64,000 nucleotides of DNA, from NCBI RefSeq assembly GCF_028768465.1, contig NZ_CP118225.1, positions 5,313,001 to 5,377,000 of the forward strand. Reading direction: 5' to 3'. The notes beneath the pieces are model-generated. The model ran no database searches. It was not told the DNA's origin and was given only the letters and a program-made list of their open reading frames with translations. The position numbers and the translations under genes were made by a program. Positions 1 to 64,000 of this stretch are shown here, piece by piece. This DNA comes from Rhodopirellula sp. P2. Its GTDB lineage: Bacteria; Planctomycetota; Planctomycetia; Pirellulales; Pirellulaceae. Numbering within the stretch: position 1 is the stretch's first letter; every line of letters starts with the position of its first letter.

Positions 1-1
1 C

Positions 2-97
2 CAAGCAGAACACTGGGACAACTACTGGAACATTCCTGATGACCAGCGTGACATCAGCGACCACAATCCCGTCCTCGCAAGGTTTCAAATTCAATGA
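2..97 (+). CDS. C-terminal end of endonuclease/exonuclease/phosphatase family protein (partial)
   Basis: Only the last 31 codons lie in the window. The frame is open from base 2 to a TGA at 95-97. It ends with a Ser-Asp-His-Asn-Pro-Val segment followed by a hydrophobic strand; an SDHxPV box near the C-terminus is the usual end of the DNase I-like phosphoesterase fold, where Asp and His take part in catalysis. The stop overlaps the next ATG (ATGA), so the two genes are probably translationally coupled. The substrate (DNA, RNA, phospholipid or inositol phosphate) cannot be judged from this fragment. Confidence 0.65.
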   Translation, partial: QAEHWDNYWNIPDDQRDISDHNPVLARFQIQ

Positions 98-357
98 GCG
101 ATCCAACCCCTCAGCCCGACGCACCGGTTCCCGCCAACACACCCATCCCCATGGTCCGACTGGATGACTTTCTCAAACGAGAGGGTTTGGTCGGCACCGG
201 AGGCGAAGCCAAGGTGCTGATCCAGGCCGGCGAAGTCATCGTCAACGGCGAAGTCGACACGCGTCGTCGTAAACAACTGCATGACGGCGACGTCGTGACT
301 TTTAACGGAGAAGACTTCCCCGTCGACGTCGCCTCACTCGGCGATCCACCGATGTGA
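94..357 (+). CDS. S4-domain RNA-binding protein, YbcJ-like
   Basis: This 87-residue protein is almost entirely one S4-like module. A Pro-rich leader (about 1-20) is followed by the S4 core, with V-R-L-D-D-F-L-K, a G-G-E-A-K turn, V-I-V-N-G-E-V-D and a basic T-R-R-R-K-Q-L patch near residues 56-63. The order 'LDxFLK...GGxAK...GxVxVNGxxExRRxxKL' is that of small stand-alone S4 proteins of the YbcJ/YaaA type, which bind structured RNA and are linked to ribosome assembly or rescue. The start ATG overlaps the stop of the upstream phosphoesterase. Family assignment is firm; the RNA target is unknown. Confidence 0.88.
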   Translation: MSDPTPQPDAPVPANTPIPMVRLDDFLKREGLVGTGGEAKVLIQAGEVIVNGEVDTRRRKQLHDGDVVTFNGEDFPVDVASLGDPPM

Positions 358-380
358 CTTGAGTGGGCAAGTCGACCAAC

Positions 381-397
381 CAGCCCCAAACGGGCTG
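381..397. terminator. Small hairpin between convergent genes
   Basis: A 6-bp stem with a 5-base loop (CAGCCC/GGGCTG) lies in the 73-bp gap between the S4 gene and the convergent hydrolase gene. There is no U-tract, so a terminator role is inferred only from position. Confidence 0.3.
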
Positions 398-430
398 CCG
401 ATGCCGTCGCTTTGATGTCCCCTGCTTCAC

Positions 431-1204
431 TCACCCGATGGCGTATTGCCCGAACCGGTTCCAGTACCCGCTGTGGTGGCCCAAAAAATTGAACTGGTTG
501 GGCAACTCGCGGCACAGATCGTGATTCATCAAGCGGTCGCTTAGCTTTTCACACACGATCGCTCCCGTTCCAACCACGCGATCGATCACTGGTGCAACGT
601 TCAAAATCCGATCTCGTGGGGAATACAGATTGATCAAGCGCCCGCGAAACGCGTCCGCTTGCAAGTCCCAATTCAGCCGCGACGTCATCCCACCCATCAA
701 CAGCAGATCGTCGACACGGCAATCTCGTTCGGCCAGTTTCTCAAGCGCCGAGCGAAGCACCACGGTGCCCAACGAATGCCCAATCAAGTGCAACGGTCGT
801 TTGCCGACACCGGGCAGATTCAGAATTTGATCGGCCAACCGAATGCCGTCCCGTCGGGCGCAGTAGTACCGATGCCGAAAACTCGCCGCACCGATCACCG
901 CTGCCGTCCCAAAGCCTCCCGCCAAGGATCCGATGCCCACCAAAGCCCGACCGCCATGCAGAGCCGGCAAGGCGACTCGCGCCCCACGAGCCATCACGCC
1001 CACCGACGCACCAGCTTCGGCCCACGATCCCGCTGCCCAACGCACGCGATACGTGGATCCTCTCAAACCGGCCGCACGAATCAGATCGGCGTTGGGACGC
1101 GCACGGTAGCCTGCGACCACGACATGGATCGGCCCCTGACTGGACTCTTCGATCGCATCGATACGTACAGTGACGCGTGATTCTGGGACGCGGGATTCCG
1201 GCAT
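431..1204 (-). CDS. Alpha/beta-hydrolase, DUF726/TMCO4-like serine esterase
   Basis: Product of 257 residues from the preferred ATG at 1204; an in-frame ATG at 1246 would add 14 residues of no recognisable character. The nucleophile elbow is G-H-S-L-G in the segment L-H-L-I-G-H-S-L-G-T. A plausible acid is the Asp in Y-S-P-R-D-R-I-L, and the base a His in G-H-H-S-G-Y-W near the C-terminus, in the expected Ser-Asp-His order. A Gly/Ala-rich hydrophobic stretch (about residues 55-90) could touch membrane. The overall pattern resembles DUF726 (TMCO4-like) hydrolases. The natural substrate is unknown. It converges on the S4 gene and is transcribed away from the Hsp70 cluster. Confidence 0.72.
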   Translation of the reverse strand: MPESRVPESRVTVRIDAIEESSQGPIHVVVAGYRARPNADLIRAAGLRGSTYRVRWAAGSWAEAGASVGVMARGARVALPALHGGRALVGIGSLAGGFGTAAVIGAASFRHRYYCARRDGIRLADQILNLPGVGKRPLHLIGHSLGTVVLRSALEKLAERDCRVDDLLLMGGMTSRLNWDLQADAFRGRLINLYSPRDRILNVAPVIDRVVGTGAIVCEKLSDRLMNHDLCRELPNQFNFLGHHSGYWNRFGQYAIG

Positions 1205-1336
1205 GCAGGACTCTTGAAACGAGAAAACGAAATCGCAGAATCGCATTCGCCGCGAACTCAGCCCCTCTAAAATACCCGATCAGGGGCTCTCAACGCAAAG
1301 CGATTCTCCCCCCTCAGTCGAGGTCATGCAGTTCTA

Positions 1337-1447
1337 CCCCCCCCCCCTCCCTTTGGGAGAGTCGGACCGCTTCGGGCCGGGGAGGGTCACGCGCTGGATC
1401 CAATGCGGAGTCCTCCCCTCGCTTCGCTCGATCCTCCCAACGGGAGG
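1337..1447. repeat. Poly-C tract and short inverted repeats in a 600-bp divergent gap
   Basis: The region 1205-1808 has no convincing gene. It contains an 11-base C run (1337-1347), a hairpin CTCCC-TTT-GGGAG (1347-1359) and a hairpin CCTCCC-AAC-GGGAGG (1433-1447). Further on, 1558-1582 and 1612-1630 carry related inverted words resembling the REP motif found intact at 14.7 and 15.1 kb. Promoters for both flanking genes must lie here, but none is clear. Confidence 0.4.
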
Positions 1448-1808
1448 GTGATGACAATCGCCTGGCAATCCAAGACTTAAAAACGGCACGACCTCAGTCG
1501 GCGGGCGGATCCGCTTGCCATTCAAACCTGTCAATCAGCTCCGTGATCGATCAGCGGGAAAGGTCTGTGTCCGGGACCTTTTCTGCGATTCCCTCCACGG
1601 CCAGTTCCGGCAAAAGGGACCTGACCTGATCCCCAACCGTTCCTAACTTCATTGATCCCAATCGGTTGCTCTTTCGCGGGCCGCCTTCTCCCGCTAAATC
1701 CGAAGCTTCCAATGGATGCACGTCGAGCGGCAAACTCACTAGACTATCACCGCTTCGAAACGCTTCTGACTGCCGTGCTCACACTCTCTCGAACACCCAC
1801 TTCGATTC

Positions 1809-3572
1809 ATGCCTGAATTCGGATCCGATTCGTCCTTCCCAACCGAAGCACCGGTGTGCATCGGAATCGATTTGGGAACCACGCACTCGCTGGTCAGCGT
1901 GTTTCGAAATGGCAAACCCGAACTGATCGCCAACGCCCACGGTGACATGCTCACGCCGTCCATCATTGGTGTCTTGGAAGACGGCCAGATCGTGGTCGGT
2001 TCCGCCGCCCGAGAACTTCGCGTGACCGCGCCGGAACGTTGTGCTTGGGTGTTTAAGCGTTACATGGGGCAAGAACGCAAACTCAAACTTGGCGACAAAG
2101 AGTTCACGCCCCACGAGCTGAGCAGTTTGGTGCTGCAATCGCTGCGTGACGACGCCGCCGCTCACCTGAACACCGAGATCACGGATGCGGTGATCACCGT
2201 CCCGGCGTACTTCAACGATCACCAACGCCAAGCCACCCGGTTGGCTGGCGAGATGGCGGGCCTGAATGTCCGCCGGATGATCAATGAACCCACCGCGGCC
2301 GCTCTGGTCTACGGCTTTCACGCCCGCGAAGATGAAAAGAATCTGTGCGTCATCGACCTTGGCGGTGGCACGTTCGACGTGACCGTCATGGAAGTCTTCG
2401 AAGGCACCCTCGAAATTCGAGCCACCGCTGGCGAAAGCATGCTGGGCGGAGAAGACTTCACCGACCGAATGGTCTCCGCGGTGCTGGCCAGTGAAGACAC
2501 CCAGCTCGAACTGGCCGAACTGCAGCAACCCTTGCGAGTTTCGCGGTTGCGAGGCGAATGTGAAAAAGCCAAACGCCTGCTCTCGAAAGAAGACGCCTGC
2601 AAAATCCGGCTGCCTGATCGCGATGGCAACTTCCCCGAATCGCCCAAGACCTTCCGACTCACCCGTGCCGATTTCTCACGGTTGTGCGATCCCCTGATGC
2701 AACGCATCGCGGGACCGATCGCCCGATCGCTTCGGGACGCGGAACTGACTCCCGAAGACATCGACGATGTGATCCTGGTCGGCGGGTCAACGCGAATGCC
2801 GGTCCTGAGAGATTTTGTGATCGACTACTTTGGCAAACCACCGATCACGGATCACGATCCCGATGAAGTCGTGGCCCTTGGCGCGGCCGTCCAAGCCGCA
2901 CTGATTGGGCAAGACGCGGCCGTGGACGACATGGTGATGACAGACGTCTGCCCCTTCACGCTGGGTGTGGAAGTCGTCAAAGAATTCGGTGGCCACATGC
3001 AAGACGGCTACTTCAAACCCGTGCTGCATCGGAACTGCACGATCCCGATTTCTCGCGAAGAAGTGTTCAGCACCGTCGCGGCCAACCAATCCAACGTGAC
3101 CCTGAAAGTCTTTCAAGGCGACGCCCGCAAAGTGGCGGACAACACTGCCCTGGGGCAGTTGGAGGTCAAGGGCCTACCGCCTGGTCCCGCCGGCAGCCCC
3201 ATCTACGTTCGCTTCACTTACGATTTGTCCGGTGTGTTGGAAGTCGAGGCGTATGCTCCCGGCGGCGAGCGGTTCCGGACCGTCCTCACCAATCACGTGC
3301 ATCAGCTCTCACCCGCTCAGATCGAAGAAGCCAAACGTCGCATTGATGCCTTGAAGTTCTATCCCCGTGATGATCTCGAGAATCAAAAACTGGCTCGCTT
3401 TGCCGAACGCATGCTGGGCGAACTGCATCCTTCTCAACGGCAACAACTCGATGACGCCCTGGACATCTACGAAGACGCGATGGCCCGCGCTGATCGGGAA
3501 CACTTCGCTGCGGCAAAGGACACGTTGTTGATCGTTCTTTCTTCCCTCGGTCTCGATCACGAAGACCTGTAG
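1809..3572 (+). CDS. hscC: Hsp70-family chaperone HscC
   Basis: This 587-residue Hsp70 has the N-terminal phosphate-1 motif I-G-I-D-L-G-T-T (about 18-25), I-N-E-P-T-A-A-A-L (about 158), phosphate-2 D-L-G-G-G-T-F-D-V (about 184) and the adenosine motif V-I-L-V-G-G-S-T-R-M-P (about 320). A substrate-binding beta domain and a short helical lid follow. The length (DnaK is near 640), the early segment L-T-P-S-I-I-G-V and the motif F-K-R-Y-M-G match the HscC subfamily rather than DnaK, and there is no long acidic DnaK tail. HscC-type Hsp70s work with dedicated divergent J-proteins; a J-like protein is encoded two genes downstream. Cytoplasmic ATPase chaperone; client unknown. Confidence 0.9.
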   Translation: MPEFGSDSSFPTEAPVCIGIDLGTTHSLVSVFRNGKPELIANAHGDMLTPSIIGVLEDGQIVVGSAARELRVTAPERCAWVFKRYMGQERKLKLGDKEFTPHELSSLVLQSLRDDAAAHLNTEITDAVITVPAYFNDHQRQATRLAGEMAGLNVRRMINEPTAAALVYGFHAREDEKNLCVIDLGGGTFDVTVMEVFEGTLEIRATAGESMLGGEDFTDRMVSAVLASEDTQLELAELQQPLRVSRLRGECEKAKRLLSKEDACKIRLPDRDGNFPESPKTFRLTRADFSRLCDPLMQRIAGPIARSLRDAELTPEDIDDVILVGGSTRMPVLRDFVIDYFGKPPITDHDPDEVVALGAAVQAALIGQDAAVDDMVMTDVCPFTLGVEVVKEFGGHMQDGYFKPVLHRNCTIPISREEVFSTVAANQSNVTLKVFQGDARKVADNTALGQLEVKGLPPGPAGSPIYVRFTYDLSGVLEVEAYAPGGERFRTVLTNHVHQLSPAQIEEAKRRIDALKFYPRDDLENQKLARFAERMLGELHPSQRQQLDDALDIYEDAMARADREHFAAAKDTLLIVLSSLGLDHEDL

Positions 3573-3639
3573 GCCGACGGCGTGGAACGCGTCCAAGGCT
3601 CCCGCTCGACTCCCCTCCCCACCAACCCCGCCGCGGAAC

Positions 3640-4314
3640 GTGCCCGAATCAGCCGCCCAAACGTATTTGCGATCGATGCTGGAAATCAATCCGGTCTGGC
3701 AATCCGCATCCGCGTTGCAACTGCGTCGCAAGACACTGCGATTGCCGAATCATGACCCTCGGCAAACCGACGCCGATTCCGTGGATGACATGGTCGCCAA
3801 GCACCAGCGTCGCGCTCAGGCACGTGAGACGGTTGCCCATCTGCAAAAGCAGTTCTTTCATTTGTCCGATGAGGAACTGGAATCAGGAATCACCAGTGTG
3901 AATGCGACCGAAGTCCCTGAGTTGGCACCCACCATTCGTCGCTTGCAAACCGCAGCGAGAGAACGCAATTCCTTCGTTGCGATGTTGGCCGATCAACGCT
4001 TCGATCGCGAACTCGTGATCGCACTCGGCAAATCAGTCGTGCTGCCGCAGTCCGATGCAGGCTACATTCGTGAAAAATTCATTCAGAACCTGACGACGAA
4101 GAGCAGTCGCAAACGTGCCCGTGACACATCACTGAAAATTCAAAAGTCGTATCCCAATCTGTTTGGGTTGGAACGCGATTGGTTGACCACGTTGCAGAAC
4201 ACCAAGGCCTCTGGGCCGATGATCGCCGGTGAATCTTCGTTGCTCAATTTCCGAGTGCTGTTCTTTGGCACCTTGATCGCTTATCAGATCGTCAAGATCT
4301 TTCTGATGGAGTGA
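3640..4314 (+). CDS. Hypothetical protein with C-terminal membrane anchor, Hsp70 cluster
   Basis: I do not recognise the family. The 224-residue protein starts at GTG (3640), 67 bp after hscC. It is charged and mainly helical by composition, with a heptad-like stretch from about 45 to 105 (many Arg, Glu, Leu, Gln) and a single hydrophobic segment at the C-terminus (about 203-220, F-R-V-L-F-F-G-T-L-I-A-Y) followed by K-I-F-L-M-E. This layout suggests a tail-anchored cytoplasmic protein. Its position between an Hsp70 and a J-domain protein, on the same strand, suggests it belongs to the chaperone module, perhaps as adaptor or client; that is inference. Confidence 0.7.
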   Translation: MPESAAQTYLRSMLEINPVWQSASALQLRRKTLRLPNHDPRQTDADSVDDMVAKHQRRAQARETVAHLQKQFFHLSDEELESGITSVNATEVPELAPTIRRLQTAARERNSFVAMLADQRFDRELVIALGKSVVLPQSDAGYIREKFIQNLTTKSSRKRARDTSLKIQKSYPNLFGLERDWLTTLQNTKASGPMIAGESSLLNFRVLFFGTLIAYQIVKIFLME

Positions 4315-4423
4315 CCCGATCCGCCCGACGTCGTGAACGATGGTGGTTGCTCGGCATGGCTCGGTGCCCGCCAGAACCAAGATCCAATCGCAATCCGCCG
4401 CCCCCCCTCGCCGACCATCGTTC

Positions 4424-6103
4424 ATGTCTGACCCCGCGTGGCACCATCTTCCGCAAGACCCGCGATCGTTCTTCGAATTGCCCGAAGCCTTCGATCGTCG
4501 TGATCTGAAGCGTGCTTACGGCAAACTGATCCGTCAGTTCAAACCGGAAACGCACCCGCAAGAATTCCAGCGGATCCGGGCGGCCTACGAACAACTCGAA
4601 AACGCGGAACGGTACGGGCGAAACCAAGCGGCAAGTCAATCCGCAGCGGATGCTTGGAAACCCACCGACTCTCCCAATCCAAGCTCCACCGTCGATCCGA
4701 AGCCAACCAGGGAACGACCGCCCGCGACGCTCTCGCCCGTGGACGAAGCGATCGCCAACCCGCGAGAGTCCTACCTCCGACTCTCGCAAAAACACTCCCG
4801 TTCGCCGCTGGAATATTACATCCTGGCGGTGCTCAGCGACCTGCTCGAAAAGCCCGACAAAACCGCCCCCCAGAGACACACTCTGTTTCTGAAGTGGTTG
4901 CTCGATGGTCTGCAGGAACATCCGCTGGAACCGGGGCTGGTTTCTCTGGTCGCCGGCACCCTTCGCGGGGACATCCCGGACCAGCAAATCGAAACGCTGC
5001 TTCCCAAAATCGCCGCGACGATCCGTTCGTCCCTGTTCTATCGATTGACGGAACCACTCTGGGAACGCCTGCTCAACGACCAGCCGTTCAAAACGTTCGA
5101 GATTCTGATCCAGGAATGTGAAAGCCACCTCCCCAAGGCTGACCCACGCGCTCGCTTGGCGTTCTTCCTTCGCATTCTCAGAACCGCGATCTGGCAGGCT
5201 CCTCTGGAGTGGACACGGGCTCACATCGAAACGATCTCTCGCCAAGCCGCGGACTTGGACGAGAGCATGCACAACGACCTGGAATTCATTGAGCTGTTGC
5301 ACAGCTATTTGTCCTCCGCCAAAGCGTCGGATGCGGTGTTGCCAGCGCGCGCGACGATGGAGTCCTTTCTTCGCACGTACTGCACCGGCGATGGGCCGGC
5401 GGCGACCGCCGAGATGGCTCGTTGCTTGGACGAAATCGCCCGCAACGCACACGGTGTCCGCGAAGCGTTTCCCACCCCACAAAACCGCGACGATCACTCG
5501 CTGTTTTTGTTGATGATGATGGCAACCTCCGACTTAGCCGAAACCACCGGCTTGATCGCCCCCGACCCCGACGATTCCAAGAACAATCGGCAAGCCGTTT
5601 CTTGTTTGCGAGATCTCAAGAGCACGCTGCAAGACATCGTCAACCGTGTGTCATGGATCGAATCCAAGTACAAATGGATCCCGTTCGCGGGGATGTACTT
5701 GGTCTTCGGCATCATTTTTTCGATGGCGTGGGTGCTGCTGTTGATGGCGTTGGACCAAACCGGTGCGTCGCCAGGGTCGAGTGCCGTCGCCGTGATCTTG
5801 CTGATCGGTGGCCTGCTGGTTTTCCCGGTGTTTTACTTCTGGTGGTTCTTCCCTCGGTACCTTGCCAATCGCACTGAGAACGCCCGCCAGAAATACTTTG
5901 CCACGTGCTACGAAAAGCGATGGCGGGGCCGCCTGTTTCGCTACGTTCAATCCTGTGGTGAATCACCCAGCGGATCCCTGACACGGCTCAATGAAGCGGC
6001 CGCCTTTCACGGCGACTCCGAGTGGATGAACTTGGTGCTCAGCTTTTGCCACGGCGATCTGGGACTGCTGATCTTCGCCCGCGCACAGTTGTTTGTGGGG
6101 TAG
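4424..6103 (+). CDS. Divergent J-domain membrane protein, HscC co-chaperone candidate
   Basis: Product of 559 residues from the ATG at 4424, chosen because the J-like segment starts just after it; an ATG at 4340 would add a low-complexity leader. Residues about 15-60 show the J-domain helix pattern F-F-E-L-P...D-L-K-R-A-Y-G-K-L-I-R, then F-K-P-E-T-H-P-Q-E-F and I-R-A-A-Y-E-Q-L. The canonical His-Pro-Asp loop is replaced by Lys-Pro-Glu, as in the divergent J-proteins that pair with HscC. A Pro/Ser linker and a long helical region follow, then two transmembrane segments (about 420-445 and 460-485) and a soluble tail. Likely role: recruits HscC to the inner membrane. Confidence 0.75.
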   Translation: MSDPAWHHLPQDPRSFFELPEAFDRRDLKRAYGKLIRQFKPETHPQEFQRIRAAYEQLENAERYGRNQAASQSAADAWKPTDSPNPSSTVDPKPTRERPPATLSPVDEAIANPRESYLRLSQKHSRSPLEYYILAVLSDLLEKPDKTAPQRHTLFLKWLLDGLQEHPLEPGLVSLVAGTLRGDIPDQQIETLLPKIAATIRSSLFYRLTEPLWERLLNDQPFKTFEILIQECESHLPKADPRARLAFFLRILRTAIWQAPLEWTRAHIETISRQAADLDESMHNDLEFIELLHSYLSSAKASDAVLPARATMESFLRTYCTGDGPAATAEMARCLDEIARNAHGVREAFPTPQNRDDHSLFLLMMMATSDLAETTGLIAPDPDDSKNNRQAVSCLRDLKSTLQDIVNRVSWIESKYKWIPFAGMYLVFGIIFSMAWVLLLMALDQTGASPGSSAVAVILLIGGLLVFPVFYFWWFFPRYLANRTENARQKYFATCYEKRWRGRLFRYVQSCGESPSGSLTRLNEAAAFHGDSEWMNLVLSFCHGDLGLLIFARAQLFVG

Positions 6104-6256
6104 GAAGTGGGAAGTGGGAAGTGGGAAGTGGGAAAGGGGCACAGGGGCACAGGGGCACAGGGGCACAGGGGCACAGGGGCACAGGGGCACAGGGGCACAG
6201 GGGCACAGGGGCACAGGGGCACAGGGGCACAGGGGCACAGGCCACAGGGGCACAGG
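6103..6256. repeat. Compound microsatellite: 4 x 7 bp then 13 x 8 bp
   Basis: Starting at the last base of the J-protein stop codon there are four copies of GGAAGTG (6103-6130), then thirteen perfect copies of the 8-mer AGGGGCAC (6135-6238), then a degenerate tail to about 6256. The strand is strongly purine-biased. Because 8 is not a multiple of 3, all three frames stay open through it, giving artefactual Gly-Thr-Gly-Ala-Gln-Gly-His-Arg reading frames. It lies outside any gene. Confidence 0.95.
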
Positions 6257-6462
6257 AGAAACGCCCGTCAACACGAAAACCCGACGCGTGAGTTTCGAAG
6301 TTGCGTTTTTCCGTTGAATCGGCAACGGCCAAGCTCAATCCAAAACGTGTGAGCTGATGTTGGCCGTTTGTAAAAGCGCAACTTTAAAACGCGGGAGCGA
6401 GGCGTGTCATCGAGGCCCAAGCGGGATGCCCGACACCGGCCCCTTCCGGGGCGAAGATTGCC

Positions 6463-7402
6463 GCCGAAGGATCCTCCAGTTCGCGTCCCGTCATCGCCTC
6501 AACCGCCCGGATTTTTCAATTTACAATTTCACATTTTCAATCGATCCCCATCTCATCGCTCGCCACCTGTCGCCGCTCCGCGGCTTGTCGAGCAAGGGGG
6601 TGACGCCCAAGACCTCGGGTTAAAAACCCGAGGCTGACGATTGTCACCGCTCCGCGATTGTTAGAACGTCCGACACCGATCACCAGTCGCGGAGCGACGG
6701 CAGCCGAGAGCCTTGGGTTTCCAACCCAAGGTCATCCGCCCATCACACATCCGTCCCCAAGTCGCGGAGCGACGACACTTTTTGCCGCCCGCTCGCCGAA
6801 GGATCCTCCAGTTCGCGTCCCGTCATCGCCTCAACCGCCCGGATTCTTCAATTCACAATTTCACATTTTCAATCGATCCCCATCTCATCGCTCGCCACCT
6901 GTCGCCGCTCCGCGGCTTGTCGAGCAAGGGGGTGACGCCCAAGACCTCGGGTTAAAAACCCGAGGCTGACAATTGTCACCGCTCCGCGGTTGTTAGAACG
7001 TCCAACACCGATCACCAGTCGCGGAGCGACGGCAGCCGAGAGCCTTGGGTTTCCAACCCAAGGTCATCCGCCCATCACACATCCGTCCCCAAGTCACGGA
7101 GAGACGACACTTTTTGCCGCCCAGTCGCCGAAGGATCCTCCGGTTCGCGTCCCGTCATCGCCTCAACCGCCCGGATTTTTCAATTTACAATTTCACTTTT
7201 TCAATCGATCCCCCATCTCATCGCTCGCCACCTATCGCCGCTCCGCGGCTTGTCGAGCGAGGGGGTGACGTCCAAGACCTCGGGTTAAAAACCCGAGGCT
7301 GACAATTGTCACCGCTCCGCGGTCGTTAGAACGTCCGACACCGATCACCAGTCGCGGAGCGACGGCAGCCGAAAGCCTTGGGTTTCCAACCCAAGGTCAT
7401 CC
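6463..7402. repeat. 332-bp tandem repeat, 2.8 copies, each with strong hairpins
   Basis: Units begin at 6463, 6795 and 7127 (exact spacing 332 bp); the third is cut short at about 7402. Each unit holds two long hairpins: CCTCGGGTT-AAA-AACCCGAGG (6613-6633 in copy 1) and CCTTGGGTT-TCC-AACCCAAGG (6711-6731). Each also has words such as GTCGCGGAGCGAC and GCCGCTCCGCGGC, and an AT-rich island (about 6515-6545). Copies differ by scattered substitutions and one or two indels. No plausible gene is present. The array sits between the convergent J-protein gene and the 93-residue ORF. Confidence 0.95.
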
Positions 7403-7420
7403 TTCCCTTCGCTGCCAATG

Positions 7421-7702
7421 CTACAAGTGCAGCGGCAAGAATCGCTTGACCTCATCGGGCAACTTCTCCGCCGGCGGATCCAGCCACGGCACGTCCTCTT
7501 CACGTTGCATGTGCTCGCTGATCCGAGCCCGCACATCGCGAACGATGGTCGCCAACACATCGCGTTCGCTGCCGCCTTCTGTTTCGATCCCCTCCAAGTT
7601 CGCAACGCGACCTCGCGTGCGACCATTGGCCGTTCGCTGGACATACACCACGCAACCAAAGGCTGGTTGATCCTTCTTGCTGGTCGTCGGCAAATCAGTC
7701 AT
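7421..7702 (-). CDS. Hypothetical 93-residue protein coupled to oxidoreductase gene
   Basis: Not recognised. The 93-residue product is soluble and charged, with a strand-like opening (G-C-V-V-Y-V-Q-R), a basic turn and a helical second half (R-D-V-L-A-T-I-V-R-D-V-R-A-R-I-S-E-H). It ends in a Pro-rich tail P-W-L-D-P-P-A-E-K-L-P. Its ATG overlaps the TGA of the oxidoreductase gene (ATGA), so it is the second gene of a two-gene operon and probably translated by re-initiation. This coupling is the main support that it is real. Confidence 0.7.
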   Translation of the reverse strand: MTDLPTTSKKDQPAFGCVVYVQRTANGRTRGRVANLEGIETEGGSERDVLATIVRDVRARISEHMQREEDVPWLDPPAEKLPDEVKRFLPLHL

Positions 7703-8895
7703 GCCAGATCCCTCAAATCCACGCGTCTTCCTTCTTGTAAACTCGTGCGAGCCGCTTTCAGGATCGCCGCTGCGTTGAACGCGTCTTCCAACCCGCTCAA
7801 GTTGCGAACCAAACTGGTCACCGCACGATGAAACTGGCCCAGCATCTTTTCGCCCACGGGAGATTCCCCTTCCAAGAACTCTTGATGTCGGCCCGCATCG
7901 TCAAACCAAACCAATGTGCCTGGCAAGTCGATGAAAGCAACACCGTTTTCGCAGCAGACCTGCATCGCGGCAGGCGGGCGGAATCCGATGGCCTCTCGCC
8001 ACTGAGCAGGGATGTAACTCCCACAACTGACTTGAGCGGTGACGCCACCACCTCCACTGGGTCGCCGAGGACTCTCGGATAGCGCGGAAGAATCCGTGCC
8101 ACTTCCGTTGGTCGCTGCCGCTTCTTGTTCATTCGAAACGGGTGTTCCCGTTGAAAACCGATCGCGAGAAGTGCGAGCCGAACTGGAGTCTTCAAACAGC
8201 ATGCTCAGAGCTTGATAGTCCGCCGCCTCATCCTCGGAATGGTTGGCCGACATCACGCTGACAGGCCGTTCACCCACCACGTAACAACACCAATCAATCA
8301 ACTGCATCATCTCGGTCCGAGTCATCCGGGCACGGATCTCTTCTGGACCGACTCGCGAATCGTCGCCGAGGTTGCCCTCCACGCCACGGCGGGTGATCTG
8401 GTCGCGTCGTTTAAGCGGAGCATCTTCCAAACTCAATCGCTTGTGACAAAAGATCAACCGTGGCGATCCCAAGTTGGTGGCGATCAGTTCTTTCAGACGC
8501 AGCGTTGCGGGAGAAAAACGACGGGGCAAGCCCGCCATGAACGCCACGCCAGATTCCTGCACACAGGACTTGAAGTCTTGGTCGCGAACCGGATCGAAGT
8601 CCAAATCGCTGGCCCAGTAGACCGCCTTCCCTGCCCGACATGCCGCCGTCGCAGGAAGAAAACGCAGCCAAGAATTCTCAAGCACCAAGACCGCGTCGAT
8701 GTCATCCCGCGTCACCAACGCTTGGTATCCGTCGACCGGGTCGGCCTGAAACTCCGAGACTGCCGCTTCGGCTAATTTGGACACGTTGCAATAGATCGCA
8801 CGAACATCGAATTGATCCCCCAGCATCCGCAGCGCCGGACGGTGCATGGATTGCCATTGATCGCCCAATCCGATCAATCCGATTCGCAATTTCAC
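7699..8895 (-). CDS. Gfo/Idh/MocA-family NAD(P)-dependent oxidoreductase
   Basis: Product of 398 residues from the GTG at 8895, chosen because the Rossmann strand begins at once (K-L-R-I-G-L-I-G-L-G-D-Q-W). An upstream in-frame extension to 9198 runs into the divergent cytochrome region and has no domain character. The N-terminal half has the dinucleotide fold with G-L-I-G-L-G and a following D-A-V-L-V-L-E strand. The usual E-K-P motif of sugar dehydrogenases is not evident (Y-W-A-S-D-L-D here), so activity as a classic sugar oxidoreductase is uncertain. The C-terminal half has a long Ser/Thr/Gly-rich insertion near residues 245-300. The substrate is unknown. Confidence 0.8.
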   Translation of the reverse strand: MKLRIGLIGLGDQWQSMHRPALRMLGDQFDVRAIYCNVSKLAEAAVSEFQADPVDGYQALVTRDDIDAVLVLENSWLRFLPATAACRAGKAVYWASDLDFDPVRDQDFKSCVQESGVAFMAGLPRRFSPATLRLKELIATNLGSPRLIFCHKRLSLEDAPLKRRDQITRRGVEGNLGDDSRVGPEEIRARMTRTEMMQLIDWCCYVVGERPVSVMSANHSEDEAADYQALSMLFEDSSSARTSRDRFSTGTPVSNEQEAAATNGSGTDSSALSESPRRPSGGGGVTAQVSCGSYIPAQWREAIGFRPPAAMQVCCENGVAFIDLPGTLVWFDDAGRHQEFLEGESPVGEKMLGQFHRAVTSLVRNLSGLEDAFNAAAILKAARTSLQEGRRVDLRDLA

Positions 8896-9179
8896 TCGAG
8901 TTCCCTTCGCAGTTCGCCTTGGTTGTTGATCGTGGCACAATCTAGCAGATTCGAAAGCCATGCGCAGGCAGCCTGCCATTGCCGCCCACCAGGAATGAGC
9001 GAAAGCCAGTCTGCTCAACCGCGGCGTCACCCCAAACGATCCGTCCCAAACAATCCACTCAAACCCGAGTTGGGGGCTGACAACCTCCGCGTTCCCAATC
9101 CGCGGTCGCTGTGGGACACTTCCAGCCACCTTCTTGCTGCACAGCGAGTCGCCAGTCTCCCTCAGACAGCAGAATTCGC

Positions 9180-11717
9180 GTGATCTCATTCCTTCCAACG
9201 CCCCCCTCTCCCACTCTGCATCAAGTCCCCCGAGGACAATTTGACGAACGTCAATGTTGCGGTCGCTGGAACTGGCTGGCGGCGGTTGTGGTGATCTTCG
9301 GCTGCGGATTGATCTCCGACTCGGAGGCTCCAGCCCAGGATCGCTTGGTCGATCACTTTCCCAAAGCCTCTGAATCAGGATGCATGGCTTGCCACGGGGA
9401 GATCGAACCGATTCGTGAAATCGGCTCTGAGATGCTGAACCAAATCATGGCGCGCGGGGAAGCCATGGGGGATCCCGCCGGGTGTGTGGTGTGTCACAAC
9501 GGTGATCCGACCGAAACGAAAGACAAAGCGCTCGCGCACGGTGGCGATGATTTCTTTCCCGACCCAGGCAGCCCCTGGGTCAACGACCAAACCTGTGGCT
9601 CGTGTCATGCTGAACAAGTCCGCGTGCAGTGGCAGAGTTTGATGATGACGGAATCAGGCAAGATCCAAGGCACATGCTGGTCGTTCGGCGCACTGACGGG
9701 TTATGAACACAAGTTCGCCAACTACGCGGTCGAGAACCCAATCGATCCCAAAGATCGCCTGGGAACGGACACCTACCGCGCCTACATGGAACGCCTGAAG
9801 AAACTCGAACCCAACGTGTTCGTGGACCGGCACGAACCGCTTCCCGAAGCACTGGGTTTCGACGAGTTGGACCGATTGGCGGAAGAGCCTGAGTTGGCCG
9901 CCTACACCTACATTCGCCAAGAATGCAACCGTTGCCACCATGCGGTCAAAGGCCGTTCCAAACGAGGCGATTTTCGCGGCATGGGATGTTCCTCTTGCCA
10001 CATTCCCTACAGCAACGAAGGCTATTACGAAGGCCACGACCAATCGATTCCGACCGACGAAACCTCGCACCCACTGACGCACCAAATCCAGGGGACTCGC
10101 GAGGCCACCGTCACGGTCAACGGAATCAGCTACCACGGGCTGCCGGCCGAAACGTGCACGACCTGTCACAACCGAGGCAAGCGGATCGGTGTGTCCTTCC
10201 AAGGCTTGATGGAAACACCCTACGCGTCCCCGTTCACGGAAGAAGGCAAAGACCAACCCGGCCTGCACACCAAACACTACATCGCGATGGAACAAGACAT
10301 CCACTATCAAAAGGGGATGAAGTGCCAGGACTGCCACACATCCAACGATGTTCACGGGGACGGATTTCTCTCGGGCAGCAACCTCGGCGGGGTCCAGATT
10401 GAATGCTCCGATTGTCATGGAACGCCGGACAAATTCCCGTGGGAACTGCCAATTGGCTACATGGACGAATTCGACATGCAACCCGCGGACGGCGCGGCCC
10501 GAGGTGTCACCCAAGAACAACTGCCTCACACCTGGGCCGGCACCCTGCACGAGAAGAAAGACGGTTACCTGCTCACCGCCCGCGGCAACCCTTACGAGAA
10601 TGTGGTTCGCGACGGTGATGACGTGATCGTCTACACCGCCGAGGGCAAAGACCTGCGGATGAAACCTCTGAAAAAGCTGGTGGACGAGAATTTGGTCAGC
10701 ACGCGTGGATTGGTCGCGATGAAAGGCGTCGCCAAACACCTCGACCGGATGGAGTGCTACACCTGTCACGCGAGCTGGACACCACAATGTTATGGCTGTC
10801 ACGTGAAGATTGATTACAGCCAAAAGGATCGCTGCCCCGAATGCAACGAAAACAAAGAGGGGTTTGACTGGGTCGCCGCAGGGCAAAAGCACATGCAGCC
10901 CGAGTTCCGAACCCAAGCCGGCGAAGAAGGCATGGGGACCGTCATCCCCGGCCAAGTCAGCGAACAACGCAGTTACCTTCGCTGGGAAGACCCGATGATG
11001 GGAATCAACGGCGAAGGCCGCGTGACACCGCTCGCCCCCGGATGCCAGCCATCCGTCACCATCATCGGCCCGGACGGCAAACCGATTCTCACCAATCACA
11101 TCTTCCAAATCCCTGCGGGGATGGAAGGCGGCGGTGAATCCGGTCAATTGGCGATCGACATGAGCCCCACGCAACCGCACACGATGACCAAGAATGCTCG
11201 CTCCTGCGAATCATGTCACGCATCGGACAAAGCGTTGGGACTGGGCATCGGAGGCACTCGGCCGTGGGACGAGAAGCACTTCGTCGACCTCCAAACGACC
11301 GACGGAACAGTGCTTTCCAAACGAGCCGAGCCGCAAATGGAAGCGATTGAGAACCTCCCCCAAGATTGGTCGCAGATCGTCGACCGCGACGGCAACCAGC
11401 TCTCCACGGTTGGCCATCACTGGAAACTCTCTCGGGCTTTCAACAAGGATGAGATTGAACACATGCAGCGGGAAGGCACGTGCATCGCCTGCCACAAAGA
11501 AATCCCCGAGAACTCCAATGCAATCAACCTGTTGCACCACGTTGCCAAGTACACCGGGCAATTGCCGCACACCAACGACGAACACGCCAGCTTGATTCAC
11601 AAAATCTTGCTTTTGTCGGCTTGGGGGCAAACAATCGGAGGAGCCCTGTTCGGTTTTGCTGCGTTCGCCTTGATCGTTTGGGTCCGCAAAAAACGAACCC
11701 CTGCGTCTGCCGAGTAA
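9180..11717 (+). CDS. Membrane-anchored multihaem (12 CxxCH) cytochrome c
   Basis: There is no ATG before the first haem motif. GTG at 9180 (845 residues) puts the hydrophobic export segment (W-L-A-A-V-V-V-I-F-G-C-G) about 30-45 residues in; GTG at 9111 is an alternative. Twelve CxxCH motifs are visible: CMACH, CVVCH, CGSCH, CNRCH, CSSCH, CTTCH, CQDCH, CSDCH, CYTCH, CYGCH, CESCH and CIACH, the first at base 9381. A thirteenth, CPECN, lacks the axial His. The C-terminus has one transmembrane helix (I-L-L-L-S-A-W-G...F-A-L-I-V-W-V) and a basic tail, so the haem domain should face the periplasm. It probably carries electrons between the quinone pool and a periplasmic acceptor; which one is unknown. 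Confidence 0.88.
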   Translation: MISFLPTPPSPTLHQVPRGQFDERQCCGRWNWLAAVVVIFGCGLISDSEAPAQDRLVDHFPKASESGCMACHGEIEPIREIGSEMLNQIMARGEAMGDPAGCVVCHNGDPTETKDKALAHGGDDFFPDPGSPWVNDQTCGSCHAEQVRVQWQSLMMTESGKIQGTCWSFGALTGYEHKFANYAVENPIDPKDRLGTDTYRAYMERLKKLEPNVFVDRHEPLPEALGFDELDRLAEEPELAAYTYIRQECNRCHHAVKGRSKRGDFRGMGCSSCHIPYSNEGYYEGHDQSIPTDETSHPLTHQIQGTREATVTVNGISYHGLPAETCTTCHNRGKRIGVSFQGLMETPYASPFTEEGKDQPGLHTKHYIAMEQDIHYQKGMKCQDCHTSNDVHGDGFLSGSNLGGVQIECSDCHGTPDKFPWELPIGYMDEFDMQPADGAARGVTQEQLPHTWAGTLHEKKDGYLLTARGNPYENVVRDGDDVIVYTAEGKDLRMKPLKKLVDENLVSTRGLVAMKGVAKHLDRMECYTCHASWTPQCYGCHVKIDYSQKDRCPECNENKEGFDWVAAGQKHMQPEFRTQAGEEGMGTVIPGQVSEQRSYLRWEDPMMGINGEGRVTPLAPGCQPSVTIIGPDGKPILTNHIFQIPAGMEGGGESGQLAIDMSPTQPHTMTKNARSCESCHASDKALGLGIGGTRPWDEKHFVDLQTTDGTVLSKRAEPQMEAIENLPQDWSQIVDRDGNQLSTVGHHWKLSRAFNKDEIEHMQREGTCIACHKEIPENSNAINLLHHVAKYTGQLPHTNDEHASLIHKILLLSAWGQTIGGALFGFAAFALIVWVRKKRTPASAE

Positions 11718-11799
11718 ACTCATGGAGGCAACTCCCGCCCCGATCATCTGACGTTCGACCATTTCGTCCTTCGTGACAGCCTCCCATCCATCCATCGCA

Positions 11800-12975
11800 A
11801 TGCCATCCTCCTCGCCAATGCGTTCGCCCACCTTCAATCGCCACCTGGCACCGCTCGTCATTCTTTTGACGTTTCCACTCGCATGCTTGCTGCATCTGGC
11901 TGACGTGGTCGCTCAGACTCCAGCTGAGACGTCGTTGTCGGCGACGCAGCAAGAATCGATCGATGCCTTGCCGAAGATCCCCAGCGGGCTCAACCAAGGT
12001 TTCTCCATCGTGCGAACACCCGCCAAACGAGTCACCGCGACAATCACGTTCGAAGTCAACACGCCATCCCTGCAAGCCAAAACATGGGTTTTCGCGATGC
12101 CCGAGCCGCCGGACTTGCCCGGCCAAAAACGGATTCAATCCACCACCACACCAACCAGCGAAATCATTGCTGACCAATCCGTCTTCCAACGTCCCATCCG
12201 TCGCTGCCGGATGGAGGTCACGGATGAGTCCCAACGTCGCACCGCCAAATTCCGCTGCGATGATGAACTGCAACTGTTCGCTCGTTCGTTGACGTTTGAC
12301 AAGCGAGCCACCTCGGCGAAGCCACCAGTCGTTTCGCTGTCCGCGAAAGAACGCCAAAACTTTTTGCGGTCGACACCAGAATACGACTACCGATCCGAAG
12401 CATTCCAGGAATGGAAAACCAAGAATCGGTTTCGGCGACTCCGGACCGAAGGCGAAGTCCGGTTTGCTCAACGAGTGTTTCAGAAATTGGCCAACTCGTA
12501 CCGATATTCGTACGTCCCGAGCGAGGACAGAACGGCGTCACTGTTGTGCCAGTCCGATGCAACGGACTGTGGCGGTCTCTCGACGCTTTTCGCCACGGTG
12601 ATGCGAAGCGAGGGCGTGCCAGCACGAATTCTCTCTGGCCGCTGGGCGATTTCGGCTACCCCAGGAGAAACGATCAACGATCAACCGTATTACCAGTACC
12701 ACGTGATCGCCGAGTTCTATGCCCAAGGCGTCGGCTGGATCCCCTTGGACACTTCATCAGCCATCATTCACGACCGCACCAAAACCAAACTGCAATACTT
12801 CGGCCAATCCGACGGTGACTTCATCACCTACCACGTCGATCCCGGCGTCAAATTCGACACCGACCTTCACGGTGACTACCGAGCGGCTTACTTCCAAATC
12901 CCCTTGATGTGGGTGACTGGCCAAGGCACGCTCGACGGATTCCAACATCAAGAATCCTGGACCGTCACACCCTAG
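11800..12975 (+). CDS. Exported transglutaminase-like cysteine protease-fold protein
   Basis: Product of 391 residues from ATG 11800 (GTG 11773 is possible). A signal peptide is visible (H-L-A-P-L-V-I-L-L-T-F-P-L-A-C-L-L ... V-V-A-Q). The catalytic triad of the transglutaminase core fits: Cys in T-D-C-G-G-L-S (about 256), His in Y-Q-Y-H-V-I-A-E-F (about 300) and Asp in W-I-P-L-D-T-S (about 316). The preceding A-N-S-Y-R-Y-S-Y and following hydrophobic strands match the bacterial family that cleaves or crosslinks peptides outside the cytoplasm. It starts 83 bp after the cytochrome gene on the same strand and may be cotranscribed; no functional link is known. Confidence 0.85.
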   Translation: MPSSSPMRSPTFNRHLAPLVILLTFPLACLLHLADVVAQTPAETSLSATQQESIDALPKIPSGLNQGFSIVRTPAKRVTATITFEVNTPSLQAKTWVFAMPEPPDLPGQKRIQSTTTPTSEIIADQSVFQRPIRRCRMEVTDESQRRTAKFRCDDELQLFARSLTFDKRATSAKPPVVSLSAKERQNFLRSTPEYDYRSEAFQEWKTKNRFRRLRTEGEVRFAQRVFQKLANSYRYSYVPSEDRTASLLCQSDATDCGGLSTLFATVMRSEGVPARILSGRWAISATPGETINDQPYYQYHVIAEFYAQGVGWIPLDTSSAIIHDRTKTKLQYFGQSDGDFITYHVDPGVKFDTDLHGDYRAAYFQIPLMWVTGQGTLDGFQHQESWTVTP

Positions 12976-13009
12976 TGCTGAGTCACAGCTTGGAATGAGC
13001 AGTGAGGAC

Positions 13010-13073
13010 GTGAGCCGTAGGGGCGTTCGCCCCGGTTGTGCGTCGGAACCGTGGCGAATGCCAAACGGCTCAC
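13010..13073. repeat. 64-bp cloverleaf-like hairpin element
   Basis: A perfect 9-bp outer stem (GTGAGCCGT 13010-13018 with ACGGCTCAC 13065-13073) encloses three small hairpins in series. These are GGGGC-GTTC-GCCCC (13020-13033), CGGTT...AACCG (13033-13051) and TGGC-GAAT-GCCA (13052-13063). The result folds as a four-way junction. It lacks tRNA consensus boxes and a CCA end, so it is not called a tRNA. It lies between convergent genes. Confidence 0.6.
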
Positions 13074-13113
13074 TTCCCCGAAGACTCCTGCCTGCCTGCT
13101 TGGCAAACCGAAA

Positions 13114-13148
13114 AGAGGGCGATGGTGAATCAATCACCATCGCCCTCT
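13114..13148. terminator. Strong bidirectional terminator hairpin
   Basis: A perfect 15-bp stem (13114-13128 with 13134-13148) with a 5-base loop ATCAA, preceded by an A-run on the plus strand. It sits between the convergent transglutaminase-like and beta-barrel genes. The A-run gives a U-tract for minus-strand transcripts, so it most likely ends the beta-barrel gene's transcript and may serve both. Confidence 0.8.
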
Positions 13149-13178
13149 CTGCAATCCCAATTGAAACGCGATGCGACC

Positions 13179-13232
13179 CAATCAAGCCATGTCACTCAAT
13201 CAAGCCACGTCACTCAATCAAGCCATGTCACT
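13179..13232. repeat. 18-bp direct repeat, three copies
   Basis: Three contiguous 18-bp units (CAATCAAGCCATGTCACT) at 13179, 13197 and 13215; the middle one has a single change (T to C). They lie 20 bp beyond the stop codon of the minus-strand beta-barrel gene. There are no spacers, so this is not a CRISPR array. Confidence 0.9.
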
Positions 13233-13252
13233 TGAACGAATCGTGACGTGGA

Positions 13253-14314
13253 TCAATATCGGAAGATCATGTCGACAGTCACTCGGTCTTCCAAAACGTC
13301 TTTGAAAGCAGTCAGGGGGAACTCGTACGCGACGCCCGCTTCAATGTTTCCGCTCGGTTTGAACTTCATGCCGACGTTGTGGGTGACCAAGTCATTGCCT
13401 TCCACGTCGGTGGCACCAAAGTTGATGAGGTCTTGCCCAGACACACCCAATGCCAAACCGTTTTCGGCTTCATCCACCCAGTGCCACCAAGAGTTCTCGG
13501 TGAACAGGTAAACCCGGTCAGTCACCTTCACGTCAAAGTGGTTGTTCCAATGAACGGTCGTGCTTTGATCCGATTGATCCACAGGCAACTGCCATCCAAA
13601 GGAACTGAGGATGTGAGCGTTGCCACCCAGCAAACGTTGACCACCGGTTGCGAAGAAGTGAAATTCCCCATCGCTGACCGCTTGCGACGATTGTTTGCTG
13701 CCGAGCGGGATCTCGTAGGTGAAACCGCCGGACAGCAAAGTTCCCGACTGGGTGTCGCGAATGAAGTTGTATTTCAAACCCGCTGAAACATCAGCCCATC
13801 CGGAATCCAACAACAGCGTGTCCAACGTCCCTTCGCTGTTGTCCAGAATGTATCCATCTTTGACAGCGATCAAGCTGAGACGTTCGGTCAAAGCCACGCG
13901 GAACTGCAATGCAAAAAGCTGCACGGAACCGCCGGCGGGAATGTTCCCTGGACCGAGCGTGGCGGGGAACTGATGCGTCACAAAGATGGGACGCAATTCC
14001 GTCAAGTTGCGAGGGTCTTCGAAGTGAACGAAGTCGATCATTGGGCTGATGAAGTCATCAAAGCAGTGATCACTTGGACGCAGGTGTTGCTTCAGCGAAG
14101 CCAAACATCCCGCAGCTTTGCAACCGCGGCATGCCACCGAGTCGCAGACCGAGTCGCATCCATCGGAGTCGCAACCAAACTCATCGCAGCTCACTGCATC
14201 GCACCCGCCCAGCCCCAATGGATCACAGCCACTGGATTGCCCAGCTGAAGCCAACGACGTCAAACAACACCCCATGACGACGGCCAAAGCCGAGGCCTTC
14301 CAAACGCAATTCAC
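13253..14314 (-). CDS. Exported outer-membrane beta-barrel-like protein with Cys-rich N-terminus
   Basis: The 353-residue product has a signal peptide (A-L-A-V-V-M-G-C-C-L-T-S-L-A-S-A-G). A segment at about 30-70 has nine cysteines spaced by 2-7 residues, many as C-D-x-x-(x)-x-C. The remainder alternates polar and hydrophobic residues in many short strands with Gly and aromatic residues (L-S-L-I-A-V-K-D-G-Y, A-D-V-S-A-G-L-K-Y-N-F-I) and ends in V-D-M-I-F-R-Y, a C-terminal aromatic as in outer-membrane barrels. That points to a porin-like barrel with a periplasmic or surface disulfide or metal knot. A specific family is not recognised. Confidence 0.75.
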   Translation of the reverse strand: MNCVWKASALAVVMGCCLTSLASAGQSSGCDPLGLGGCDAVSCDEFGCDSDGCDSVCDSVACRGCKAAGCLASLKQHLRPSDHCFDDFISPMIDFVHFEDPRNLTELRPIFVTHQFPATLGPGNIPAGGSVQLFALQFRVALTERLSLIAVKDGYILDNSEGTLDTLLLDSGWADVSAGLKYNFIRDTQSGTLLSGGFTYEIPLGSKQSSQAVSDGEFHFFATGGQRLLGGNAHILSSFGWQLPVDQSDQSTTVHWNNHFDVKVTDRVYLFTENSWWHWVDEAENGLALGVSGQDLINFGATDVEGNDLVTHNVGMKFKPSGNIEAGVAYEFPLTAFKDVLEDRVTVDMIFRY

Positions 14315-14691
14315 GATCCATCTCCTGTGACGTTGACATGATGGTTGGCCGATTCACGATGCCGGCCAACTCAAGCATGTCCATGTTTCCTTAACAGGGC
14401 GAATCGGCCGGCCCCGCCTCACTCCTGCGACTCCGCGTCCGTGATCGACACAAATTACCGAGCCTGACTCAAACGCAAATCTGGCATCACCCGACACCAA
14501 ACCCATGTTGCCTCCAGCAAAAATCGTGCGTCCCTGTCACACAGTGAACTCACAACAGACACGCCACCGTGCCAATGCAACGCGACCTGCTCAAAATCCC
14601 CCCGGCAGAAGTTCCCCTCGCCCCCATTCAACAATTCCCAAAACAGATCACCACTTCCCAAACAATCCCTCCAACCGCCCCATCCTCCCAC

Positions 14692-15088
14692 AAAGGTGTC
14701 AGGTACCTTTTTGGAGAGCTGGGTAATCTACCTGTTTCGTCTGTCGAAATTTGCGAGGACGCCCCCGTGGCCTCATCGTCATTTCCAGATCAAAACGTCG
14801 GGCCGTGGTTTCCACCCAGTTCTCTTCTCCAAAGGGAGTCCCACGTTTCACAGAAAAGTCCAATTGTTTTTGTTCTTTAGCGGACAGTTTGGTCGCCACC
14901 TGTTCACACCAACGCGCGCAGCGAGCGATCGGCCAAGGTGCTAGAAGAGCCTTCTCTTTAGCGGCCCCGTGCTTCCAACGGGCCAGACTTCCCCAACGCC
15001 AATCTTCAGGTCGTTCGCAATACCCCGCAGTCAGTGCATTGCGTTCGACATAACGGCACACCGTCAAAAAGGTACCTGACACCTTTTT
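14692..15088. mobile_element. REP-bounded remnant of a RAYT (REP-associated tyrosine transposase) element
   Basis: Two inverted copies of a 19-23-bp REP-like palindrome, core AAAGGT-GTCAGGT-ACCTTT, bound the segment: 14692-14712 forward and 15066-15088 reversed. Between them on the minus strand is a C-terminal piece of a Y1 REP-associated transposase. The 5' half of the transposase is missing, so the unit is non-autonomous. The surrounding gap 14315-15179 holds nothing else I recognise. Confidence 0.8.
14699..15082 (-). pseudogene. Truncated RAYT transposase, C-terminal fragment
   Basis: The frame reads V-C-R-Y-V-E-R-N-A-L-T-A-G-Y-C-E-R-P-E-D-W-R-W-G-S, the conserved C-terminal block of IS200-like/RAYT transposases, followed by a basic R-P-R-G-R-P-R-K tail. 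The catalytic HUH motif and tyrosine regions that should precede it are absent; the frame enters directly from the right-hand REP palindrome. At the other end the left REP supplies the last codons and the TGA stop (K-G-T-stop). A dead remnant. Confidence 0.8.
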
Positions 15089-15179
15089 CGTGACACGATG
15101 GTGGGGATGCCTCCTCTCTCACTGGGTGAACGGATAGAATGCTGGCACACGACCAAATCCGATCTGATGAGCACCACGA

Positions 15180-16907
15180 ATGAGTACCGAAACGAACCGA
15201 CAAGTGATTGCTCAAATGAAGCAGGAGCAATTGCCGGTTCCGGTGCACCGACTTCACCGCTGGCCACACTTTGTGGGCCTGTATGCGGGGGAGCATGTTG
15301 CCGCGACTGAATTTGTGATCGGGGCCACGTTTGTTGCGATGGGAGCTTCCACGCGTGACATTCTGATCGGGCTGTTGATTGGCAACATTTTGGCGATCCT
15401 CAGTTGGACCCTGATCACCACGCCAATCGCCGTGCAGACTCGACTGAGTCTTTACACGTACCTTGAAAAGATCGCCGGCGAGTCAATGACTCGGCTCTAC
15501 AACTGGGCCAACGTCCTGATCTTCACCGTGATTTCCGCGGCGATGATCACGGTGTCTTGCACCGCCGTTCGGTTGCTGTTCAACATCCCACCGCAATTGC
15601 AGTGGTACCCGACCGATTCTCTATTCGTTGCCGTGGTGGTCGCTGTCGGCATGATCGTGGTGCTGGTCGCGATGTACGGTTTCAACGCGGTCGCAGAGTT
15701 CTCCGGTTTGTGTGGTCCATGGCTGGTCGTGATGTTTGTCAGCGGCGCGCTGGTGTTGTTTCCCGCTTTGGCTGAATCTGTCATGGGCCGAACCACACTG
15801 AACGGGTTCCAGGACTTTCTGGTGATCGGTGACCATTCGATTTGGACGGGCACCAATGCGGATGGCAAACCGGGCATTGGATTGTGGGAGGTGGCTGGTT
15901 TTGCCTGGGCTGCCAACACGATCACGCACTTTGGTCTGATCGACATGGCGTTGTTGCGTTACGCCAAAAAATCAATCTACGGATTGTGCACCAGCGCTGG
16001 CATGCTGTTCGGACACTACATCGCTTGGATCGCCTCCGGCATCATGGGCGCCGGTGCCGCCGTGCTGTTGAAATCCACCATCGTTGAATTGGATCCCGGT
16101 GACGTTGCCTTTCGCGCCTTGGGCATGTCGGGATACGTCATCGTGATCGTCGCTGGTTGGACCACCGCGAACGCGAATCTCTACCGGGCGGGTTTGGCAG
16201 CTCAGGCGATCTTCCACAAACGATCTCGCAAGATGGTGACGTTCACGGTGGGCTGTGTGACGGTCGCGGTTGCTTGCTTCCCGTTTGTCTTCCGGCAAAT
16301 CCTGCCGCTGTTGACATACGCTGGTCTGTTGGTCGTTCCCGTGGGCGGCATTGTTTTCGCAGAACATGTCGTGTTCCCTCGCATCGGCTTCACTCGGTAC
16401 TGGGCTCAGTATCGCAACCTGCCCCACAGCATCCCTGCCATCGCATCCTGGACCGCCGGATTGATCTTCGGATTTGGTTTGAACGCCTTCGAGGTGATGT
16501 CGTTTTACTACCTGTTCCTGCCGACCTGGTTGTTCACGATTCTGCTCTATACTTTCCTCGCCAAGCTTTACGGGGCCGCGGAAAAGTATCCTGAAGAGGA
16601 AGAGAAGGAACGGCAGATGAACGAAGACATTCGGGAATTCCAACGTGAGCAAGCGTTGGCGGAAGGCGAACCGATCGAGGATCCATCCCGGCAATCCCTC
16701 GTCCGGCGTTGGATCTCCCGCGTTTGTCTGGCTCTCATTTTGTTGCTCGCTTTGAAGGTGATGTTTCAAAGTCCAGACCTGCCGACCTACACCTCGAACC
16801 GCGACCTTTTCTACACCTGGGCGTTTGTGTTGACGATTTCGTATTTCGCGACCGCCTACTGGGTTTTGCATCGCTTCAAAGCCCTCAATCCACAGCACGA
16901 CAACTAG
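15180..16907 (+). CDS. NCS1-family nucleobase/cytosine permease-like transporter
   Basis: The 575-residue protein has about 12 hydrophobic segments from residue 40 on and a charged cytoplasmic insertion before the last helices (about 460-510, E-E-E-K-E-R-Q-M-N-E-D). The N-terminal part (H-F-V-G-L-Y-A-G-E-H-V-A-A-T-E-F) and the helix-loop layout fit the permease family for cytosine, purines, thiamine and allantoin (NCS1). Two extra helices after the charged loop make it longer than usual. It is followed after 19 bp by a mannitol-dehydrogenase family gene and probably shares its transcript, which raises the possibility that the substrate is a polyol or sugar acid; that is inference. Confidence 0.75.
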   Translation: MSTETNRQVIAQMKQEQLPVPVHRLHRWPHFVGLYAGEHVAATEFVIGATFVAMGASTRDILIGLLIGNILAILSWTLITTPIAVQTRLSLYTYLEKIAGESMTRLYNWANVLIFTVISAAMITVSCTAVRLLFNIPPQLQWYPTDSLFVAVVVAVGMIVVLVAMYGFNAVAEFSGLCGPWLVVMFVSGALVLFPALAESVMGRTTLNGFQDFLVIGDHSIWTGTNADGKPGIGLWEVAGFAWAANTITHFGLIDMALLRYAKKSIYGLCTSAGMLFGHYIAWIASGIMGAGAAVLLKSTIVELDPGDVAFRALGMSGYVIVIVAGWTTANANLYRAGLAAQAIFHKRSRKMVTFTVGCVTVAVACFPFVFRQILPLLTYAGLLVVPVGGIVFAEHVVFPRIGFTRYWAQYRNLPHSIPAIASWTAGLIFGFGLNAFEVMSFYYLFLPTWLFTILLYTFLAKLYGAAEKYPEEEEKERQMNEDIREFQREQALAEGEPIEDPSRQSLVRRWISRVCLALILLLALKVMFQSPDLPTYTSNRDLFYTWAFVLTISYFATAYWVLHRFKALNPQHDN

Positions 16908-16926
16908 TCAACTCGGTTGAAACAAC

Positions 16927-18462
16927 ATGACCAGTCCAACGTCATCCACCGGCTCAAACGCCTCGCCGACACCACTGAACCAAGCCAACCTGGCGCAGCT
17001 GAATTCACAGGTTTCGGCGCCGCAATACGACCGCAGCCGACTGAAACCGAGAATCGTGCACGTCGGCGTGGGAGGTTTCCACCGTTCGCACGAGGCCTTC
17101 TACACGGATGAACTGTTGCGCAACGACAGGTCGTCGGACTGGGGCATCTGCGGTGTCGGCCTGCGTGAAGCGGACGCCAAAATTGCCTCCGTCCTGAAGC
17201 GACAGGACTACCTCTACACGTTGATCATTCGACATCCCAACGGAACCGTCGAAAACCGTGTGATTGGTTCGATCATGGACTTCTTGCTGGGATGCCACGA
17301 TCCCGAATCGGTGATTGAGCAAATGGCCAGTCCCGACACGCAAATCGTTTCGCTAACGATCACCGAAGGCGGCTACAACATCGACGCCGCAACGGGCGAG
17401 TTCAACTGGAATCATCCCGATGCCCAGCATGACCTCGACAACCCAACGACGCCCAAATTGGTGTTTGGATTTCTGACCGAGGCGCTGCAGCGTCGTCGCG
17501 CCCGCAACCTACCAGCATTCACAATCCAGTCCTGCGACAACATCCAACACAACGGAGACTTGACTCGCAAAACCGTGCTTGGTTTCGCTCGCAAACAGGA
17601 TCCCGAACTGGCAACTTGGATCGAATCGAACGTTTGCTTTCCCAACGCGATGGTCGACCGCATCACTCCTGTCACCACCCAGGATGACATCGATTACCTG
17701 GTCCAAGAACAGCAACTCAGCGACGAATGGCCCGTGACGTGCGAACCGTTTTGCCAGTGGGTGGTGGAAGATCAGTTTTCAGCCGGGCGTCCCGCTTGGG
17801 AATCCGTTGGTGCCCAATTTGTTCCCGACGTCGGCCCCTACGAGAAGATGAAGCTTCGCTTGCTCAACGCGGGCCACTCGGTACTGGGGATCCTCGGATC
17901 AATTCATGGTCACCGAACGATCGACGGGTGCGTGAACGATCCGTTGTTTGCGACGTACCTCCGACTCTTCATGGACGCCGAAGTGACACCGGTGTTGGAT
18001 GAAGTCGAGGGGATCGATCTGGAAACTTACAAAGACACGCTGCTGGAACGCTTCGGCAATCCAAACATCAAAGACGCGCTCTCGCGAATTTGCTTGGAAA
18101 GTTCGAGCAAGCTTCCGGTCTTTCTGATTCCCACGATTCAAGACAACCTGGCTCGCGGTGGGAACATCGAACTGGCGACCTTGGTCATCGCTGCCTGGTG
18201 CTTCTACAGCGACAAGCAAGTCGACCAAGACGGCAACCCGCTTGAGATCATCGACGAGATGAAACAGCCGCTTCACCAGGCCGCCGCGGCGACTCGCAAG
18301 GATCCGCTGTCCTTCCTGGAAGTCACCGAAGTGTTTGGCGATTTGAATCGCAACGAACGGTTCACACAGCAATATGTGAAGATGGTCGAAACGCTGTATG
18401 AAACAACGGACGTCGCTTCGATGATGGAAACGTTGCTGCCGAGCCAACCGGATGCGAACTGA
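16927..18462 (+). CDS. Mannitol 2-dehydrogenase / hexuronate reductase family protein
   Basis: A 511-residue long-chain polyol dehydrogenase. The NAD-binding start is I-V-H-V-G-V-G-G-F-H-R-S-H (about 43-55). The catalytic signature K-x-x-x-x-x-N-x-x-H is seen in E-K-M-K-L-R-L-L-N-A-G-H-S (about 307-319). L-S-L-T-I-T-E-G-G-Y-N-type residues (T-I-T-E-G-G-Y, about 142-148) are also typical. The closest described activity is NAD-dependent D-mannitol to fructose oxidation, but fructuronate or tagaturonate reductases share the motifs. The gene is the second of a two-gene operon with an NCS1-type permease. Confidence 0.9.
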   Translation: MTSPTSSTGSNASPTPLNQANLAQLNSQVSAPQYDRSRLKPRIVHVGVGGFHRSHEAFYTDELLRNDRSSDWGICGVGLREADAKIASVLKRQDYLYTLIIRHPNGTVENRVIGSIMDFLLGCHDPESVIEQMASPDTQIVSLTITEGGYNIDAATGEFNWNHPDAQHDLDNPTTPKLVFGFLTEALQRRRARNLPAFTIQSCDNIQHNGDLTRKTVLGFARKQDPELATWIESNVCFPNAMVDRITPVTTQDDIDYLVQEQQLSDEWPVTCEPFCQWVVEDQFSAGRPAWESVGAQFVPDVGPYEKMKLRLLNAGHSVLGILGSIHGHRTIDGCVNDPLFATYLRLFMDAEVTPVLDEVEGIDLETYKDTLLERFGNPNIKDALSRICLESSSKLPVFLIPTIQDNLARGGNIELATLVIAAWCFYSDKQVDQDGNPLEIIDEMKQPLHQAAAATRKDPLSFLEVTEVFGDLNRNERFTQQYVKMVETLYETTDVASMMETLLPSQPDAN

Positions 18463-18755
18463 AAGAGCCCTGGATTGGTTGCGCACACGGGTTGGTGAAT
18501 CGCACGGGTTGGTGAATCACACTGGGATTGGGATCCGACCGGATCCGGCTCGATGCAGGGGCTTTCCCCTCACCCGCCCATCTGCATCGCGGGGAGATCC
18601 TCCACCGCTAAGCTCTGTCTGCCGAAACCTTCTCTGCGGGAAGATGTAGTACTAGGAAGTTTGGGGCGATTGGTTGACAATATCGACGTAGAATGTCATG
18701 TCAGTCCTTTTCCACCAGTGTTTCCTGCGAGTCTCCCGTGTTGCCACTTTCGTCC

Positions 18756-19637
18756 ATGGGCCAGCAAATCGCCCAAACACTATCCAATCGCCATGGGTTT
18801 TCCGTCGACGCTGTCGCGCAAATGTTGACAGCGGTTTACAACGGCAACGGAAGCATGGCCCAGTTCTCTCATCCTGAGTTTGGTGGATCGGGCCAATGGA
18901 TGGCTGGCGGGATGATGATGATTGGTGACATGTTCAACCAAAATCTGAAGTACCGCGTTGCCGCCTTGTGTGAAGACTGCGCTCGTTCGATCGCCGAGAA
19001 CCAAACAGGAACGGGCAGTGGCGTCTTCCAATCACAAAGCCAAAGTGGCGGCTCGAACTACCAAGACCAGCAGGCTGGTGGCGGTTCGGCTTCGAACAGC
19101 CTCTTCGCACCGGACCCACGACGTAATTGGTGGCCCCAAGAATTGGGATCGCCTTCGGCCAGCGGGTCACAAAACCAAATGCGATACGCGTACTTTGCCG
19201 ATGCCCATCGATTGGCGGTGGCAACAGGTGACGACGTGTGGCTGTACGACACGTTGCAACACAACATCGGTGGCTTCAGTCAACAACAATCGGGCGACGG
19301 ATCGATCACCTTCACCAGTCAATTTGGAGTCGTCCCGCTTTCGTCGCTTCCGATTGTCAGTCGCAACGGCGTCGAGCAACCACCAATGCCGCCAGCTCCA
19401 ACGCCAGTCCCTCCCGCTCAAACACCACCTCCAGCAACGTTCCCCAACCAGACCGCTCCGTCGTTCGAGCAGTCTCAACCGGACGACCGTCCCACAAACA
19501 ATTCCGCTCCCGCACCGTCATCGAATTCGAACGAAGTGTTCGACACGCTCGATCGCTTGGGCGGATTGCTCGACAAAGGCTACATCACCCAAGAAGAATT
19601 CAATCGCAAGAAATCTGACTTGCTCGATCGAATCTAG
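18756..19637 (+). CDS. SHOCT-domain protein
   Basis: Product of 293 residues from ATG 18756; an ATG at 18693 would add 21 residues. The N-terminal third starts M-G-Q-Q-I-A-Q-T-L-S and has a Met/Gly-rich stretch (W-M-A-G-G-M-M-M-I-G-D-M-F). The middle is Gln/Ser/Gly-rich, and a Pro/Gln/Thr-rich linker runs from about 210 to 255. The last 35 residues (F-D-T-L-D-R-L-G-G-L-L-D-K-G-Y-I-T-Q-E-E-F) are a clear SHOCT domain, a short C-terminal module thought to mediate oligomerisation. No transmembrane helix is obvious. The function of the rest is unknown. Confidence 0.8.
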   Translation: MGQQIAQTLSNRHGFSVDAVAQMLTAVYNGNGSMAQFSHPEFGGSGQWMAGGMMMIGDMFNQNLKYRVAALCEDCARSIAENQTGTGSGVFQSQSQSGGSNYQDQQAGGGSASNSLFAPDPRRNWWPQELGSPSASGSQNQMRYAYFADAHRLAVATGDDVWLYDTLQHNIGGFSQQQSGDGSITFTSQFGVVPLSSLPIVSRNGVEQPPMPPAPTPVPPAQTPPPATFPNQTAPSFEQSQPDDRPTNNSAPAPSSNSNEVFDTLDRLGGLLDKGYITQEEFNRKKSDLLDRI

Positions 19638-19670
19638 TCAGGCGAGCGCGCAACGAAGTGCGCCGACATT

Positions 19671-19754
19671 GCCCCGGATGGGGCCGACTTCGATAGCTCG
19701 GGGTGGAAGCCCCGAGAAAAAGGGCGGATAAGAAATGGTCGCCCCGAACGGGGC
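19671..19754. terminator. Cluster of three GC hairpins between convergent genes
   Basis: GCCCC-GGAT-GGGGC (19671-19684), CTCGGGG-TGGAAG-CCCCGAG followed by AAAAA on the plus strand (19697-19716) and GCCCC-GAAC-GGGGC (19741-19754). They lie between the SHOCT gene and the convergent regulator gene. A termination role is likely from position; a second use as a mobile hairpin repeat cannot be excluded. Confidence 0.55.
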
Positions 19755-19873
19755 CGGCGTGGGGAATCCGAATGTCGTCGAACGGTGAGAGTGGACACGA
19801 TCGCAATGAAGCTTGGGCATTGAGCGTTGCCCGACGGAACAGTTGGGGACAACGGTTCTACTCTGTTGCTCGT

Positions 19874-21232
19874 TCAGTGGAGCCCGTAGCGGCTCATCTT
19901 GTAGTGCAACGTTCGCACACTGATCCCCAGTGCTTTCGCTGTTTGTTCGCGGTGAAAATCCTTTGCCGACAGAGCGGACTCGATCCCGGTGCGTTCCGCC
20001 ATTTCAGTGATCTCATTCAACGTGCGAATCGGGTTGGATGGTGTAACACGGTGATGTTGGTGCTCTTCAGGGAGATCGCTGCGTCCGATTGTTTCGCCCA
20101 CCACGGTGACCACGATTCGCTCGATGTGGTTGCGAAGCTGGCGAACGTTGCCCGGCCAATCGGAAGCCACTAGCGCTTCCATCGCCTCAGGCGTCAGTGA
20201 CTTCATCGAACGTCGATGCCGAGTGCAAAACCGAGTCAGAAAGTGTTCGACCAACAACGGGATGTCTTCGCGACGGCTCCTTAGCGGCGGCACCTCGATG
20301 GGAACGATGTTCAATCGGTAAAACAGATCATCGCGAAACGATCCGTCTTGGACCAACGTCTTCGCATCGCGATTGGTCGCCGAAACAATCCTCGCATTCG
20401 ATTGCAGCGTTTGCTCGCCACCGACGCGAGCGAATTGTCCCGTCTCCAAAACCCGCAGCAGGTCCACTTGGCTCTTGGCGGGAATTTCGGTGATCTCGTC
20501 TAGAAACAGAGTCCCACTGCCAGCCTGTTCAAAACAACCCGGCTTTTGCCGAGACGCTCCTGTGAACGCGCCCTTCTCGTGCCCGAACATTTCGCTTTCC
20601 AACAGACTCTCAGGAAGAGCCCCCAAGTTGACGGCCACAAAGGGGGCCTGCGAACGCGCACTCAAATCGTGGATCGCCCGGGCGATCAATTCCTTTCCCG
20701 TCCCGCTTTCACCTTGAATCAGAACCGTCGCGTCCGTGGACGCCACCTGCCGCACTTGTTGGAGTAGATCTTGGAACGCCTGGCAATTGCCGATGATGCC
20801 TGACAACTCACCCGCTTCCGCCAGCTTCTCCTTCAACTGATGATTTTCGTGCTGCAGTCGATGGTGATCCGCTGCTTTCGCAACCTGTTGGCGGATGAGA
20901 TTGAGATCCACCGGTTTGGTGATGAAATCGAAGGCTCCCCATTTCATTGCATCAACTGCCGTTTCCACCGTTCCATTGGCCGTGATGATGATGGACATGA
21001 CTCCCGGATCGCGCTGCTTGATCCATCGGAGAAGGTCGAGCCCATCACGATCCCCCGGCATTTTCACGTCGGCAATGACCAGTTGAAAGCGTCCCGCGAC
21101 AAACTTGTCCAAGGCTTCGTTGACCGAAGCTGCCGTTTCGATGTGGTCGCAGAGCTTTTCGAGTCCACGAGCCAACCCTGAGCGGATGTTGGGCTCGTCG
21201 TCGACGATCAACAGATGAAGTTCGTTGTCCAT
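19874..21232 (-). CDS. NtrC-family sigma-54-dependent response regulator
   Basis: The 452-residue protein has three domains. The receiver domain (1-120) has D-D-E near 11-13 and phospho-acceptor Asp about 55 (V-I-A-D-V-K-M-P-G). The AAA+ domain (about 140-380) has Walker A G-E-S-G-T-G-K-E, the sigma-54 contact loop G-A-F-T-G-A and R-L-N-I-V-P-I. A C-terminal Fis-type helix-turn-helix (T-A-K-A-L-G-I-S-V-R-T-L-H-Y-K) completes it. It should activate sigma-54 promoters when phosphorylated. No histidine kinase is adjacent, so it is an orphan in this window and its targets are unknown. Confidence 0.95.
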   Translation of the reverse strand: MDNELHLLIVDDEPNIRSGLARGLEKLCDHIETAASVNEALDKFVAGRFQLVIADVKMPGDRDGLDLLRWIKQRDPGVMSIIITANGTVETAVDAMKWGAFDFITKPVDLNLIRQQVAKAADHHRLQHENHQLKEKLAEAGELSGIIGNCQAFQDLLQQVRQVASTDATVLIQGESGTGKELIARAIHDLSARSQAPFVAVNLGALPESLLESEMFGHEKGAFTGASRQKPGCFEQAGSGTLFLDEITEIPAKSQVDLLRVLETGQFARVGGEQTLQSNARIVSATNRDAKTLVQDGSFRDDLFYRLNIVPIEVPPLRSRREDIPLLVEHFLTRFCTRHRRSMKSLTPEAMEALVASDWPGNVRQLRNHIERIVVTVVGETIGRSDLPEEHQHHRVTPSNPIRTLNEITEMAERTGIESALSAKDFHREQTAKALGISVRTLHYKMSRYGLH

Positions 21233-21810
21233 TTCAAGATTGGCTTCGACGTGGTGAGAAGTTCAAGTGTCGCAGTTCAAAGGCGACGAGTGCCTGAGGC
21301 GTTTGACCTTGCGGTTGAATTCAGAACCGACTCGAAATGGTCATGTTCCTTGATAGGCAAATGCCAGACCAAACCGGACGAAGGCACTCTCAAGATTGTG
21401 CGGGAGCTTGCCATTCCTCAGCCTTCACGCGTCGAAATGTTCGGCCCAGCTGATTCCGCAAACTTCGATGCAACGCGAAACCCAACGCTTCAGGCACTCA
21501 CACGGAACCAGTGGCCAACCAAGTCGCGGTTTTGATCGCGAATCCGTTCTGTCAGCAACTCCTTTGAATCCAATGCTCTCGTGACGGCAACCATCGTTTG
21601 CGATGCAATTCACTGCATCGTTCATGCAAAACCTTGCACGCCTCTCGACATGGCTTTGACAGCCCCAAAAAACTTGTTGACCACCTTCACACCGTGTACG
21701 CCGGGTTGGGAGACGGATCGTGGCCTGGAAAATTCAAGGGCGGCCCATCAATTGCATTTCGCTCAAGCCCTTCACAATTTCGATCCTCCAATTGATCAGG
21801 CCCACCTCCG
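21233..21810. other. Gene-free divergent region (578 bp)
   Basis: The region lies between the divergent NtrC-type regulator and the cytidylate-kinase-like gene. Open frames in it are short and have no domain character. No -24/-12 sigma-54 promoter or clear -35/-10 pair could be identified by eye. Promoters for both transcripts presumably lie here. Confidence 0.5.
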
Positions 21811-22533
21811 ATGAGTGTCCGAGTCCCAGCCATTGAACGCCGTGCCGACGAAAGAGTTTTGAAGTGGATCCATGCGGAACACGACCAAGAGGAAGCCTCC
21901 CCAGCAGACACCAGCAAACGGCTAGGCCCCTACATCACCATTTCTCGAGAAGCCGGTGCAGGGGGGAGTGAACTGGCTGGCCTGGTCGCTGAGAAATTGC
22001 ACTGGGACCTGCTGGACAACGAGATTGTCGACTTCATGGAGCAGCACTATGGGACTCCGCGGTGCTTGATTCAACGCGTCGATGAGAAGCACGAAAACTG
22101 GCTCAGCGAAATCTTGACCTCTCGAATCGGTGGCCTGGGATTTTCAGAAACCACCTACACACACCGTGTTTCCAAACTGGTCTTGCTGGCGGCATCCCAC
22201 GGGAACGTCGTCATTGTGGGTCGAGGCGCGAAGTACATCCTCCCGCCTGAACAAGGGTTGTCGGTCCGCGTTGTCGCCCCGCTGCCAGTCCGGATTCAGC
22301 GAGTGATGTCCCAACACGATCTCTCCGAAAAAGAGGCACGCCACTGGGTCGCGAACAAGGACCGTCAAAGGCAGAACTACATCCGCGGACATTTCCATCA
22401 AGACGAATCCGACCCGCATCTCTACGACTTGGTTTTGAACGTCGGAATCGTTTCCCTGGAGGAGGCAGCTGACATCATTGTCGATTCCGCTCGCCGCTTG
22501 ACGGAAAAATTCACTCAGCAGAGTGTTCGCTGA
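21811..22533 (+). CDS. Cytidylate kinase-like family protein
   Basis: The 240-residue protein starts Y-I-T-I-S-R-E-A-G-A-G-G-S-E-L-A (about 41-56), the modified P-loop of the cytidylate-kinase-like family, in which the usual G-K-[ST] is replaced. N-V-V-I-V-G-R-G-A-K-Y-I-L follows (about 130-142), then an R-V-V-A-P-L-P-V-R-I-Q-R segment resembling the NMP/lid portion. These proteins are annotated by fold and many have no proven substrate. It lies directly upstream of the RND efflux genes on the same strand, so it is probably cotranscribed with them; the biological reason is not known. Confidence 0.85.
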   Translation: MSVRVPAIERRADERVLKWIHAEHDQEEASPADTSKRLGPYITISREAGAGGSELAGLVAEKLHWDLLDNEIVDFMEQHYGTPRCLIQRVDEKHENWLSEILTSRIGGLGFSETTYTHRVSKLVLLAASHGNVVIVGRGAKYILPPEQGLSVRVVAPLPVRIQRVMSQHDLSEKEARHWVANKDRQRQNYIRGHFHQDESDPHLYDLVLNVGIVSLEEAADIIVDSARRLTEKFTQQSVR

Positions 22534-22633
22534 GATGAAGCACCGCCTCATTTCAATCGAAGCGATTGATTCGCCAGCATCTCTCGACGCTCCACTCATC
22601 CACGACGGTGCATCAAGCGAACGCCTTCCAGCT

Positions 22634-23863
22634 ATGAACCCAACCTTCCCAACCATGCGCATCCGATTGTTCCACGTGATCCTCTTTGCCTCCTTCCCGT
22701 GCTTCATCGGGGGTTGCGGGGACTGGACCGAGACGACTTCCATTCCGCTCGCCAACGTTGTGACGGCCCCATCACACGGTGAGGCCCAGGCCAACGCAGA
22801 ACACTCCGACGCCCAGCCAATCGGGCAGCCTCACGCGTCCGGCGAGCATCACGCTCAGCACAAAATTGTCGTGACCAGCCCGGTTGCCCGCGATGTCACG
22901 CTGACTCGGCAATACGTTTGCCAGATTCATTCGCGTCGACACATCGAAGTGTGTGCCCTGGAAGGTGGCTATCTGAAGGACATCCACGTCAACGAAGGCC
23001 AAGCGGTGACCAAGGGGCAGTCTCTCTTCCATATCCTGCCCACGATCTACGAAGCCAAACTGGATGCTGACAAGGCAGAAGCACAACTTGCTCAAGTCGA
23101 GTTCGACAACACTCAAAAGTTGGTCCAACAAAACATCGTCTCCACCCCAGAACTCAAGTTGGCAGAAGCGAAACTGGCGAAAGCCGTCGCGAATGTCAAA
23201 CTGGCTCAAGCAGAGGTGAACTTTGCCAACATCAAAGCCCCATTCGATGGCATCGTCGATCGACTGCACGAACAAGAAGGCAGTTTGGTCGAGGAAGGTG
23301 CGATGCTGACCACGATGTCCGACAACAGCCTGATGTGGGTCTATTTCAATGTTCCTGAATCTCGCTACTTGGAATATCAAGAGGCGATGAACGCCGGCCA
23401 AAATCCAGACGCCTTGAACGTGCAACTCCGATTGGCCAATCACAAACTCTTCGACCAGCCCGGCAGGATTGGAGCGATCGAAGCGGACTTTGACAACGAA
23501 ACGGGCAACATCGCATTTCGTGCCAATTTCCCCAATCCAACTGGACTGCTTCGCCACGGTCAAACCGGCACGGTGCTGATCAATCAGATTGCGAAGAACG
23601 CCGTCGTGATTCCTCAACGAGCGACGTTTGAAATTCTGGCCAAGAAGTACGCCTTCGTGCTCGACGCGGACAACGTTGTGCATCAACGCGAAATCGTGAT
23701 TCAAACCGAAAAGGATGACATCTTCTTGATCGCCGCAGGATTGCAACCGGGCGAAAAGATCGTGCTCGAAGGCATCTTGCAAGTACGCGATGGCGAAACG
23801 GTGGAATACGAATTCCAAGATCCGGACACCGTGCTCGGCAACCTCAAGTATCACGCCGAATAG
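22634..23863 (+). CDS. RND efflux periplasmic adaptor (HlyD/MFP family lipoprotein)
   Basis: From ATG 22634 the product is 409 residues; ATG 22655 and an earlier ATG 22523 that overlaps the kinase gene are alternatives. The signal ends in a lipobox (F-I-G-G-C, about 27), so it is probably a lipoprotein. A His-rich stretch follows (about 50-80). The lipoyl halves are split by a coiled-coil hairpin (about 130-190, A-K-L-D-A-D-K-A-E-A-Q-L...), followed by a beta-barrel (F-N-V-P-E-S-R-Y) and membrane-proximal domain (V-V-I-P-Q-R-A-T-F). It should link the inner-membrane RND pump to the outer-membrane channel encoded downstream. Confidence 0.92.
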   Translation: MNPTFPTMRIRLFHVILFASFPCFIGGCGDWTETTSIPLANVVTAPSHGEAQANAEHSDAQPIGQPHASGEHHAQHKIVVTSPVARDVTLTRQYVCQIHSRRHIEVCALEGGYLKDIHVNEGQAVTKGQSLFHILPTIYEAKLDADKAEAQLAQVEFDNTQKLVQQNIVSTPELKLAEAKLAKAVANVKLAQAEVNFANIKAPFDGIVDRLHEQEGSLVEEGAMLTTMSDNSLMWVYFNVPESRYLEYQEAMNAGQNPDALNVQLRLANHKLFDQPGRIGAIEADFDNETGNIAFRANFPNPTGLLRHGQTGTVLINQIAKNAVVIPQRATFEILAKKYAFVLDADNVVHQREIVIQTEKDDIFLIAAGLQPGEKIVLEGILQVRDGETVEYEFQDPDTVLGNLKYHAE

Positions 23864-24047
23864 CGCGCATCGCCTGCAACGGAGTCGGCCCCATCCCTCC
23901 CGGCCACGACTCGGTCAGACAAGAATCGCCCGTCATCATTGCCGAGCCATTGGGGCTCAACCGATGACGACGTCGGCAACCGCTCCCACCAATCACAGCC
24001 CGCAAGCACCATGACGGTGCTCGTCATGCCAGCACCTTGTTCGCAAC

Positions 24048-27000
24048 ATGTTTGAAAAATTCCTTCATCGGCCCGCCCTCGCCATCGTCATCTCGCTGCT
24101 GATCCTGTTCATGGGCGGACTGGCGATCAACGTGCTGCCGATTTCGCAGTTCCCCTCGGTCGCGCCGCCGAGCGTCAGGGTCTCGGTGTCGTACCCCGGT
24201 GCGAGTGCCAAGATCCTGATCGACTCGACGATGGTGATTTTGGAACAAGCCATCAACGGTGTCCCCAACATGCGGTACATGCTCAGCGACGCGACCAGCG
24301 CCGGTGAGGGCACGATTCAGGTCATCTTCGAACCTGGCACCGATCCCGACGTCGCGGTGATGAACGTGAACAACCGCGTGCAGATGGTCAAGAACAACTT
24401 GCCTCCGATTGTGGAACGCGAGGGCATCATCGTGATGCAAAACATGAGCAGCATGCTGATGTACGTGAACGTGTTCAGCACCGACGAAAACGTCGACCAG
24501 AACTACCTTTACAACTATTCCACCGTCAACATCCTGAATGAAATCAAACGCATTCCCGGGGTCGGTTTCGCATCCATCTTGGGTAACCGTTCGTACGCGA
24601 TGCGAGTCGAACTGGATCTCGATCGCATGCGTGCCTACCACATCGACGCGGAAGACGTGATGGAAGCACTGGCCGATCAGAGCATGATCGGCACGCCAGG
24701 CCGCCTTGGCCAAGCAACCGGCACGACATCCCAAACGCTGGAATACGTGCTGACTTGGGTCGGCCGCTACACGACCCCCGAGGAATACGAGCAGATCATC
24801 CTCCGAGCGAGTCCCGAGGGCGAAATCCTGCGACTGTCCGATGTCGCCACGATCTCACTGGGTTCCTCGTTTTATGACTTGTACTCCGACATTGATGGAC
24901 TGCCCGCGGCGGCCATTGTTCTCAAGCAAACACCGGGATCCAACGCAGCGGACGTGATCGAACAGGTCAAAGCGAAGGTCGAAGAGATCAAGGCAAAACA
25001 ATTCCCGCCTGGGATGGACTACGCCGTCACCTACGATGTCTCAAACTTCCTCGACGCCTCGATCGAAAAGGTGCTGCACACGCTGTTTGAAGCGTTCATT
25101 CTGGTGTCGTTGGTCGTGTATCTGTTCCTCGGCGATTTCCGCAGCACGTTGATTCCGACATTGGCGGTTCCCGTGTCCTTGATTGGCACGTTCTTCTTCA
25201 TGCTGATGTTTGGCATGTCGATCAACCTGATCACGCTGTTTGCACTCGTGCTCGCCATTGGGGTCGTGGTCGATGATGCCATCGTGGTGGTTGAAGCGGT
25301 CCATGAAAAGATGCACGCAAAGCACCTCGGTCCGTATCAAGCGACCCGCGAAGTGGTGCAGGAAATCAGCGGGGCGATCATCGCGATCACCTTGGTCATG
25401 ACCGCCGTTTTCATTCCAGTCACATTCATGACTGGTCCCGTCGGTGTGTTCTATCGTCAATTCGCTTTGACGATGGCGATGGCAATCGTGATCTCGGGCG
25501 TCGTCGCGTTGTCGTTGACGCCCGTGCTGTGTGCGATGATTCTGAAACCGCTGGATGACAACGTCCAACGCGGCATCCTCGGACTTTTGAATCGCGGGAT
25601 ACAGAAAGTCGCGGGCCGGTATGCGTTTGTTCTGCGGGCGTTGGTCAGCCTCTTGTTGGGCATCGCCGTCGGAACGGGAGTTCACTTCCTATTGCACGTT
25701 GAATTGGTTCACGAAGTCCTCTCAGAACAGATGGAGTTGACGGACACGCGGATCGACATCATCGCTGGCGTCGTTGCTTTGCTAGCTGCCTTTTCGTTCC
25801 GCGCCGCGTTCTCAGGTTTCGATGGGGGTGCGAAGAAGCGCAGCCCGATCGGTCTGTTTCTGCATGGATTTGATCGTAGCGTCGAATCCGTCACGGGTGG
25901 CTACGCTCGTGTGCTCCGTCACATCATCAGTCGCCGAGTGGTGACGATCGCCGTGATCGCGGTGTTCGGATATGGCATTTTAGTCGTCAACCAAGTCTTG
26001 CCAACGGGGTTTATTCCGCTGGAAGACCAAGGAATGATCTACGGCATTGTGCAGACACCACCTGGTTCGACACTTGAATACACCAACTCAAAGTGCCATG
26101 AACTGCAATCGATTTGCAAACAAATGGATGAAGTCACCTCGGTTTCCTCGATCGCCGGTTACGAGGTCCTGACCGAGGGCCGCGGTTCGAATGCGGGCAC
26201 CTGCATCATCAACTTGAAACCGTGGGCAGACCGGGAACTGACATCGCGAGAGATCATTGAAGAATTGGAGGAACGCGGGACTCAGATCGCCAACGTCAAA
26301 CTGGAATTCTTTGAACCGCCCGCTGTGCCTGGTTTTGGTGCCGCCGGTGGGTTCTCGGTCAACTTGCTCGACAAAACCAACAGCGGCGACTACGCCGCGT
26401 TGGGCCAAGTCACCGACGAGTTCATGTCAGCCCTGAGCAAGCGGCCTGAGCTGAAGGGTTTGTTCACGTTCTTCGCCGCCAACTACCCGCAGTATGAGGT
26501 CATCATCGACAACGATGTCGCGATGCAGAAGGGCGTGTCCATCAAAGACGCGATGGCGAATTTGTCCATCGTGATTGGCAGCACCTGGGAACAAGGCTTC
26601 GTGCGTTTCGGGCAGTTCTACAAGGTCTACGTCCAAGCCCAACCCAAATTCCGTCGCTACCCGGAAGACCTCGACAACATGTTCGTGAAAAACGAGGATG
26701 GCGAGATGGTGCCCTACTCCGCGTTCATGCGAATTGAGAAGAAGCAGGGCCTGAACGAAATCAGCCGCTACAACCTCTATCCAACCGCTCCCATCCAAGG
26801 CGCACCAGCATCCGGATACAGCAGTGGCGAAGCGATCGCGGCAATCAAACAAGTCGCCGAAGAAACCCTTCCCAACGGGTTCGACATTGACTGGCAAGGT
26901 TTGTCATACGACGAAGCCAAATCGGGCAACACAGCGGTCTACATTTTCCTGATTGTGGTGATCTTCGTTTACATGGTGTTGGTGGGCCAATACGAAAGCT

Positions 27001-27482
27001 TCCTCATTCCGTTAGCCGTGTTGACGTCGCTGCCCGTGGGCATTTTCGGTTCGTTTGCCTTCCTTCAATCCATGGGATTGGCCAATGACGTGTACTGTCA
27101 AATCGGATTGGTGATGTTGGTCGGTCTGCTCGGAAAGAACGCCATCCTGATCATCGAATTCGCGGTCCAGCGACGCCAGGAAGGCTTGAGCATCATGGAA
27201 GCGGGCATCGAAGGCGGCAAACTGCGTTTTCGCCCCATTCTGATGACTTCGTTCGCCTTCATCGCAGGTCTGATCCCACTGGTGCGAGCCACCGGGCCTG
27301 GAGCCATCGGAAACCGCACGATCGGAACGACCGCTGTCGGTGGCATGTTGCTGGGCACGCTGGTTGGCGTCTTGGTGATCCCAGGACTCTACTACCTGTT
27401 CGCAAAGATGGCCGACGGTCGAACTCTGATTCGTGACGAACACGACCAACCTCTCAGCGAAATCTTCGAACGGGAACACTGA
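24048..27482 (+). CDS. RND multidrug efflux permease (HAE1/AcrB family) with insertion
   Basis: The 1144-residue pump has the family's two halves. The proton-relay pair D-D occurs in G-V-V-V-D-D-A-I-V-V-V-E (about 408), and the partner Lys in G-L-L-G-K-N-A-I-L-I-I-E (about 1027). The N-terminal porter segment V-L-P-I-S-Q-F-P-S-V-A-P-P is typical of HAE1. It is about 100 residues longer than AcrB (about 1049). The excess lies at about 505-612, between TM6 and TM7, and has two extra hydrophobic stretches. The gene is 184 bp after the adaptor gene; the outer-membrane partner follows, so this is a complete tripartite efflux operon. Confidence 0.95.
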   Translation: MFEKFLHRPALAIVISLLILFMGGLAINVLPISQFPSVAPPSVRVSVSYPGASAKILIDSTMVILEQAINGVPNMRYMLSDATSAGEGTIQVIFEPGTDPDVAVMNVNNRVQMVKNNLPPIVEREGIIVMQNMSSMLMYVNVFSTDENVDQNYLYNYSTVNILNEIKRIPGVGFASILGNRSYAMRVELDLDRMRAYHIDAEDVMEALADQSMIGTPGRLGQATGTTSQTLEYVLTWVGRYTTPEEYEQIILRASPEGEILRLSDVATISLGSSFYDLYSDIDGLPAAAIVLKQTPGSNAADVIEQVKAKVEEIKAKQFPPGMDYAVTYDVSNFLDASIEKVLHTLFEAFILVSLVVYLFLGDFRSTLIPTLAVPVSLIGTFFFMLMFGMSINLITLFALVLAIGVVVDDAIVVVEAVHEKMHAKHLGPYQATREVVQEISGAIIAITLVMTAVFIPVTFMTGPVGVFYRQFALTMAMAIVISGVVALSLTPVLCAMILKPLDDNVQRGILGLLNRGIQKVAGRYAFVLRALVSLLLGIAVGTGVHFLLHVELVHEVLSEQMELTDTRIDIIAGVVALLAAFSFRAAFSGFDGGAKKRSPIGLFLHGFDRSVESVTGGYARVLRHIISRRVVTIAVIAVFGYGILVVNQVLPTGFIPLEDQGMIYGIVQTPPGSTLEYTNSKCHELQSICKQMDEVTSVSSIAGYEVLTEGRGSNAGTCIINLKPWADRELTSREIIEELEERGTQIANVKLEFFEPPAVPGFGAAGGFSVNLLDKTNSGDYAALGQVTDEFMSALSKRPELKGLFTFFAANYPQYEVIIDNDVAMQKGVSIKDAMANLSIVIGSTWEQGFVRFGQFYKVYVQAQPKFRRYPEDLDNMFVKNEDGEMVPYSAFMRIEKKQGLNEISRYNLYPTAPIQGAPASGYSSGEAIAAIKQVAEETLPNGFDIDWQGLSYDEAKSGNTAVYIFLIVVIFVYMVLVGQYESFLIPLAVLTSLPVGIFGSFAFLQSMGLANDVYCQIGLVMLVGLLGKNAILIIEFAVQRRQEGLSIMEAGIEGGKLRFRPILMTSFAFIAGLIPLVRATGPGAIGNRTIGTTAVGGMLLGTLVGVLVIPGLYYLFAKMADGRTLIRDEHDQPLSEIFEREH

Positions 27483-27770
27483 TCAATCCACCAAAACGCT
27501 GCATTGGGAATGTCTGCCACATGCCTCTCAACCGGACTCGCCGGCAAAGCCGCCGGAGTCCGAAGAACTGATCTGCAAATGTTGGCACAATTCGCTCAGA
27601 TGGACTAAAGCGTCGATCGCTGTCGGGATCACCGACGACACTCCACCTACCGATCAAATTGACCGTGAGGCGTCATCGCTTTCCAGTGAAACGGCAACTC
27701 GTCAGTCAATGCGGATTCAAGAACATGTTTCGGCAGGATGCCGATCCCCGCCAGTTCATCAAGGACGAAC

Positions 27771-29630
27771 ATGAACCATCCAACGACGCACGCTTCACGC
27801 AACAACTCTTCCAAACGTGCCTCCATCGCTGCCTTGATCTGCGGCTCATTGCTGGCGTTTCCCGGATGCGGCATCCCTGGCCTACGAGGTTCTAAGGCAG
27901 GACCTTCCATGCCCCAGCATTACAACTGGAACAACGGCATGGGCTCCACCAGCCATCCAACCGTGGCGAACGATTCTGGTGTCCCCAGCGAAATCGCACC
28001 GCTGGTTGAGACGGCCTCCTTCGTCGAGACGGCTGAGCCTGACGAATCCCAAGAGGCTCGCAAGCTTTCGCCTACCAACACGCAATTGGCGTCCGCGACA
28101 ACCGACGAAGAGCCGAAAACGTTCGCGAGCTACATCCAATCGACGAATCTCGCCCCCGACCCGTCTTCGCTTGTCCAGGAAGCGGTCGACGCAGCAGAAC
28201 GGCAATCGAATCAGCCAGCCAAGATCGTACTGGCAAACGCTCCCACGCAAACCGTTTCTTCCTCGGTGATCGACGAGTCTGGCGACCACGCAATTTACGA
28301 TGAAGCGGACTTGAACTTCGGGATCTCAACGCTCCAGAACTCAGCTCAATTGCCGCAAAGCGTGTTCTACACTGACCCGTATTTGCTGGACCTGATCACT
28401 CAAGCAATGGTCGGAAACCAAGAACTGAGAATCCTCTCCGAGGAAATTCAAATTGCCTGCAATGAAACCTATGCACGCAGCGGCGAGTATCGACCTTTCG
28501 TGACCGCCGGGGTCGGTGCTGGAGTCGAAAAGTCGGGCCGGCACACGCGAGACGGCGCTGTAGAAGAACAACTCGAGGTCGCCCCCGGACGAGGCTTTCC
28601 TGATCCGCTCCCGGACTTCTTGGTCGCCGCCAATGTGTCGTGGGAAATGGACATTTGGAAACGATTGCGGAATGCCCAAAACGCCGCAGCAATGCGTTAC
28701 TTGGCAACCCAAGAGGGACGGAACTACATCATCACTCGCTTGGTCGCCGAAGTCGCCGACAACTATTACGAACTGCTGGCACTCGATAACCGAATGTTGA
28801 CGCTCGAAAAAACCATCGAGATTCAACAGCGAAGCCTCGACATATCCAATGCGATGAAGGAAGCCGGGCGTGGCAATCAACTGGCCGTTCAGCGTTTCCA
28901 AGCCGAGGTACATAAGAACGCAAGTGAACGAGCCGTCATCGCCCAAGAGATCGTCGAAGCTGAGAACCGAATCAACTTCTTGGTCGGTCGTTATCCACAA
29001 CACGTGGACCGAACCGAGGTGAACTTCATTGACCTGAACATGCAAACGCTGAGTTCAGGCGTCCCGTCGGAGCTGCTGCAAAACCGAGCCGACATTCGCG
29101 AGGCAGAACGCCAGGTCGTCGCCGCAGGGTTGGACATCAAGGTTGCTCGCGCTCGTTTCTATCCGTCTCTGACGCTGACCGGTGGACTCGGTTGGAACGC
29201 GTTCGCCACAGGGTACTTGTTCCGAACGCCAGAATCGCTCATCTACAGCGTCGCGGGAGACATCGTGGGTCCGCTGATTAACAAACGAGCGATCCAAGCC
29301 GACTACCGAACGGCGAATGCGGTTCAGTTGCAGAGCATCTACAACTACCAACAAACCGTTCTGGAAGCACACATCGAAGTGGTCAACCTCGTTTCCAAGG
29401 TCGACAATTACCGCAACAGCATCGAGATCAAGAAGCAACAACTTCAGTCGTTGGAAGAGTCCGTCGACAGTGCTGGCAAACTGTTCCAAAACGCTCGCGT
29501 GGAGTACGTCGAAGTGCTGCTCGCTCAACGGGAATTGATGGAAGCCAAGATGTTGCTGATCGATACCAAGCAAGAAGAACTCAGCGCGATCATCAACGCC
29601 TACCAAGCCCTTGGTGGTGGTGGTTTTTAG
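27771..29630 (+). CDS. Outer-membrane efflux channel lipoprotein, TolC/NodT family
   Basis: Product of 619 residues from ATG 27771, chosen because the lipoprotein signal (A-L-I-C-G-S-L-L-A-F-P-G-C) directly follows; ATG 27738 is possible. The first 200 residues after the lipid Cys are a low-complexity Thr/Ser/Glu-rich linker. Two TolC-type repeats follow with long helices (N-Q-E-L-R-I-L-S-E-E-I, about 217) and Y-P-S-L-T-L-T-G-G-L-G-W. The motif A-D-I-R-E-A-E-R-Q-V is typical of NodT proteins. The long N-terminal linker is unusual. It starts 288 bp after the permease gene; that gap holds nothing recognisable. Confidence 0.93.
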   Translation: MNHPTTHASRNNSSKRASIAALICGSLLAFPGCGIPGLRGSKAGPSMPQHYNWNNGMGSTSHPTVANDSGVPSEIAPLVETASFVETAEPDESQEARKLSPTNTQLASATTDEEPKTFASYIQSTNLAPDPSSLVQEAVDAAERQSNQPAKIVLANAPTQTVSSSVIDESGDHAIYDEADLNFGISTLQNSAQLPQSVFYTDPYLLDLITQAMVGNQELRILSEEIQIACNETYARSGEYRPFVTAGVGAGVEKSGRHTRDGAVEEQLEVAPGRGFPDPLPDFLVAANVSWEMDIWKRLRNAQNAAAMRYLATQEGRNYIITRLVAEVADNYYELLALDNRMLTLEKTIEIQQRSLDISNAMKEAGRGNQLAVQRFQAEVHKNASERAVIAQEIVEAENRINFLVGRYPQHVDRTEVNFIDLNMQTLSSGVPSELLQNRADIREAERQVVAAGLDIKVARARFYPSLTLTGGLGWNAFATGYLFRTPESLIYSVAGDIVGPLINKRAIQADYRTANAVQLQSIYNYQQTVLEAHIEVVNLVSKVDNYRNSIEIKKQQLQSLEESVDSAGKLFQNARVEYVEVLLAQRELMEAKMLLIDTKQEELSAIINAYQALGGGGF

Positions 29631-29841
29631 CCCGCACCGGAACCAATTTTCGTCGGCTCACACTCGACGGTGGTTGATCTCCAGCGGCCCCAAGCAACGC
29701 CAAGGTTGACAACCGAATCCGCCCCGATGAAGAATTGCTCATCAGCGTGTTGCTCGAAGGAACACTGGCAAAGTTGATTGGAACGGTTCGGAATGAACAA
29801 CATGCCAGACGTTGCATCCGGCAGTCGTCGAGCGGGACCGT

Positions 29842-31200
29842 CTAGGCACCGATCAAATCAGACAGAGATTCAATCGCTTGCGTGGCTTCTTCACGCGTCG
29901 CGGCACCACCCAGGCACAATCGCAGAGCTTCCGGAGGCTCGATTCCGAAGCAAAACTCGTCCGACGCGACCGCACCAAGCGCATAACCTCGCATCCAGTC
30001 AATCACTCGGGCGCGAGGCTGTGATTTCGGAAGTTGGATCCAAGCGTGGAAGCCGTTCTCGGCCGCAACCAGTATTTCTTTCGGAAGACAATGCGACAGC
30101 ACTTTGCGGCGGGCTCGGGTTTCCGATCGAACGGCTGCCAAGATTGCATCGGCCAGCCCGCTTTCGATCCAGCGAGTGACCAGCGCCGTCGTCAACGGAG
30201 ATGCCATCACGGAAACTGCCCGCAAGCTGGCTGCGAAATCTCTTGGTTCCATTGCATGCGGCGTCAACAGATAAGCGATCCGCAGCCCCGGCCCCAAACA
30301 TTTGGCGAGACTCGCGACATAAAACGTCAGCTCAGGGGCGAGCATCGCTATCGCGGGAGGAGCGTTGACCGGTAAGAATCCATAGGCATCGTCTTCCACA
30401 ATCGCGATTCCGTGCCGGCGTGCCACTTCCACAATCTCCACTCTGCGATTCAGCGGAACCGTTTCGGTGGTTGGATTTCGGAGCGTTGGGTTCTGGTAGA
30501 GAACACGCACGTTCTTTCGAGACGCCGCTTCGTCCAGTGCCGCAGGATCGATCCCATGCTGATCGGTTGCAAGACCATGCAACGACGTCCCAATCGTCTG
30601 GGCGATCCCTCGCAGACCTGGATAGGTGATCGATTCGCAAGCAATCGAACCGCCGTGCGTCAACAGGGTAGAGAGAACCGCACTGATTGCCGTGTGAGCT
30701 CCCGCAGTAACGTGCAGCGAATGATGATCCAACAACACACCCCGCCGGGAAAGCCAAGCGGTGGCAGCGGCCTTGTCTTGCGACACTCCTCCGCTGGGTT
30801 GATAACGCAACAATTGAGGAAGCATCTCACCAACCGAAGTCATCGACGCCCGCATCTGCCCCAGCAACACCGCATCGGTGATATCGGGTGGTTGGTTCAT
30901 GCTGCGATCAGCCAAATCGGCTCGGCGCGTGGCCAATGAATCAGGCAGCAGGGCCGCTCGAACAAAGGTCCCGGAGCCCACTCTTGCTTCAATCAAACCG
31001 ATGCGTGCCGCTTCCGCGTAACCACGAGCCACCGTCGTCACATCCAAGTTCATCTGTTTCGCGAGGGCTCGCTGAGTAGGCAAATGATCCCCCGCCACGA
31101 GCTTGCCATCCGCGATGTCGTCGGCGATTGCGCGGGCAATCCCTTCGAACAACGGCACTTTGCAGCAGGTCAAATCGGGGGTCCAGTCACTACGGCGCAT
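29842..31200 (-). CDS. MocR-type GntR/aminotransferase fusion transcriptional regulator
   Basis: The 452-residue protein has a winged-helix GntR domain at residues 15-85 (L-F-E-G-I-A-R-A-I-A, L-P-T-Q-R-A-L-A-K-Q-M, G-S-G-T-F-V). A fold-type I aminotransferase domain follows, with the PLP lysine in Y-V-A-S-L-A-K-C-L-G-P-G-L-R (about 300) and the motif Y-Q-N-P-T-L-R-N-P-T. MocR proteins bind PLP or an amino-compound effector and usually control a neighbouring gene. The divergent sulfite reductase operon, 252 bp away, is the natural candidate target, but this is inference. Confidence 0.93.
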   Translation of the reverse strand: MRRSDWTPDLTCCKVPLFEGIARAIADDIADGKLVAGDHLPTQRALAKQMNLDVTTVARGYAEAARIGLIEARVGSGTFVRAALLPDSLATRRADLADRSMNQPPDITDAVLLGQMRASMTSVGEMLPQLLRYQPSGGVSQDKAAATAWLSRRGVLLDHHSLHVTAGAHTAISAVLSTLLTHGGSIACESITYPGLRGIAQTIGTSLHGLATDQHGIDPAALDEAASRKNVRVLYQNPTLRNPTTETVPLNRRVEIVEVARRHGIAIVEDDAYGFLPVNAPPAIAMLAPELTFYVASLAKCLGPGLRIAYLLTPHAMEPRDFAASLRAVSVMASPLTTALVTRWIESGLADAILAAVRSETRARRKVLSHCLPKEILVAAENGFHAWIQLPKSQPRARVIDWMRGYALGAVASDEFCFGIEPPEALRLCLGGAATREEATQAIESLSDLIGA

Positions 31201-31420
31201 CGGGCATCGACTTGGTTTCGAAGGTTGACAAACTCAGACGGATTCGAGTCATCGTACCCCGCAACTTCGTCAGGCTACACCTCAGCGGACACACTGCGTC
31301 AGATCCAACTGAATTGAGTGGTTGTTTGAATGGATCATTGATTGGATTGGGGACAAACAGAACCTCGATTGCGCGTGAAATGGATCCCGTGTCTTGTTCG
31401 TCTTCGTCCCCTTTTCTAGC

Positions 31421-31437
31421 GTGAGCACATCGCTCAC
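31421..31437. promoter_or_regulatory. Inverted repeat and ribosome binding site before sulfite reductase
   Basis: GTGAGC-ACATC-GCTCAC, a 6-bp inverted repeat with 5-base centre, lies 15 bp upstream of the sulfite reductase ATG and just before a purine-rich GGGGAAAG (31442-31449). It could be a regulator site or a leader hairpin that hides the RBS. No clear -35/-10 pair was found. Confidence 0.3.
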
Positions 31438-31452
31438 TCCTGGGGAAAGCAC

Positions 31453-33198
31453 ATGACGAAGAACGTCAATCACAACGAAAAGCCAAATGCCGTCGAAAAG
31501 ATCAAAGCGGAAAGCCGATGGTTGGCTGGCCGTATCGCGGAGGATTTACAAAAGGACACCAACCAATTTGAGAAGGACAACCTGCAACTCTTGAAGTTCC
31601 ATGGGACGTACCAACAAGACAATCGGGATTTACGGTCAGAACTGCGAAAGTTAGGCCAAGACAAAGCATTCTCGATGATGATCCGCTGCCGCATCCCAGG
31701 CGGGAGGATGACTGCCAAGCAGTTCCTTGCCCATCTTGACATCTGTGAACTTCTCGGCAACTCGACCATGAAGATCACAACACGCCAAACGATTCAATTG
31801 CATGGTGTCGTCAAGCAGGATCTGCGCGAAACGATTCGGCGCATCAACACGCTTGGGCTATCCACTCTGGCCGCCTGCGGCGATGTCAACCGGAATGTGA
31901 TGTGTTGCCCGGCGAAACGCAACGATTCGATTCGTGAAGAACTTCAGCGATTGACCGATGAACTCGCCGAGTCTCTCGCGCCTCAAACGGGCGTGTACCG
32001 CGAATTGTGGGTGAAGGACGAACAGACTGGCGAAGAGATGATGGTCGGCGATGTTCGATCCGCTGACGAGGAGGTCGAACCCCTTTACGGCCCAACCTAC
32101 TTGCCTCGCAAATTCAAGTGTGGCGTGGTGCTCCCCGAAGACAATTGCATCGACGTCTACACCCAAGACTTGGGTTTCATTGCCGTCGTGCGTGATGCGG
32201 AAATAGTGGGCTACAACGTGATTGTAGGCGGTGGAATGGGGACCACCCCCAGTCAAAAGAAGACGTTTCCCGCGATCGCGAAACGATTGGGGTTCTGCAC
32301 ACCTGAACAAGCGATCGAGGTGGCCAAGGCAGTTTTGATTGTGCAGCGAGACAATGGCAATCGCGCTGACCGAAAAGTCGCCCGCATGAAGTACCTGATT
32401 GCGAACTGGGGCATCACCAGATTTCGCAACGAAGTTGAAAACGTGCTCGGGTATCCACTGAAAGTTTGTACCGACGATGACGTGCATGGCGTCGACGATC
32501 ACATGGGCTGGCAATCACAAAAGGATGGACGCTGGTCCTACGGTCTCTGCATCGAAAACGGCCGAGTCCGCGACACGGATGCTTCCAAAATTAAATCGGC
32601 ACTGCGAGAACTCGCCGAGACCCTCGGAACCGAAATTCGGCTGGCCGGGAACCAAAGCTTGATCTTTTGTGACCTGGAAGAATCACACCGCGATCACGTC
32701 TCACAAATTCTGCGGAAACACAATCTTCACAGCAGCGAGTCAACCAGTTTGGTGAGACGTTTTTCCATGGCCTGTGTGGCGTTGCCGTCGTGTGGGTTGG
32801 CAATCACCGAAGCTGAGCGGCGGCTGCCCGGCCTGATCGACGAACTCGAGAGCGTGTTGGCCAAACTTGGACTCAATTCCGAACGGTTCACAATTCGGAT
32901 GACCGGATGCCCGAACGGCTGTGCCCGCCCGTACGTCGCGGACGTCGCATTGGTTGGAAAGGCGGTCGATCGATACACGCTGTTCGTTGGCGGTACGCTG
33001 CTAGGGAATCGCATGGCGGAAATCTATCAAGACATGGTGTCGGCCGATGAGCTTGTTTCAGAATTGACTCGCGTGTTCACCATTTACAAACATCATCGCA
33101 ACGTGGGCGAAGCAATGGGCGATTTCTGCCATCGCATCGGCATCGAAAACCTACGAGCACACTGCGCGGAACTGAAGGACGAGGAGGTGACAATCTAA
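31453..33198 (+). CDS. Assimilatory sulfite reductase hemoprotein-type subunit
   Basis: This 581-residue protein has the duplicated ferredoxin-like plus sirohaem domains of sulfite/nitrite reductases. Cysteines for the 4Fe-4S/sirohaem centre are seen as C-V-A-L-P-S-C (about 440) and M-T-G-C-P-N-G-C (about 485). F-H-G-T-Y-Q-Q-D-N-R and K-I-T-T-R-Q-T-I-Q-L-H are the substrate-side motifs shared with CysI. The family reduces sulfite to sulfide (six electrons) in the cytoplasm; a nitrite reductase role is less likely from these motifs but not excluded. The stop (TAA) shares a base with the ATG of the next small gene. Confidence 0.9.
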   Translation: MTKNVNHNEKPNAVEKIKAESRWLAGRIAEDLQKDTNQFEKDNLQLLKFHGTYQQDNRDLRSELRKLGQDKAFSMMIRCRIPGGRMTAKQFLAHLDICELLGNSTMKITTRQTIQLHGVVKQDLRETIRRINTLGLSTLAACGDVNRNVMCCPAKRNDSIREELQRLTDELAESLAPQTGVYRELWVKDEQTGEEMMVGDVRSADEEVEPLYGPTYLPRKFKCGVVLPEDNCIDVYTQDLGFIAVVRDAEIVGYNVIVGGGMGTTPSQKKTFPAIAKRLGFCTPEQAIEVAKAVLIVQRDNGNRADRKVARMKYLIANWGITRFRNEVENVLGYPLKVCTDDDVHGVDDHMGWQSQKDGRWSYGLCIENGRVRDTDASKIKSALRELAETLGTEIRLAGNQSLIFCDLEESHRDHVSQILRKHNLHSSESTSLVRRFSMACVALPSCGLAITEAERRLPGLIDELESVLAKLGLNSERFTIRMTGCPNGCARPYVADVALVGKAVDRYTLFVGGTLLGNRMAEIYQDMVSADELVSELTRVFTIYKHHRNVGEAMGDFCHRIGIENLRAHCAELKDEEVTI

Positions 33199-33386
33199 TG
33201 GAACAACTCCGAGGACTTTGGCGCGATACAAAATGGGTGTGGGCATTCTTCGTTGGCTTCATCGCGATCATGGCAATCAGCGTCTCCTGGTTCTTCTTGC
33301 TTACACTCGCAGGATTGCCCGTCAGCTTTTGTTACTTTGCTTTCATCCGCTACGACGAACACGGCAATGAAAAAGCGGACTTCTGA
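33198..33386 (+). CDS. Small membrane protein coupled to sulfite reductase
   Basis: The 62-residue protein has two hydrophobic stretches (W-A-F-F-V-G-F-I-A-I-M-A-I-S-V-S and F-F-L-L-T-L-A-G-L-P-V-S-F-C-Y-F), joined closely, then an acidic tail D-E-H-G-N-E-K-A-D-F. Its ATG overlaps the upstream stop codon (TAATG), so it is translationally coupled. A possible role as a membrane partner for electron delivery to the reductase is speculation; the family is not recognised. Confidence 0.65.
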   Translation: MEQLRGLWRDTKWVWAFFVGFIAIMAISVSWFFLLTLAGLPVSFCYFAFIRYDEHGNEKADF

Positions 33387-33430
33387 ATCCGCGAGGGCAA
33401 CGAGACCTACCAGCCTGTTGATTGAGTCAG

Positions 33431-33451
33431 CCGGAACGCGATAGCGTCCGG
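33431..33451. repeat. Hairpin downstream of sulfite reductase operon
   Basis: CCGGAACGC-GATA-GCGTCCGG folds into an 8-bp stem with one bulged A. It lies 45 bp after the small membrane-protein gene. A terminator or a hairpin repeat; no U-tract. The rest of 33387-33661 has no recognised gene. Confidence 0.4.
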
Positions 33452-33661
33452 TTCGTCTCTGGTAACCGTGGGCGAACGCCCGTCGGCTGATCGTTGGATC
33501 TGCGAAACGTTCTCAATCAACAGTCTGCTACGGGCCGTGTCATCGGGGCAGAGGAATCCTGGACGACGGCGACCTGGCCCCTCTTTTCACTTCGTCGCCT
33601 CGGCTGGATCCAGAACCAATTGCAGATTGGTCACCCGTGCTTTTGCTACTAAGTCGGACGT

Positions 33662-34622
33662 GACGTTGAATTCATCAAGAAGGGTGATATCTGCAGCGTC
33701 CCGTTCAACATCGCTTGCGGTCGATGCCGTTGCTGCAAGGAAGGCGACACCGGTGTTTGTGAAAATGTGAACCCGATCGCCCCGGCGCAGCGTATGGCTA
33801 CGTCGACATGGGCGGCTGGATCGGCGGCCAATCGCGGTACATGATGGTTCCCTATGCGGATTGGAACTTGCTCGCGTTCCCCGATCGTGACCAAGCGCTC
33901 GCGAAAATTCGCGACCTGACGATGCTGTCGGACATTTTCCCGACCGGTTACCACGGCGCGTACACCGCGGGGGTGACGACCGGCAGCACCGTCTATGTTG
34001 CCGGGGCGGGGCCCGTGGGTCTCGCCTGTGCGCACGCGGTTCAGTTGCTTGGAGCAGCGGTTGTGATCGTTGGAGACATGGTGGAAGAACGACTCGCACA
34101 GGCTCGCTCGTTTGGTTGCGAAACGGTTGACCTCAAAACCGATGCCTCGCTGCCTGACATGATCGAACAGATCCTCGGTTCCCGCGAAGTCGATTGTGCC
34201 GTCGACTGCGTTGGATTCGAAGCCCGCGGCCACGGTGGTGATTCAGGCGTCGAAAAACCAGCAACGGTGCTCAACCAAGTCATGGAAGTCACCCGGGTCG
34301 GAGGCGGCGTCGGGATCCCTGGTCTGTATGTGACGGACGATCCAGGCGGGGTCGACGAAGCAGCCCGAACCGGCAACCTATCTCTCCGGATCGGTTTGGG
34401 TTGGGCAAAATCCCTGCACTTCACCACCGGCCAATGCCCTGTGATGAAAGACAACCGAGGCTTGATGATGGCGATTTTGCATGACCGATGTCAGATCGCC
34501 AAAGCGGTTAACGCAACCGTGATCTCGCTGGAGGACGCCCCTCAAGGCTACGCCCACTTCGACCAAGGCGCCGCCAAGAAATTCGTCCTCGCCCCCACGG
34601 CGTGCTGGCAGCTTCCAGGTAG
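33662..34622 (+). pseudogene. Decayed copy of glutathione-independent formaldehyde dehydrogenase
   Basis: The segment aligns base by base to codons 83 to stop of the intact gene at 41809-43017. The length is 961 against 963, exactly explained by two single-base deletions. One is near 33772 (Asn-Pro-Asp region), the other near 34592 (A-K-K-F-V-L). The first 82 codons, including the catalytic zinc residues of the N-terminus, are absent. The longest remaining open frame, 33808-34662, would yield 284 residues without the N-terminal catalytic domain and with an unrelated tail. Other substitutions are mostly third-base. It cannot make the original enzyme; partial expression is possible but unlikely. 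Confidence 0.92.
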
Positions 34623-34649
34623 CAGGCACGCGATCCACCTCGGCGTGGC

Positions 34650-35045
34650 TCAAGACAGATGAAACGCTCGAAGAAATTCTCGTCGAGTGCGTTGGAACTT
34701 GCGGTGTTCTTTGTGGTTGATTCGTCTTCGATTCGCAGTGAACGCAGGCGTGATCAATCCCCAATTTCCATTCCGTGCCATCAAGATCAAATAGTCCACG
34801 GGGGTAGGAGACCAACAATTCGTGATCTCTTGGTTCTCACCCTTGCTTTCAAACGACTTAATTTGAAGACGGTGAAAATTGGGGCCGTCTGAAATCAACA
34901 GATCCGTCTTATGGCCATGGTCCAGCATCGGTGAGAAAACTTGCCATCCGTCATGCATCAACCAGCTCGCAACCAGACTCTCAAAAGCTACATTTTTAAG
35001 TGTTTGGTGCGTCGCGGCCAGCGTTTGAGTTTTTCGGACGGGCAA
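34650..35045 (-). CDS. PD-(D/E)XK nuclease-like protein
   Basis: The 131-residue protein has K-N-V-A-F-E-S-L-V-A-S-W-L (about 17-29), D-G-W-Q-V-F-S-P near 32-39 and H-K-T-D-L-L-I-S-D then F-H-R-L-Q-I-K-S-F (about 45-65). The Asp followed by Gln-x-Lys across a hairpin, after an early Glu, matches the small PD-(D/E)XK endonuclease family related to group I intron endonucleases (PF11645-type). The last 30 residues are very basic. It is solitary, with no methylase or intron nearby, and begins beside the fdh pseudogene. A degenerate mobile-element nuclease or a DNA repair enzyme are both possible. Confidence 0.7.
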   Translation of the reverse strand: MPVRKTQTLAATHQTLKNVAFESLVASWLMHDGWQVFSPMLDHGHKTDLLISDGPNFHRLQIKSFESKGENQEITNCWSPTPVDYLILMARNGNWGLITPAFTANRRRINHKEHRKFQRTRREFLRAFHLS

Positions 35046-35437
35046 GGGTTGGGTGCACTTACCTGAGAGTGTCTTGATTCAGGCAGGAATGGTTCGACGA
35101 GAAACCAAACGCCGCTAATCGCCAAGGAATGAGATCACGACTCACAAAATTGCGGCCGCACGTAAACCCTAGCTCTCCCTCTCAAGAGAGAATCCAAGAA
35201 TCCATCCGGAGCGTTCCTTGGCTCCCCCCACGCGAGAAGACTTGTTCCGATTGGAAGCCTTATTCGTTTTGTGCCGTCATTTCTCGGCTTGGTCCTTCAG
35301 AACTCGCCACTGGCGTCAAGGCAGCCAATCCGACGACTGGTCTGTGACGCAGCGTCAGCCAGACTCTCAAGCTGGCCAGTGTTCAACCTTCCGCATGCCC
35401 ATGCGAGCAGACTCATCCGCCGAATCACTGAGGCGAT
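35046..35437. other. Gene-free stretch (392 bp)
   Basis: The stretch lies upstream of the minus-strand nuclease-like gene and at the 3' side of the large UnbV gene. Only short open frames without domain features are present. Nothing else is recognised. Confidence 0.5.
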
Positions 35438-38400
35438 CTAGTGCGTGCATAAAAACGGTGGTTGCCCTTGGACACACATCCACTCTGACTTTGTTGACAG
35501 TCCTTGGTAGGACTGTGTCGATCCATCCGGCCATTCAATCGTCACGTCCACTGTGCCGCGATAATCGCCCAAACCAATGTGAACCGTTCGTTCATTGCTG
35601 CACAAATATCCGTCGCCGGCAGTGACGGCTGAAACGGTGAAACGATTGCCGTAACGCGTTTTCACTTTTGCACCGATGGCGTCGGTGGCCGAGTGGGTGC
35701 CTCGCAATTCAAAACGAATCCAAGAATGTTCTGTTTGGGTTTGGTTCATCATCAACGCAACCGGTTCCGTCTGATGAGTCACAACAAAATCTTGCTTCCC
35801 ATCTCGGTTCACATCGAGGACCCACAGGGCGCGTCCCACATGTTCTTTCGAAAAGTATTCGTCCCCCAAGTCATCCTGAACAAGATCAAATTCCCGCCAC
35901 TCCGTTTGACGAAATAGTTGAAACGGTTGGGCGTACCAAATTTCCTCCTCATCGACAGGAAAGTCAGTGTGCCCGTTGGTGACGACAAGTTCGGCGCGCG
36001 AGTCATTGCCGAAATCGATGGCTTGGCATCCAAAGCCAACCATCGGCCAGGTTGGCGTGACAAGTCCGCTCGCTGGGGTCGCATCTTTCCAAAGACCATC
36101 CCGATATTGCGAATGCAGCGTGTTGTACTCTCGCTCAAAATTGGTCACCAAGAGATCCAATCGCTCGTCGCCGTCACAATCCCAACAGGCGATCCCCATG
36201 GAACCTTGCGCGTTGGAATTGGCATCGGTTGCCAATCCGGAGATCATAGCGGATTCACGCAAACGAAGATCGTCATCGCCGGTTGACTGGCTACTGTAGT
36301 AGTGATTGGGGGTCATATCATTGGCTACGAAAATGTCCAAACCTGCCTGCGAATCAATCGATCCGATGAGCAGCCCCAAACCTCTTCCCAAAATATCAGG
36401 CTGGGCGGACCAGCGTGAACTCACCTCGACAAACCGACCGTCTGGCAGTCCTTTCCAGAACTCATCCGCCCCGGCGGGAAAACGCGTCGGCGCACACGCC
36501 CGTGTGATCGTACCGCCCGCTGTCGTGCAGGCGTTGGTACTTGGATCAAACCCATCGCAATAGTTCACGACCACCATGTCGGCAAGACCGTCGCCATCCA
36601 AATCAGCGATCGCCCCACTGGTCGACCAATTCTGGTACGCGGACAAAAAACGATCAGAACTCTCCTGAAACGTTCCGTCTCCCTGATTGATCCAAAGCTG
36701 ATTGACGCCATAGTTGAGCGACAAAACATCCGGGAAGCCATCCGAATTAGCATCACCAACGGCAATGCCCTGACCGAACGCTTGGTCGATCGTCCCTGCA
36801 TGCTTGGTCATTGAAATGAACTGACCGTCGAGATTTCGGAACCAGCCATTGGATGAAGAATCATTCTGCCCAGGGTGCCCACCGGCGGCCGCCAAGACCA
36901 AATCGCTCCAACCATCCAAATCGAGATCCAACGCCCCACCGCCACAACCGAGCGTGTTTGACAACAGAATGCCCGGTTGATCCAACGCATCGGAGGTTCG
37001 ACCAAAAAAGTCCAACCCGCGTTCGATCGCTTCGTTGCGAAGTTGAGGAGTCGTCCACTCAGTCGCAGTCCAGTCTCGGTCGGTCACAGCATTCTTTGAG
37101 GCGAACGAAAATTCGACGGCAGGCAACTCCCCCAGGTCCAGTTGCAACGCCGGTTGTCGTTCTCTGATCTGCCACGGTGTTTGCCGGTGGAGTTGCCCAA
37201 GAACCTGTTGGCGAGCCTGGGTCAGTTCCGAAGAGGCTGGCTGCAATTGACGGATCCCGAGAGCAGCCCAGGCTTCCGCTTCCCACAATCTTCCTAACGC
37301 CGCATGCGTTTCCGTGAGTTCAAGATAGGTTTCAACGTTCTTCCCGCTCGGCTTCACGATCTGCTGCTCGGCTTGGTGCAAACGTTCCAGGAGAGTGATA
37401 CGTTCTTGGATGGAGTCGAGAAGGTCAGTTGACCACGGCGAATCGTGAGTGTTCTCGGGCTGCAAAACGGAGCTCTCGCGAATCGCCCTCGCCAACTTTT
37501 GCCACAGCTGCATCACCATCGCGTTGCGCTGAGTGCCCTCCCAAAAACATCTCGCCGCTGATTCGATGTGCCCCTTTTCAGACGCCCAATCTCCCATCAC
37601 CGACCAGTATTCCCATCGATCGGTACACTCCGCGTCCAGACTGCTTTGCCAAGACTCCAAATGCTCCCATTTTGCTTGACCAATCAGCGTCCGTCCCAGC
37701 AAGATTTGGGCGGGAGCAAACCCGGGATCTTGCTTGAGAATCTTCTGCAGGACGTCTTCCGCTTCGGCAAACTGGCCTCGATCAAAAAGCCATTCGGCGT
37801 GAGCTAACCAAGGTCGATTGTCACCAGCGTGCCGATCGACCATCGCGACCATCGACTCGATTTCGAAGACTCGCGCCCGCGTGTTGCTGATCCCCAGCAA
37901 CAAGTCCTGATCGATCTGCCGTTGCTGCACCAGGGCTTGGCCATGAGGCAACGCGGCGAACCGATCCCCCAATCCTGTCCATAGGTCAAACAGCAAGCGT
38001 CGTGATTCGTGTTGCGTCGGTACTTGCTGGACTGCGGTTGAGAGCAACTCAATCGCGTCCATCACCCGACCAATTGAAATCAACCCAACAACCGTGCGTT
38101 GCACCTGCGCCGCGGACGCAAACTCGCTCTTGCGAGTCGCATCCATCAACAAGTCGACAGCAATTTGCTTCTGGTCGACGGCAAACGCGATCGACGCAAT
38201 TTCCTCGAGTGCTTGAGGGTCGTCCTGGTGCGTGATCAGCACCTCTTGAGCGTTCTCCCATGCTGCTTGCAAATCGCCAGACTTCATGGCTGTTCGCATT
38301 TCATCAACTGCCAGACGTTGCTCACCGCTCCGTCCAACATCATTCGGACGACGGCACCCGGTGCCAAACCAGACCATCAAGAGGACTGTTAGCCGCAACA

Positions 38401-38440
38401 CAACGCATGAACGCGGCGTTCCAAAAGGAATGACCAACAT
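35438..38440 (-). CDS. TPR plus FG-GAP/ASPIC-UnbV lipoprotein, CRTAC1-like
   Basis: The 1000-residue protein has a lipoprotein signal (L-L-M-V-W-F-G-T-G-C, about 20-29). A helical TPR-like region runs from about 40 to 400 (A-W-E-N-A-Q-E-V-L, A-E-W-L-F-D-R-G-Q-F-A-E-A). A beta-propeller of FG-GAP/VCBS repeats spans 480-880, with Ca2+-loop words such as D-L-D-L-D-G-W-S-D-L, D-A-N-S-D-G-F-P-D-V and D-L-D-G-D-G-L-A-D-M. The C-terminus is an ASPIC/UnbV domain (I-E-W-P-D-G-S-T-Q-S). The type is abundant in planctomycetes and expected on the periplasmic or outer face of a membrane; the ligand is unknown. Confidence 0.92.
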   Translation of the reverse strand: MLVIPFGTPRSCVVLRLTVLLMVWFGTGCRRPNDVGRSGEQRLAVDEMRTAMKSGDLQAAWENAQEVLITHQDDPQALEEIASIAFAVDQKQIAVDLLMDATRKSEFASAAQVQRTVVGLISIGRVMDAIELLSTAVQQVPTQHESRRLLFDLWTGLGDRFAALPHGQALVQQRQIDQDLLLGISNTRARVFEIESMVAMVDRHAGDNRPWLAHAEWLFDRGQFAEAEDVLQKILKQDPGFAPAQILLGRTLIGQAKWEHLESWQSSLDAECTDRWEYWSVMGDWASEKGHIESAARCFWEGTQRNAMVMQLWQKLARAIRESSVLQPENTHDSPWSTDLLDSIQERITLLERLHQAEQQIVKPSGKNVETYLELTETHAALGRLWEAEAWAALGIRQLQPASSELTQARQQVLGQLHRQTPWQIRERQPALQLDLGELPAVEFSFASKNAVTDRDWTATEWTTPQLRNEAIERGLDFFGRTSDALDQPGILLSNTLGCGGGALDLDLDGWSDLVLAAAGGHPGQNDSSSNGWFRNLDGQFISMTKHAGTIDQAFGQGIAVGDANSDGFPDVLSLNYGVNQLWINQGDGTFQESSDRFLSAYQNWSTSGAIADLDGDGLADMVVVNYCDGFDPSTNACTTAGGTITRACAPTRFPAGADEFWKGLPDGRFVEVSSRWSAQPDILGRGLGLLIGSIDSQAGLDIFVANDMTPNHYYSSQSTGDDDLRLRESAMISGLATDANSNAQGSMGIACWDCDGDERLDLLVTNFEREYNTLHSQYRDGLWKDATPASGLVTPTWPMVGFGCQAIDFGNDSRAELVVTNGHTDFPVDEEEIWYAQPFQLFRQTEWREFDLVQDDLGDEYFSKEHVGRALWVLDVNRDGKQDFVVTHQTEPVALMMNQTQTEHSWIRFELRGTHSATDAIGAKVKTRYGNRFTVSAVTAGDGYLCSNERTVHIGLGDYRGTVDVTIEWPDGSTQSYQGLSTKSEWMCVQGQPPFLCTH

Positions 38441-39128
38441 AAACCTCGAATGAAACAGAAAAACGGGTTAGTAGCAAACCAGAAAACCACTGTGCTTGCA
38501 GACGTCCTATTGGTGGTCTCCGGCGTGAAACCGTAGGTGGTTGGGCATCAGCTTGCAACAAGCTCGACCATCACGCTCACGATATCTCAGAGCAAGAGGA
38601 TGTGAGGCGGATTGCGACCACAGGATTTACCGTTGACCAGGCCGAGCGACCTGCATTGCTCCAGCCCGAACAGACCCTGCCCCCCCCCACAAAAGCCCCC
38701 CCCGCGTGTCATCCGGTCGCAATGAAGTCGCCCCACGTTCGATCAGGGATCATTCTTTAGCCGCCTCAACGGAGCAAAAAGCAACCCTTGACATTGAGCG
38801 TATGTCGGTTCAAAATATACTCCCCTCGGAACAGTGTCCCGCCCACCCCCGTCCCACCCCACCAAACACTGAGTCGCAGTTCGTTCAATTCGATTGAAAA
38901 TCCGAACATTCCGCTCTGACGCAGTCGCTCCCTGAGATTTGCTTGAAACAGTTTCTCGTTGCCATTGATACGTTGCCTGTATCAGTTCAACACCGTGAAC
39001 GTTCCGTTCCGCGAACCTTGCCAAAACGATGTTCCAGTCAAACAGACTGAAATTTCAGTGGGAGAACTCATTGCGACAGCCTTCTGGCCAATTCTTTGTT
39101 CCCTCCCTTTTTAGTCTCGAGTAGCTTT
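38441..39128. other. 688-bp divergent gap with two poly-C tracts
   Basis: Between the UnbV gene and the DUF1559 gene, which diverge. A 9-C run (38680-38688) and an 8-C run (38696-38703) lie 7 bp apart. No gene or clear promoter was found; the region must contain start signals for both neighbours. Confidence 0.5.
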
Positions 39129-40346
39129 ATGAAACTCAATGCGTCTCGACGTGGATTCACGCTCGTCGAATTACTGGTGGTTATCGCCATCATTGGTGTG
39201 CTCGTCGGGTTGTTGTTGCCAGCGGTTCAAGCGGCGCGTGAAGCAGCCCGTCGAATGAGTTGCAGCAACAACTTCAAACAACTTGGCTTGGCACTTCACA
39301 ACTACCACGCTGCGTACAACAAGTTGCCGATGCAGGCCACCGGCACCTTCGATACACACACCGCCACTCCTGAGTTCTGGCGAACCGGCAATGGCGCCAA
39401 CCACTACCGTCTGAGCATCCTGGTGGGCTTGACTCCCTTTATCGAACAACAGGCTATTTGGGAGCAGGTCACGAATCCAATGGTGGGTCGAACCGATGAA
39501 ACCACGAACTGCCCTGGCGGTTCCAACACGTGCCCATGGCCTGCAATGGGACCGACCCCCAATCAGTTGCAATACATTCCTTGGGCTACGCAACTTCCAT
39601 CGCTACGATGCCCCAGCGATCCGGGAGGCGGTCTGCCGTCGCTAGGCCGAACCAACTACGCAGCCTGCTTGGGCGATTCGGGGGCTGGATCGATTTGGCT
39701 AGGTGTTCGCCCCTACAACTACGCCAACAAACCCGGTTCAGGTGATTTCCAACGTTCGCGTGCCGCCCATCGAGGCGTGTTTGTGAACGGAGACCAGTTG
39801 TCCTTCAAAGACATTCTTGATGGATTGTCGAACACGATTTGCATGGGCGAAATCGCCAGTGACATTGGTGACCAAGACAAGCGAACCCGGCCGTTGACTG
39901 GCACTTCACTGCAACCAGAAGATGCTCCCCAAGAGTGTTTGCAATTCGTCGCGTCGGATCGGCCACAATTTTGGAACCCCACTGCTCCCATCGACAACGG
40001 CGCTGGAAATGGGCGTGGTTTCCGGTGGGCCAGCTCCTATACCGTTTATAGCGCGATCACAACCAATTTGCCGCCAAACCGTGAACTGTGCACCACGCAA
40101 AACTATGCGGAACAAGTCACGCTTCCACCATCAAGCCGACACCAAGGTGGCGTCCACGTGTTGATGGCGGATGGGGCCATTAAGTTCATCACCGAATCCA
40201 TCGAAGCGGGAAATTTGGATAACCCAATGGTCCGCAATGGTGGGAACGCAGCGAACAACAACCAACCCGGTGCTAAAAGCCCGTACGGCCTGTGGGGTGC
40301 GTTGGGAACCCGAGCAAGCAAAGAAACGATCGAAATGGATTTCTAA
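39129..40346 (+). CDS. DUF1559 pseudopilin-like protein (prepilin-type N-terminus)
   Basis: The 405-residue protein starts at ATG 39129, the codon that puts a type IV prepilin leader directly at the N-terminus (R-R-G-F-T-L-V-E-L-L-V-V-I-A-I-I-G), with Gly-Phe cleavage and Glu at position 5 of the mature helix. P-A-V-Q-A-A-R-E-A-A-R-R and C-S-N-N-F-K-Q-L-G-L-A-L-H-N-Y follow. The C-terminal half has V-H-V-L-M-A-D-G-A-I-K-F-I. This is the DUF1559/SBP_bac_10 family, hugely expanded in planctomycetes. It is presumed processed by a prepilin peptidase and carried by a type II/IV pilus-like system such as that encoded at 43-64 kb; the role is not established. Confidence 0.95.
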   Translation: MKLNASRRGFTLVELLVVIAIIGVLVGLLLPAVQAAREAARRMSCSNNFKQLGLALHNYHAAYNKLPMQATGTFDTHTATPEFWRTGNGANHYRLSILVGLTPFIEQQAIWEQVTNPMVGRTDETTNCPGGSNTCPWPAMGPTPNQLQYIPWATQLPSLRCPSDPGGGLPSLGRTNYAACLGDSGAGSIWLGVRPYNYANKPGSGDFQRSRAAHRGVFVNGDQLSFKDILDGLSNTICMGEIASDIGDQDKRTRPLTGTSLQPEDAPQECLQFVASDRPQFWNPTAPIDNGAGNGRGFRWASSYTVYSAITTNLPPNRELCTTQNYAEQVTLPPSSRHQGGVHVLMADGAIKFITESIEAGNLDNPMVRNGGNAANNNQPGAKSPYGLWGALGTRASKETIEMDF

Positions 40347-40377
40347 ATTGACTCCCGCTCGATCTTATCGTGAAAGA

Positions 40378-40409
40378 AACGCCTCGGGATCAATCGCTCC
40401 CGAGGCGTT
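40378..40409. terminator. 12-bp-stem hairpin after the DUF1559 gene
   Basis: AACGCCTCGGGA (40378-40389), loop TCAATCGC, then TCCCGAGGCGTT (40398-40409), a perfect 12-bp stem followed by CTGG rather than a T-run. It lies between the DUF1559 gene and a small lipoprotein gene, so it could attenuate or stabilise the 3' end of the first transcript. Confidence 0.65.
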
Positions 40410-40564
40410 CTGGCTTGCGTCAAATCAGACGCGGCGAACGCAATCGCGTCGAACGACAGGAAATGACCTTGCAACGCAGCACTGATTCCCCTCCCAACTC
40501 GTTCACATCATTTGCCTTGCCAATTAACGAACCCGTTCCTCCATTCACTTCACAGAGAAACTCA

Positions 40565-40741
40565 ATGACTCGCCTTTTGACCATTTCATTCTTCGCGCTT
40601 TGTTTGACCAGCATTGGTTGTGGAGGGTCCGACGGTGGACTCGTGACAGACAACGCAGACGCCGAAGCGATGACCCAATACGAAGAAGAACAAGCGAAAG
40701 CTCAGGAAGACATGGAAGCTGCCTACGCAGGCCAAAAATAG
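40565..40741 (+). CDS. Small lipoprotein near DUF1559 gene
   Basis: The 58-residue protein has a signal sequence M-T-R-L-L-T-I-S-F-F-A-L-C-L-T-S and lipobox S-I-G-C, then a short acidic, helix-prone tail (E-A-M-T-Q-Y-E-E-E-Q-A-K-A-Q-E-D-M-E). Mature size is only about 38 residues. Short acidic lipoproteins often sit next to DUF1559 genes in planctomycetes, which suggests a linked role, but no function is known. The ATG at 40565 is preferred over earlier in-frame codons because it starts the signal. Confidence 0.75.
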   Translation: MTRLLTISFFALCLTSIGCGGSDGGLVTDNADAEAMTQYEEEQAKAQEDMEAAYAGQK

Positions 40742-41122
40742 AAACGGGCTCCCAGCCCCTTTCGAATGGCAATCGTCAATCGCCCAGCCGAATGAAATCA
40801 AATTCGGCTCCGTGAACAACGCCAAACTCGTGAAGTGGATCGAATTGACCAGGCAGTTGCCCTGATCGATCCGGAACTTCTCGGATTTGGCGTTTCTTTT
40901 TGGCCTTCTCGATCGAAAGCCAGAACGTCCCATCAATGTTTTTTGACTCCTACCATTCCCCGAAATTGATGGATGAGGCATTCAAGCCATGATGGCGTTT
41001 CTGCTCATTCGAGCCTGAATTCATTGGTGAAGCTTTGAGCTTCGCGCGCGTGTAAGACCTGACCAAGGGCTCTTTCACGGTGTCCCTGTTGGTCGGCAAG
41101 CAACTCGTGCGAGGATCTTCCA
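40742..41122. other. Gene-free stretch (381 bp)
   Basis: No recognised gene. Only short frames and a weak palindrome (GGGCT-CCC-AGCCC, 40745-40757) after the lipoprotein gene. Confidence 0.4.
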
Positions 41123-41572
41123 ATGACGTCGAACAAGGTGGCCGGCGAGATCGAGCCCAGGCCCGCGAGCTACCAGGCTTTCGTTCGGTTCATGTTGGGC
41201 TTTGGAATCCTGACGGGACTTGCCGGTCTTCTCTGGTTGGTTGCTGGCGTGGGAATTCATGGGGCCCCCATTTCCGCAAACGCCTTTCAAGTTGATCGCC
41301 ATGGGTACACCGATCACTGGTCGTTCTGGATGATCGTTGTCGTGATAGCGGGCCCAAACGCTCTCTTTCCCGCCGCTTTGCTCGAACGTTTTCGTCTTGG
41401 GGACGGAGCCATCGCGTTGTTGGATCGGATGGGTGGGGCTGTGTTTGCTCGCAGCACTGGTGACCGCCCGTTACCAAGTGGTCCGTCAGCACTGGACCAC
41501 GGTCTATCCGGCAGCGACGCAAACGCATCTGCGACCAACTTCCAAGATCCCAATGTGACAACTCCTCCCTGA
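41123..41572 (+). CDS. Hypothetical inner-membrane protein
   Basis: The 149-residue protein has two clear hydrophobic helices: about 23-44 (F-M-L-G-F-G-I-L-T-G-L-A-G-L-L-W-L-V-A-G-V) and about 68-88 (F-W-M-I-V-V-V-I-A-G-P-N-A-L-F-P-A-A-L-L). These are followed by a Ser/Asn/Thr/Pro-rich tail. The family is not recognised and the start ATG is the only reasonable one. Separated by 237 bp from the formaldehyde dehydrogenase gene. Confidence 0.55.
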   Translation: MTSNKVAGEIEPRPASYQAFVRFMLGFGILTGLAGLLWLVAGVGIHGAPISANAFQVDRHGYTDHWSFWMIVVVIAGPNALFPAALLERFRLGDGAIALLDRMGGAVFARSTGDRPLPSGPSALDHGLSGSDANASATNFQDPNVTTPP

Positions 41573-41808
41573 AAAGTTGCCTTCGTTTGTCGCGGGACTC
41601 GTCGATTGGCTGGGGGTGACTTCACCGTCTGGAAACCGATTCACTTTAGGAGGTCGCAGGTGCTGCGGTTGAATCATTGGCTCAGCCCATCGCAGCAAGC
41701 GAACCTGCTAGACTCCCATTACCACAAAGGGTCCCCAGCCCCCGTTCCACATCGCTACGGTCGCCCTGGACCCCGCTCCCCACACCATTTTCCACGAGGC
41801 GTGATTCG

Positions 41809-43017
41809 ATGTCAGATAACAAAGGTGTTGTTTATCTTGGTGACGGAAAGGTCGATGTCCAATCGATCGACGATCCCAAATTGGAACTCAGCTATCGAGG
41901 GAAGACTCGGCAGTGCCACCACGGGGTGATCTTGAAAGTGATCTCCACGAACATCTGCGGCTCCGACCAACACATGGTTCGCGGACGCACAACCGCCCCG
42001 GCCGGCATGGTTCTCGGGCACGAGATCACAGGCGAGGTCGTTGAGGCCGGGCGCGACGTTGAATTCATCAAAAAGGGTGATATTTGCAGCGTCCCGTTCA
42101 ACATCGCCTGTGGCCGCTGCCGTTGTTGCAAGGAAGGCGACACCGGTGTTTGTGAAAATGTGAACCCCGACCGCCCCGGCGCAGCCTATGGTTACGTCGA
42201 CATGGGCGGATGGATCGGTGGCCAATCGCGTTACGTGATGGTTCCCTATGCTGACTGGAACTTGCTCGCGTTTCCCGATCGCGATCAAGCCCTCGCCAAG
42301 ATCCGCGACCTGACGATGCTGTCGGACATTTTCCCGACCGGGTATCACGGCGCGTACACCGCGGGGGTGACGACCGGCAGCACCGTGTATGTTGCCGGGG
42401 CGGGGCCCGTGGGACTCGCCTGTGCCCACGCGGCGCAGTTGTTGGGGGCTGCGGTGGTGATTGTCGGCGACATGATCGAGGAAAGACTCGCTCAAGCCCG
42501 ATCGTTCGGCTGCGAAACGGTTGACCTGAAAACCGCCGCCTCCCTGCCCGACATGATCGAACAGATCTTGGGTGAGCGAGAAGTGGATTGTGCCGTCGAT
42601 TGCGTCGGCTTCGAAGCTCGCGGACATGGCGGCGATTCGGGCGTCGAAAAACCCGCCACCGTTCTCAACCAAGTGATGGAGGTCACCCGTGTGGCAGGCG
42701 GCGTCGGAATCCCTGGCTTGTACGTGACCGACGATCCAGGTGGAGTCGACGAAGCGGCCCGAACCGGCAATCTTTCCCTTCGCATCGGGTTGGGCTGGGC
42801 CAAGTCCTTGCACTTCACCACCGGCCAGTGCCCGGTCATGAAGTACAACCGAGGGCTGATGATGGCGATCCTACACGATCGTTGCCAAATCGCGAACGCC
42901 GTCAACGCGACGGTGATCCCACTGGAAGAAGCCGTGCAGGGCTACGCTGCTTTCGACCAAGGCGCCGCCAAAAAATTCGTGCTCGACCCACACGGCGTGC
43001 TGGCAGCTTCCAGCTAG
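41809..43017 (+). CDS. fdhA: Glutathione-independent formaldehyde dehydrogenase
   Basis: The 402-residue zinc-dependent medium-chain dehydrogenase closely matches the glutathione-independent formaldehyde dehydrogenase of Pseudomonas putida (about 398 residues) along its whole length. N-I-C-G-S-D-Q-H-M-V-R-G-R-T provides the catalytic zinc Cys; V-L-G-H-E-I-T-G-E-V the zinc His/Glu. The structural zinc cluster is C-G-R-C-R-C-C-K-E-G-D-T-G-V-C, with the NAD fold in V-A-G-A-G-P-V-G-L-A. The family oxidises formaldehyde to formate with NAD+ without glutathione. Start at 41809 because it gives M-S-D-N-K-G-V-V-Y-L-G; upstream in-frame codons are not conserved in character. A decayed duplicate lies at 33662-34622. 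Confidence 0.95.
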   Translation: MSDNKGVVYLGDGKVDVQSIDDPKLELSYRGKTRQCHHGVILKVISTNICGSDQHMVRGRTTAPAGMVLGHEITGEVVEAGRDVEFIKKGDICSVPFNIACGRCRCCKEGDTGVCENVNPDRPGAAYGYVDMGGWIGGQSRYVMVPYADWNLLAFPDRDQALAKIRDLTMLSDIFPTGYHGAYTAGVTTGSTVYVAGAGPVGLACAHAAQLLGAAVVIVGDMIEERLAQARSFGCETVDLKTAASLPDMIEQILGEREVDCAVDCVGFEARGHGGDSGVEKPATVLNQVMEVTRVAGGVGIPGLYVTDDPGGVDEAARTGNLSLRIGLGWAKSLHFTTGQCPVMKYNRGLMMAILHDRCQIANAVNATVIPLEEAVQGYAAFDQGAAKKFVLDPHGVLAASS

Positions 43018-43099
43018 GAAACTCTTGGTCGAAGTGAAACGGAGCGGCCCCCATGCCGTGCGGCGAATGGACCGGACGCGTTGAACCGCGAGTGAAACC

Positions 43100-43610
43100 T
43101 TGTTCCCAGGCTCCGCCTGGGAACACACTGCACCGGAGGCTCCCGCCTCATGCTCCGCGAACCAGCAGGCAGAGCCTGCAAGGCAGTGCCCTCGATCTTG
43201 TTCCCAGGCTCTGCTTGGGCACACAATGCACCGGAGGCTCCTGCCTCATGCTCCGCGAACCAGCAGGCAGAGCCTGCAAGACAGTGCGTTCATTCTTGTT
43301 CCCAGGCTCCGCCTGGGCACACACTGCACCGGAGGCTCCTGCCTCATGCTCCAGCAACAGCAGGCAGAGCCTGCAAGGCAGTGCCCTCAATCTTGTTCCC
43401 AGGCTCCGCCTGGGCACACACTGCCTCGGAGGCTCCCGCCTCATGCCCCAGCAACAGCAGGCAGAGCCTGCAAGAAAGTGCCCTCAATCTTGTTCCCAGG
43501 CTCTGCCTGGGCACACAATGCACCGGAGGCTCCCGCCTCATGACCCAGCAACCGGCAGGCAGAGCCTGCAAGACAGTGCGTTCCCAGGCGGGAGCCTGGG
43601 AACGAGCGGA
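43100..43610. repeat. 97/98-bp tandem repeat array, five copies plus tail
   Basis: Copies start at 43100, 43198, 43296, 43393 and 43490, with a reduced tail to about 43610. Each has a long hairpin (GTTCCCAGGC-TCC-GCCTGGGAAC in copy 1), a GGAGGCTCC core and GCAGGC-AGA-GCCTGC. Point changes separate copies. It lies between convergent fdhA and the BON-like gene. Not CRISPR: units abut without unique spacers. Confidence 0.95.
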
Positions 43611-43658
43611 GGGTTGCTCACGTGCGGTGAGGTGACGGCTGGTCCCGGACCAGCAAGC

Positions 43659-44327
43659 TCAGTGGCGAATGAGGGTTCGGCGGGGCGAAAACTGGCATTC
43701 AATCTCGTCAATGTGCGGTTCGAAGGACGCCAAGATCCGAAGTTTTTCAGCAATCGCCTCGGACTCAACGGCGCCACTCAAGATCGTCCGGTTGCCTTGA
43801 TACGAAACCTGGATCGGGGTGCCGGCGATCAGACTCAATCTGGCTGCAAGCTTTTGGTCGCGTTTGGAAATGACCGCTGAAACGTAAGCCTCATCGGCCA
43901 TCTCGGATACGGAGATCGACAACTGCGGGTGATACATGGCTCCGGCGACGAGAGGCGGAACGGGCCGGTTGATCTGGGCCGAGCGATCCGGTGGTTCGCG
44001 AAGCGATTCGACCGATGTGCGGACGCGGCCGACACCGATGGCCTGGTCACTGCCAATGAATCCCTGTTGAGTACCACGACTGGGCCCCACAAATTCGTCC
44101 CGCGAACGATTGCCACGCAAAAAGCGTTCGCTGCCTTCCACAGCCCCCGCGGATTCCATGGCTGGCGGCGCCCCCTGACTGACAGAAGGCCGTCTCGTGA
44201 GTGGTTGCCCGAGTGTCCTGGCACCAAACAATTGGGCTTGGGCCGTTTCGGTGATCGAGAGGCAGGTCAACACTGCGATCGCAAAAATGGCGACAGGACG
44301 TGACATCGAGGGGGCGGTGGTGATCAT
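43659..44327 (-). CDS. Exported BON-like protein at the end of the type II secretion operon
   Basis: From the ATG at 44327, which overlaps the stop of the upstream gene (ATGA), the product is 222 residues with a signal peptide (V-A-I-F-A-I-A-V-L-T-C-L-S-I-T-E-T-A-Q-A-Q). The middle is low-complexity (Arg/Gly/Ser). The C-terminal 85 residues, with R-L-S-L-I-A-G-T-P-I-Q-V-S-Y-Q-G-N and T-I-L-S-G-A-V-E, resemble a BON (lipid/OsmY-like) fold of alternating strands and helix. As the last gene of the operon and an exported protein it may be a periplasmic accessory of the secretion system; this is inferred from the overlap and location. Confidence 0.65.
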   Translation of the reverse strand: MITTAPSMSRPVAIFAIAVLTCLSITETAQAQLFGARTLGQPLTRRPSVSQGAPPAMESAGAVEGSERFLRGNRSRDEFVGPSRGTQQGFIGSDQAIGVGRVRTSVESLREPPDRSAQINRPVPPLVAGAMYHPQLSISVSEMADEAYVSAVISKRDQKLAARLSLIAGTPIQVSYQGNRTILSGAVESEAIAEKLRILASFEPHIDEIECQFSPRRTLIRH

Positions 44328-45283
44328 GGCTCTTCCACTTCCTGAAGCGTTTCGACGGGTGCGGGTGTTGGTGCCGGATGCCCTAAGACGTCGCCCAGCG
44401 ATTGTCCGAGCGACAGCCAGCAATCAAATTCATTGACGCTCAACGCAACGCGGTCTTCTTCAAATGACTTGACCTGCACGGTGTGCAGCGGCAACTCCAG
44501 CGATTCGCCTTGTCCAACAATTTGTGTTCTGGGTGGTGAGCCCACGGCAAACCATCCTTCTGATTGACCGGCGCGGTTTTGCGTGATTGCGTTGAGACGG
44601 ACTTGCCCCAGTGACTTGGAAAATCCTTTTGCAAACAAGTTGCGGCTAACAAACTCATTGTAGTTGTCGCGTGGCGGGTAGGTTTGCTCGCTACGCACCA
44701 AGGTTGAAAGATTCCCCTCTCGCTCGGTCGAATCAAGCGACAAGGTCTCGATCGCCAGGTTCAGTTCCAATTGGTTGCCATTGACCAGGGGCGTCACCGA
44801 GAAGCTACGAATTTTGTGAAGCTGAGCCGAACGGTGAAAGCCGTGCAAGAAATCCGTGAGGTGATCCAGTGTGGTCCGAGCACGAAGTGAAAAGCCAATC
44901 CGATGGCCGATGAGGTTGGACTTTCGCTTGGCGGTGCGCGAGCGGACTTCGATCGGACGCGGTGTGTCGGCATCGACGGAGGCCGATTCCATCTGATGTT
45001 GTTCGACGAGCTTCAAGAGCCAATCCTGGTAACTCGATCGCGCCAGCGCGGGATCATACGGGAGCGATCGCTCAGCAAACCCATCCAATTGATTGGCCAA
45101 TCGCCGGCCGGTGATTTGGGACCTGTTAGCGTCTCGCAGTTTTGACTCGACAGAGTTCAATTGACCTTCGTAGCGTTGACTTGGTTGCTCAATCAGCGAC
45201 TGATAACTGGTGTCGATCGCAAACATCAAAATCACTGCGATTCCTCCGGCCGCCAGGAACATGGTTCGACGGTTGGCGTTCAT
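44324..45283 (-). CDS. gspM: GspM/PilO-like protein with GspC-like C-terminal domain
   Basis: The 319-residue protein has an N-terminal transmembrane helix (F-L-A-A-G-G-I-A-V-I-L-M-F-A-I). A coiled-coil follows (E-S-K-L-R-D-A-N-R), and a ferredoxin-like region with S-L-R-A-R-T-T-L-D-H-L-T-D-F (about 130-200) typical of PilO/GspM. Residues 230-310, from N-E-F-V-S-R-N-L-F, then W-F-A-V-G and V-A-L-S-V-N-E, resemble the homology region of GspC/PilP, which contacts the secretin. A fusion of the two inner-membrane roles would explain why no separate gspC is visible in the operon. The ATG overlaps the gspL stop. Confidence 0.7.
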   Translation of the reverse strand: MNANRRTMFLAAGGIAVILMFAIDTSYQSLIEQPSQRYEGQLNSVESKLRDANRSQITGRRLANQLDGFAERSLPYDPALARSSYQDWLLKLVEQHQMESASVDADTPRPIEVRSRTAKRKSNLIGHRIGFSLRARTTLDHLTDFLHGFHRSAQLHKIRSFSVTPLVNGNQLELNLAIETLSLDSTEREGNLSTLVRSEQTYPPRDNYNEFVSRNLFAKGFSKSLGQVRLNAITQNRAGQSEGWFAVGSPPRTQIVGQGESLELPLHTVQVKSFEEDRVALSVNEFDCWLSLGQSLGDVLGHPAPTPAPVETLQEVEEP

Positions 45284-47076
45284 AAGGAAACCTCAGGCAA
45301 GTCGGTTTTCGGATCGCCCGCAGGCGTGGACTGCTGGGAAGGCTCCGCTTGTTCTGGCACCGTCGTATTTTCTGGCACCGTCGCATTTTCTGGCAATGAG
45401 CTTGCATCGGGGGAAGCGGTTTCCACGGAGGCATCGGCTTCCAGGGGAGGCTCAATTCCAGCGGGTTGAGTGAAGATCTCTTCTTCTCGCTCATCGACAG
45501 GCGTGATGGGAAACGCGATCCTGGCTTCGAACTGCCATGGGTACTCTTCGTTGTTGGTTTGCTCGCTGACTCGTTTGCTAGTGATTGAGAACTTGGCATC
45601 ACGAAGCGCGTTTTCCAGTTCCGCGACGCGATTGGGGTCGTTGACTTGAACGGAGAGATCAATCACCCCCGTGCTGCCATCGACCGCGGCGGACAAACGC
45701 CGCACATTGGCGAGCTGACCTTCGGGGAATCGGCTGGACAAGCGTTGCAACTGGCTGAGCCAATCGACCTGGTCGCCGAGCCACTGCTGAACCAACCGCG
45801 TTTCGTCGGCCTTCTCTTGCATTTTGGCAGCGACTCGTTCCGCTTCGACCAATTCCTGTTGCTTGCCGTCGACTTGAGTTTTCAACGCCTGAACATCGCT
45901 GAGCAGCGTGTAAGACCCGATTCCCAGACTGCCCACCGCCAACGCTGCGATCGCCATCCACCGACGCATCGGATTGGGTGGTACGGGTGGGACCTTGGGA
46001 TGCACCAGGTCGACCGCCAAATGGTGTTCTTGAAACACGAACGCCGCAGCCGCCAACACTGGATCCGGAGCGGGAGCGTCGTCATCGGTGGATTGCTCGC
46101 TGCTCGCGTCGATTGGCATCGCCAAAGTCACCGGGCGTGCCTTGAGTGAGTCGCAAAGCGTGAGCAATGGGTCGGTGTCGGAGTCCGTGCCAAGTGGTCC
46201 GGTGGTGCCCTCGGGCAGCGCGTCACGCGGTCCTCGAACCAAAACCAGCATCTCTGGCATTTCGCCAGGCGAGACAAAGTCCATCAATGAAATGCTGCGT
46301 TGCACTTCCAATTGGATTTGATCAGTCAACGCGCCTGCATCATCGCTGCCAGCCCGGAAGGTTCGCAGCGACGCCAGGCGATTGCCGCGAAGAAAAGACA
46401 ACTCCACCTCGCCCTCGTAGACCACGATCAACACAGTCAAGGACGAACGGAAGACGCGTTGCTGACGAAGTTGATACAGGGGCGCGGTTTGTCGGGACGT
46501 GAACGCGGCGAGTTGCAGTCCCGTTTGAGCGACCGAATCGGTCCAGGCGTTCAGCTGACTTTGTTCGAGCGAGAAAGCGGCGGCAGTTTGTGAGCGTTTG
46601 GGTTCGCCCAGCTGTTTTTGATCCGCTTCACTGGCGTCGGAAGCCGTCTCCGCAGCGGCGACCATCGGCGACGTCGCTCCATCGAGCAGTCGATAGTCAA
46701 CGACCAACTCGTGGTCTCCATCGCCGATCAGTTGTTCCACTTCCGCTCGGATCAAGGCCGCGACTTCGGACGCGTCGGCCGGCGGTATCTCCACCGTCGT
46801 CATCTCCAAATCGGTCCGCGGCAGCAACAACACCAAACGGGAAGCAGTGATCTTGCTGGCCGTGAGCTGTTGTTGAAGAACGGCCAGCGCAGGCTGCTCT
46901 GCCTCGCGGGCCAGGGTCCCCCAGGCAACCGCCGCCAACCCGTCTTTGCGTTCCCTCACCACTAAGAAATACACGTTCACTTGGTCCCACGAAGCGACCA
47001 CGATCGGACCGCGTTTGGAGGGTGCGGCGAACGAGTGAAGGAAGGGGAGGCGGCTAAGGAAGGTGGGAACCGGCAT
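45280..47076 (-). CDS. gspL: GspL/PilM-PilN-like inner-membrane platform protein
   Basis: From ATG 47076 the product is 598 residues; longer in-frame options are coding shadows of gspK. The N-terminal half (about 20-330) has an actin-like cytoplasmic layout (V-V-A-S-W-D-Q-V-N-V-Y-F-L-V, L-V-L-L-L-P-R-T-D-L). One membrane helix lies at about 368-388 (A-L-A-V-G-S-L-G-I-G-S-Y), then a long coiled coil (Q-V-D-G-K-Q-Q-E-L-V-E-A-E-R-V) and a PilN-like periplasmic domain (D-L-S-V-Q-V-N-D-P-N). A Glu/Ser/Thr-rich tail ends the protein. It should bind GspE and GspF in the type II platform. Confidence 0.82.
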   Translation of the reverse strand: MPVPTFLSRLPFLHSFAAPSKRGPIVVASWDQVNVYFLVVRERKDGLAAVAWGTLAREAEQPALAVLQQQLTASKITASRLVLLLPRTDLEMTTVEIPPADASEVAALIRAEVEQLIGDGDHELVVDYRLLDGATSPMVAAAETASDASEADQKQLGEPKRSQTAAAFSLEQSQLNAWTDSVAQTGLQLAAFTSRQTAPLYQLRQQRVFRSSLTVLIVVYEGEVELSFLRGNRLASLRTFRAGSDDAGALTDQIQLEVQRSISLMDFVSPGEMPEMLVLVRGPRDALPEGTTGPLGTDSDTDPLLTLCDSLKARPVTLAMPIDASSEQSTDDDAPAPDPVLAAAAFVFQEHHLAVDLVHPKVPPVPPNPMRRWMAIAALAVGSLGIGSYTLLSDVQALKTQVDGKQQELVEAERVAAKMQEKADETRLVQQWLGDQVDWLSQLQRLSSRFPEGQLANVRRLSAAVDGSTGVIDLSVQVNDPNRVAELENALRDAKFSITSKRVSEQTNNEEYPWQFEARIAFPITPVDEREEEIFTQPAGIEPPLEADASVETASPDASSLPENATVPENTTVPEQAEPSQQSTPAGDPKTDLPEVSL

Positions 47077-48688
47077 GATCCAAGGGTGGGTTTGGCGAAA
47101 GCTCACCACGCAACTCGTCAATGTTGAAACCCTTCCCCCACGCGTCCCATTGGCGAAAACTTCGCAGGGCGACATGGGGGGCTGATCCGTCCAACGTCAC
47201 AGAGCAACGGAACGTCGGCGTGAAAGGGTCTCGAAAGGCAACGATTTGAGCGTGGTAGCAATCGCCTCCAACGGTGATCCAGGGCTGGAGTTTGATAAAG
47301 GTGGGTAAGTCGACGACGTTTTCAATCAATAGCCAAGCAATCGTGTTCCGCGAGGCGTTCGTGCTGGTCGGCGAAACCGAACCAGTTTGAGACGCACGTC
47401 GCTCGATGATTTGATCGACGATTTCAGGGGTGATCGTCGGAATGCCTAGCAAGACGGGGCGGGGAGCCTCCATCACGTCGACTTGGCCAACGATCACGCG
47501 ACTGGGATGGACCGTCACGTCGTCAACCAGACTGCTAATGTAGTTGCTGCGATCACCAAAGTCATCCGAGAATGGGCTCCGGATTGAGAATGGTTTCTCG
47601 TTGGCCTGTGAGACCTCGACTGTTGCGTTGGCCAATTCCAGTGGACTGGCAATTCGCACGGACGCGGGGATCGAAAAATCGGGGGTCCACTCGGCGGCGG
47701 TGACCAAGGAAGTTCCCGCCCGGGACGTTGATTGCCTCCGAATGCCAAACTGCCGCACGGCGATCACAAAGTTGGCCCGATCAGCCGGCCAAATTGTCAG
47801 CAGGTCCTGGTGAAGTTTTCGCAGGTCCGCCCCGTTGAGGAAAACCCTCGGTTGACCGCTGAGGCTTTCGTTCTTTTGCCCACTGTCAAATGTCAGATGG
47901 TCTCGCCAAGCCAGCGGCACCGCACTGGCCGCTCCATCGATGGAGCCCGCCGTTCCCAACGACGTTCGCTCTTCCAACAAGTTTTGTTCCAGCGAATCGA
48001 GTTGGTAGTTCATGTCCCAGTCACCGCCTGTCCAATGATTTGCCCACTCGCGAATCCGCTCGCCAGCATCCGCTCCACCGGTTGATGACACCCCGCCAGC
48101 TTCCTGCTGGTTAGCGAACGCCCCCATCCGATCGCTCAGGCTCATTGCGTTTGCTGGCGCCGTGTCGACGATGTCGTAAGCATTCATCAGTGCTTGCGCC
48201 ATCGCCAGGTCCATCCCCGGCAAATTCATCAGGGTCTTTTTGGCCTGTCCCGGGACAGCCGCTTCCCACTGGTTGAGTGCCAACAAGTTGATTTTGGCGG
48301 ATTCATTGGTGAGTCCAAATCGCCAAGCCTTGCTGAGTTCCATGGGCGTTCCCACCGCACTGGGATCTGCGGGCGACAAAACGGAGAACATCCATTGCGG
48401 CTCGACGTCTTCCGTTTGGCTGGCGTTTGGTTGCAGCGTCACGGCGGCGAACGCCGCCGATGGTTCGCGATGCCAGGTCAAACGGGTGCCGCGAGGTTGT
48501 TCCAAAGTGGATTGCAGGGCTTCAATTGCACTCATGACCGTCAAACGAGCTTGGGCGCGTTCGATTTGCAGCTTGCTGGAACGGTAGGCGTCAGCCATCT
48601 GCTGATTGAATCCATACGCGGCCAGCGCCACCATGGTCACGATCACCATGACGACCAACAGAGCCGTTCCGTTTCGGGGCTTATTCAT
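47054..48688 (-). CDS. gspK: GspK-type minor pseudopilin
   Basis: From ATG 48688 the product is 544 residues; it overlaps gspJ by 8 bp. The N-terminus is a prepilin-like helix (G-T-A-L-L-V-V-M-V-I-V-T-M-V-A-L-A-A). There is no Gly-Phe-Thr-Leu-x-Glu box, as is known for GspK, which lacks the Glu5. The body contains a GspK helix-hairpin region (N-L-P-G-M-D-L-A-M-A-Q-A-L-M-N-A-Y-D-I-V-D-T). At 544 residues it is larger than typical GspK (about 330). It should cap the tip of the pseudopilus. Confidence 0.85.
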   Translation of the reverse strand: MNKPRNGTALLVVMVIVTMVALAAYGFNQQMADAYRSSKLQIERAQARLTVMSAIEALQSTLEQPRGTRLTWHREPSAAFAAVTLQPNASQTEDVEPQWMFSVLSPADPSAVGTPMELSKAWRFGLTNESAKINLLALNQWEAAVPGQAKKTLMNLPGMDLAMAQALMNAYDIVDTAPANAMSLSDRMGAFANQQEAGGVSSTGGADAGERIREWANHWTGGDWDMNYQLDSLEQNLLEERTSLGTAGSIDGAASAVPLAWRDHLTFDSGQKNESLSGQPRVFLNGADLRKLHQDLLTIWPADRANFVIAVRQFGIRRQSTSRAGTSLVTAAEWTPDFSIPASVRIASPLELANATVEVSQANEKPFSIRSPFSDDFGDRSNYISSLVDDVTVHPSRVIVGQVDVMEAPRPVLLGIPTITPEIVDQIIERRASQTGSVSPTSTNASRNTIAWLLIENVVDLPTFIKLQPWITVGGDCYHAQIVAFRDPFTPTFRCSVTLDGSAPHVALRSFRQWDAWGKGFNIDELRGELSPNPPLDHAGSHLP

Positions 48689-49703
48689 GCGGGGCACCTT
48701 CCAGATTGCCTTGGAGTCCGCTGCCGGGGAGGAACACCACGATTCGCACGTCGCGGATGAGAGCGTCTTCGTCGTTGCCGGCCGCACTCGCATCATTCAC
48801 GGCGACCGGTTCGATCGACATCGCCAATTCCGCGAAATCGTCCGCGATGAACTCATCCGCCTCGTCGTCTTCGGGGTCGAGCGTTTCGTAGGAAGTGGAG
48901 GCGGCTGGCAAATCGAAGCTCAATTCAATCGCGCGTGGCAGCCCCCCCTTCAATTGGCTATCCCATTGGCCCAGCCATTGCACGCCATCGCTGTAGCGAA
49001 AACGGGGAGCGACGAGATTGCGGATGCTGATCGCCAGAGTCTCCCCATCGGCGGCGGTTTCACTGGGTCGTTCCTCCTCGGAAACGCGATACAGGTCGGC
49101 CGTGGTCAACTGCTTTTCAGACGGCGACGAGGAGGCTTTGGACCAGCGGTCAATCGGAACCAGTTCTCGCTGAACGTCAAAAAGCTCCTCTGCGGAATCA
49201 GTGGCGCCCGTGCCACTGACCGCAGCAGCGGGGACGATTTTGTAGTGCAAGTGATGGATGGTGAGCGGATCGAATGCAATCGAAGTGCTGGGATGCTCGC
49301 CAGTGTGTGCTTGAGTTGTGGTGGACAGGGGGGCCTCCGCTTGGGTGACCGCTTCCAACCACGGCAACGGATCAAATGACGGAATCAGGTCGACCTCGAA
49401 GCCCTGTTCATTCCCTTGGAACGGTCGCAATTGGGTGGGGTGTGACGAAAAAGACTGTGTGGGAGTCGATGACGGACTCATGGACACCCTGGGCTCCATC
49501 AAGCTGGCCGCGTCCGACTCCAGCCAATCGCGGGCGATGCGAATCACCTGCATTTGATAGGCTTGATTCCATCCACGTTGCTCGGCATCGCGATACGATC
49601 CTAGGATCGACCAAGCGACCATCATCAGCGCCGCCAGCAAGATCAGCGAGAGCATCAGCTCAAGGATCGTGTAGCCCCCGCGGCGAGTTGCGTCTGTATT
49701 CAT
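48681..49703 (-). CDS. gspJ: GspJ-type minor pseudopilin
   Basis: The 340-residue protein has a prepilin leader R-R-G-G-Y-T-I-L-E-L-M-L-S-L-I-L-L-A-A-L, with Gly before the aromatic residue and Glu5. An extended globular part follows with acidic patches (L-D-P-E-D-D-E-A-D-E-F), longer than classical GspJ. Its ATG overlaps the gspI stop (ATGA). With GspI and GspK it should form the pseudopilus tip. Confidence 0.85.
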   Translation of the reverse strand: MNTDATRRGGYTILELMLSLILLAALMMVAWSILGSYRDAEQRGWNQAYQMQVIRIARDWLESDAASLMEPRVSMSPSSTPTQSFSSHPTQLRPFQGNEQGFEVDLIPSFDPLPWLEAVTQAEAPLSTTTQAHTGEHPSTSIAFDPLTIHHLHYKIVPAAAVSGTGATDSAEELFDVQRELVPIDRWSKASSSPSEKQLTTADLYRVSEEERPSETAADGETLAISIRNLVAPRFRYSDGVQWLGQWDSQLKGGLPRAIELSFDLPAASTSYETLDPEDDEADEFIADDFAELAMSIEPVAVNDASAAGNDEDALIRDVRIVVFLPGSGLQGNLEGAPHE

Positions 49704-50206
49704 GGCGTGATTGAATCCGCCTGCATCAAACTTGTCGGTGGCAGTGCGTCTGTTGGCTCCGGTGATGCCGAATCGCTCGTTGATTGGCTGAGCGGCTGCG
49801 TTGCTCTTGTCCAGCGGACCAGACTCACGATGGCGGTGTCAGCCGAGTTCGACGACGCCCCGCCCCGTTCGTTGGCACGATCAATGGAAACGACGATTCG
49901 CTTCAGCCTGGATTCGTTTTGTTCGGTTGCCTCGACATCCGACAGTTCGATTCGATAGCGCCAACGCGGGTCGGACGGGAAACTGCCCTCCATTTCCAAC
50001 TCAGCGTTCGAACCAGTCGCAAGAAATTCGTCCATCGTGGACTGGGCCATCTGCAGCGCCACCGTTCGCTCTTCGGCCCGTCGCGCCAATTGGGTCGCTT
50101 GTCCCACCAACGTGAACAGTGCGACACCGCTGCTGGCAAGCAACGCGGTGGCCAGGACCATTTCCATCAAAGAGAGACCGCTGTGTGGCTTGCGTCGAGG
50201 ATTCAA
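49700..50206 (-). CDS. gspI: GspI-type minor pseudopilin
   Basis: The 168-residue protein starts at TTG 50206, which overlaps the gspH stop (TTGA). The prepilin helix is H-S-G-L-S-L-M-E-M-V-L-A-T-A-L-L-A-S-S-G-V-A, with Gly-Leu cleavage and Glu5. Q-S-T-M-D-E-F-L (about 55-62) is the conserved stretch after the helix. It belongs in the tip complex with GspJ and GspK. Confidence 0.82.
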   Translation of the reverse strand: MNPRRKPHSGLSLMEMVLATALLASSGVALFTLVGQATQLARRAEERTVALQMAQSTMDEFLATGSNAELEMEGSFPSDPRWRYRIELSDVEATEQNESRLKRIVVSIDRANERGGASSNSADTAIVSLVRWTRATQPLSQSTSDSASPEPTDALPPTSLMQADSITP

Positions 50207-50838
50207 TTGGAAAGCTCCCCGTCGCTAGGCGGTAGCGGAGCGGTCACCGACGCATCGTCCGGTGCCGCGGGTGACAACCGCGCGGTTCGCATCATCCCTG
50301 TGACCGCTTCGATTTCGATGGCCACGCGACTGTTGGTGGCTGTGTCACGCAGCACGATGATGGCCGCTCTCGTTTGGCCGCTGGGCAAGAACGGCAGGTA
50401 CCAAGTCGACGTCTCAAGATCGATCACGTCCGACGGCATCGACGTTTCATCAGCGACGACGTAGGCGGTTTGATCCAATTGAACTTCGTCAATCACGATG
50501 TCGACCGGAAGTTCCCAAGCATTCAGCTCGTGTTCCGCTTCCGTGCCACTTGGCGAACGATTGTCGGTCAATTGTTCGGCGACCAGGTCGGACCAGTGTC
50601 CCGATGTGACGAGCGGCTGGTTGGCATTGAATCGCATCAAACGCGGCTCCCCTTGGATTGCCGCGGTTTGTCGGCAATCGGAGATTTCGGCCCGCAAGAG
50701 ATTGGCGGCTTGCTGCACACTGCTGTCCGCCATCGGCCTTCGCAAGCTCGGCCACGCGACAGCACCGATCCCAACCATGATCGTCAAGACGATCATGAGC
50801 TCCAGCAGCGAGAAGCCGGTCTTGCAGGGACATTTCAA
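50203..50838 (-). CDS. gspH: GspH-type minor pseudopilin
   Basis: The likely start is TTG 50838, 13 bp after the gspG stop, giving 211 residues with a very short leader C-P-C-K-T-G-F-S-L-L-E-L-M-I-V-L. An ATG at 50919 would add 27 residues that overlap gspG. The Gly-Phe-Ser-Leu-Leu-Glu box is the prepilin site. The body has R-L-M-R-F-N-A-N-Q and several strands as in GspH. Two Cys directly before the cleavage site are unusual. Confidence 0.75.
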   Translation of the reverse strand: MKCPCKTGFSLLELMIVLTIMVGIGAVAWPSLRRPMADSSVQQAANLLRAEISDCRQTAAIQGEPRLMRFNANQPLVTSGHWSDLVAEQLTDNRSPSGTEAEHELNAWELPVDIVIDEVQLDQTAYVVADETSMPSDVIDLETSTWYLPFLPSGQTRAAIIVLRDTATNSRVAIEIEAVTGMMRTARLSPAAPDDASVTAPLPPSDGELSN

Positions 50839-50851
50839 AACGGGCGAGGCC

Positions 50852-51349
50852 TCACGCGTCGCTCGAGTCGGACAATTCCGACTCCTCTTCGCCTTCAGCA
50901 GGTTGGTTGCCAATGTCATCATCGGTCCCCGCTTGAGCGTCGGGGCCCACTGAGAAGATACGCGGGAAAGCAGGTTGCGAGCTATCGCTGCCACCTTCGA
51001 CGGCATCGAATTCATATTCGAAGTCGTTGCCCCAAGGATCAAGCGGAAGCTTGCTGCCATCGATGTAAGGGCCTGCCCACTTGCGAGCGAGACGCTCATC
51101 ATCGGGTGCTTTCAACAACGCTTCCAAGCCGTCTTCGGTCGCGGGGAACACCTTCATATCAACCACGTACATTTTCAGTGCCGAGGCCAAGTTACCGATT
51201 TGGACCTCCGCCGTTCGGATGTCCGCCTTCTGTTGCGACCCCAGCAATCGGGGTCCCACCATGGCGATCAATCCGACCAAGATGATCAACACGATCATCA
51301 ATTCCAACAGCGTGAAACCGCTGCGTTTGGGAGTGCTTCGACGTCTCAT
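50852..51349 (-). CDS. gspG: GspG-type major pseudopilin
   Basis: The 165-residue protein has leader R-S-G-F-T-L-L-E-L-M-I-V-L-I-I-L-V-G-L-I-A. The GspG body includes Q-I-G-N-L-A-S-A-L-K-M-Y, F-P-A-T-E-D-G-L-E-A-L and the calcium-loop region L-D-P-W-G-N-D-F-E-Y. The C-terminus carries an acidic 25-residue tail (E-G-E-E-E-S-E-L-S-D-S-S-D-A). It is the main subunit of the pseudopilus and should be the most expressed of the set. Confidence 0.93.
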   Translation of the reverse strand: MRRRSTPKRSGFTLLELMIVLIILVGLIAMVGPRLLGSQQKADIRTAEVQIGNLASALKMYVVDMKVFPATEDGLEALLKAPDDERLARKWAGPYIDGSKLPLDPWGNDFEYEFDAVEGGSDSSQPAFPRIFSVGPDAQAGTDDDIGNQPAEGEEESELSDSSDA

Positions 51350-51363
51350 AAGAATTTCCTTTG

Positions 51364-52584
51364 TTAGTTAACCGTTGAATTTAAATCGAAGACTGGCAGC
51401 AACACGCCCACGATCACAAACATGACCATGCCACCAATCAACACCAGCATCAATGGTTCGATCATTCGAACCATCACTTCCAGTTGACGTTCCACTTTGC
51501 CGTCGATGCGGTCGGCAATTTTGACCAGCACATCGTCGAGCGTGTTGGATTCTTCTGCGATGCGAATCATCGCCATGACCTGAGGCGGAATCAATCCACT
51601 CGCGGCCAATGGCTTTGCCAAGGTATCACCGGTGGTGATGTTCTCAGCCGACTTCAGCATGGCCTGCTGCAACAGTCGATTGCCGGTCGACTCACTGCTG
51701 ATTTTCAGTGATTTCAGCAGTGGCACGCCATTGCGAAGCAACGTCCCCAACACGCGACACGCGCGGGAAACAGCGGCGTCGTGAAAGATGTCACCCAGCA
51801 CGGGGATCTTCAACTTCCAGGTGTCCCAGGTTGTGCGTCCGCTGTCGGAGGCCAAGTATTTCTTCACCCCAAACACAATCGCAATGACTGGAATGGGTAA
51901 CAGCAACCCGTAGTTGAGCAATGTGTGACTGACCGCCAGCAACAACACCGTGATCAGTGGCAGACCGGACCCGGTGGCCTCCAACCGATCAAAGAACGGT
52001 TGGAACTTGGGAACCAAAAAGACCATCATCAAGGATGTGATCAAGGTTCCGACGACGCCCAGAATGATTGGGTAGGCCAAAGCACTGACGATCTTGGAAC
52101 GCATTTCATCTTGCTTGCACAAGAACACACTGGTTCGTTGGAGCGACTCTTCTAAGAACGCCCCCTCTTGCCCGGCCCGGACCATGCTGAGCGTCAATTC
52201 CGAAAAGATGGCGGGTTCGGCTGCCATCGCTTGGTCGAGGGTTGCCCCTTCGGCAACAGCGTCGTGGATCCGCTTGGCAGCGTCTTGGAGTCGCGGGTTG
52301 ATCGTGACTTCGCCCAGAATCGACAGGGCCTCCAACATGGGGACGCCATTGTTCAGGAGGTCCGCCAGTTGGGTACACAGATCCGCGATCTGTTCCTTCT
52401 TGATGCGCTGGGGCAACTGGAACTGGGTGACGTCTCCCATCGCAGGCTTCACATCGGAAACACTGACGGGGTACAGCGTTTGCTGACGCAATCGTTGCAT
52501 CGCTGCCCGGCGTGTCTGGGCGGCGATGGTACCTTCCCGCCGTTCTCCCGTCGCAGTTTTTGCGACATATGCGAAGTCTGGCAT
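51364..52584 (-). CDS. gspF: GspF inner-membrane platform protein
   Basis: The 406-residue protein has two GspF-domain repeats (about 70-195 and 272-395), each with L-L-N-N-G-V-P-M-L-E-A-L / L-L-R-N-G-V-P-L-L-K-S-L. Three membrane helices are evident: about 170-195, 215-235 and 375-400. The start ATG is 4 bp after the gspE stop. It anchors the ATPase and assembles the pseudopilus. Confidence 0.94.
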   Translation of the reverse strand: MPDFAYVAKTATGERREGTIAAQTRRAAMQRLRQQTLYPVSVSDVKPAMGDVTQFQLPQRIKKEQIADLCTQLADLLNNGVPMLEALSILGEVTINPRLQDAAKRIHDAVAEGATLDQAMAAEPAIFSELTLSMVRAGQEGAFLEESLQRTSVFLCKQDEMRSKIVSALAYPIILGVVGTLITSLMMVFLVPKFQPFFDRLEATGSGLPLITVLLLAVSHTLLNYGLLLPIPVIAIVFGVKKYLASDSGRTTWDTWKLKIPVLGDIFHDAAVSRACRVLGTLLRNGVPLLKSLKISSESTGNRLLQQAMLKSAENITTGDTLAKPLAASGLIPPQVMAMIRIAEESNTLDDVLVKIADRIDGKVERQLEVMVRMIEPLMLVLIGGMVMFVIVGVLLPVFDLNSTVN

Positions 52585-52588
52585 CCTG

Positions 52589-54274
52589 TCAGTCCGCCTT
52601 GGTGACGCGAAGCACTTCGTCCACGGTCGTCAATCCACTGCAGACTTTTTCCCAGCCATCGCTACGCAGCGTTTGCATGCCGGCTTCGATGGCGGCCTTC
52701 TTGATCAAATTGGAGGCTGCACGCTGGGTCGCCAAGTCACGAATTTTTTCGTTCGTGACCAGCAATTCATAGATCCCCATCCGGCCTTTGTAGCCTGTGC
52801 CACGGCACTGCTCACATCCCTGTGGCTGGTACAGCGGACCGTTCAATTTCTCCAATGGGAAATCGTCCGGCAGTTCCGCCACGTTGGGCGTGTACTCTTG
52901 GCGACAACTGGAACACAGACGCCGGACCAACCGTTGGGCCATGACGCCCTCAACCGTGCTGGCGACCAGGAACGGTTCCACGCCCATGTCGCACAATCGC
53001 ATGAACGATCCAGCGGCGTCGTTGGTGTGCAAGGTGCTGAACACCATGTGCCCGGTCAGCGAGGCCTGCGTGGCGTTCTCCGCCGTTTCCAGGTCACGAA
53101 TTTCGCCAATCAGCACCACGTCCGGGTCATGCCGCAGAATCGCCCGCAAGCAGGCTGCAAACGTCAATCCAACCTTTTGTTGAACTTGGATCTGATTGAT
53201 CCCTTCGAGTTGATACTCGATCGGGTCTTCCGTCGTGATGATCTTGGTGTCTTCGGATTTGATCTCATTGAGCGAACTGTACAGCGTGGTTGTTTTCCCG
53301 CTGCCCGTGGGTCCGGTGACCAACACGATCCCGTGCGGCATCCGAATCAGCTTTTGATATTTCTGATACGTGTCTTCGGGCATTCCGATGTCACGCAGCG
53401 ACAAACTGAGGTTCGATTTGTCGAGCACCCGCATCACGACGCCTTCGCCGTGCAACATCGGAATGATCGAGACCCGCAAATCGACTTCGCGTCCGGCCAC
53501 ACGCAGTTTGATGCGTCCGTCTTGCGGAACTCGTTTTTCCGCGATGTTCATCTTGGACATGATCTTCAAGCGACTGACGATCGCCGCCTGAAATTGGTTC
53601 ATCTCTTGCGGCACGCTCTGCCGTTGCAGCACACCGTCGATCCGGTATCGCAGTTTCAGTCGATTCTCTTGGGCCTCGATGTGAATGTCACTGGCACGCG
53701 TCTCAACGGCTTCACTGAGGATTTCGTTGACCAACCGGACGACCGAAGCCTGCGCGGCTGCTTCTGCGTCCTCGGACCCATCGAGTTGCAACTCTTCGAG
53801 CATCTGGACATCGCCGCTCTGCTGTCGCTGCATCGCGATCAGGCCGTCGATCGTTTCAGCGCCAACGCCCAGGTTTTGTTTGATCAGTTGGCGGACGGTT
53901 TCCGGCGTCGCGACCACCGGGCGGACTTCCAGCGACAGCGCGGTGGCGATCGTGTCGAAAGCTCCGAACGAAAACGGGTTGCTGACCGCCAAGCGGATCC
54001 AATTCTCATTTCGCTCCAGCGGAAACACCTCGTAGCGGTGAATCATCTTCAGCGGGAAGCCATCCAAAGCCGCCGGGTCCACTTCCACTTCTTCTGCGTC
54101 GAGCCATTCCAAGCCCATCACGCGTGCGGTTTCCGCCAACAACGCGACGTCACTTTCAAAGTCCCACTGGATGGCCAGGGTGCCCAATTCACTTCGGTCT
54201 CGAAGCGAATCGGCGACTTGCCGAAGTTGCAGGGCGCTCAGGGCGGGTGCGATTCCGTCGATTTGTGTAATCAT
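52589..54274 (-). CDS. gspE: GspE secretion ATPase
   Basis: From ATG 54274 (earlier in-frame codons are not supported) the product is 561 residues. The N-terminal domain (1-150) is the GspE-N/MshEN type. The ATPase has Walker A G-P-T-G-S-G-K-T-T-T (about 323), the Asp box I-T-T-E-D-P-I-E-Y, Walker B V-V-L-I-G-E-I-R-D and the His box S-T-L-H-T-N-D-A. A zinc-type tetracysteine C-S-S-C...C-E-Q-C is present near residue 460-500. Hexameric motor of the system. Confidence 0.96.
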   Translation of the reverse strand: MITQIDGIAPALSALQLRQVADSLRDRSELGTLAIQWDFESDVALLAETARVMGLEWLDAEEVEVDPAALDGFPLKMIHRYEVFPLERNENWIRLAVSNPFSFGAFDTIATALSLEVRPVVATPETVRQLIKQNLGVGAETIDGLIAMQRQQSGDVQMLEELQLDGSEDAEAAAQASVVRLVNEILSEAVETRASDIHIEAQENRLKLRYRIDGVLQRQSVPQEMNQFQAAIVSRLKIMSKMNIAEKRVPQDGRIKLRVAGREVDLRVSIIPMLHGEGVVMRVLDKSNLSLSLRDIGMPEDTYQKYQKLIRMPHGIVLVTGPTGSGKTTTLYSSLNEIKSEDTKIITTEDPIEYQLEGINQIQVQQKVGLTFAACLRAILRHDPDVVLIGEIRDLETAENATQASLTGHMVFSTLHTNDAAGSFMRLCDMGVEPFLVASTVEGVMAQRLVRRLCSSCRQEYTPNVAELPDDFPLEKLNGPLYQPQGCEQCRGTGYKGRMGIYELLVTNEKIRDLATQRAASNLIKKAAIEAGMQTLRSDGWEKVCSGLTTVDEVLRVTKAD

Positions 54275-54607
54275 GGTCAGCACGCTTGGGTGGGGGCCAA
54301 ACACTCGCATCGCCCGCGGTGGACTCGGCCGAGAGAATCCGGCCGGCTTCGACGAGAGCATGGCTCACGAACGTGGCGGCGGGAAGTCAGCGAGACTCAT
54401 TCGCAGAGACGCAATGGCGACGCCTGACAACCGATCGCGAAATCACGCAAGGTGCTTTCACGGTCTGCTGATCCGACGACAGTCTTTGGCTCTTGGGGGT
54501 GGGATCGGGAACCGGACGACAACCGTGTCTGGGGGCGTCCCGATTGATTGGGGGTGGGTGTCAACTCTCAATGGTAGTGAAGTAAGTCCATTGAGTCAAA
54601 GTGTTCC
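54275..54607. other. Gap between the giant N-domain gene and gspE (333 bp)
   Basis: This is the only gap over 25 bp inside the operon. No gene or hairpin terminator is apparent. It could hold an internal promoter for gspE to the BON-like gene. Confidence 0.5.
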
Positions 54608-57600
54608 TCAGCGGCCTCGGCCGCCGCGTCCGGTTCGCAGGAATTGCTGTAAAACCTGCTCCATTTGCTCCACATTGGTCGTTTGCAGGGGAATGATTCG
54701 CATTTTGCCCGCGCGATTGCTGACAGACTGCTGGTCGATTTGCTCGACAAAACGACGGATTTCCAGGGAGAGTTCGGGTGGGGCACGCATCACGAGCGAA
54801 TTGCTGATTTCATCCACACTCAGGGTCAACAGGGGACCTGAATTCTCGGCATTGATCAATTCCAGCATCGAAGCGACCTCCGCGGAGACCCCTTCGGGAA
54901 TCGAGATTTGCGGCCGATTTTGTCCGCGTGAAAGCTGGCTGGCGTACACCGTGCGGAGCATGTCCTCCACGCGTTGAGCGCTGGTGTGCAGGATCGGAAC
55001 GATCTGAGGTGTCACCAGTTGCAGCGAGTCAATGAATTCAGGTGAATCCAAGACCGCCAGCAAATCTTCGATCACACCGCGTGTCGCCCGAGAACTCTGG
55101 ACGATCAAGGCGTTGATTCGCGTGTCGGCAACGATCCGTGTTTGCGACGTGTCGGTGGTCAATCGAGCACGCGAACTGGCGCGGCTTTCTTGAAACAGGT
55201 CTGTCAGCAAATCTTCCAGGTCCTCGGCATTGCCATGTTTCAGGACATAAACCGACAAGTTGCCGCTTTCCGTGACAGCTGTCATGGGCGGACTCAGGGC
55301 GACCTCCAGCAATTTCGCCAGCATGTCGAGCGCTGCGGTGTCTTCGGAGGCAATCACCCACTGGCCGTCACCCGGCAGAATCAGGACGGCTGGGTTGTCC
55401 ACTTCGCCCGCTTCCGAGACGTCCGTTGTTTTTTCGACGCTTTGGTTGGCGACCAACTGCACCGCAGGGTCACGGCGATCGTTCGTGCTTTGCAAATCGA
55501 CTGCAGCGGGATTGGGCTGCGGCTTCAGCTCTTGCTCAACCTCCTGATTCGACTCGCCCTCTCCGGAATGGATCACCCGCAGTGGGTTATTGCGCAGTTT
55601 GGGCCAAACCTCTTCCAACTGCTTCAAAAGAGATTCGGAATCGCGGCCGACCGAAATCGTTCGCACGCGAGCACCGGACCGAGGCATCCCGGAGGAAATT
55701 TGATCGGCCCCCGGTGCCGACACCACGTTTTCCCCCAGCCGGCCGAGCAAGGTTCGAATCTCACCGAGTTGCTGCGTGGTTGCGCGGATCAACAATTGCT
55801 GGCGATCCTGGTCGACCGTGATCGCCGGGACTTCATTGGTCGGCAGATCCGCAAACAGGGAATTCACCGCCTCGCGAACCGAGTTGGGATCGTTTTCTTG
55901 GAGCGGGAAGATCTCGAGTTCGCGTTCGGGCGGATCAAACTGCACCAACGTTTCTTCGACCAACTTCAATTGCTCTTCATTGCCGATGACCACCAATTGT
56001 TCATTGTAGAAGTCGTAGCGAACGTCGACGGGTGGACGGGCATCGGCGAACAGGGTCTGCACGGCTTCCGCCACATCGTCGCCATCGATCCCGGCGAGTG
56101 AAAACGCTTTCAAACGACGATCGCGTGCCAAGGAATCGATGCGATCCATCTGCTCGATCACCTGCTTGGCAATCTCTTGCTCGCGGGGCAGGCCGACGAC
56201 AAACACGGTTCCGCTTTCATCATCAGCACTGACTCCCACGGTCGACCGTCGACCGAACGCTTGCTGCAGAGCCTCGACCACACTCTGCGGGTTTGCCTTG
56301 GCCAAGGGGTAAGCTTGCATCTCTGTCGATCGTGCAGGGGCGTCGTTGATCTGCTGCACGAGCTCGGCGATTTCTTGCTGTTCTTTCTCGGGGGCAGAAA
56401 CAATCAGGGTGTCGTTGACCGAGTCGGCCCCAATCGTGGCTTGTGGGTACGTCGCTTGCAGAGCCAGTCGCAGCGTCGCCGCGTTGCCATTTTCAAGTGC
56501 ATAACTCTGCGTGATCTGTTGCCCGCCCGCATTCAACTGTTCGACAAACGCCTCGATCATCAGATGGTCTTCTTCACTGGCCGAGACGATCAAGCTGTTG
56601 CTGGTTGTGTCGGCCGAGACGGTGGTCTTCGGAAAACTGGACTGCAACGCCAACCGGATGGCCGCGGCACTGCCGTTTTCCAAGGCGTAGTTCTTGGCGA
56701 TTTGCTTCCCATCCGCGTTCATGTCCTGGATCACTTCGGCGATTTTCGCGTGATCCTCTTCGCTGGCAGAAACGATCAGGTGGTTGCTGACCGAATCCGC
56801 GGAGATGGTCGTCAGCGGAAAACTGGCCAGCAACGCCAAACGCGTCGTCGTGGCACGACCAGTCTCCAACGCGTAGGTCTTGGTGAGCTTGGTTTGCCCC
56901 GTGTTCAGCTGTTTGACAAACGCCTCGATCATCAGGTGGTCGGCTTCGCTGGCCGAGACGACCAAGCTGTTGTTGACCGTGTCCGTGGAGACCGTTGTGC
57001 TCGGAAAACTGGACTGCAATGCCAACCGGATTGCCGCCGCACTGCCGTTTTCCAAGGCGTAATTCTTGGTGGTTTGTTTCCCATCGGCGTTCATGGCTTG
57101 GATCACTTCGGCAATCTTCGCATGGTCCTCTTCGCTGGCGGAAACGATCACGTGGTTGGTCGTGGAGTCCGCTGAGATGGTGGTCTTTGGAAAACTGGAC
57201 AGCAATGCCAGGCGGGTGGTCGAAGCGCGGCCGCTTTCGAGGACGTAGCTCTTGATCACCTTCCTTTCAGCTGAGTTCAACGAATCAAATAGTTTTTCAA
57301 TTTCGAGATGCTCGGCCTCGGTCGCAGAAATGATCAGACGGTTGTTGGTTGTGTCGGCGGCGATCTTGGCACGCGGGAACGAGCCTTGGATCGCGGGCGA
57401 AAGCGAGTAAGTCGTGCCTTCATCCAGCTCATAACTCTTGGTCGTACGTTGCTTGTCGGGGTCGGATTCCATGCTGTCAATCGCCACCGAGATGCGTTCC
57501 AGAATCTCCTTGGGCGCGGTCACGATCAATCGATTGCTGATCCGATCCGGCGTGACGCGAGCCGTCGGTGCCATTTGTGTGACGGCCAACGAAAGCGACG

Positions 57601-60600
57601 CTGCGTCGGCATCGCCCAGTTCAAACACCTTGGTTTCCGCGTTGTCCATTTGGCGGTCGTCGTACTGCTGGATGAACGCTTGGATGGTTTCGTGGTCCTC
57701 CGCAGTGCCGGTCGCTGCAACCGATTTCCCCACGACATCGGCGGCAAAGACAACCTGCGGCAGCAGCGTTGTGAGGACACGAACGGCACCCGTCGGGTCA
57801 CCGAATTCCAACGGGTAGACGACCGACGTGGTCGGTTCCGGTGCTGGGACCTGTTCCTGCAACTGTTTCAACCACGCCGCAAACTTGGTGTGTTCCGTGG
57901 GTGACGCGAGCAACAGGATCCGTTCCGGGTCGGCGCTCGGCAGCAGCCTCGCTCGTGGGACCTCGGTGGACACGCCCGTGACGGCTTGCTGTGTCAGATC
58001 CTTGCGAATCGGGTAGACCTGCAATTCTCGCTGGCCCGCTTCCGAAAAGACCCTTTCCAGTTCTTCGATGATCTGGGCGATCCCCGCGTGGGCCTGTTCG
58101 GTGGCTGAGATCACCAAGCGGTTGGTCCCCGCGCCGCTGAGAATCTTGGCAGCGGGTTGGCGTTCGGCGAGAAATGTTTGAAACGCCGTGGGATCGGCAC
58201 GGTCCAGTTCGTAAGCCCGCACGTTGGTTTCGGGCAATGGCCCCGTTTCGTCGGCCAGCTTTTGGAGCAGTGTCGCGACGCGTTCGTGATCCTCGGGTGA
58301 GGCCAGAATCATCATTTGGTTGGGGTTCGTCGAACCGGTCACAATGACGGTCGCACGAGGCACTGTGGTGGCCATGACACTGGTGAACGCCGTGCGTATC
58401 TCGGCGGTGGTTTCGTACAGTCGAGGCTCCAGCTTCGATCCTTCCTTGTCGGCTTGCGTGGTCTTTGCCAACACGGCAGCGATTTTTTGCTGCAAGTCCT
58501 TGGGCGCCAGGATCGTCAATTGCCCGCTTGCCGCGTCGGCACCGATGCTGGCGGTGGGAAACAGAGTCACCAGGACCAATCGTGTCGCGGCTGCCTTTTC
58601 CGGGGCGACTTGATGGACCTCGATCTCACGGCGATCTTCTGCCGCCGTGGTGAGTTGTTCGATTGCCGTTGCGACTCGCTTGTGCTGCTCTTCGCTGGCC
58701 CAGACCACCACCGCGCGGTTGGCCGTGTCGGTGCTGATGATCGCTTGCGGGGCAATTTGACTGAGCACGGTCGGCAATGTTTTCAAGTCGCCAATTGGAA
58801 GACTGTACGTCTCCACCCGCATCGATTCGCCCGTCGCCGACGTGTTGAGTCGCTCAATCGATAGGTGGAACGTTTCATGGTCCTTGGCATTGCCCGAGGC
58901 AACGATTCGGTTGCTGGTGGCATCGACGGACAGCTTCATTCGCGGCCACATGGCCTGCAACGTCGGCAGCATGGTTGCCGCCTGCAGGTCATTCAGTTCG
59001 TAAGCCCGGATTTCCTCGCTGGCGAACTTGGATGCGGGCCGGTCGACTTCCTGGATCAGCGTTTTGATCCGTCCATGCTGCGCCAGCGTCGCCGTGACAA
59101 CCAGCTGCTGACGCCGATCATCGGCGATCACCGTCGCACCGTCGATCGCTTGGTCGATCAGCAGCTTCACATCCGTCGCTTGGGCTTCCGCCAGGCTGTA
59201 GGCCAGTAAAATCAGTTCTTGCTCCGCCGGCATTGGCTTGTCGAGCTCTTTGACGAATTCACCGACCTGTTGGTGTGCCTCGGCGGTGGCCATGACGAAC
59301 AATCGTCGCCCGGCCGTGTCGACCGTGATCGGTCCAATCGGTTGGAACGTGCCGCGACTTCCCGCGGCCGTGACGGAAGCAATCACGGGTGCCAGCAAGG
59401 CCTGCAGTTCAGTCGGCGTGCGGCCTGCGGAACGATAACTCTGGAGGACCAACTCAGGATTCGACGGCAGTTCGTCGGAGATCTGCGCCAGCAGTTCGGC
59501 CACTTTCCCATGCGTCTCTTGTTCGGCCCACACGGTCAGTTGTCCCGAAGCGGCATCCGCGGTGACTCGGGCACCGGGGAACCGGATCGACAACAGTTCG
59601 CTGAACAGGGCGGGGTCGCGCTGGTCCAGATCGTAAACCTTCGGCCAGTGCAGCGCTGTCTGCGGGGTCGCCTGCTTGAGTTGCGAGATCGCTTCGCCCA
59701 GGCGGACGTGGTCTTGTTCGGTGGCCCACACCAACAACTCCGAGGAACCATCGTCGCCCGCCGGACGCACGATCGGTTGGATGCCTGGAATTTGTGCGGC
59801 GAGAACGGGTGCCAACTGTTGCCAACGGGTCAATTCCGTCGCCGACAATGCATACGTCTTGAGCATGCGTTCAGGGGGTGCCGGCAAAGCGGTCAGCAAT
59901 TGGGGCAGCATCGCTTCGAGACGAGTCTTCTCTTCGGCGGAGCCCAGCAGGACCAGTTTTTTCGCCTCCGAGTCCAACCAAATCTGTGCTCTTGGAATGA
60001 CCTTGGCGACCGTCGCAAGCCAATCGGCGGTTCCAGGGAGTGGCAGATCGAACGCATGCAAAGTCGTTCCGCTGTCCAGGTCCGCACCACGCCAACGCTC
60101 GATCACCTGTTCGGCCAAGGCAATGTCATCGGCAGTGCCGCGAACGACAACGGTTCCCAACGATGCGTTGCCCACGACCTGGGCCGCCGGGATCATTGAC
60201 TGCAAAGCCCTGGAAATGACGGTGGATTGAACGGGGTCGACCTGAAACGCTTTGACTTCCATGTCGGATTTCATTGCCGAGATGCCCATCGCAGAGAAAG
60301 CCTCGGCAATCCGTGCCTGTTCATCGGGGGACGCGGTGATCAGCACCCGTGCCGCAACCGCGTCAACACTGACCGTGGCACGCGGTGCGATCGCGGTGAC
60401 TTGTTCGCGAATTTGTTCCTCACTGCCATGACGCAGTGGGTAAGCGACGGAGACACTCGCTGGCGCGGCCTCGATTTCCTCACGCATTTTTTCAACGGCG
60501 GTCTGGATCGCGGTCTGTTGCGTGGGGATCACGAAGGCGGTCAGCAGTCTGGTTTTCTCATCGACCGCGATCCGCTCGCTGCCGACCAGTTCCTTCATCG

Positions 60601-61570
60601 CACTCAGCACGACAACGGGATCGAGGTCCCCGAGCGCGTAGGCTGCAAACACGGGTGCGGGCGGCTTCTCGGGCTTGTCAGGTTTCGGGGTCGCCCGTGG
60701 CTCTGGGACTGTGTTGATCAAAACATTGATCGTGTCCATCTTGCCAGCCGTTTCAACGACCAACAACTGCTTGCTTTGCGGCAACGGGATCGCGCGGCCA
60801 AAGGTTCCCAGGTAAGGCTGGACCTCGTTGATCACCGCATCGACCGGACGGTTGCCGAGAGAAAACAGGACGCTGACCAATTCGAACCTGCCGCGACTGG
60901 GCAGATTTTCCAACGGAACACGCGGTATCAATTCAATCGGGATTGAATTGGAGAGCTGCAACACCGTCAGCATCTTTTCGCGACGAACCAGCGTGTAACC
61001 TCGCGTCAACAACACACTGTTGAGCAAATCGATCGCCTCGGACGCATTGTACGATCGCGTGTCGGTGTAGGTGAATGTGCCCGGCGGGACCTGGTTCATC
61101 ACCAGCGTCAAACCTTCCTGGCGGGCGAACCAATCCAACACATCGCCCCAGGCCTGCTCACGAAATTGAAAACGCAACGCACTGGTGGGGCCAGTCGTGC
61201 TCCATTGTTTCAGCTGATCGGCGTTGAGCGTGTCACGAATTTGTTGGTCGATCGCGATCAAACGTGCCTTCTGATCGGCAGCGTCTGGCGACGCGCTGAT
61301 TTCGAGCCGTTCGACAAGCAACGATTGAATCTTGGCACGCTGTTGATCGTCCAAGCCCAATTCGGCGGCAATCTCCGGGTGGACCAATCGACTGACTTGG
61401 TCGGCAGGAAATGGCGATCCCAATGAAGCCGGGGGGGTGGTTTCAGATTCCGCTGTTGGATCGGCGGTCGCTGGCGTGGTTTGATCCGGAGGCTGGGCCG
61501 CGACCGGCGGCAGCGATGCACAAACCAACAGCAATGGAACGACGCGAATCAGGTGTCGGGGGGGCAGCAT
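54608..61570 (-). CDS. Giant secretin N-domain repeat protein, type II secretion locus
   Basis: The 2320-residue protein has a signal peptide (V-V-P-L-L-L-V-C-A-S-L-P-P-V-A-A-Q). A short helical region follows (60-120, L-D-D-Q-Q-R-A-K-I-Q-S-L-L ... L-N-A-D-Q-L-K-Q-W). An N0/STN-like domain is at about 131-205 (F-R-E-Q-A-W-G-D-V-L-D-W-F) and an N1-like domain at about 212-290. From about 309 to the end come roughly 28 repeats of 62-75 residues of the NolW/secretin-N type, with consensus A-D-x-x-x-N-x-L-I-V-S-A-S-x-x-D-H. No C-terminal secretin beta-domain is visible; the protein ends in a Gly/Arg tail. Most GspD proteins have only a few such domains. It is first of the operon; the channel must come from another gene, perhaps the divergent one. 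Confidence 0.85.
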   Translation of the reverse strand: MLPPRHLIRVVPLLLVCASLPPVAAQPPDQTTPATADPTAESETTPPASLGSPFPADQVSRLVHPEIAAELGLDDQQRAKIQSLLVERLEISASPDAADQKARLIAIDQQIRDTLNADQLKQWSTTGPTSALRFQFREQAWGDVLDWFARQEGLTLVMNQVPPGTFTYTDTRSYNASEAIDLLNSVLLTRGYTLVRREKMLTVLQLSNSIPIELIPRVPLENLPSRGRFELVSVLFSLGNRPVDAVINEVQPYLGTFGRAIPLPQSKQLLVVETAGKMDTINVLINTVPEPRATPKPDKPEKPPAPVFAAYALGDLDPVVVLSAMKELVGSERIAVDEKTRLLTAFVIPTQQTAIQTAVEKMREEIEAAPASVSVAYPLRHGSEEQIREQVTAIAPRATVSVDAVAARVLITASPDEQARIAEAFSAMGISAMKSDMEVKAFQVDPVQSTVISRALQSMIPAAQVVGNASLGTVVVRGTADDIALAEQVIERWRGADLDSGTTLHAFDLPLPGTADWLATVAKVIPRAQIWLDSEAKKLVLLGSAEEKTRLEAMLPQLLTALPAPPERMLKTYALSATELTRWQQLAPVLAAQIPGIQPIVRPAGDDGSSELLVWATEQDHVRLGEAISQLKQATPQTALHWPKVYDLDQRDPALFSELLSIRFPGARVTADAASGQLTVWAEQETHGKVAELLAQISDELPSNPELVLQSYRSAGRTPTELQALLAPVIASVTAAGSRGTFQPIGPITVDTAGRRLFVMATAEAHQQVGEFVKELDKPMPAEQELILLAYSLAEAQATDVKLLIDQAIDGATVIADDRRQQLVVTATLAQHGRIKTLIQEVDRPASKFASEEIRAYELNDLQAATMLPTLQAMWPRMKLSVDATSNRIVASGNAKDHETFHLSIERLNTSATGESMRVETYSLPIGDLKTLPTVLSQIAPQAIISTDTANRAVVVWASEEQHKRVATAIEQLTTAAEDRREIEVHQVAPEKAAATRLVLVTLFPTASIGADAASGQLTILAPKDLQQKIAAVLAKTTQADKEGSKLEPRLYETTAEIRTAFTSVMATTVPRATVIVTGSTNPNQMMILASPEDHERVATLLQKLADETGPLPETNVRAYELDRADPTAFQTFLAERQPAAKILSGAGTNRLVISATEQAHAGIAQIIEELERVFSEAGQRELQVYPIRKDLTQQAVTGVSTEVPRARLLPSADPERILLLASPTEHTKFAAWLKQLQEQVPAPEPTTSVVYPLEFGDPTGAVRVLTTLLPQVVFAADVVGKSVAATGTAEDHETIQAFIQQYDDRQMDNAETKVFELGDADAASLSLAVTQMAPTARVTPDRISNRLIVTAPKEILERISVAIDSMESDPDKQRTTKSYELDEGTTYSLSPAIQGSFPRAKIAADTTNNRLIISATEAEHLEIEKLFDSLNSAERKVIKSYVLESGRASTTRLALLSSFPKTTISADSTTNHVIVSASEEDHAKIAEVIQAMNADGKQTTKNYALENGSAAAIRLALQSSFPSTTVSTDTVNNSLVVSASEADHLMIEAFVKQLNTGQTKLTKTYALETGRATTTRLALLASFPLTTISADSVSNHLIVSASEEDHAKIAEVIQDMNADGKQIAKNYALENGSAAAIRLALQSSFPKTTVSADTTSNSLIVSASEEDHLMIEAFVEQLNAGGQQITQSYALENGNAATLRLALQATYPQATIGADSVNDTLIVSAPEKEQQEIAELVQQINDAPARSTEMQAYPLAKANPQSVVEALQQAFGRRSTVGVSADDESGTVFVVGLPREQEIAKQVIEQMDRIDSLARDRRLKAFSLAGIDGDDVAEAVQTLFADARPPVDVRYDFYNEQLVVIGNEEQLKLVEETLVQFDPPERELEIFPLQENDPNSVREAVNSLFADLPTNEVPAITVDQDRQQLLIRATTQQLGEIRTLLGRLGENVVSAPGADQISSGMPRSGARVRTISVGRDSESLLKQLEEVWPKLRNNPLRVIHSGEGESNQEVEQELKPQPNPAAVDLQSTNDRRDPAVQLVANQSVEKTTDVSEAGEVDNPAVLILPGDGQWVIASEDTAALDMLAKLLEVALSPPMTAVTESGNLSVYVLKHGNAEDLEDLLTDLFQESRASSRARLTTDTSQTRIVADTRINALIVQSSRATRGVIEDLLAVLDSPEFIDSLQLVTPQIVPILHTSAQRVEDMLRTVYASQLSRGQNRPQISIPEGVSAEVASMLELINAENSGPLLTLSVDEISNSLVMRAPPELSLEIRRFVEQIDQQSVSNRAGKMRIIPLQTTNVEQMEQVLQQFLRTGRGGRGR
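56518..57259. repeat. Recent 372-bp two-domain duplication inside the giant gene
   Basis: Four of the repeats (residues about 1438-1684) form two copies of a 124-residue pair. The DNA words match at exact 372-bp spacing (for example 56701 and 57073). The paired units are far more alike than other repeats in the protein, which shows recent lengthening by tandem duplication. Confidence 0.85.
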
Positions 61571-61798
61571 GGAGTTGAATCCGGCGGGAGCTTCGCAAAT
61601 CGGAAGCTTGTGGGGGGAGGGTTCAGGGGAACTTCGAACCAGATCGTCACTCTAACTCGTGCCGTCAGTGGGTCAAGCAAACACCGCAACTTGACTTGAC
61701 AGGCGAGCAATCAATTGCCTAGTTCGAGACGCTGACAATTCTCGGCGACAGGCGACTGTGCGCGCCGATATTTCTTTCTACGAAAGCCGGAAGTTAGG
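61571..61798. promoter_or_regulatory. Divergent promoter region of the two secretin-like genes
   Basis: This is a 228-bp gap between divergent starts. A TTGACA at 61696-61701 followed by 17 bp and CTAGTT could serve the plus-strand gene, but the -10 is weak. No other motif is convincing. Confidence 0.3.
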
Positions 61799-64000
61799 AT
61801 GCCACACGTTCGGCACCGAACCATTCACATTCTGTTGTTGCTGATCATCTCGCTCGGCGCGAGCTCCAGCGTTGCGCAAACCGTGGGAACGACGGAGACG
61901 ATTTCGTACGCGATGCGTTTTCGAACGGCCGCGGAAATCGAACAAGTCTTCACGCCCTTGGTCGCAAGTTCGCCCGATGTGCGACTGCACACCGACACGC
62001 AGCACGATCGAATTTCCGTCGCGGGTCCACCGTGGGTTCACGATCTGTTCAAACAGGTGCTGCAGCGCGTTGACATACCAAGAGTGGAACCCGCACAGGC
62101 TTCGCAGGAGGCTCCCTCACGTTGGAACGCGGCATCCAATCCGGTTGCTTCACCCGACCGCTCCGCTCAATTGCTGCCGCCGACTCAGTCCGCCCCAGCC
62201 AACATCGAAACGACCAGGCGGTTGATGCCGCTGCCGACAGGCCAGTCCAAGGTCATCCGTGACGAATTGTTGCGTCTCTTTGACCAACGTCTGACGGCCA
62301 ACGCTGCATCCGATGGGCACGCACCGTCAGGACAATGGTCGCTCGCGACTCCCTCAGGAACGCTGCGAATCGGGTTCGATCTCGAACGGGAAGACGTGCT
62401 CGTCGATGGTCCAGTCTCGGTGGTCAACCAATTTGGCCGTTTGCTCTCGGCACTTGTAGAACGCTATCAGCGGCAACCGTCGAGCCTGACGGGCCAGCCT
62501 CAGCAACGTGTCTTGATGCTGCAGCAAGACGTGCAAGCTGACGTGGAACAAATGTTGCGTTCAACGAACCCATCCGGCACTATTCCCTCCCACACCAACG
62601 GTGCGAGTGCCAACGATCCTCGGTCTCAACTGCTGTATCGACTCACCGGACTTCGCCAAGTCTCGACCCAGGTGCCCGAAGAATTGCCCGCCCTGACGGG
62701 TGAGCCAGAAGGCACGAACGGTGCACCCAATCGTGCTCCGCAACCAAGAACCGCAAGCCCCTCACTGCCCCAGTTGGAAGGTGTTGAGGTGCAAACATTG
62801 CCAGACCTGGACGCCATCATTCTGCGAGGTCGCGATCAAGACTTGGACCAATTGGCGGAAATCATCCGTGAACTCGAACAGCTCAGTCGCCAAACACAAC
62901 CAGCGATTGAGGTCCTTCATCTCAAGCACACCGATTCGCAAAGCATCGCCGACCTGATCGAACAAACCCAAGACAGTTTGCTGGGGACGCGTCAGGGCCG
63001 CGCCACCGTGACTCCATTGGGCAAACCAAATGCAATCCTGCTGTTGGGGTGGGGCGATGCCGTGGCCGCACTCAAAGAATTGATCCGCAAACTGGATCAA
63101 CCGGTTCCCCCGGAAAGCCAATTCAATCTGTTTCGATTGAAGTATGCGTCCGCCGCTTCCGTGCAAGAAACGGTCAGAACCTTCTTTGCCAATCGCCAAG
63201 GTGGTCTCGCGACGACGATCCAATCCACCATTGATTCACGCACGAATTCGCTGATCATTCACGCGGCCCCGCGAGACATGCTGGAAGTGGCTCGGTTGGT
63301 CGAGCGACTCGACACCCTGGAGGGTGGGACGGTCCAGCGGACGCGGGTTTTCGAGATCCAAAATAGCTTGGCCGCCGATGTCGCTGAGACGCTCCGCGAA
63401 ACCATTTCCACCGCCGGCACCAGTGCACGTCCCAGTGCGATGGAACTGATGCTGGATGACATGGGACGGGGCGAGACGATCATGTCTGGCATTCTGGACA
63501 ACGTCCAAATCACAGTGGATGCACGCAAAAACAACCTGATCGTTTCGTCGCCGGCTGAAAATTTCGAGGTCATCGAAGCGTTGATCGAAAAACTTGATTC
63601 ACCCGGCATGGTCGCCAAGATCAAGATCTTCCCGATTCAAAATGGTGATGCGGCGAGCCTGATTCTCACGCTTCGCTCATTGTTGCCAAGTCAGGTGGGT
63701 GCCGACCCTGTGACGAGCGCCCAGTTGTCCAGTTCGCCTGGCGAATCCTCACTCGCTCCTTTGCGATTCACGGTCGACGTGCGGAGCAATAGCATCATCG
63801 CCACCGGTTCCGACGGTGATTTGAAAATTGTGGATGCACTGCTGCTGCGACTTGATGAAGCGGACGCAATGCAACGGCAGAACATTGTTTACCAGTTGAA
63901 GAATTCGCCTGCGGTTGATGTTGCCTTGGCCATCAACGAGTTCCTGCGGAACACGCGACAAGTCGAAAACGCATCGCCGGCCACCTTGAATCCGTTCGCG
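61799..64000 (+). CDS. Secretin-like protein with N-domain repeats (3' end outside window)
   Basis: An open frame runs from ATG 61799 to the window edge (734 codons, no stop). A signal peptide is clear (I-H-I-L-L-L-L-I-I-S-L-G-A-S-S-S-V-A-Q). Then come six or so secretin N-domain-like modules, such as V-D-S-R-T-N-S-L-I-I-H-A-A-P and V-D-A-R-K-N-N-L-I-V-S-S-P and V-D-V-R-S-N-S-I-I-A-T. A Gln/Thr/Asn/Pro-rich linker lies at about 120-330. The channel domain would come after base 64000, so identity as the true GspD secretin is inferred. Divergent to the giant protein gene. Confidence 0.75.
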   Translation, partial: MPHVRHRTIHILLLLIISLGASSSVAQTVGTTETISYAMRFRTAAEIEQVFTPLVASSPDVRLHTDTQHDRISVAGPPWVHDLFKQVLQRVDIPRVEPAQASQEAPSRWNAASNPVASPDRSAQLLPPTQSAPANIETTRRLMPLPTGQSKVIRDELLRLFDQRLTANAASDGHAPSGQWSLATPSGTLRIGFDLEREDVLVDGPVSVVNQFGRLLSALVERYQRQPSSLTGQPQQRVLMLQQDVQADVEQMLRSTNPSGTIPSHTNGASANDPRSQLLYRLTGLRQVSTQVPEELPALTGEPEGTNGAPNRAPQPRTASPSLPQLEGVEVQTLPDLDAIILRGRDQDLDQLAEIIRELEQLSRQTQPAIEVLHLKHTDSQSIADLIEQTQDSLLGTRQGRATVTPLGKPNAILLLGWGDAVAALKELIRKLDQPVPPESQFNLFRLKYASAASVQETVRTFFANRQGGLATTIQSTIDSRTNSLIIHAAPRDMLEVARLVERLDTLEGGTVQRTRVFEIQNSLAADVAETLRETISTAGTSARPSAMELMLDDMGRGETIMSGILDNVQITVDARKNNLIVSSPAENFEVIEALIEKLDSPGMVAKIKIFPIQNGDAASLILTLRSLLPSQVGADPVTSAQLSSSPGESSLAPLRFTVDVRSNSIIATGSDGDLKIVDALLLRLDEADAMQRQNIVYQLKNSPAVDVALAINEFLRNTRQVENASPATLNPFA

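Follow-up and report, generated by a model that had tools for sequence, protein, structure and literature searches.

A giant channel-less secretin-N protein and its channel-bearing partner: a candidate split secretin in a planctomycete type II secretion locus

The giant gene and its surroundings

The window analyzed here, a stretch of 64,000 nucleotides of the Rhodopirellula sp. P2 chromosome (NZ_CP118225.1, positions 5,313,001 to 5,377,000), carries on its minus strand a gene for a protein of 2320 amino acids, which heads a same-strand run of gspE, gspF and gspG followed by gspH- to gspM-like genes (table 1). On its other side, the giant gene adjoins a divergently oriented gene for a secretin with a channel, hereafter the partner secretin. 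An earlier note on this DNA had described the giant as a secretin-N protein of about 28 domains without a channel, standing first in an operon with gspE to gspM. The reading frame proved to be exact, and the operon was recovered as described, with E, F and G identified by Pfam, H to K by matches under the cut-offs, and L and M by position. With respect to membership of a type II secretion system (T2SS), GspE, GspF and GspG all exceeded the Pfam cut-offs, GspE and GspF remained under the NCBIfam equivalog cut-offs, the H to K matches were all below cut-off, and the GspD-type channel secretin was supplied by the partner. The frame of the gspH-like gene probably extends beyond its real, shorter start.

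Table 1. Features of the giant secretin locus, in window coordinates (AF2, AlphaFold2).
Feature	Position	Strand	Basis
Giant channel-less secretin-N protein	54608..61570	-	ORF, Pfam, repeat HMM, AF2
N0 domain, aa 131-206	60953..61180	-	Weak PF21305, family N0 HMM, AF2 fold, Foldseek
First N1-type domain after N0, ~aa 230-290	60701..60883	-	AF2 beta-alpha-beta-beta-alpha fold
Array of 25 N1-type domains, aa 309-1950	55721..60646	-	Repeat HMMs
Amplification hot spot, units 18-21, aa 1440-1684	56519..57253	-	Repeat and DNA comparison
Conserved C-terminal module, aa 1966-2320	54611..55675	-	Alignment, AF2
Partner secretin, first 734 of 1188 aa	61799..64000	+	ORF; N1 domains
Divergent intergenic region, giant/secretin genes, 228 bp	61571..61798	.	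One weak minus-strand promoter-like match
gspE ATPase	52589..54361	-	PF00437 E=7e-141; TIGR02533 625 bits, just below 630 cut-off
gspF	51364..52584	-	PF00482 over cut-off; TIGR02120 334 bits, below 424 cut-off
gspG major pseudopilin	50852..51349	-	PF08334 over cut-off
gspH-like minor pseudopilin	50203..51102	-	TIGR01708 E=4e-9, under cut-off
gspI-like	49700..50206	-	TIGR01707 E=5e-6, under cut-off
gspJ-like	48681..49703	-	PF11612 E=5e-4, under cut-off
gspK-like	47054..48796	-	NF037980 E=2e-9, under cut-off
gspL-like	45280..47175	-	Position; no relevant family match
gspM-like	44324..45283	-	Position; no family match

The giant comprises an N-terminal hydrophobic stretch that looks signal-like by eye, an N0 domain, about 29 N1-type domains, half an N1 domain and a short basic tail; between the N-terminus and N0, residues 61-124 (window 61199-61390) have a look that is presumably LTxxQ-like. 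Pfam matched 21 Secretin_N stretches (E=1.3e-133) and, weakly and under the cut-off, the GspD N0 domain (E=0.052, aa 144-199); it returned no match to the Secretin channel (PF00263) at E up to 1 and none to the GspC family. The best NCBIfam model was TIGR02517 (GspD), which matched 12 stretches (E=2e-78) with 264 bits against a cut-off of 351. A family N0 HMM matched the N0 domain at E=9e-42, a value to be read with the fact that this HMM was trained on the same family. An HMM built from the repeats of the giant itself found 27 copies, and adding orthologues to it contributed an extra half copy, giving 28 hits. AlphaFold2 added an N1-type fold at about residues 230-290, which the repeat HMM left unmatched, and a low-confidence one at about residues 1966-2095 that is interrupted by a disordered insert; from the HMM copies and these additional folds we counted about 29 N1-type domains plus N0, close to the number first proposed. 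The median spacing in the array was 65 residues. The C-terminal module consists of the N1 domain with the disordered insert, two further N1 domains, the half domain and the tail.

AlphaFold2 models were obtained for residues 126-785 (37 sequences; mean pLDDT 82, pTM 0.34) and 1752-2320 (31 sequences; pLDDT 71, pTM 0.30). They contained N0, then repeated beta-alpha-beta-beta-alpha units and the terminal half unit, with most linkers predicted to be about 4-10 residues long; at these pTM values, the predicted models do not fix the arrangement of one domain relative to the next. In Foldseek searches of the PDB, the N0-N1-N2 structures of XcpQ/GspD were top for one segment, and 8co1 and ExeD for the other, so that the repeats modelled as secretin N domains and no unrelated fold was seen. 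A sequence search of the PDB with a profile of the N-terminal alignment also placed 8co1, which we take to be DR_0774 of Deinococcus, at the top (E=3.7e-12), with GspD entries next.

Complementary domain content and one-chain relatives

The gene of the partner secretin (L007:1300-4866) runs past the window end, beyond which its channel lies, and ends at L007:4866. Pfam found seven Secretin_N stretches and a channel (PF00263) over the cut-off in this protein, the N1 HMM gave nine hits, and TIGR02517 scored 349.4 bits, slightly below its cut-off of 351.35. PF00263 matched five frames of the window genome; the giant was not among them, and the best was the divergent gene at 61799. Thus, the notion of a secretin without a channel held for the giant chain and not for the locus, since the adjacent divergent gene is the channel partner. 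Neither N0 nor STN was found by Pfam at E up to 0.1 in six partner secretins and one paralogue, and the family N0 HMM was likewise without a match in three other secretins of the window genome. Because this HMM is family-trained and the Pfam N0 model is insensitive (0.052 for the giant), the partner may hide a divergent N0 beyond the reach of the models used. Downstream of the partner, outside the window, is a gene for a 347-aa lipoprotein-like protein. A paralogue of the partner was observed at L008:12188-16009 (1273 aa, seven Secretin_N stretches and a channel, no N0 found); it is also followed by a lipoprotein-like gene, with no giant beside it within the 19 kb examined.

N0, N1 and channel HMMs were run on 41 giant-type proteins, of which 35 were complete, six ended at a contig end and three belonged to a short class described below. 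All 41 had N0 and lacked a channel match, whereas all 17 partner secretins, one of them without its full 5' end, had the channel and lacked an N0 match; a stricter channel model without an N1-like start gave the same division. In these genomes an N0-positive, channel-less gene co-occurred with an N0-negative channel gene, as a split secretin would be expected to show. A channel hidden at the C-terminus was considered for named contigs, whose 80 N0 frames (52 of them complete) come in many cases from genomes already counted and are hence not independent; an early channel HMM had flagged ten of these frames. Those matches were confined to the N1-like start of the profile (10.7-13.6 bits), and the channel model with that part cut matched none of the 80, which rules the hidden channel out.

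Single proteins with all three parts were found elsewhere in the phylum. A survey of 294 genomes contained seven frames of at least 3500 aa outside the class (L094-L098, L199, L200), and all seven combined N0, a long N1 array and the channel in one chain; four came from a single genus. Such frames are uncommon, having been seen in at least 4 of 108 phylum genomes among the matches listed. They were 3575-5073 aa long, the longest probably being read too far upstream, and gave 36-51 N1 hits in the five counted with the present HMM, with an N1 spacing of about 78 residues against 65 in the giant. In two of them Pfam recorded 42 and 35 Secretin_N stretches plus Secretin. When the N1 region of the partner (aa 345-745) was compared with five one-chain proteins, its best match lay just before the channel in all five. 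With a longer partner profile this was so in four, and in L098 the top match fell in mid-array, outscoring the match that precedes the channel by 3 bits. Matches of the C-terminal module of the giant were scattered over the fused arrays. The neighbourhoods were partly alike: a weakly related lipoprotein gene followed the fused secretin at three of five loci (E=1.8e-5 to 3.8e-4), the likeness at the other two being judged by eye only; a GspM-like gene preceded it with weak support in L095, L097 and L098 (E 1e-6 to 0.003), and in L094 at E 0.01 in a frame that overlaps the fused one at its beginning, the latter having probably been given a start too far upstream; and GspL-like genes preceded it in L097 and L098. 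The GspL and GspM models used here were built from two to three sequences. It is mainly the one-chain order in these relatives that suggests that the two window genes are halves of one structure.

The window genome also encodes three shorter channel-less proteins with N0 and N1 domains, of 893, 985 and 1015 aa (L011:4844-7525, L012:6352-9309 and L013:6030-9077, respectively). The gene for the 985-aa protein overlaps a gspE-like gene that is followed by a gspF-like gene, both named by look and order. Given these paralogues, short secretins in split form may be more general.

Distribution and variation in repeat number

We searched 149 Pirellulaceae genomes with 234 aa of the N-terminal part of the giant. 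Some relative was present in 141 of them at E up to 1e-5, the longest frame among the matches listed having 4169 aa. The giant was counted as present in the 39 genomes with a frame of at least 1590 aa and in six with fragments, four of which were ended by a contig end and two of which (G079, G143) lay in several frames; these two giant genes, L193 and L198, appear broken or mis-assembled. A partner secretin at 61% identity or more, a threshold set after viewing the list, was found in 47 genomes. Both genes were present in 43 genomes, only the giant in two (72% and 77% complete), only the secretin in four (73-91% complete) and neither in 100, a co-occurrence with Fisher p=3e-30 when genomes are treated as independent of kinship. 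The pair shared a contig in 22 of the 43 genomes and was on separate contigs in 21. Among the 22, 19 pairs were at most 30 kb apart: seven within 2.7 kb on the upstream side of the giant, one at 7.9 kb, and 11 downstream of it at 18-26 kb; in the other three, more than 200 kb separated the genes. At the G031 locus, gspK, gspL and gspM run into the secretin and lipoprotein genes at the far end. Downstream sequence of 3 kb or more was available at 29 loci; gspE directly followed the giant at 19 of them and was missing from the flank examined at the other ten. A divergent secretin beside the giant, as in the window, occurred at five of 32 loci with at least 4.5 kb upstream, and did not adjoin it at the remaining 27.

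Within the genus, an orthologue of the partner's lipoprotein was present in the window genome and one sister, and missing from 11 of 13 genomes. Five other members of the genus in the 149-genome sample had no match to the giant better than E=1e-27, which is the level of the shorter paralogues. As judged from the 11 genomes without the lipoprotein orthologue and the five sampled among them without a giant, the system is accessory within the genus.

The check on orthologues suggested earlier showed that repeat number varies, from 16 to 52 hits. In particular, complete long proteins had 17 to 52 N1 hits, scattered over many values in the 17-34 range and, beyond it, at 48 and 52; those on named contigs had 16-36, and a separate short class had about 6-9. 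Among cultured species, strain CA13 had 34 N1 hits and Blastopirellula marina DSM 3645 had 7. In a tree of N0 and the first N1 domain (96 rows: 66 long, 22 short, five fused and three paralogues), the long class formed nearly one clade, with the odd short rows L117 and L151 inside it, L117 coinciding in position with the split frame of G079. The fused proteins formed a clade of their own, with long branches that leave the deep order unsure. In the sister species L073 the giant is equally long, gives the same 28 hits and shows 94% ungapped identity; as this identical length came together with a one-contig window genome, a sequencing or annotation artefact was ruled out. The whole-gene dN/dS between the two was 0.084, indicating purifying selection on the giant.

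In a comparison with three proteins from the closest other genus, the order of units 1-17 and of units 22-27 was conserved, at 54-86% identity, and the change in unit number was confined between units 17 and 22. This hot spot has a period of 62 residues, with units 18/20 and 19/21 being 83% identical, and appears in the DNA as a 186/372-bp tandem repeat; identity between 62-aa units reaches 83% in the window and 100% in L056. Its dS between the giant and L073 was 0.119 versus 0.36 for units 1-17, as is expected of homogenized repeats. The more distant L057 and L058 showed a partial correspondence of units with the giant.

A possible split secretin and its alternatives

GspD (TIGR02517; PulD, XcpQ) resembles the giant in having N0 followed by N1-type domains and a gene just before gspE. 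It has three such domains (N1-N3), compared with about 29 here, and in the present case the channel is missing from the chain and comes from a second gene. Since no channel was found in it, we regard the giant as a variant of the T2SS secretin and not as GspD itself. GspC bridges the platform and the secretin, a role that the giant would share; the GspC family (PF11356) was found in none of 28 surveyed genomes and in two of 14 controls. On these sequence comparisons, the giant and its partner most likely form the secretin of a GspC-less T2SS.

We proposed that the giant is probably the periplasmic module of a two-piece secretin, with its rings stacked as a conduit. The giant would be exported, and its N0 end would face the inner-membrane platform formed by GspE, GspF and the L- and M-like proteins; by analogy with GspD, this orientation, with the N1 layers toward the outer membrane, is the most likely one. 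The N1-type domains would then stack as ring layers away from the inner membrane, and the C-terminal module would contact the N1 rings of the partner secretin, a protein that terminates in the outer-membrane channel. From these likenesses we infer that the giant is exported, forms rings, docks on the partner and spans the periplasm, and that the system secretes. The two proteins together could thereby form a long conduit in which the pseudopilus works across the wide planctomycete periplasm, and whose length would evolve as 62-residue units are added or removed in frame at the single hot spot. If each secretin N ring is 2.5-3 nm high, about 29 layers of the giant and nine of the partner, or roughly 38 N1 layers plus N0, might build a tube of about 100 nm that acts as an evolvable ruler for membrane spacing; to this more specific proposal we give only tentative credence.

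The same domains might instead make a flexible strap, in which one or a few giant copies run like beads on a string from the platform to the secretin without forming rings. The bridging task left open by the lack of a GspC match in the 28 genomes would suit such a tether, the low pTM values are compatible with loosely arranged beads, and a strap could accommodate the wide variation in repeat number. Most modelled linkers are, however, about 4-10 residues long, and the one-chain relatives carry array and channel in a single polypeptide, so that every channel subunit brings one array. Secretins are oligomers, and this equality of array copies and channel subunits favours ring layers over a single tether, so that we consider the strap unlikely, though by some distance the least unlikely of the alternatives. 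Adjacent domains could also lie side by side, with one chain closing one or two rings by itself. The domain number of about 28-29 comes close to double the 12-15 subunits that a secretin usually has, yet the counts among relatives (16-36, 17-34, 48 and 52), judged informally, are unlike those that a closed ring would demand, and we give this arrangement almost no weight. There is also little to recommend a separate adhesin, or a periplasmic scaffold binding peptidoglycan or cargo, that shares the N-domain fold and lies near the T2SS genes by chance. Such a protein would fit the linkage to gspE at 19 of 29 loci, which is not universal, and the existence at other places in the genome of three shorter channel-less paralogues, of which one precedes gspE- and gspF-like genes; it is at odds with the nearly one-to-one co-occurrence with the partner secretin and with the same domain order in single chains of other families.

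The idea of a periplasmic extension, put forward in the earlier note, was thus strengthened for the two-piece secretin by the channel partner, the one-chain relatives, the variable repeats, the lack of a GspC match and the precedent of PilQ. Like the giant, Thermus thermophilus PilQ combines extra N rings with a wide periplasm; it differs in having six rings and the channel in the same chain, and in serving a type IV pilus system. Passages of PMC5745081 term its six rings unusual and describe them as spanning most of the wide periplasm. Parts of PMC5394234 describe a planctomycete periplasm that varies and is at times greatly enlarged, and a link of the giant secretin to the crateriform structures treated there was considered. 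T2SS genes have been reported in a planctomycete in PMC6906331, the main text of which does not contain the word secretin. Among the best-ranked literature matches, we found no report of a split, giant or many-N-domain planctomycete secretin.

The main interest of the giant secretin lies in its split and its scale, the known secretins being single chains with a small number of periplasmic rings. The two-gene form, which would have several times the six rings of PilQ, is spread over many genera of planctomycetes; elsewhere in the phylum, N0, the long N1 array and the channel form one polypeptide, about 3500 to more than 4500 residues long. If the proposed arrangement is true, it would illustrate the adaptation of envelope-spanning machines to the depth of the periplasm, and the series of 16 to 52 repeats would offer a natural length series relating ring number to membrane distance.

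Other genes in the window include those for an 868-aa protein with cytochrome c7/c3-like and MtrC/F-like matches (9111-11717), an AcrB-family transporter adjoining an outer-membrane efflux protein (24048-29630), and a 1000-aa protein with TPR, FG-GAP and ASPIC/UnbV domains (35438-38440).
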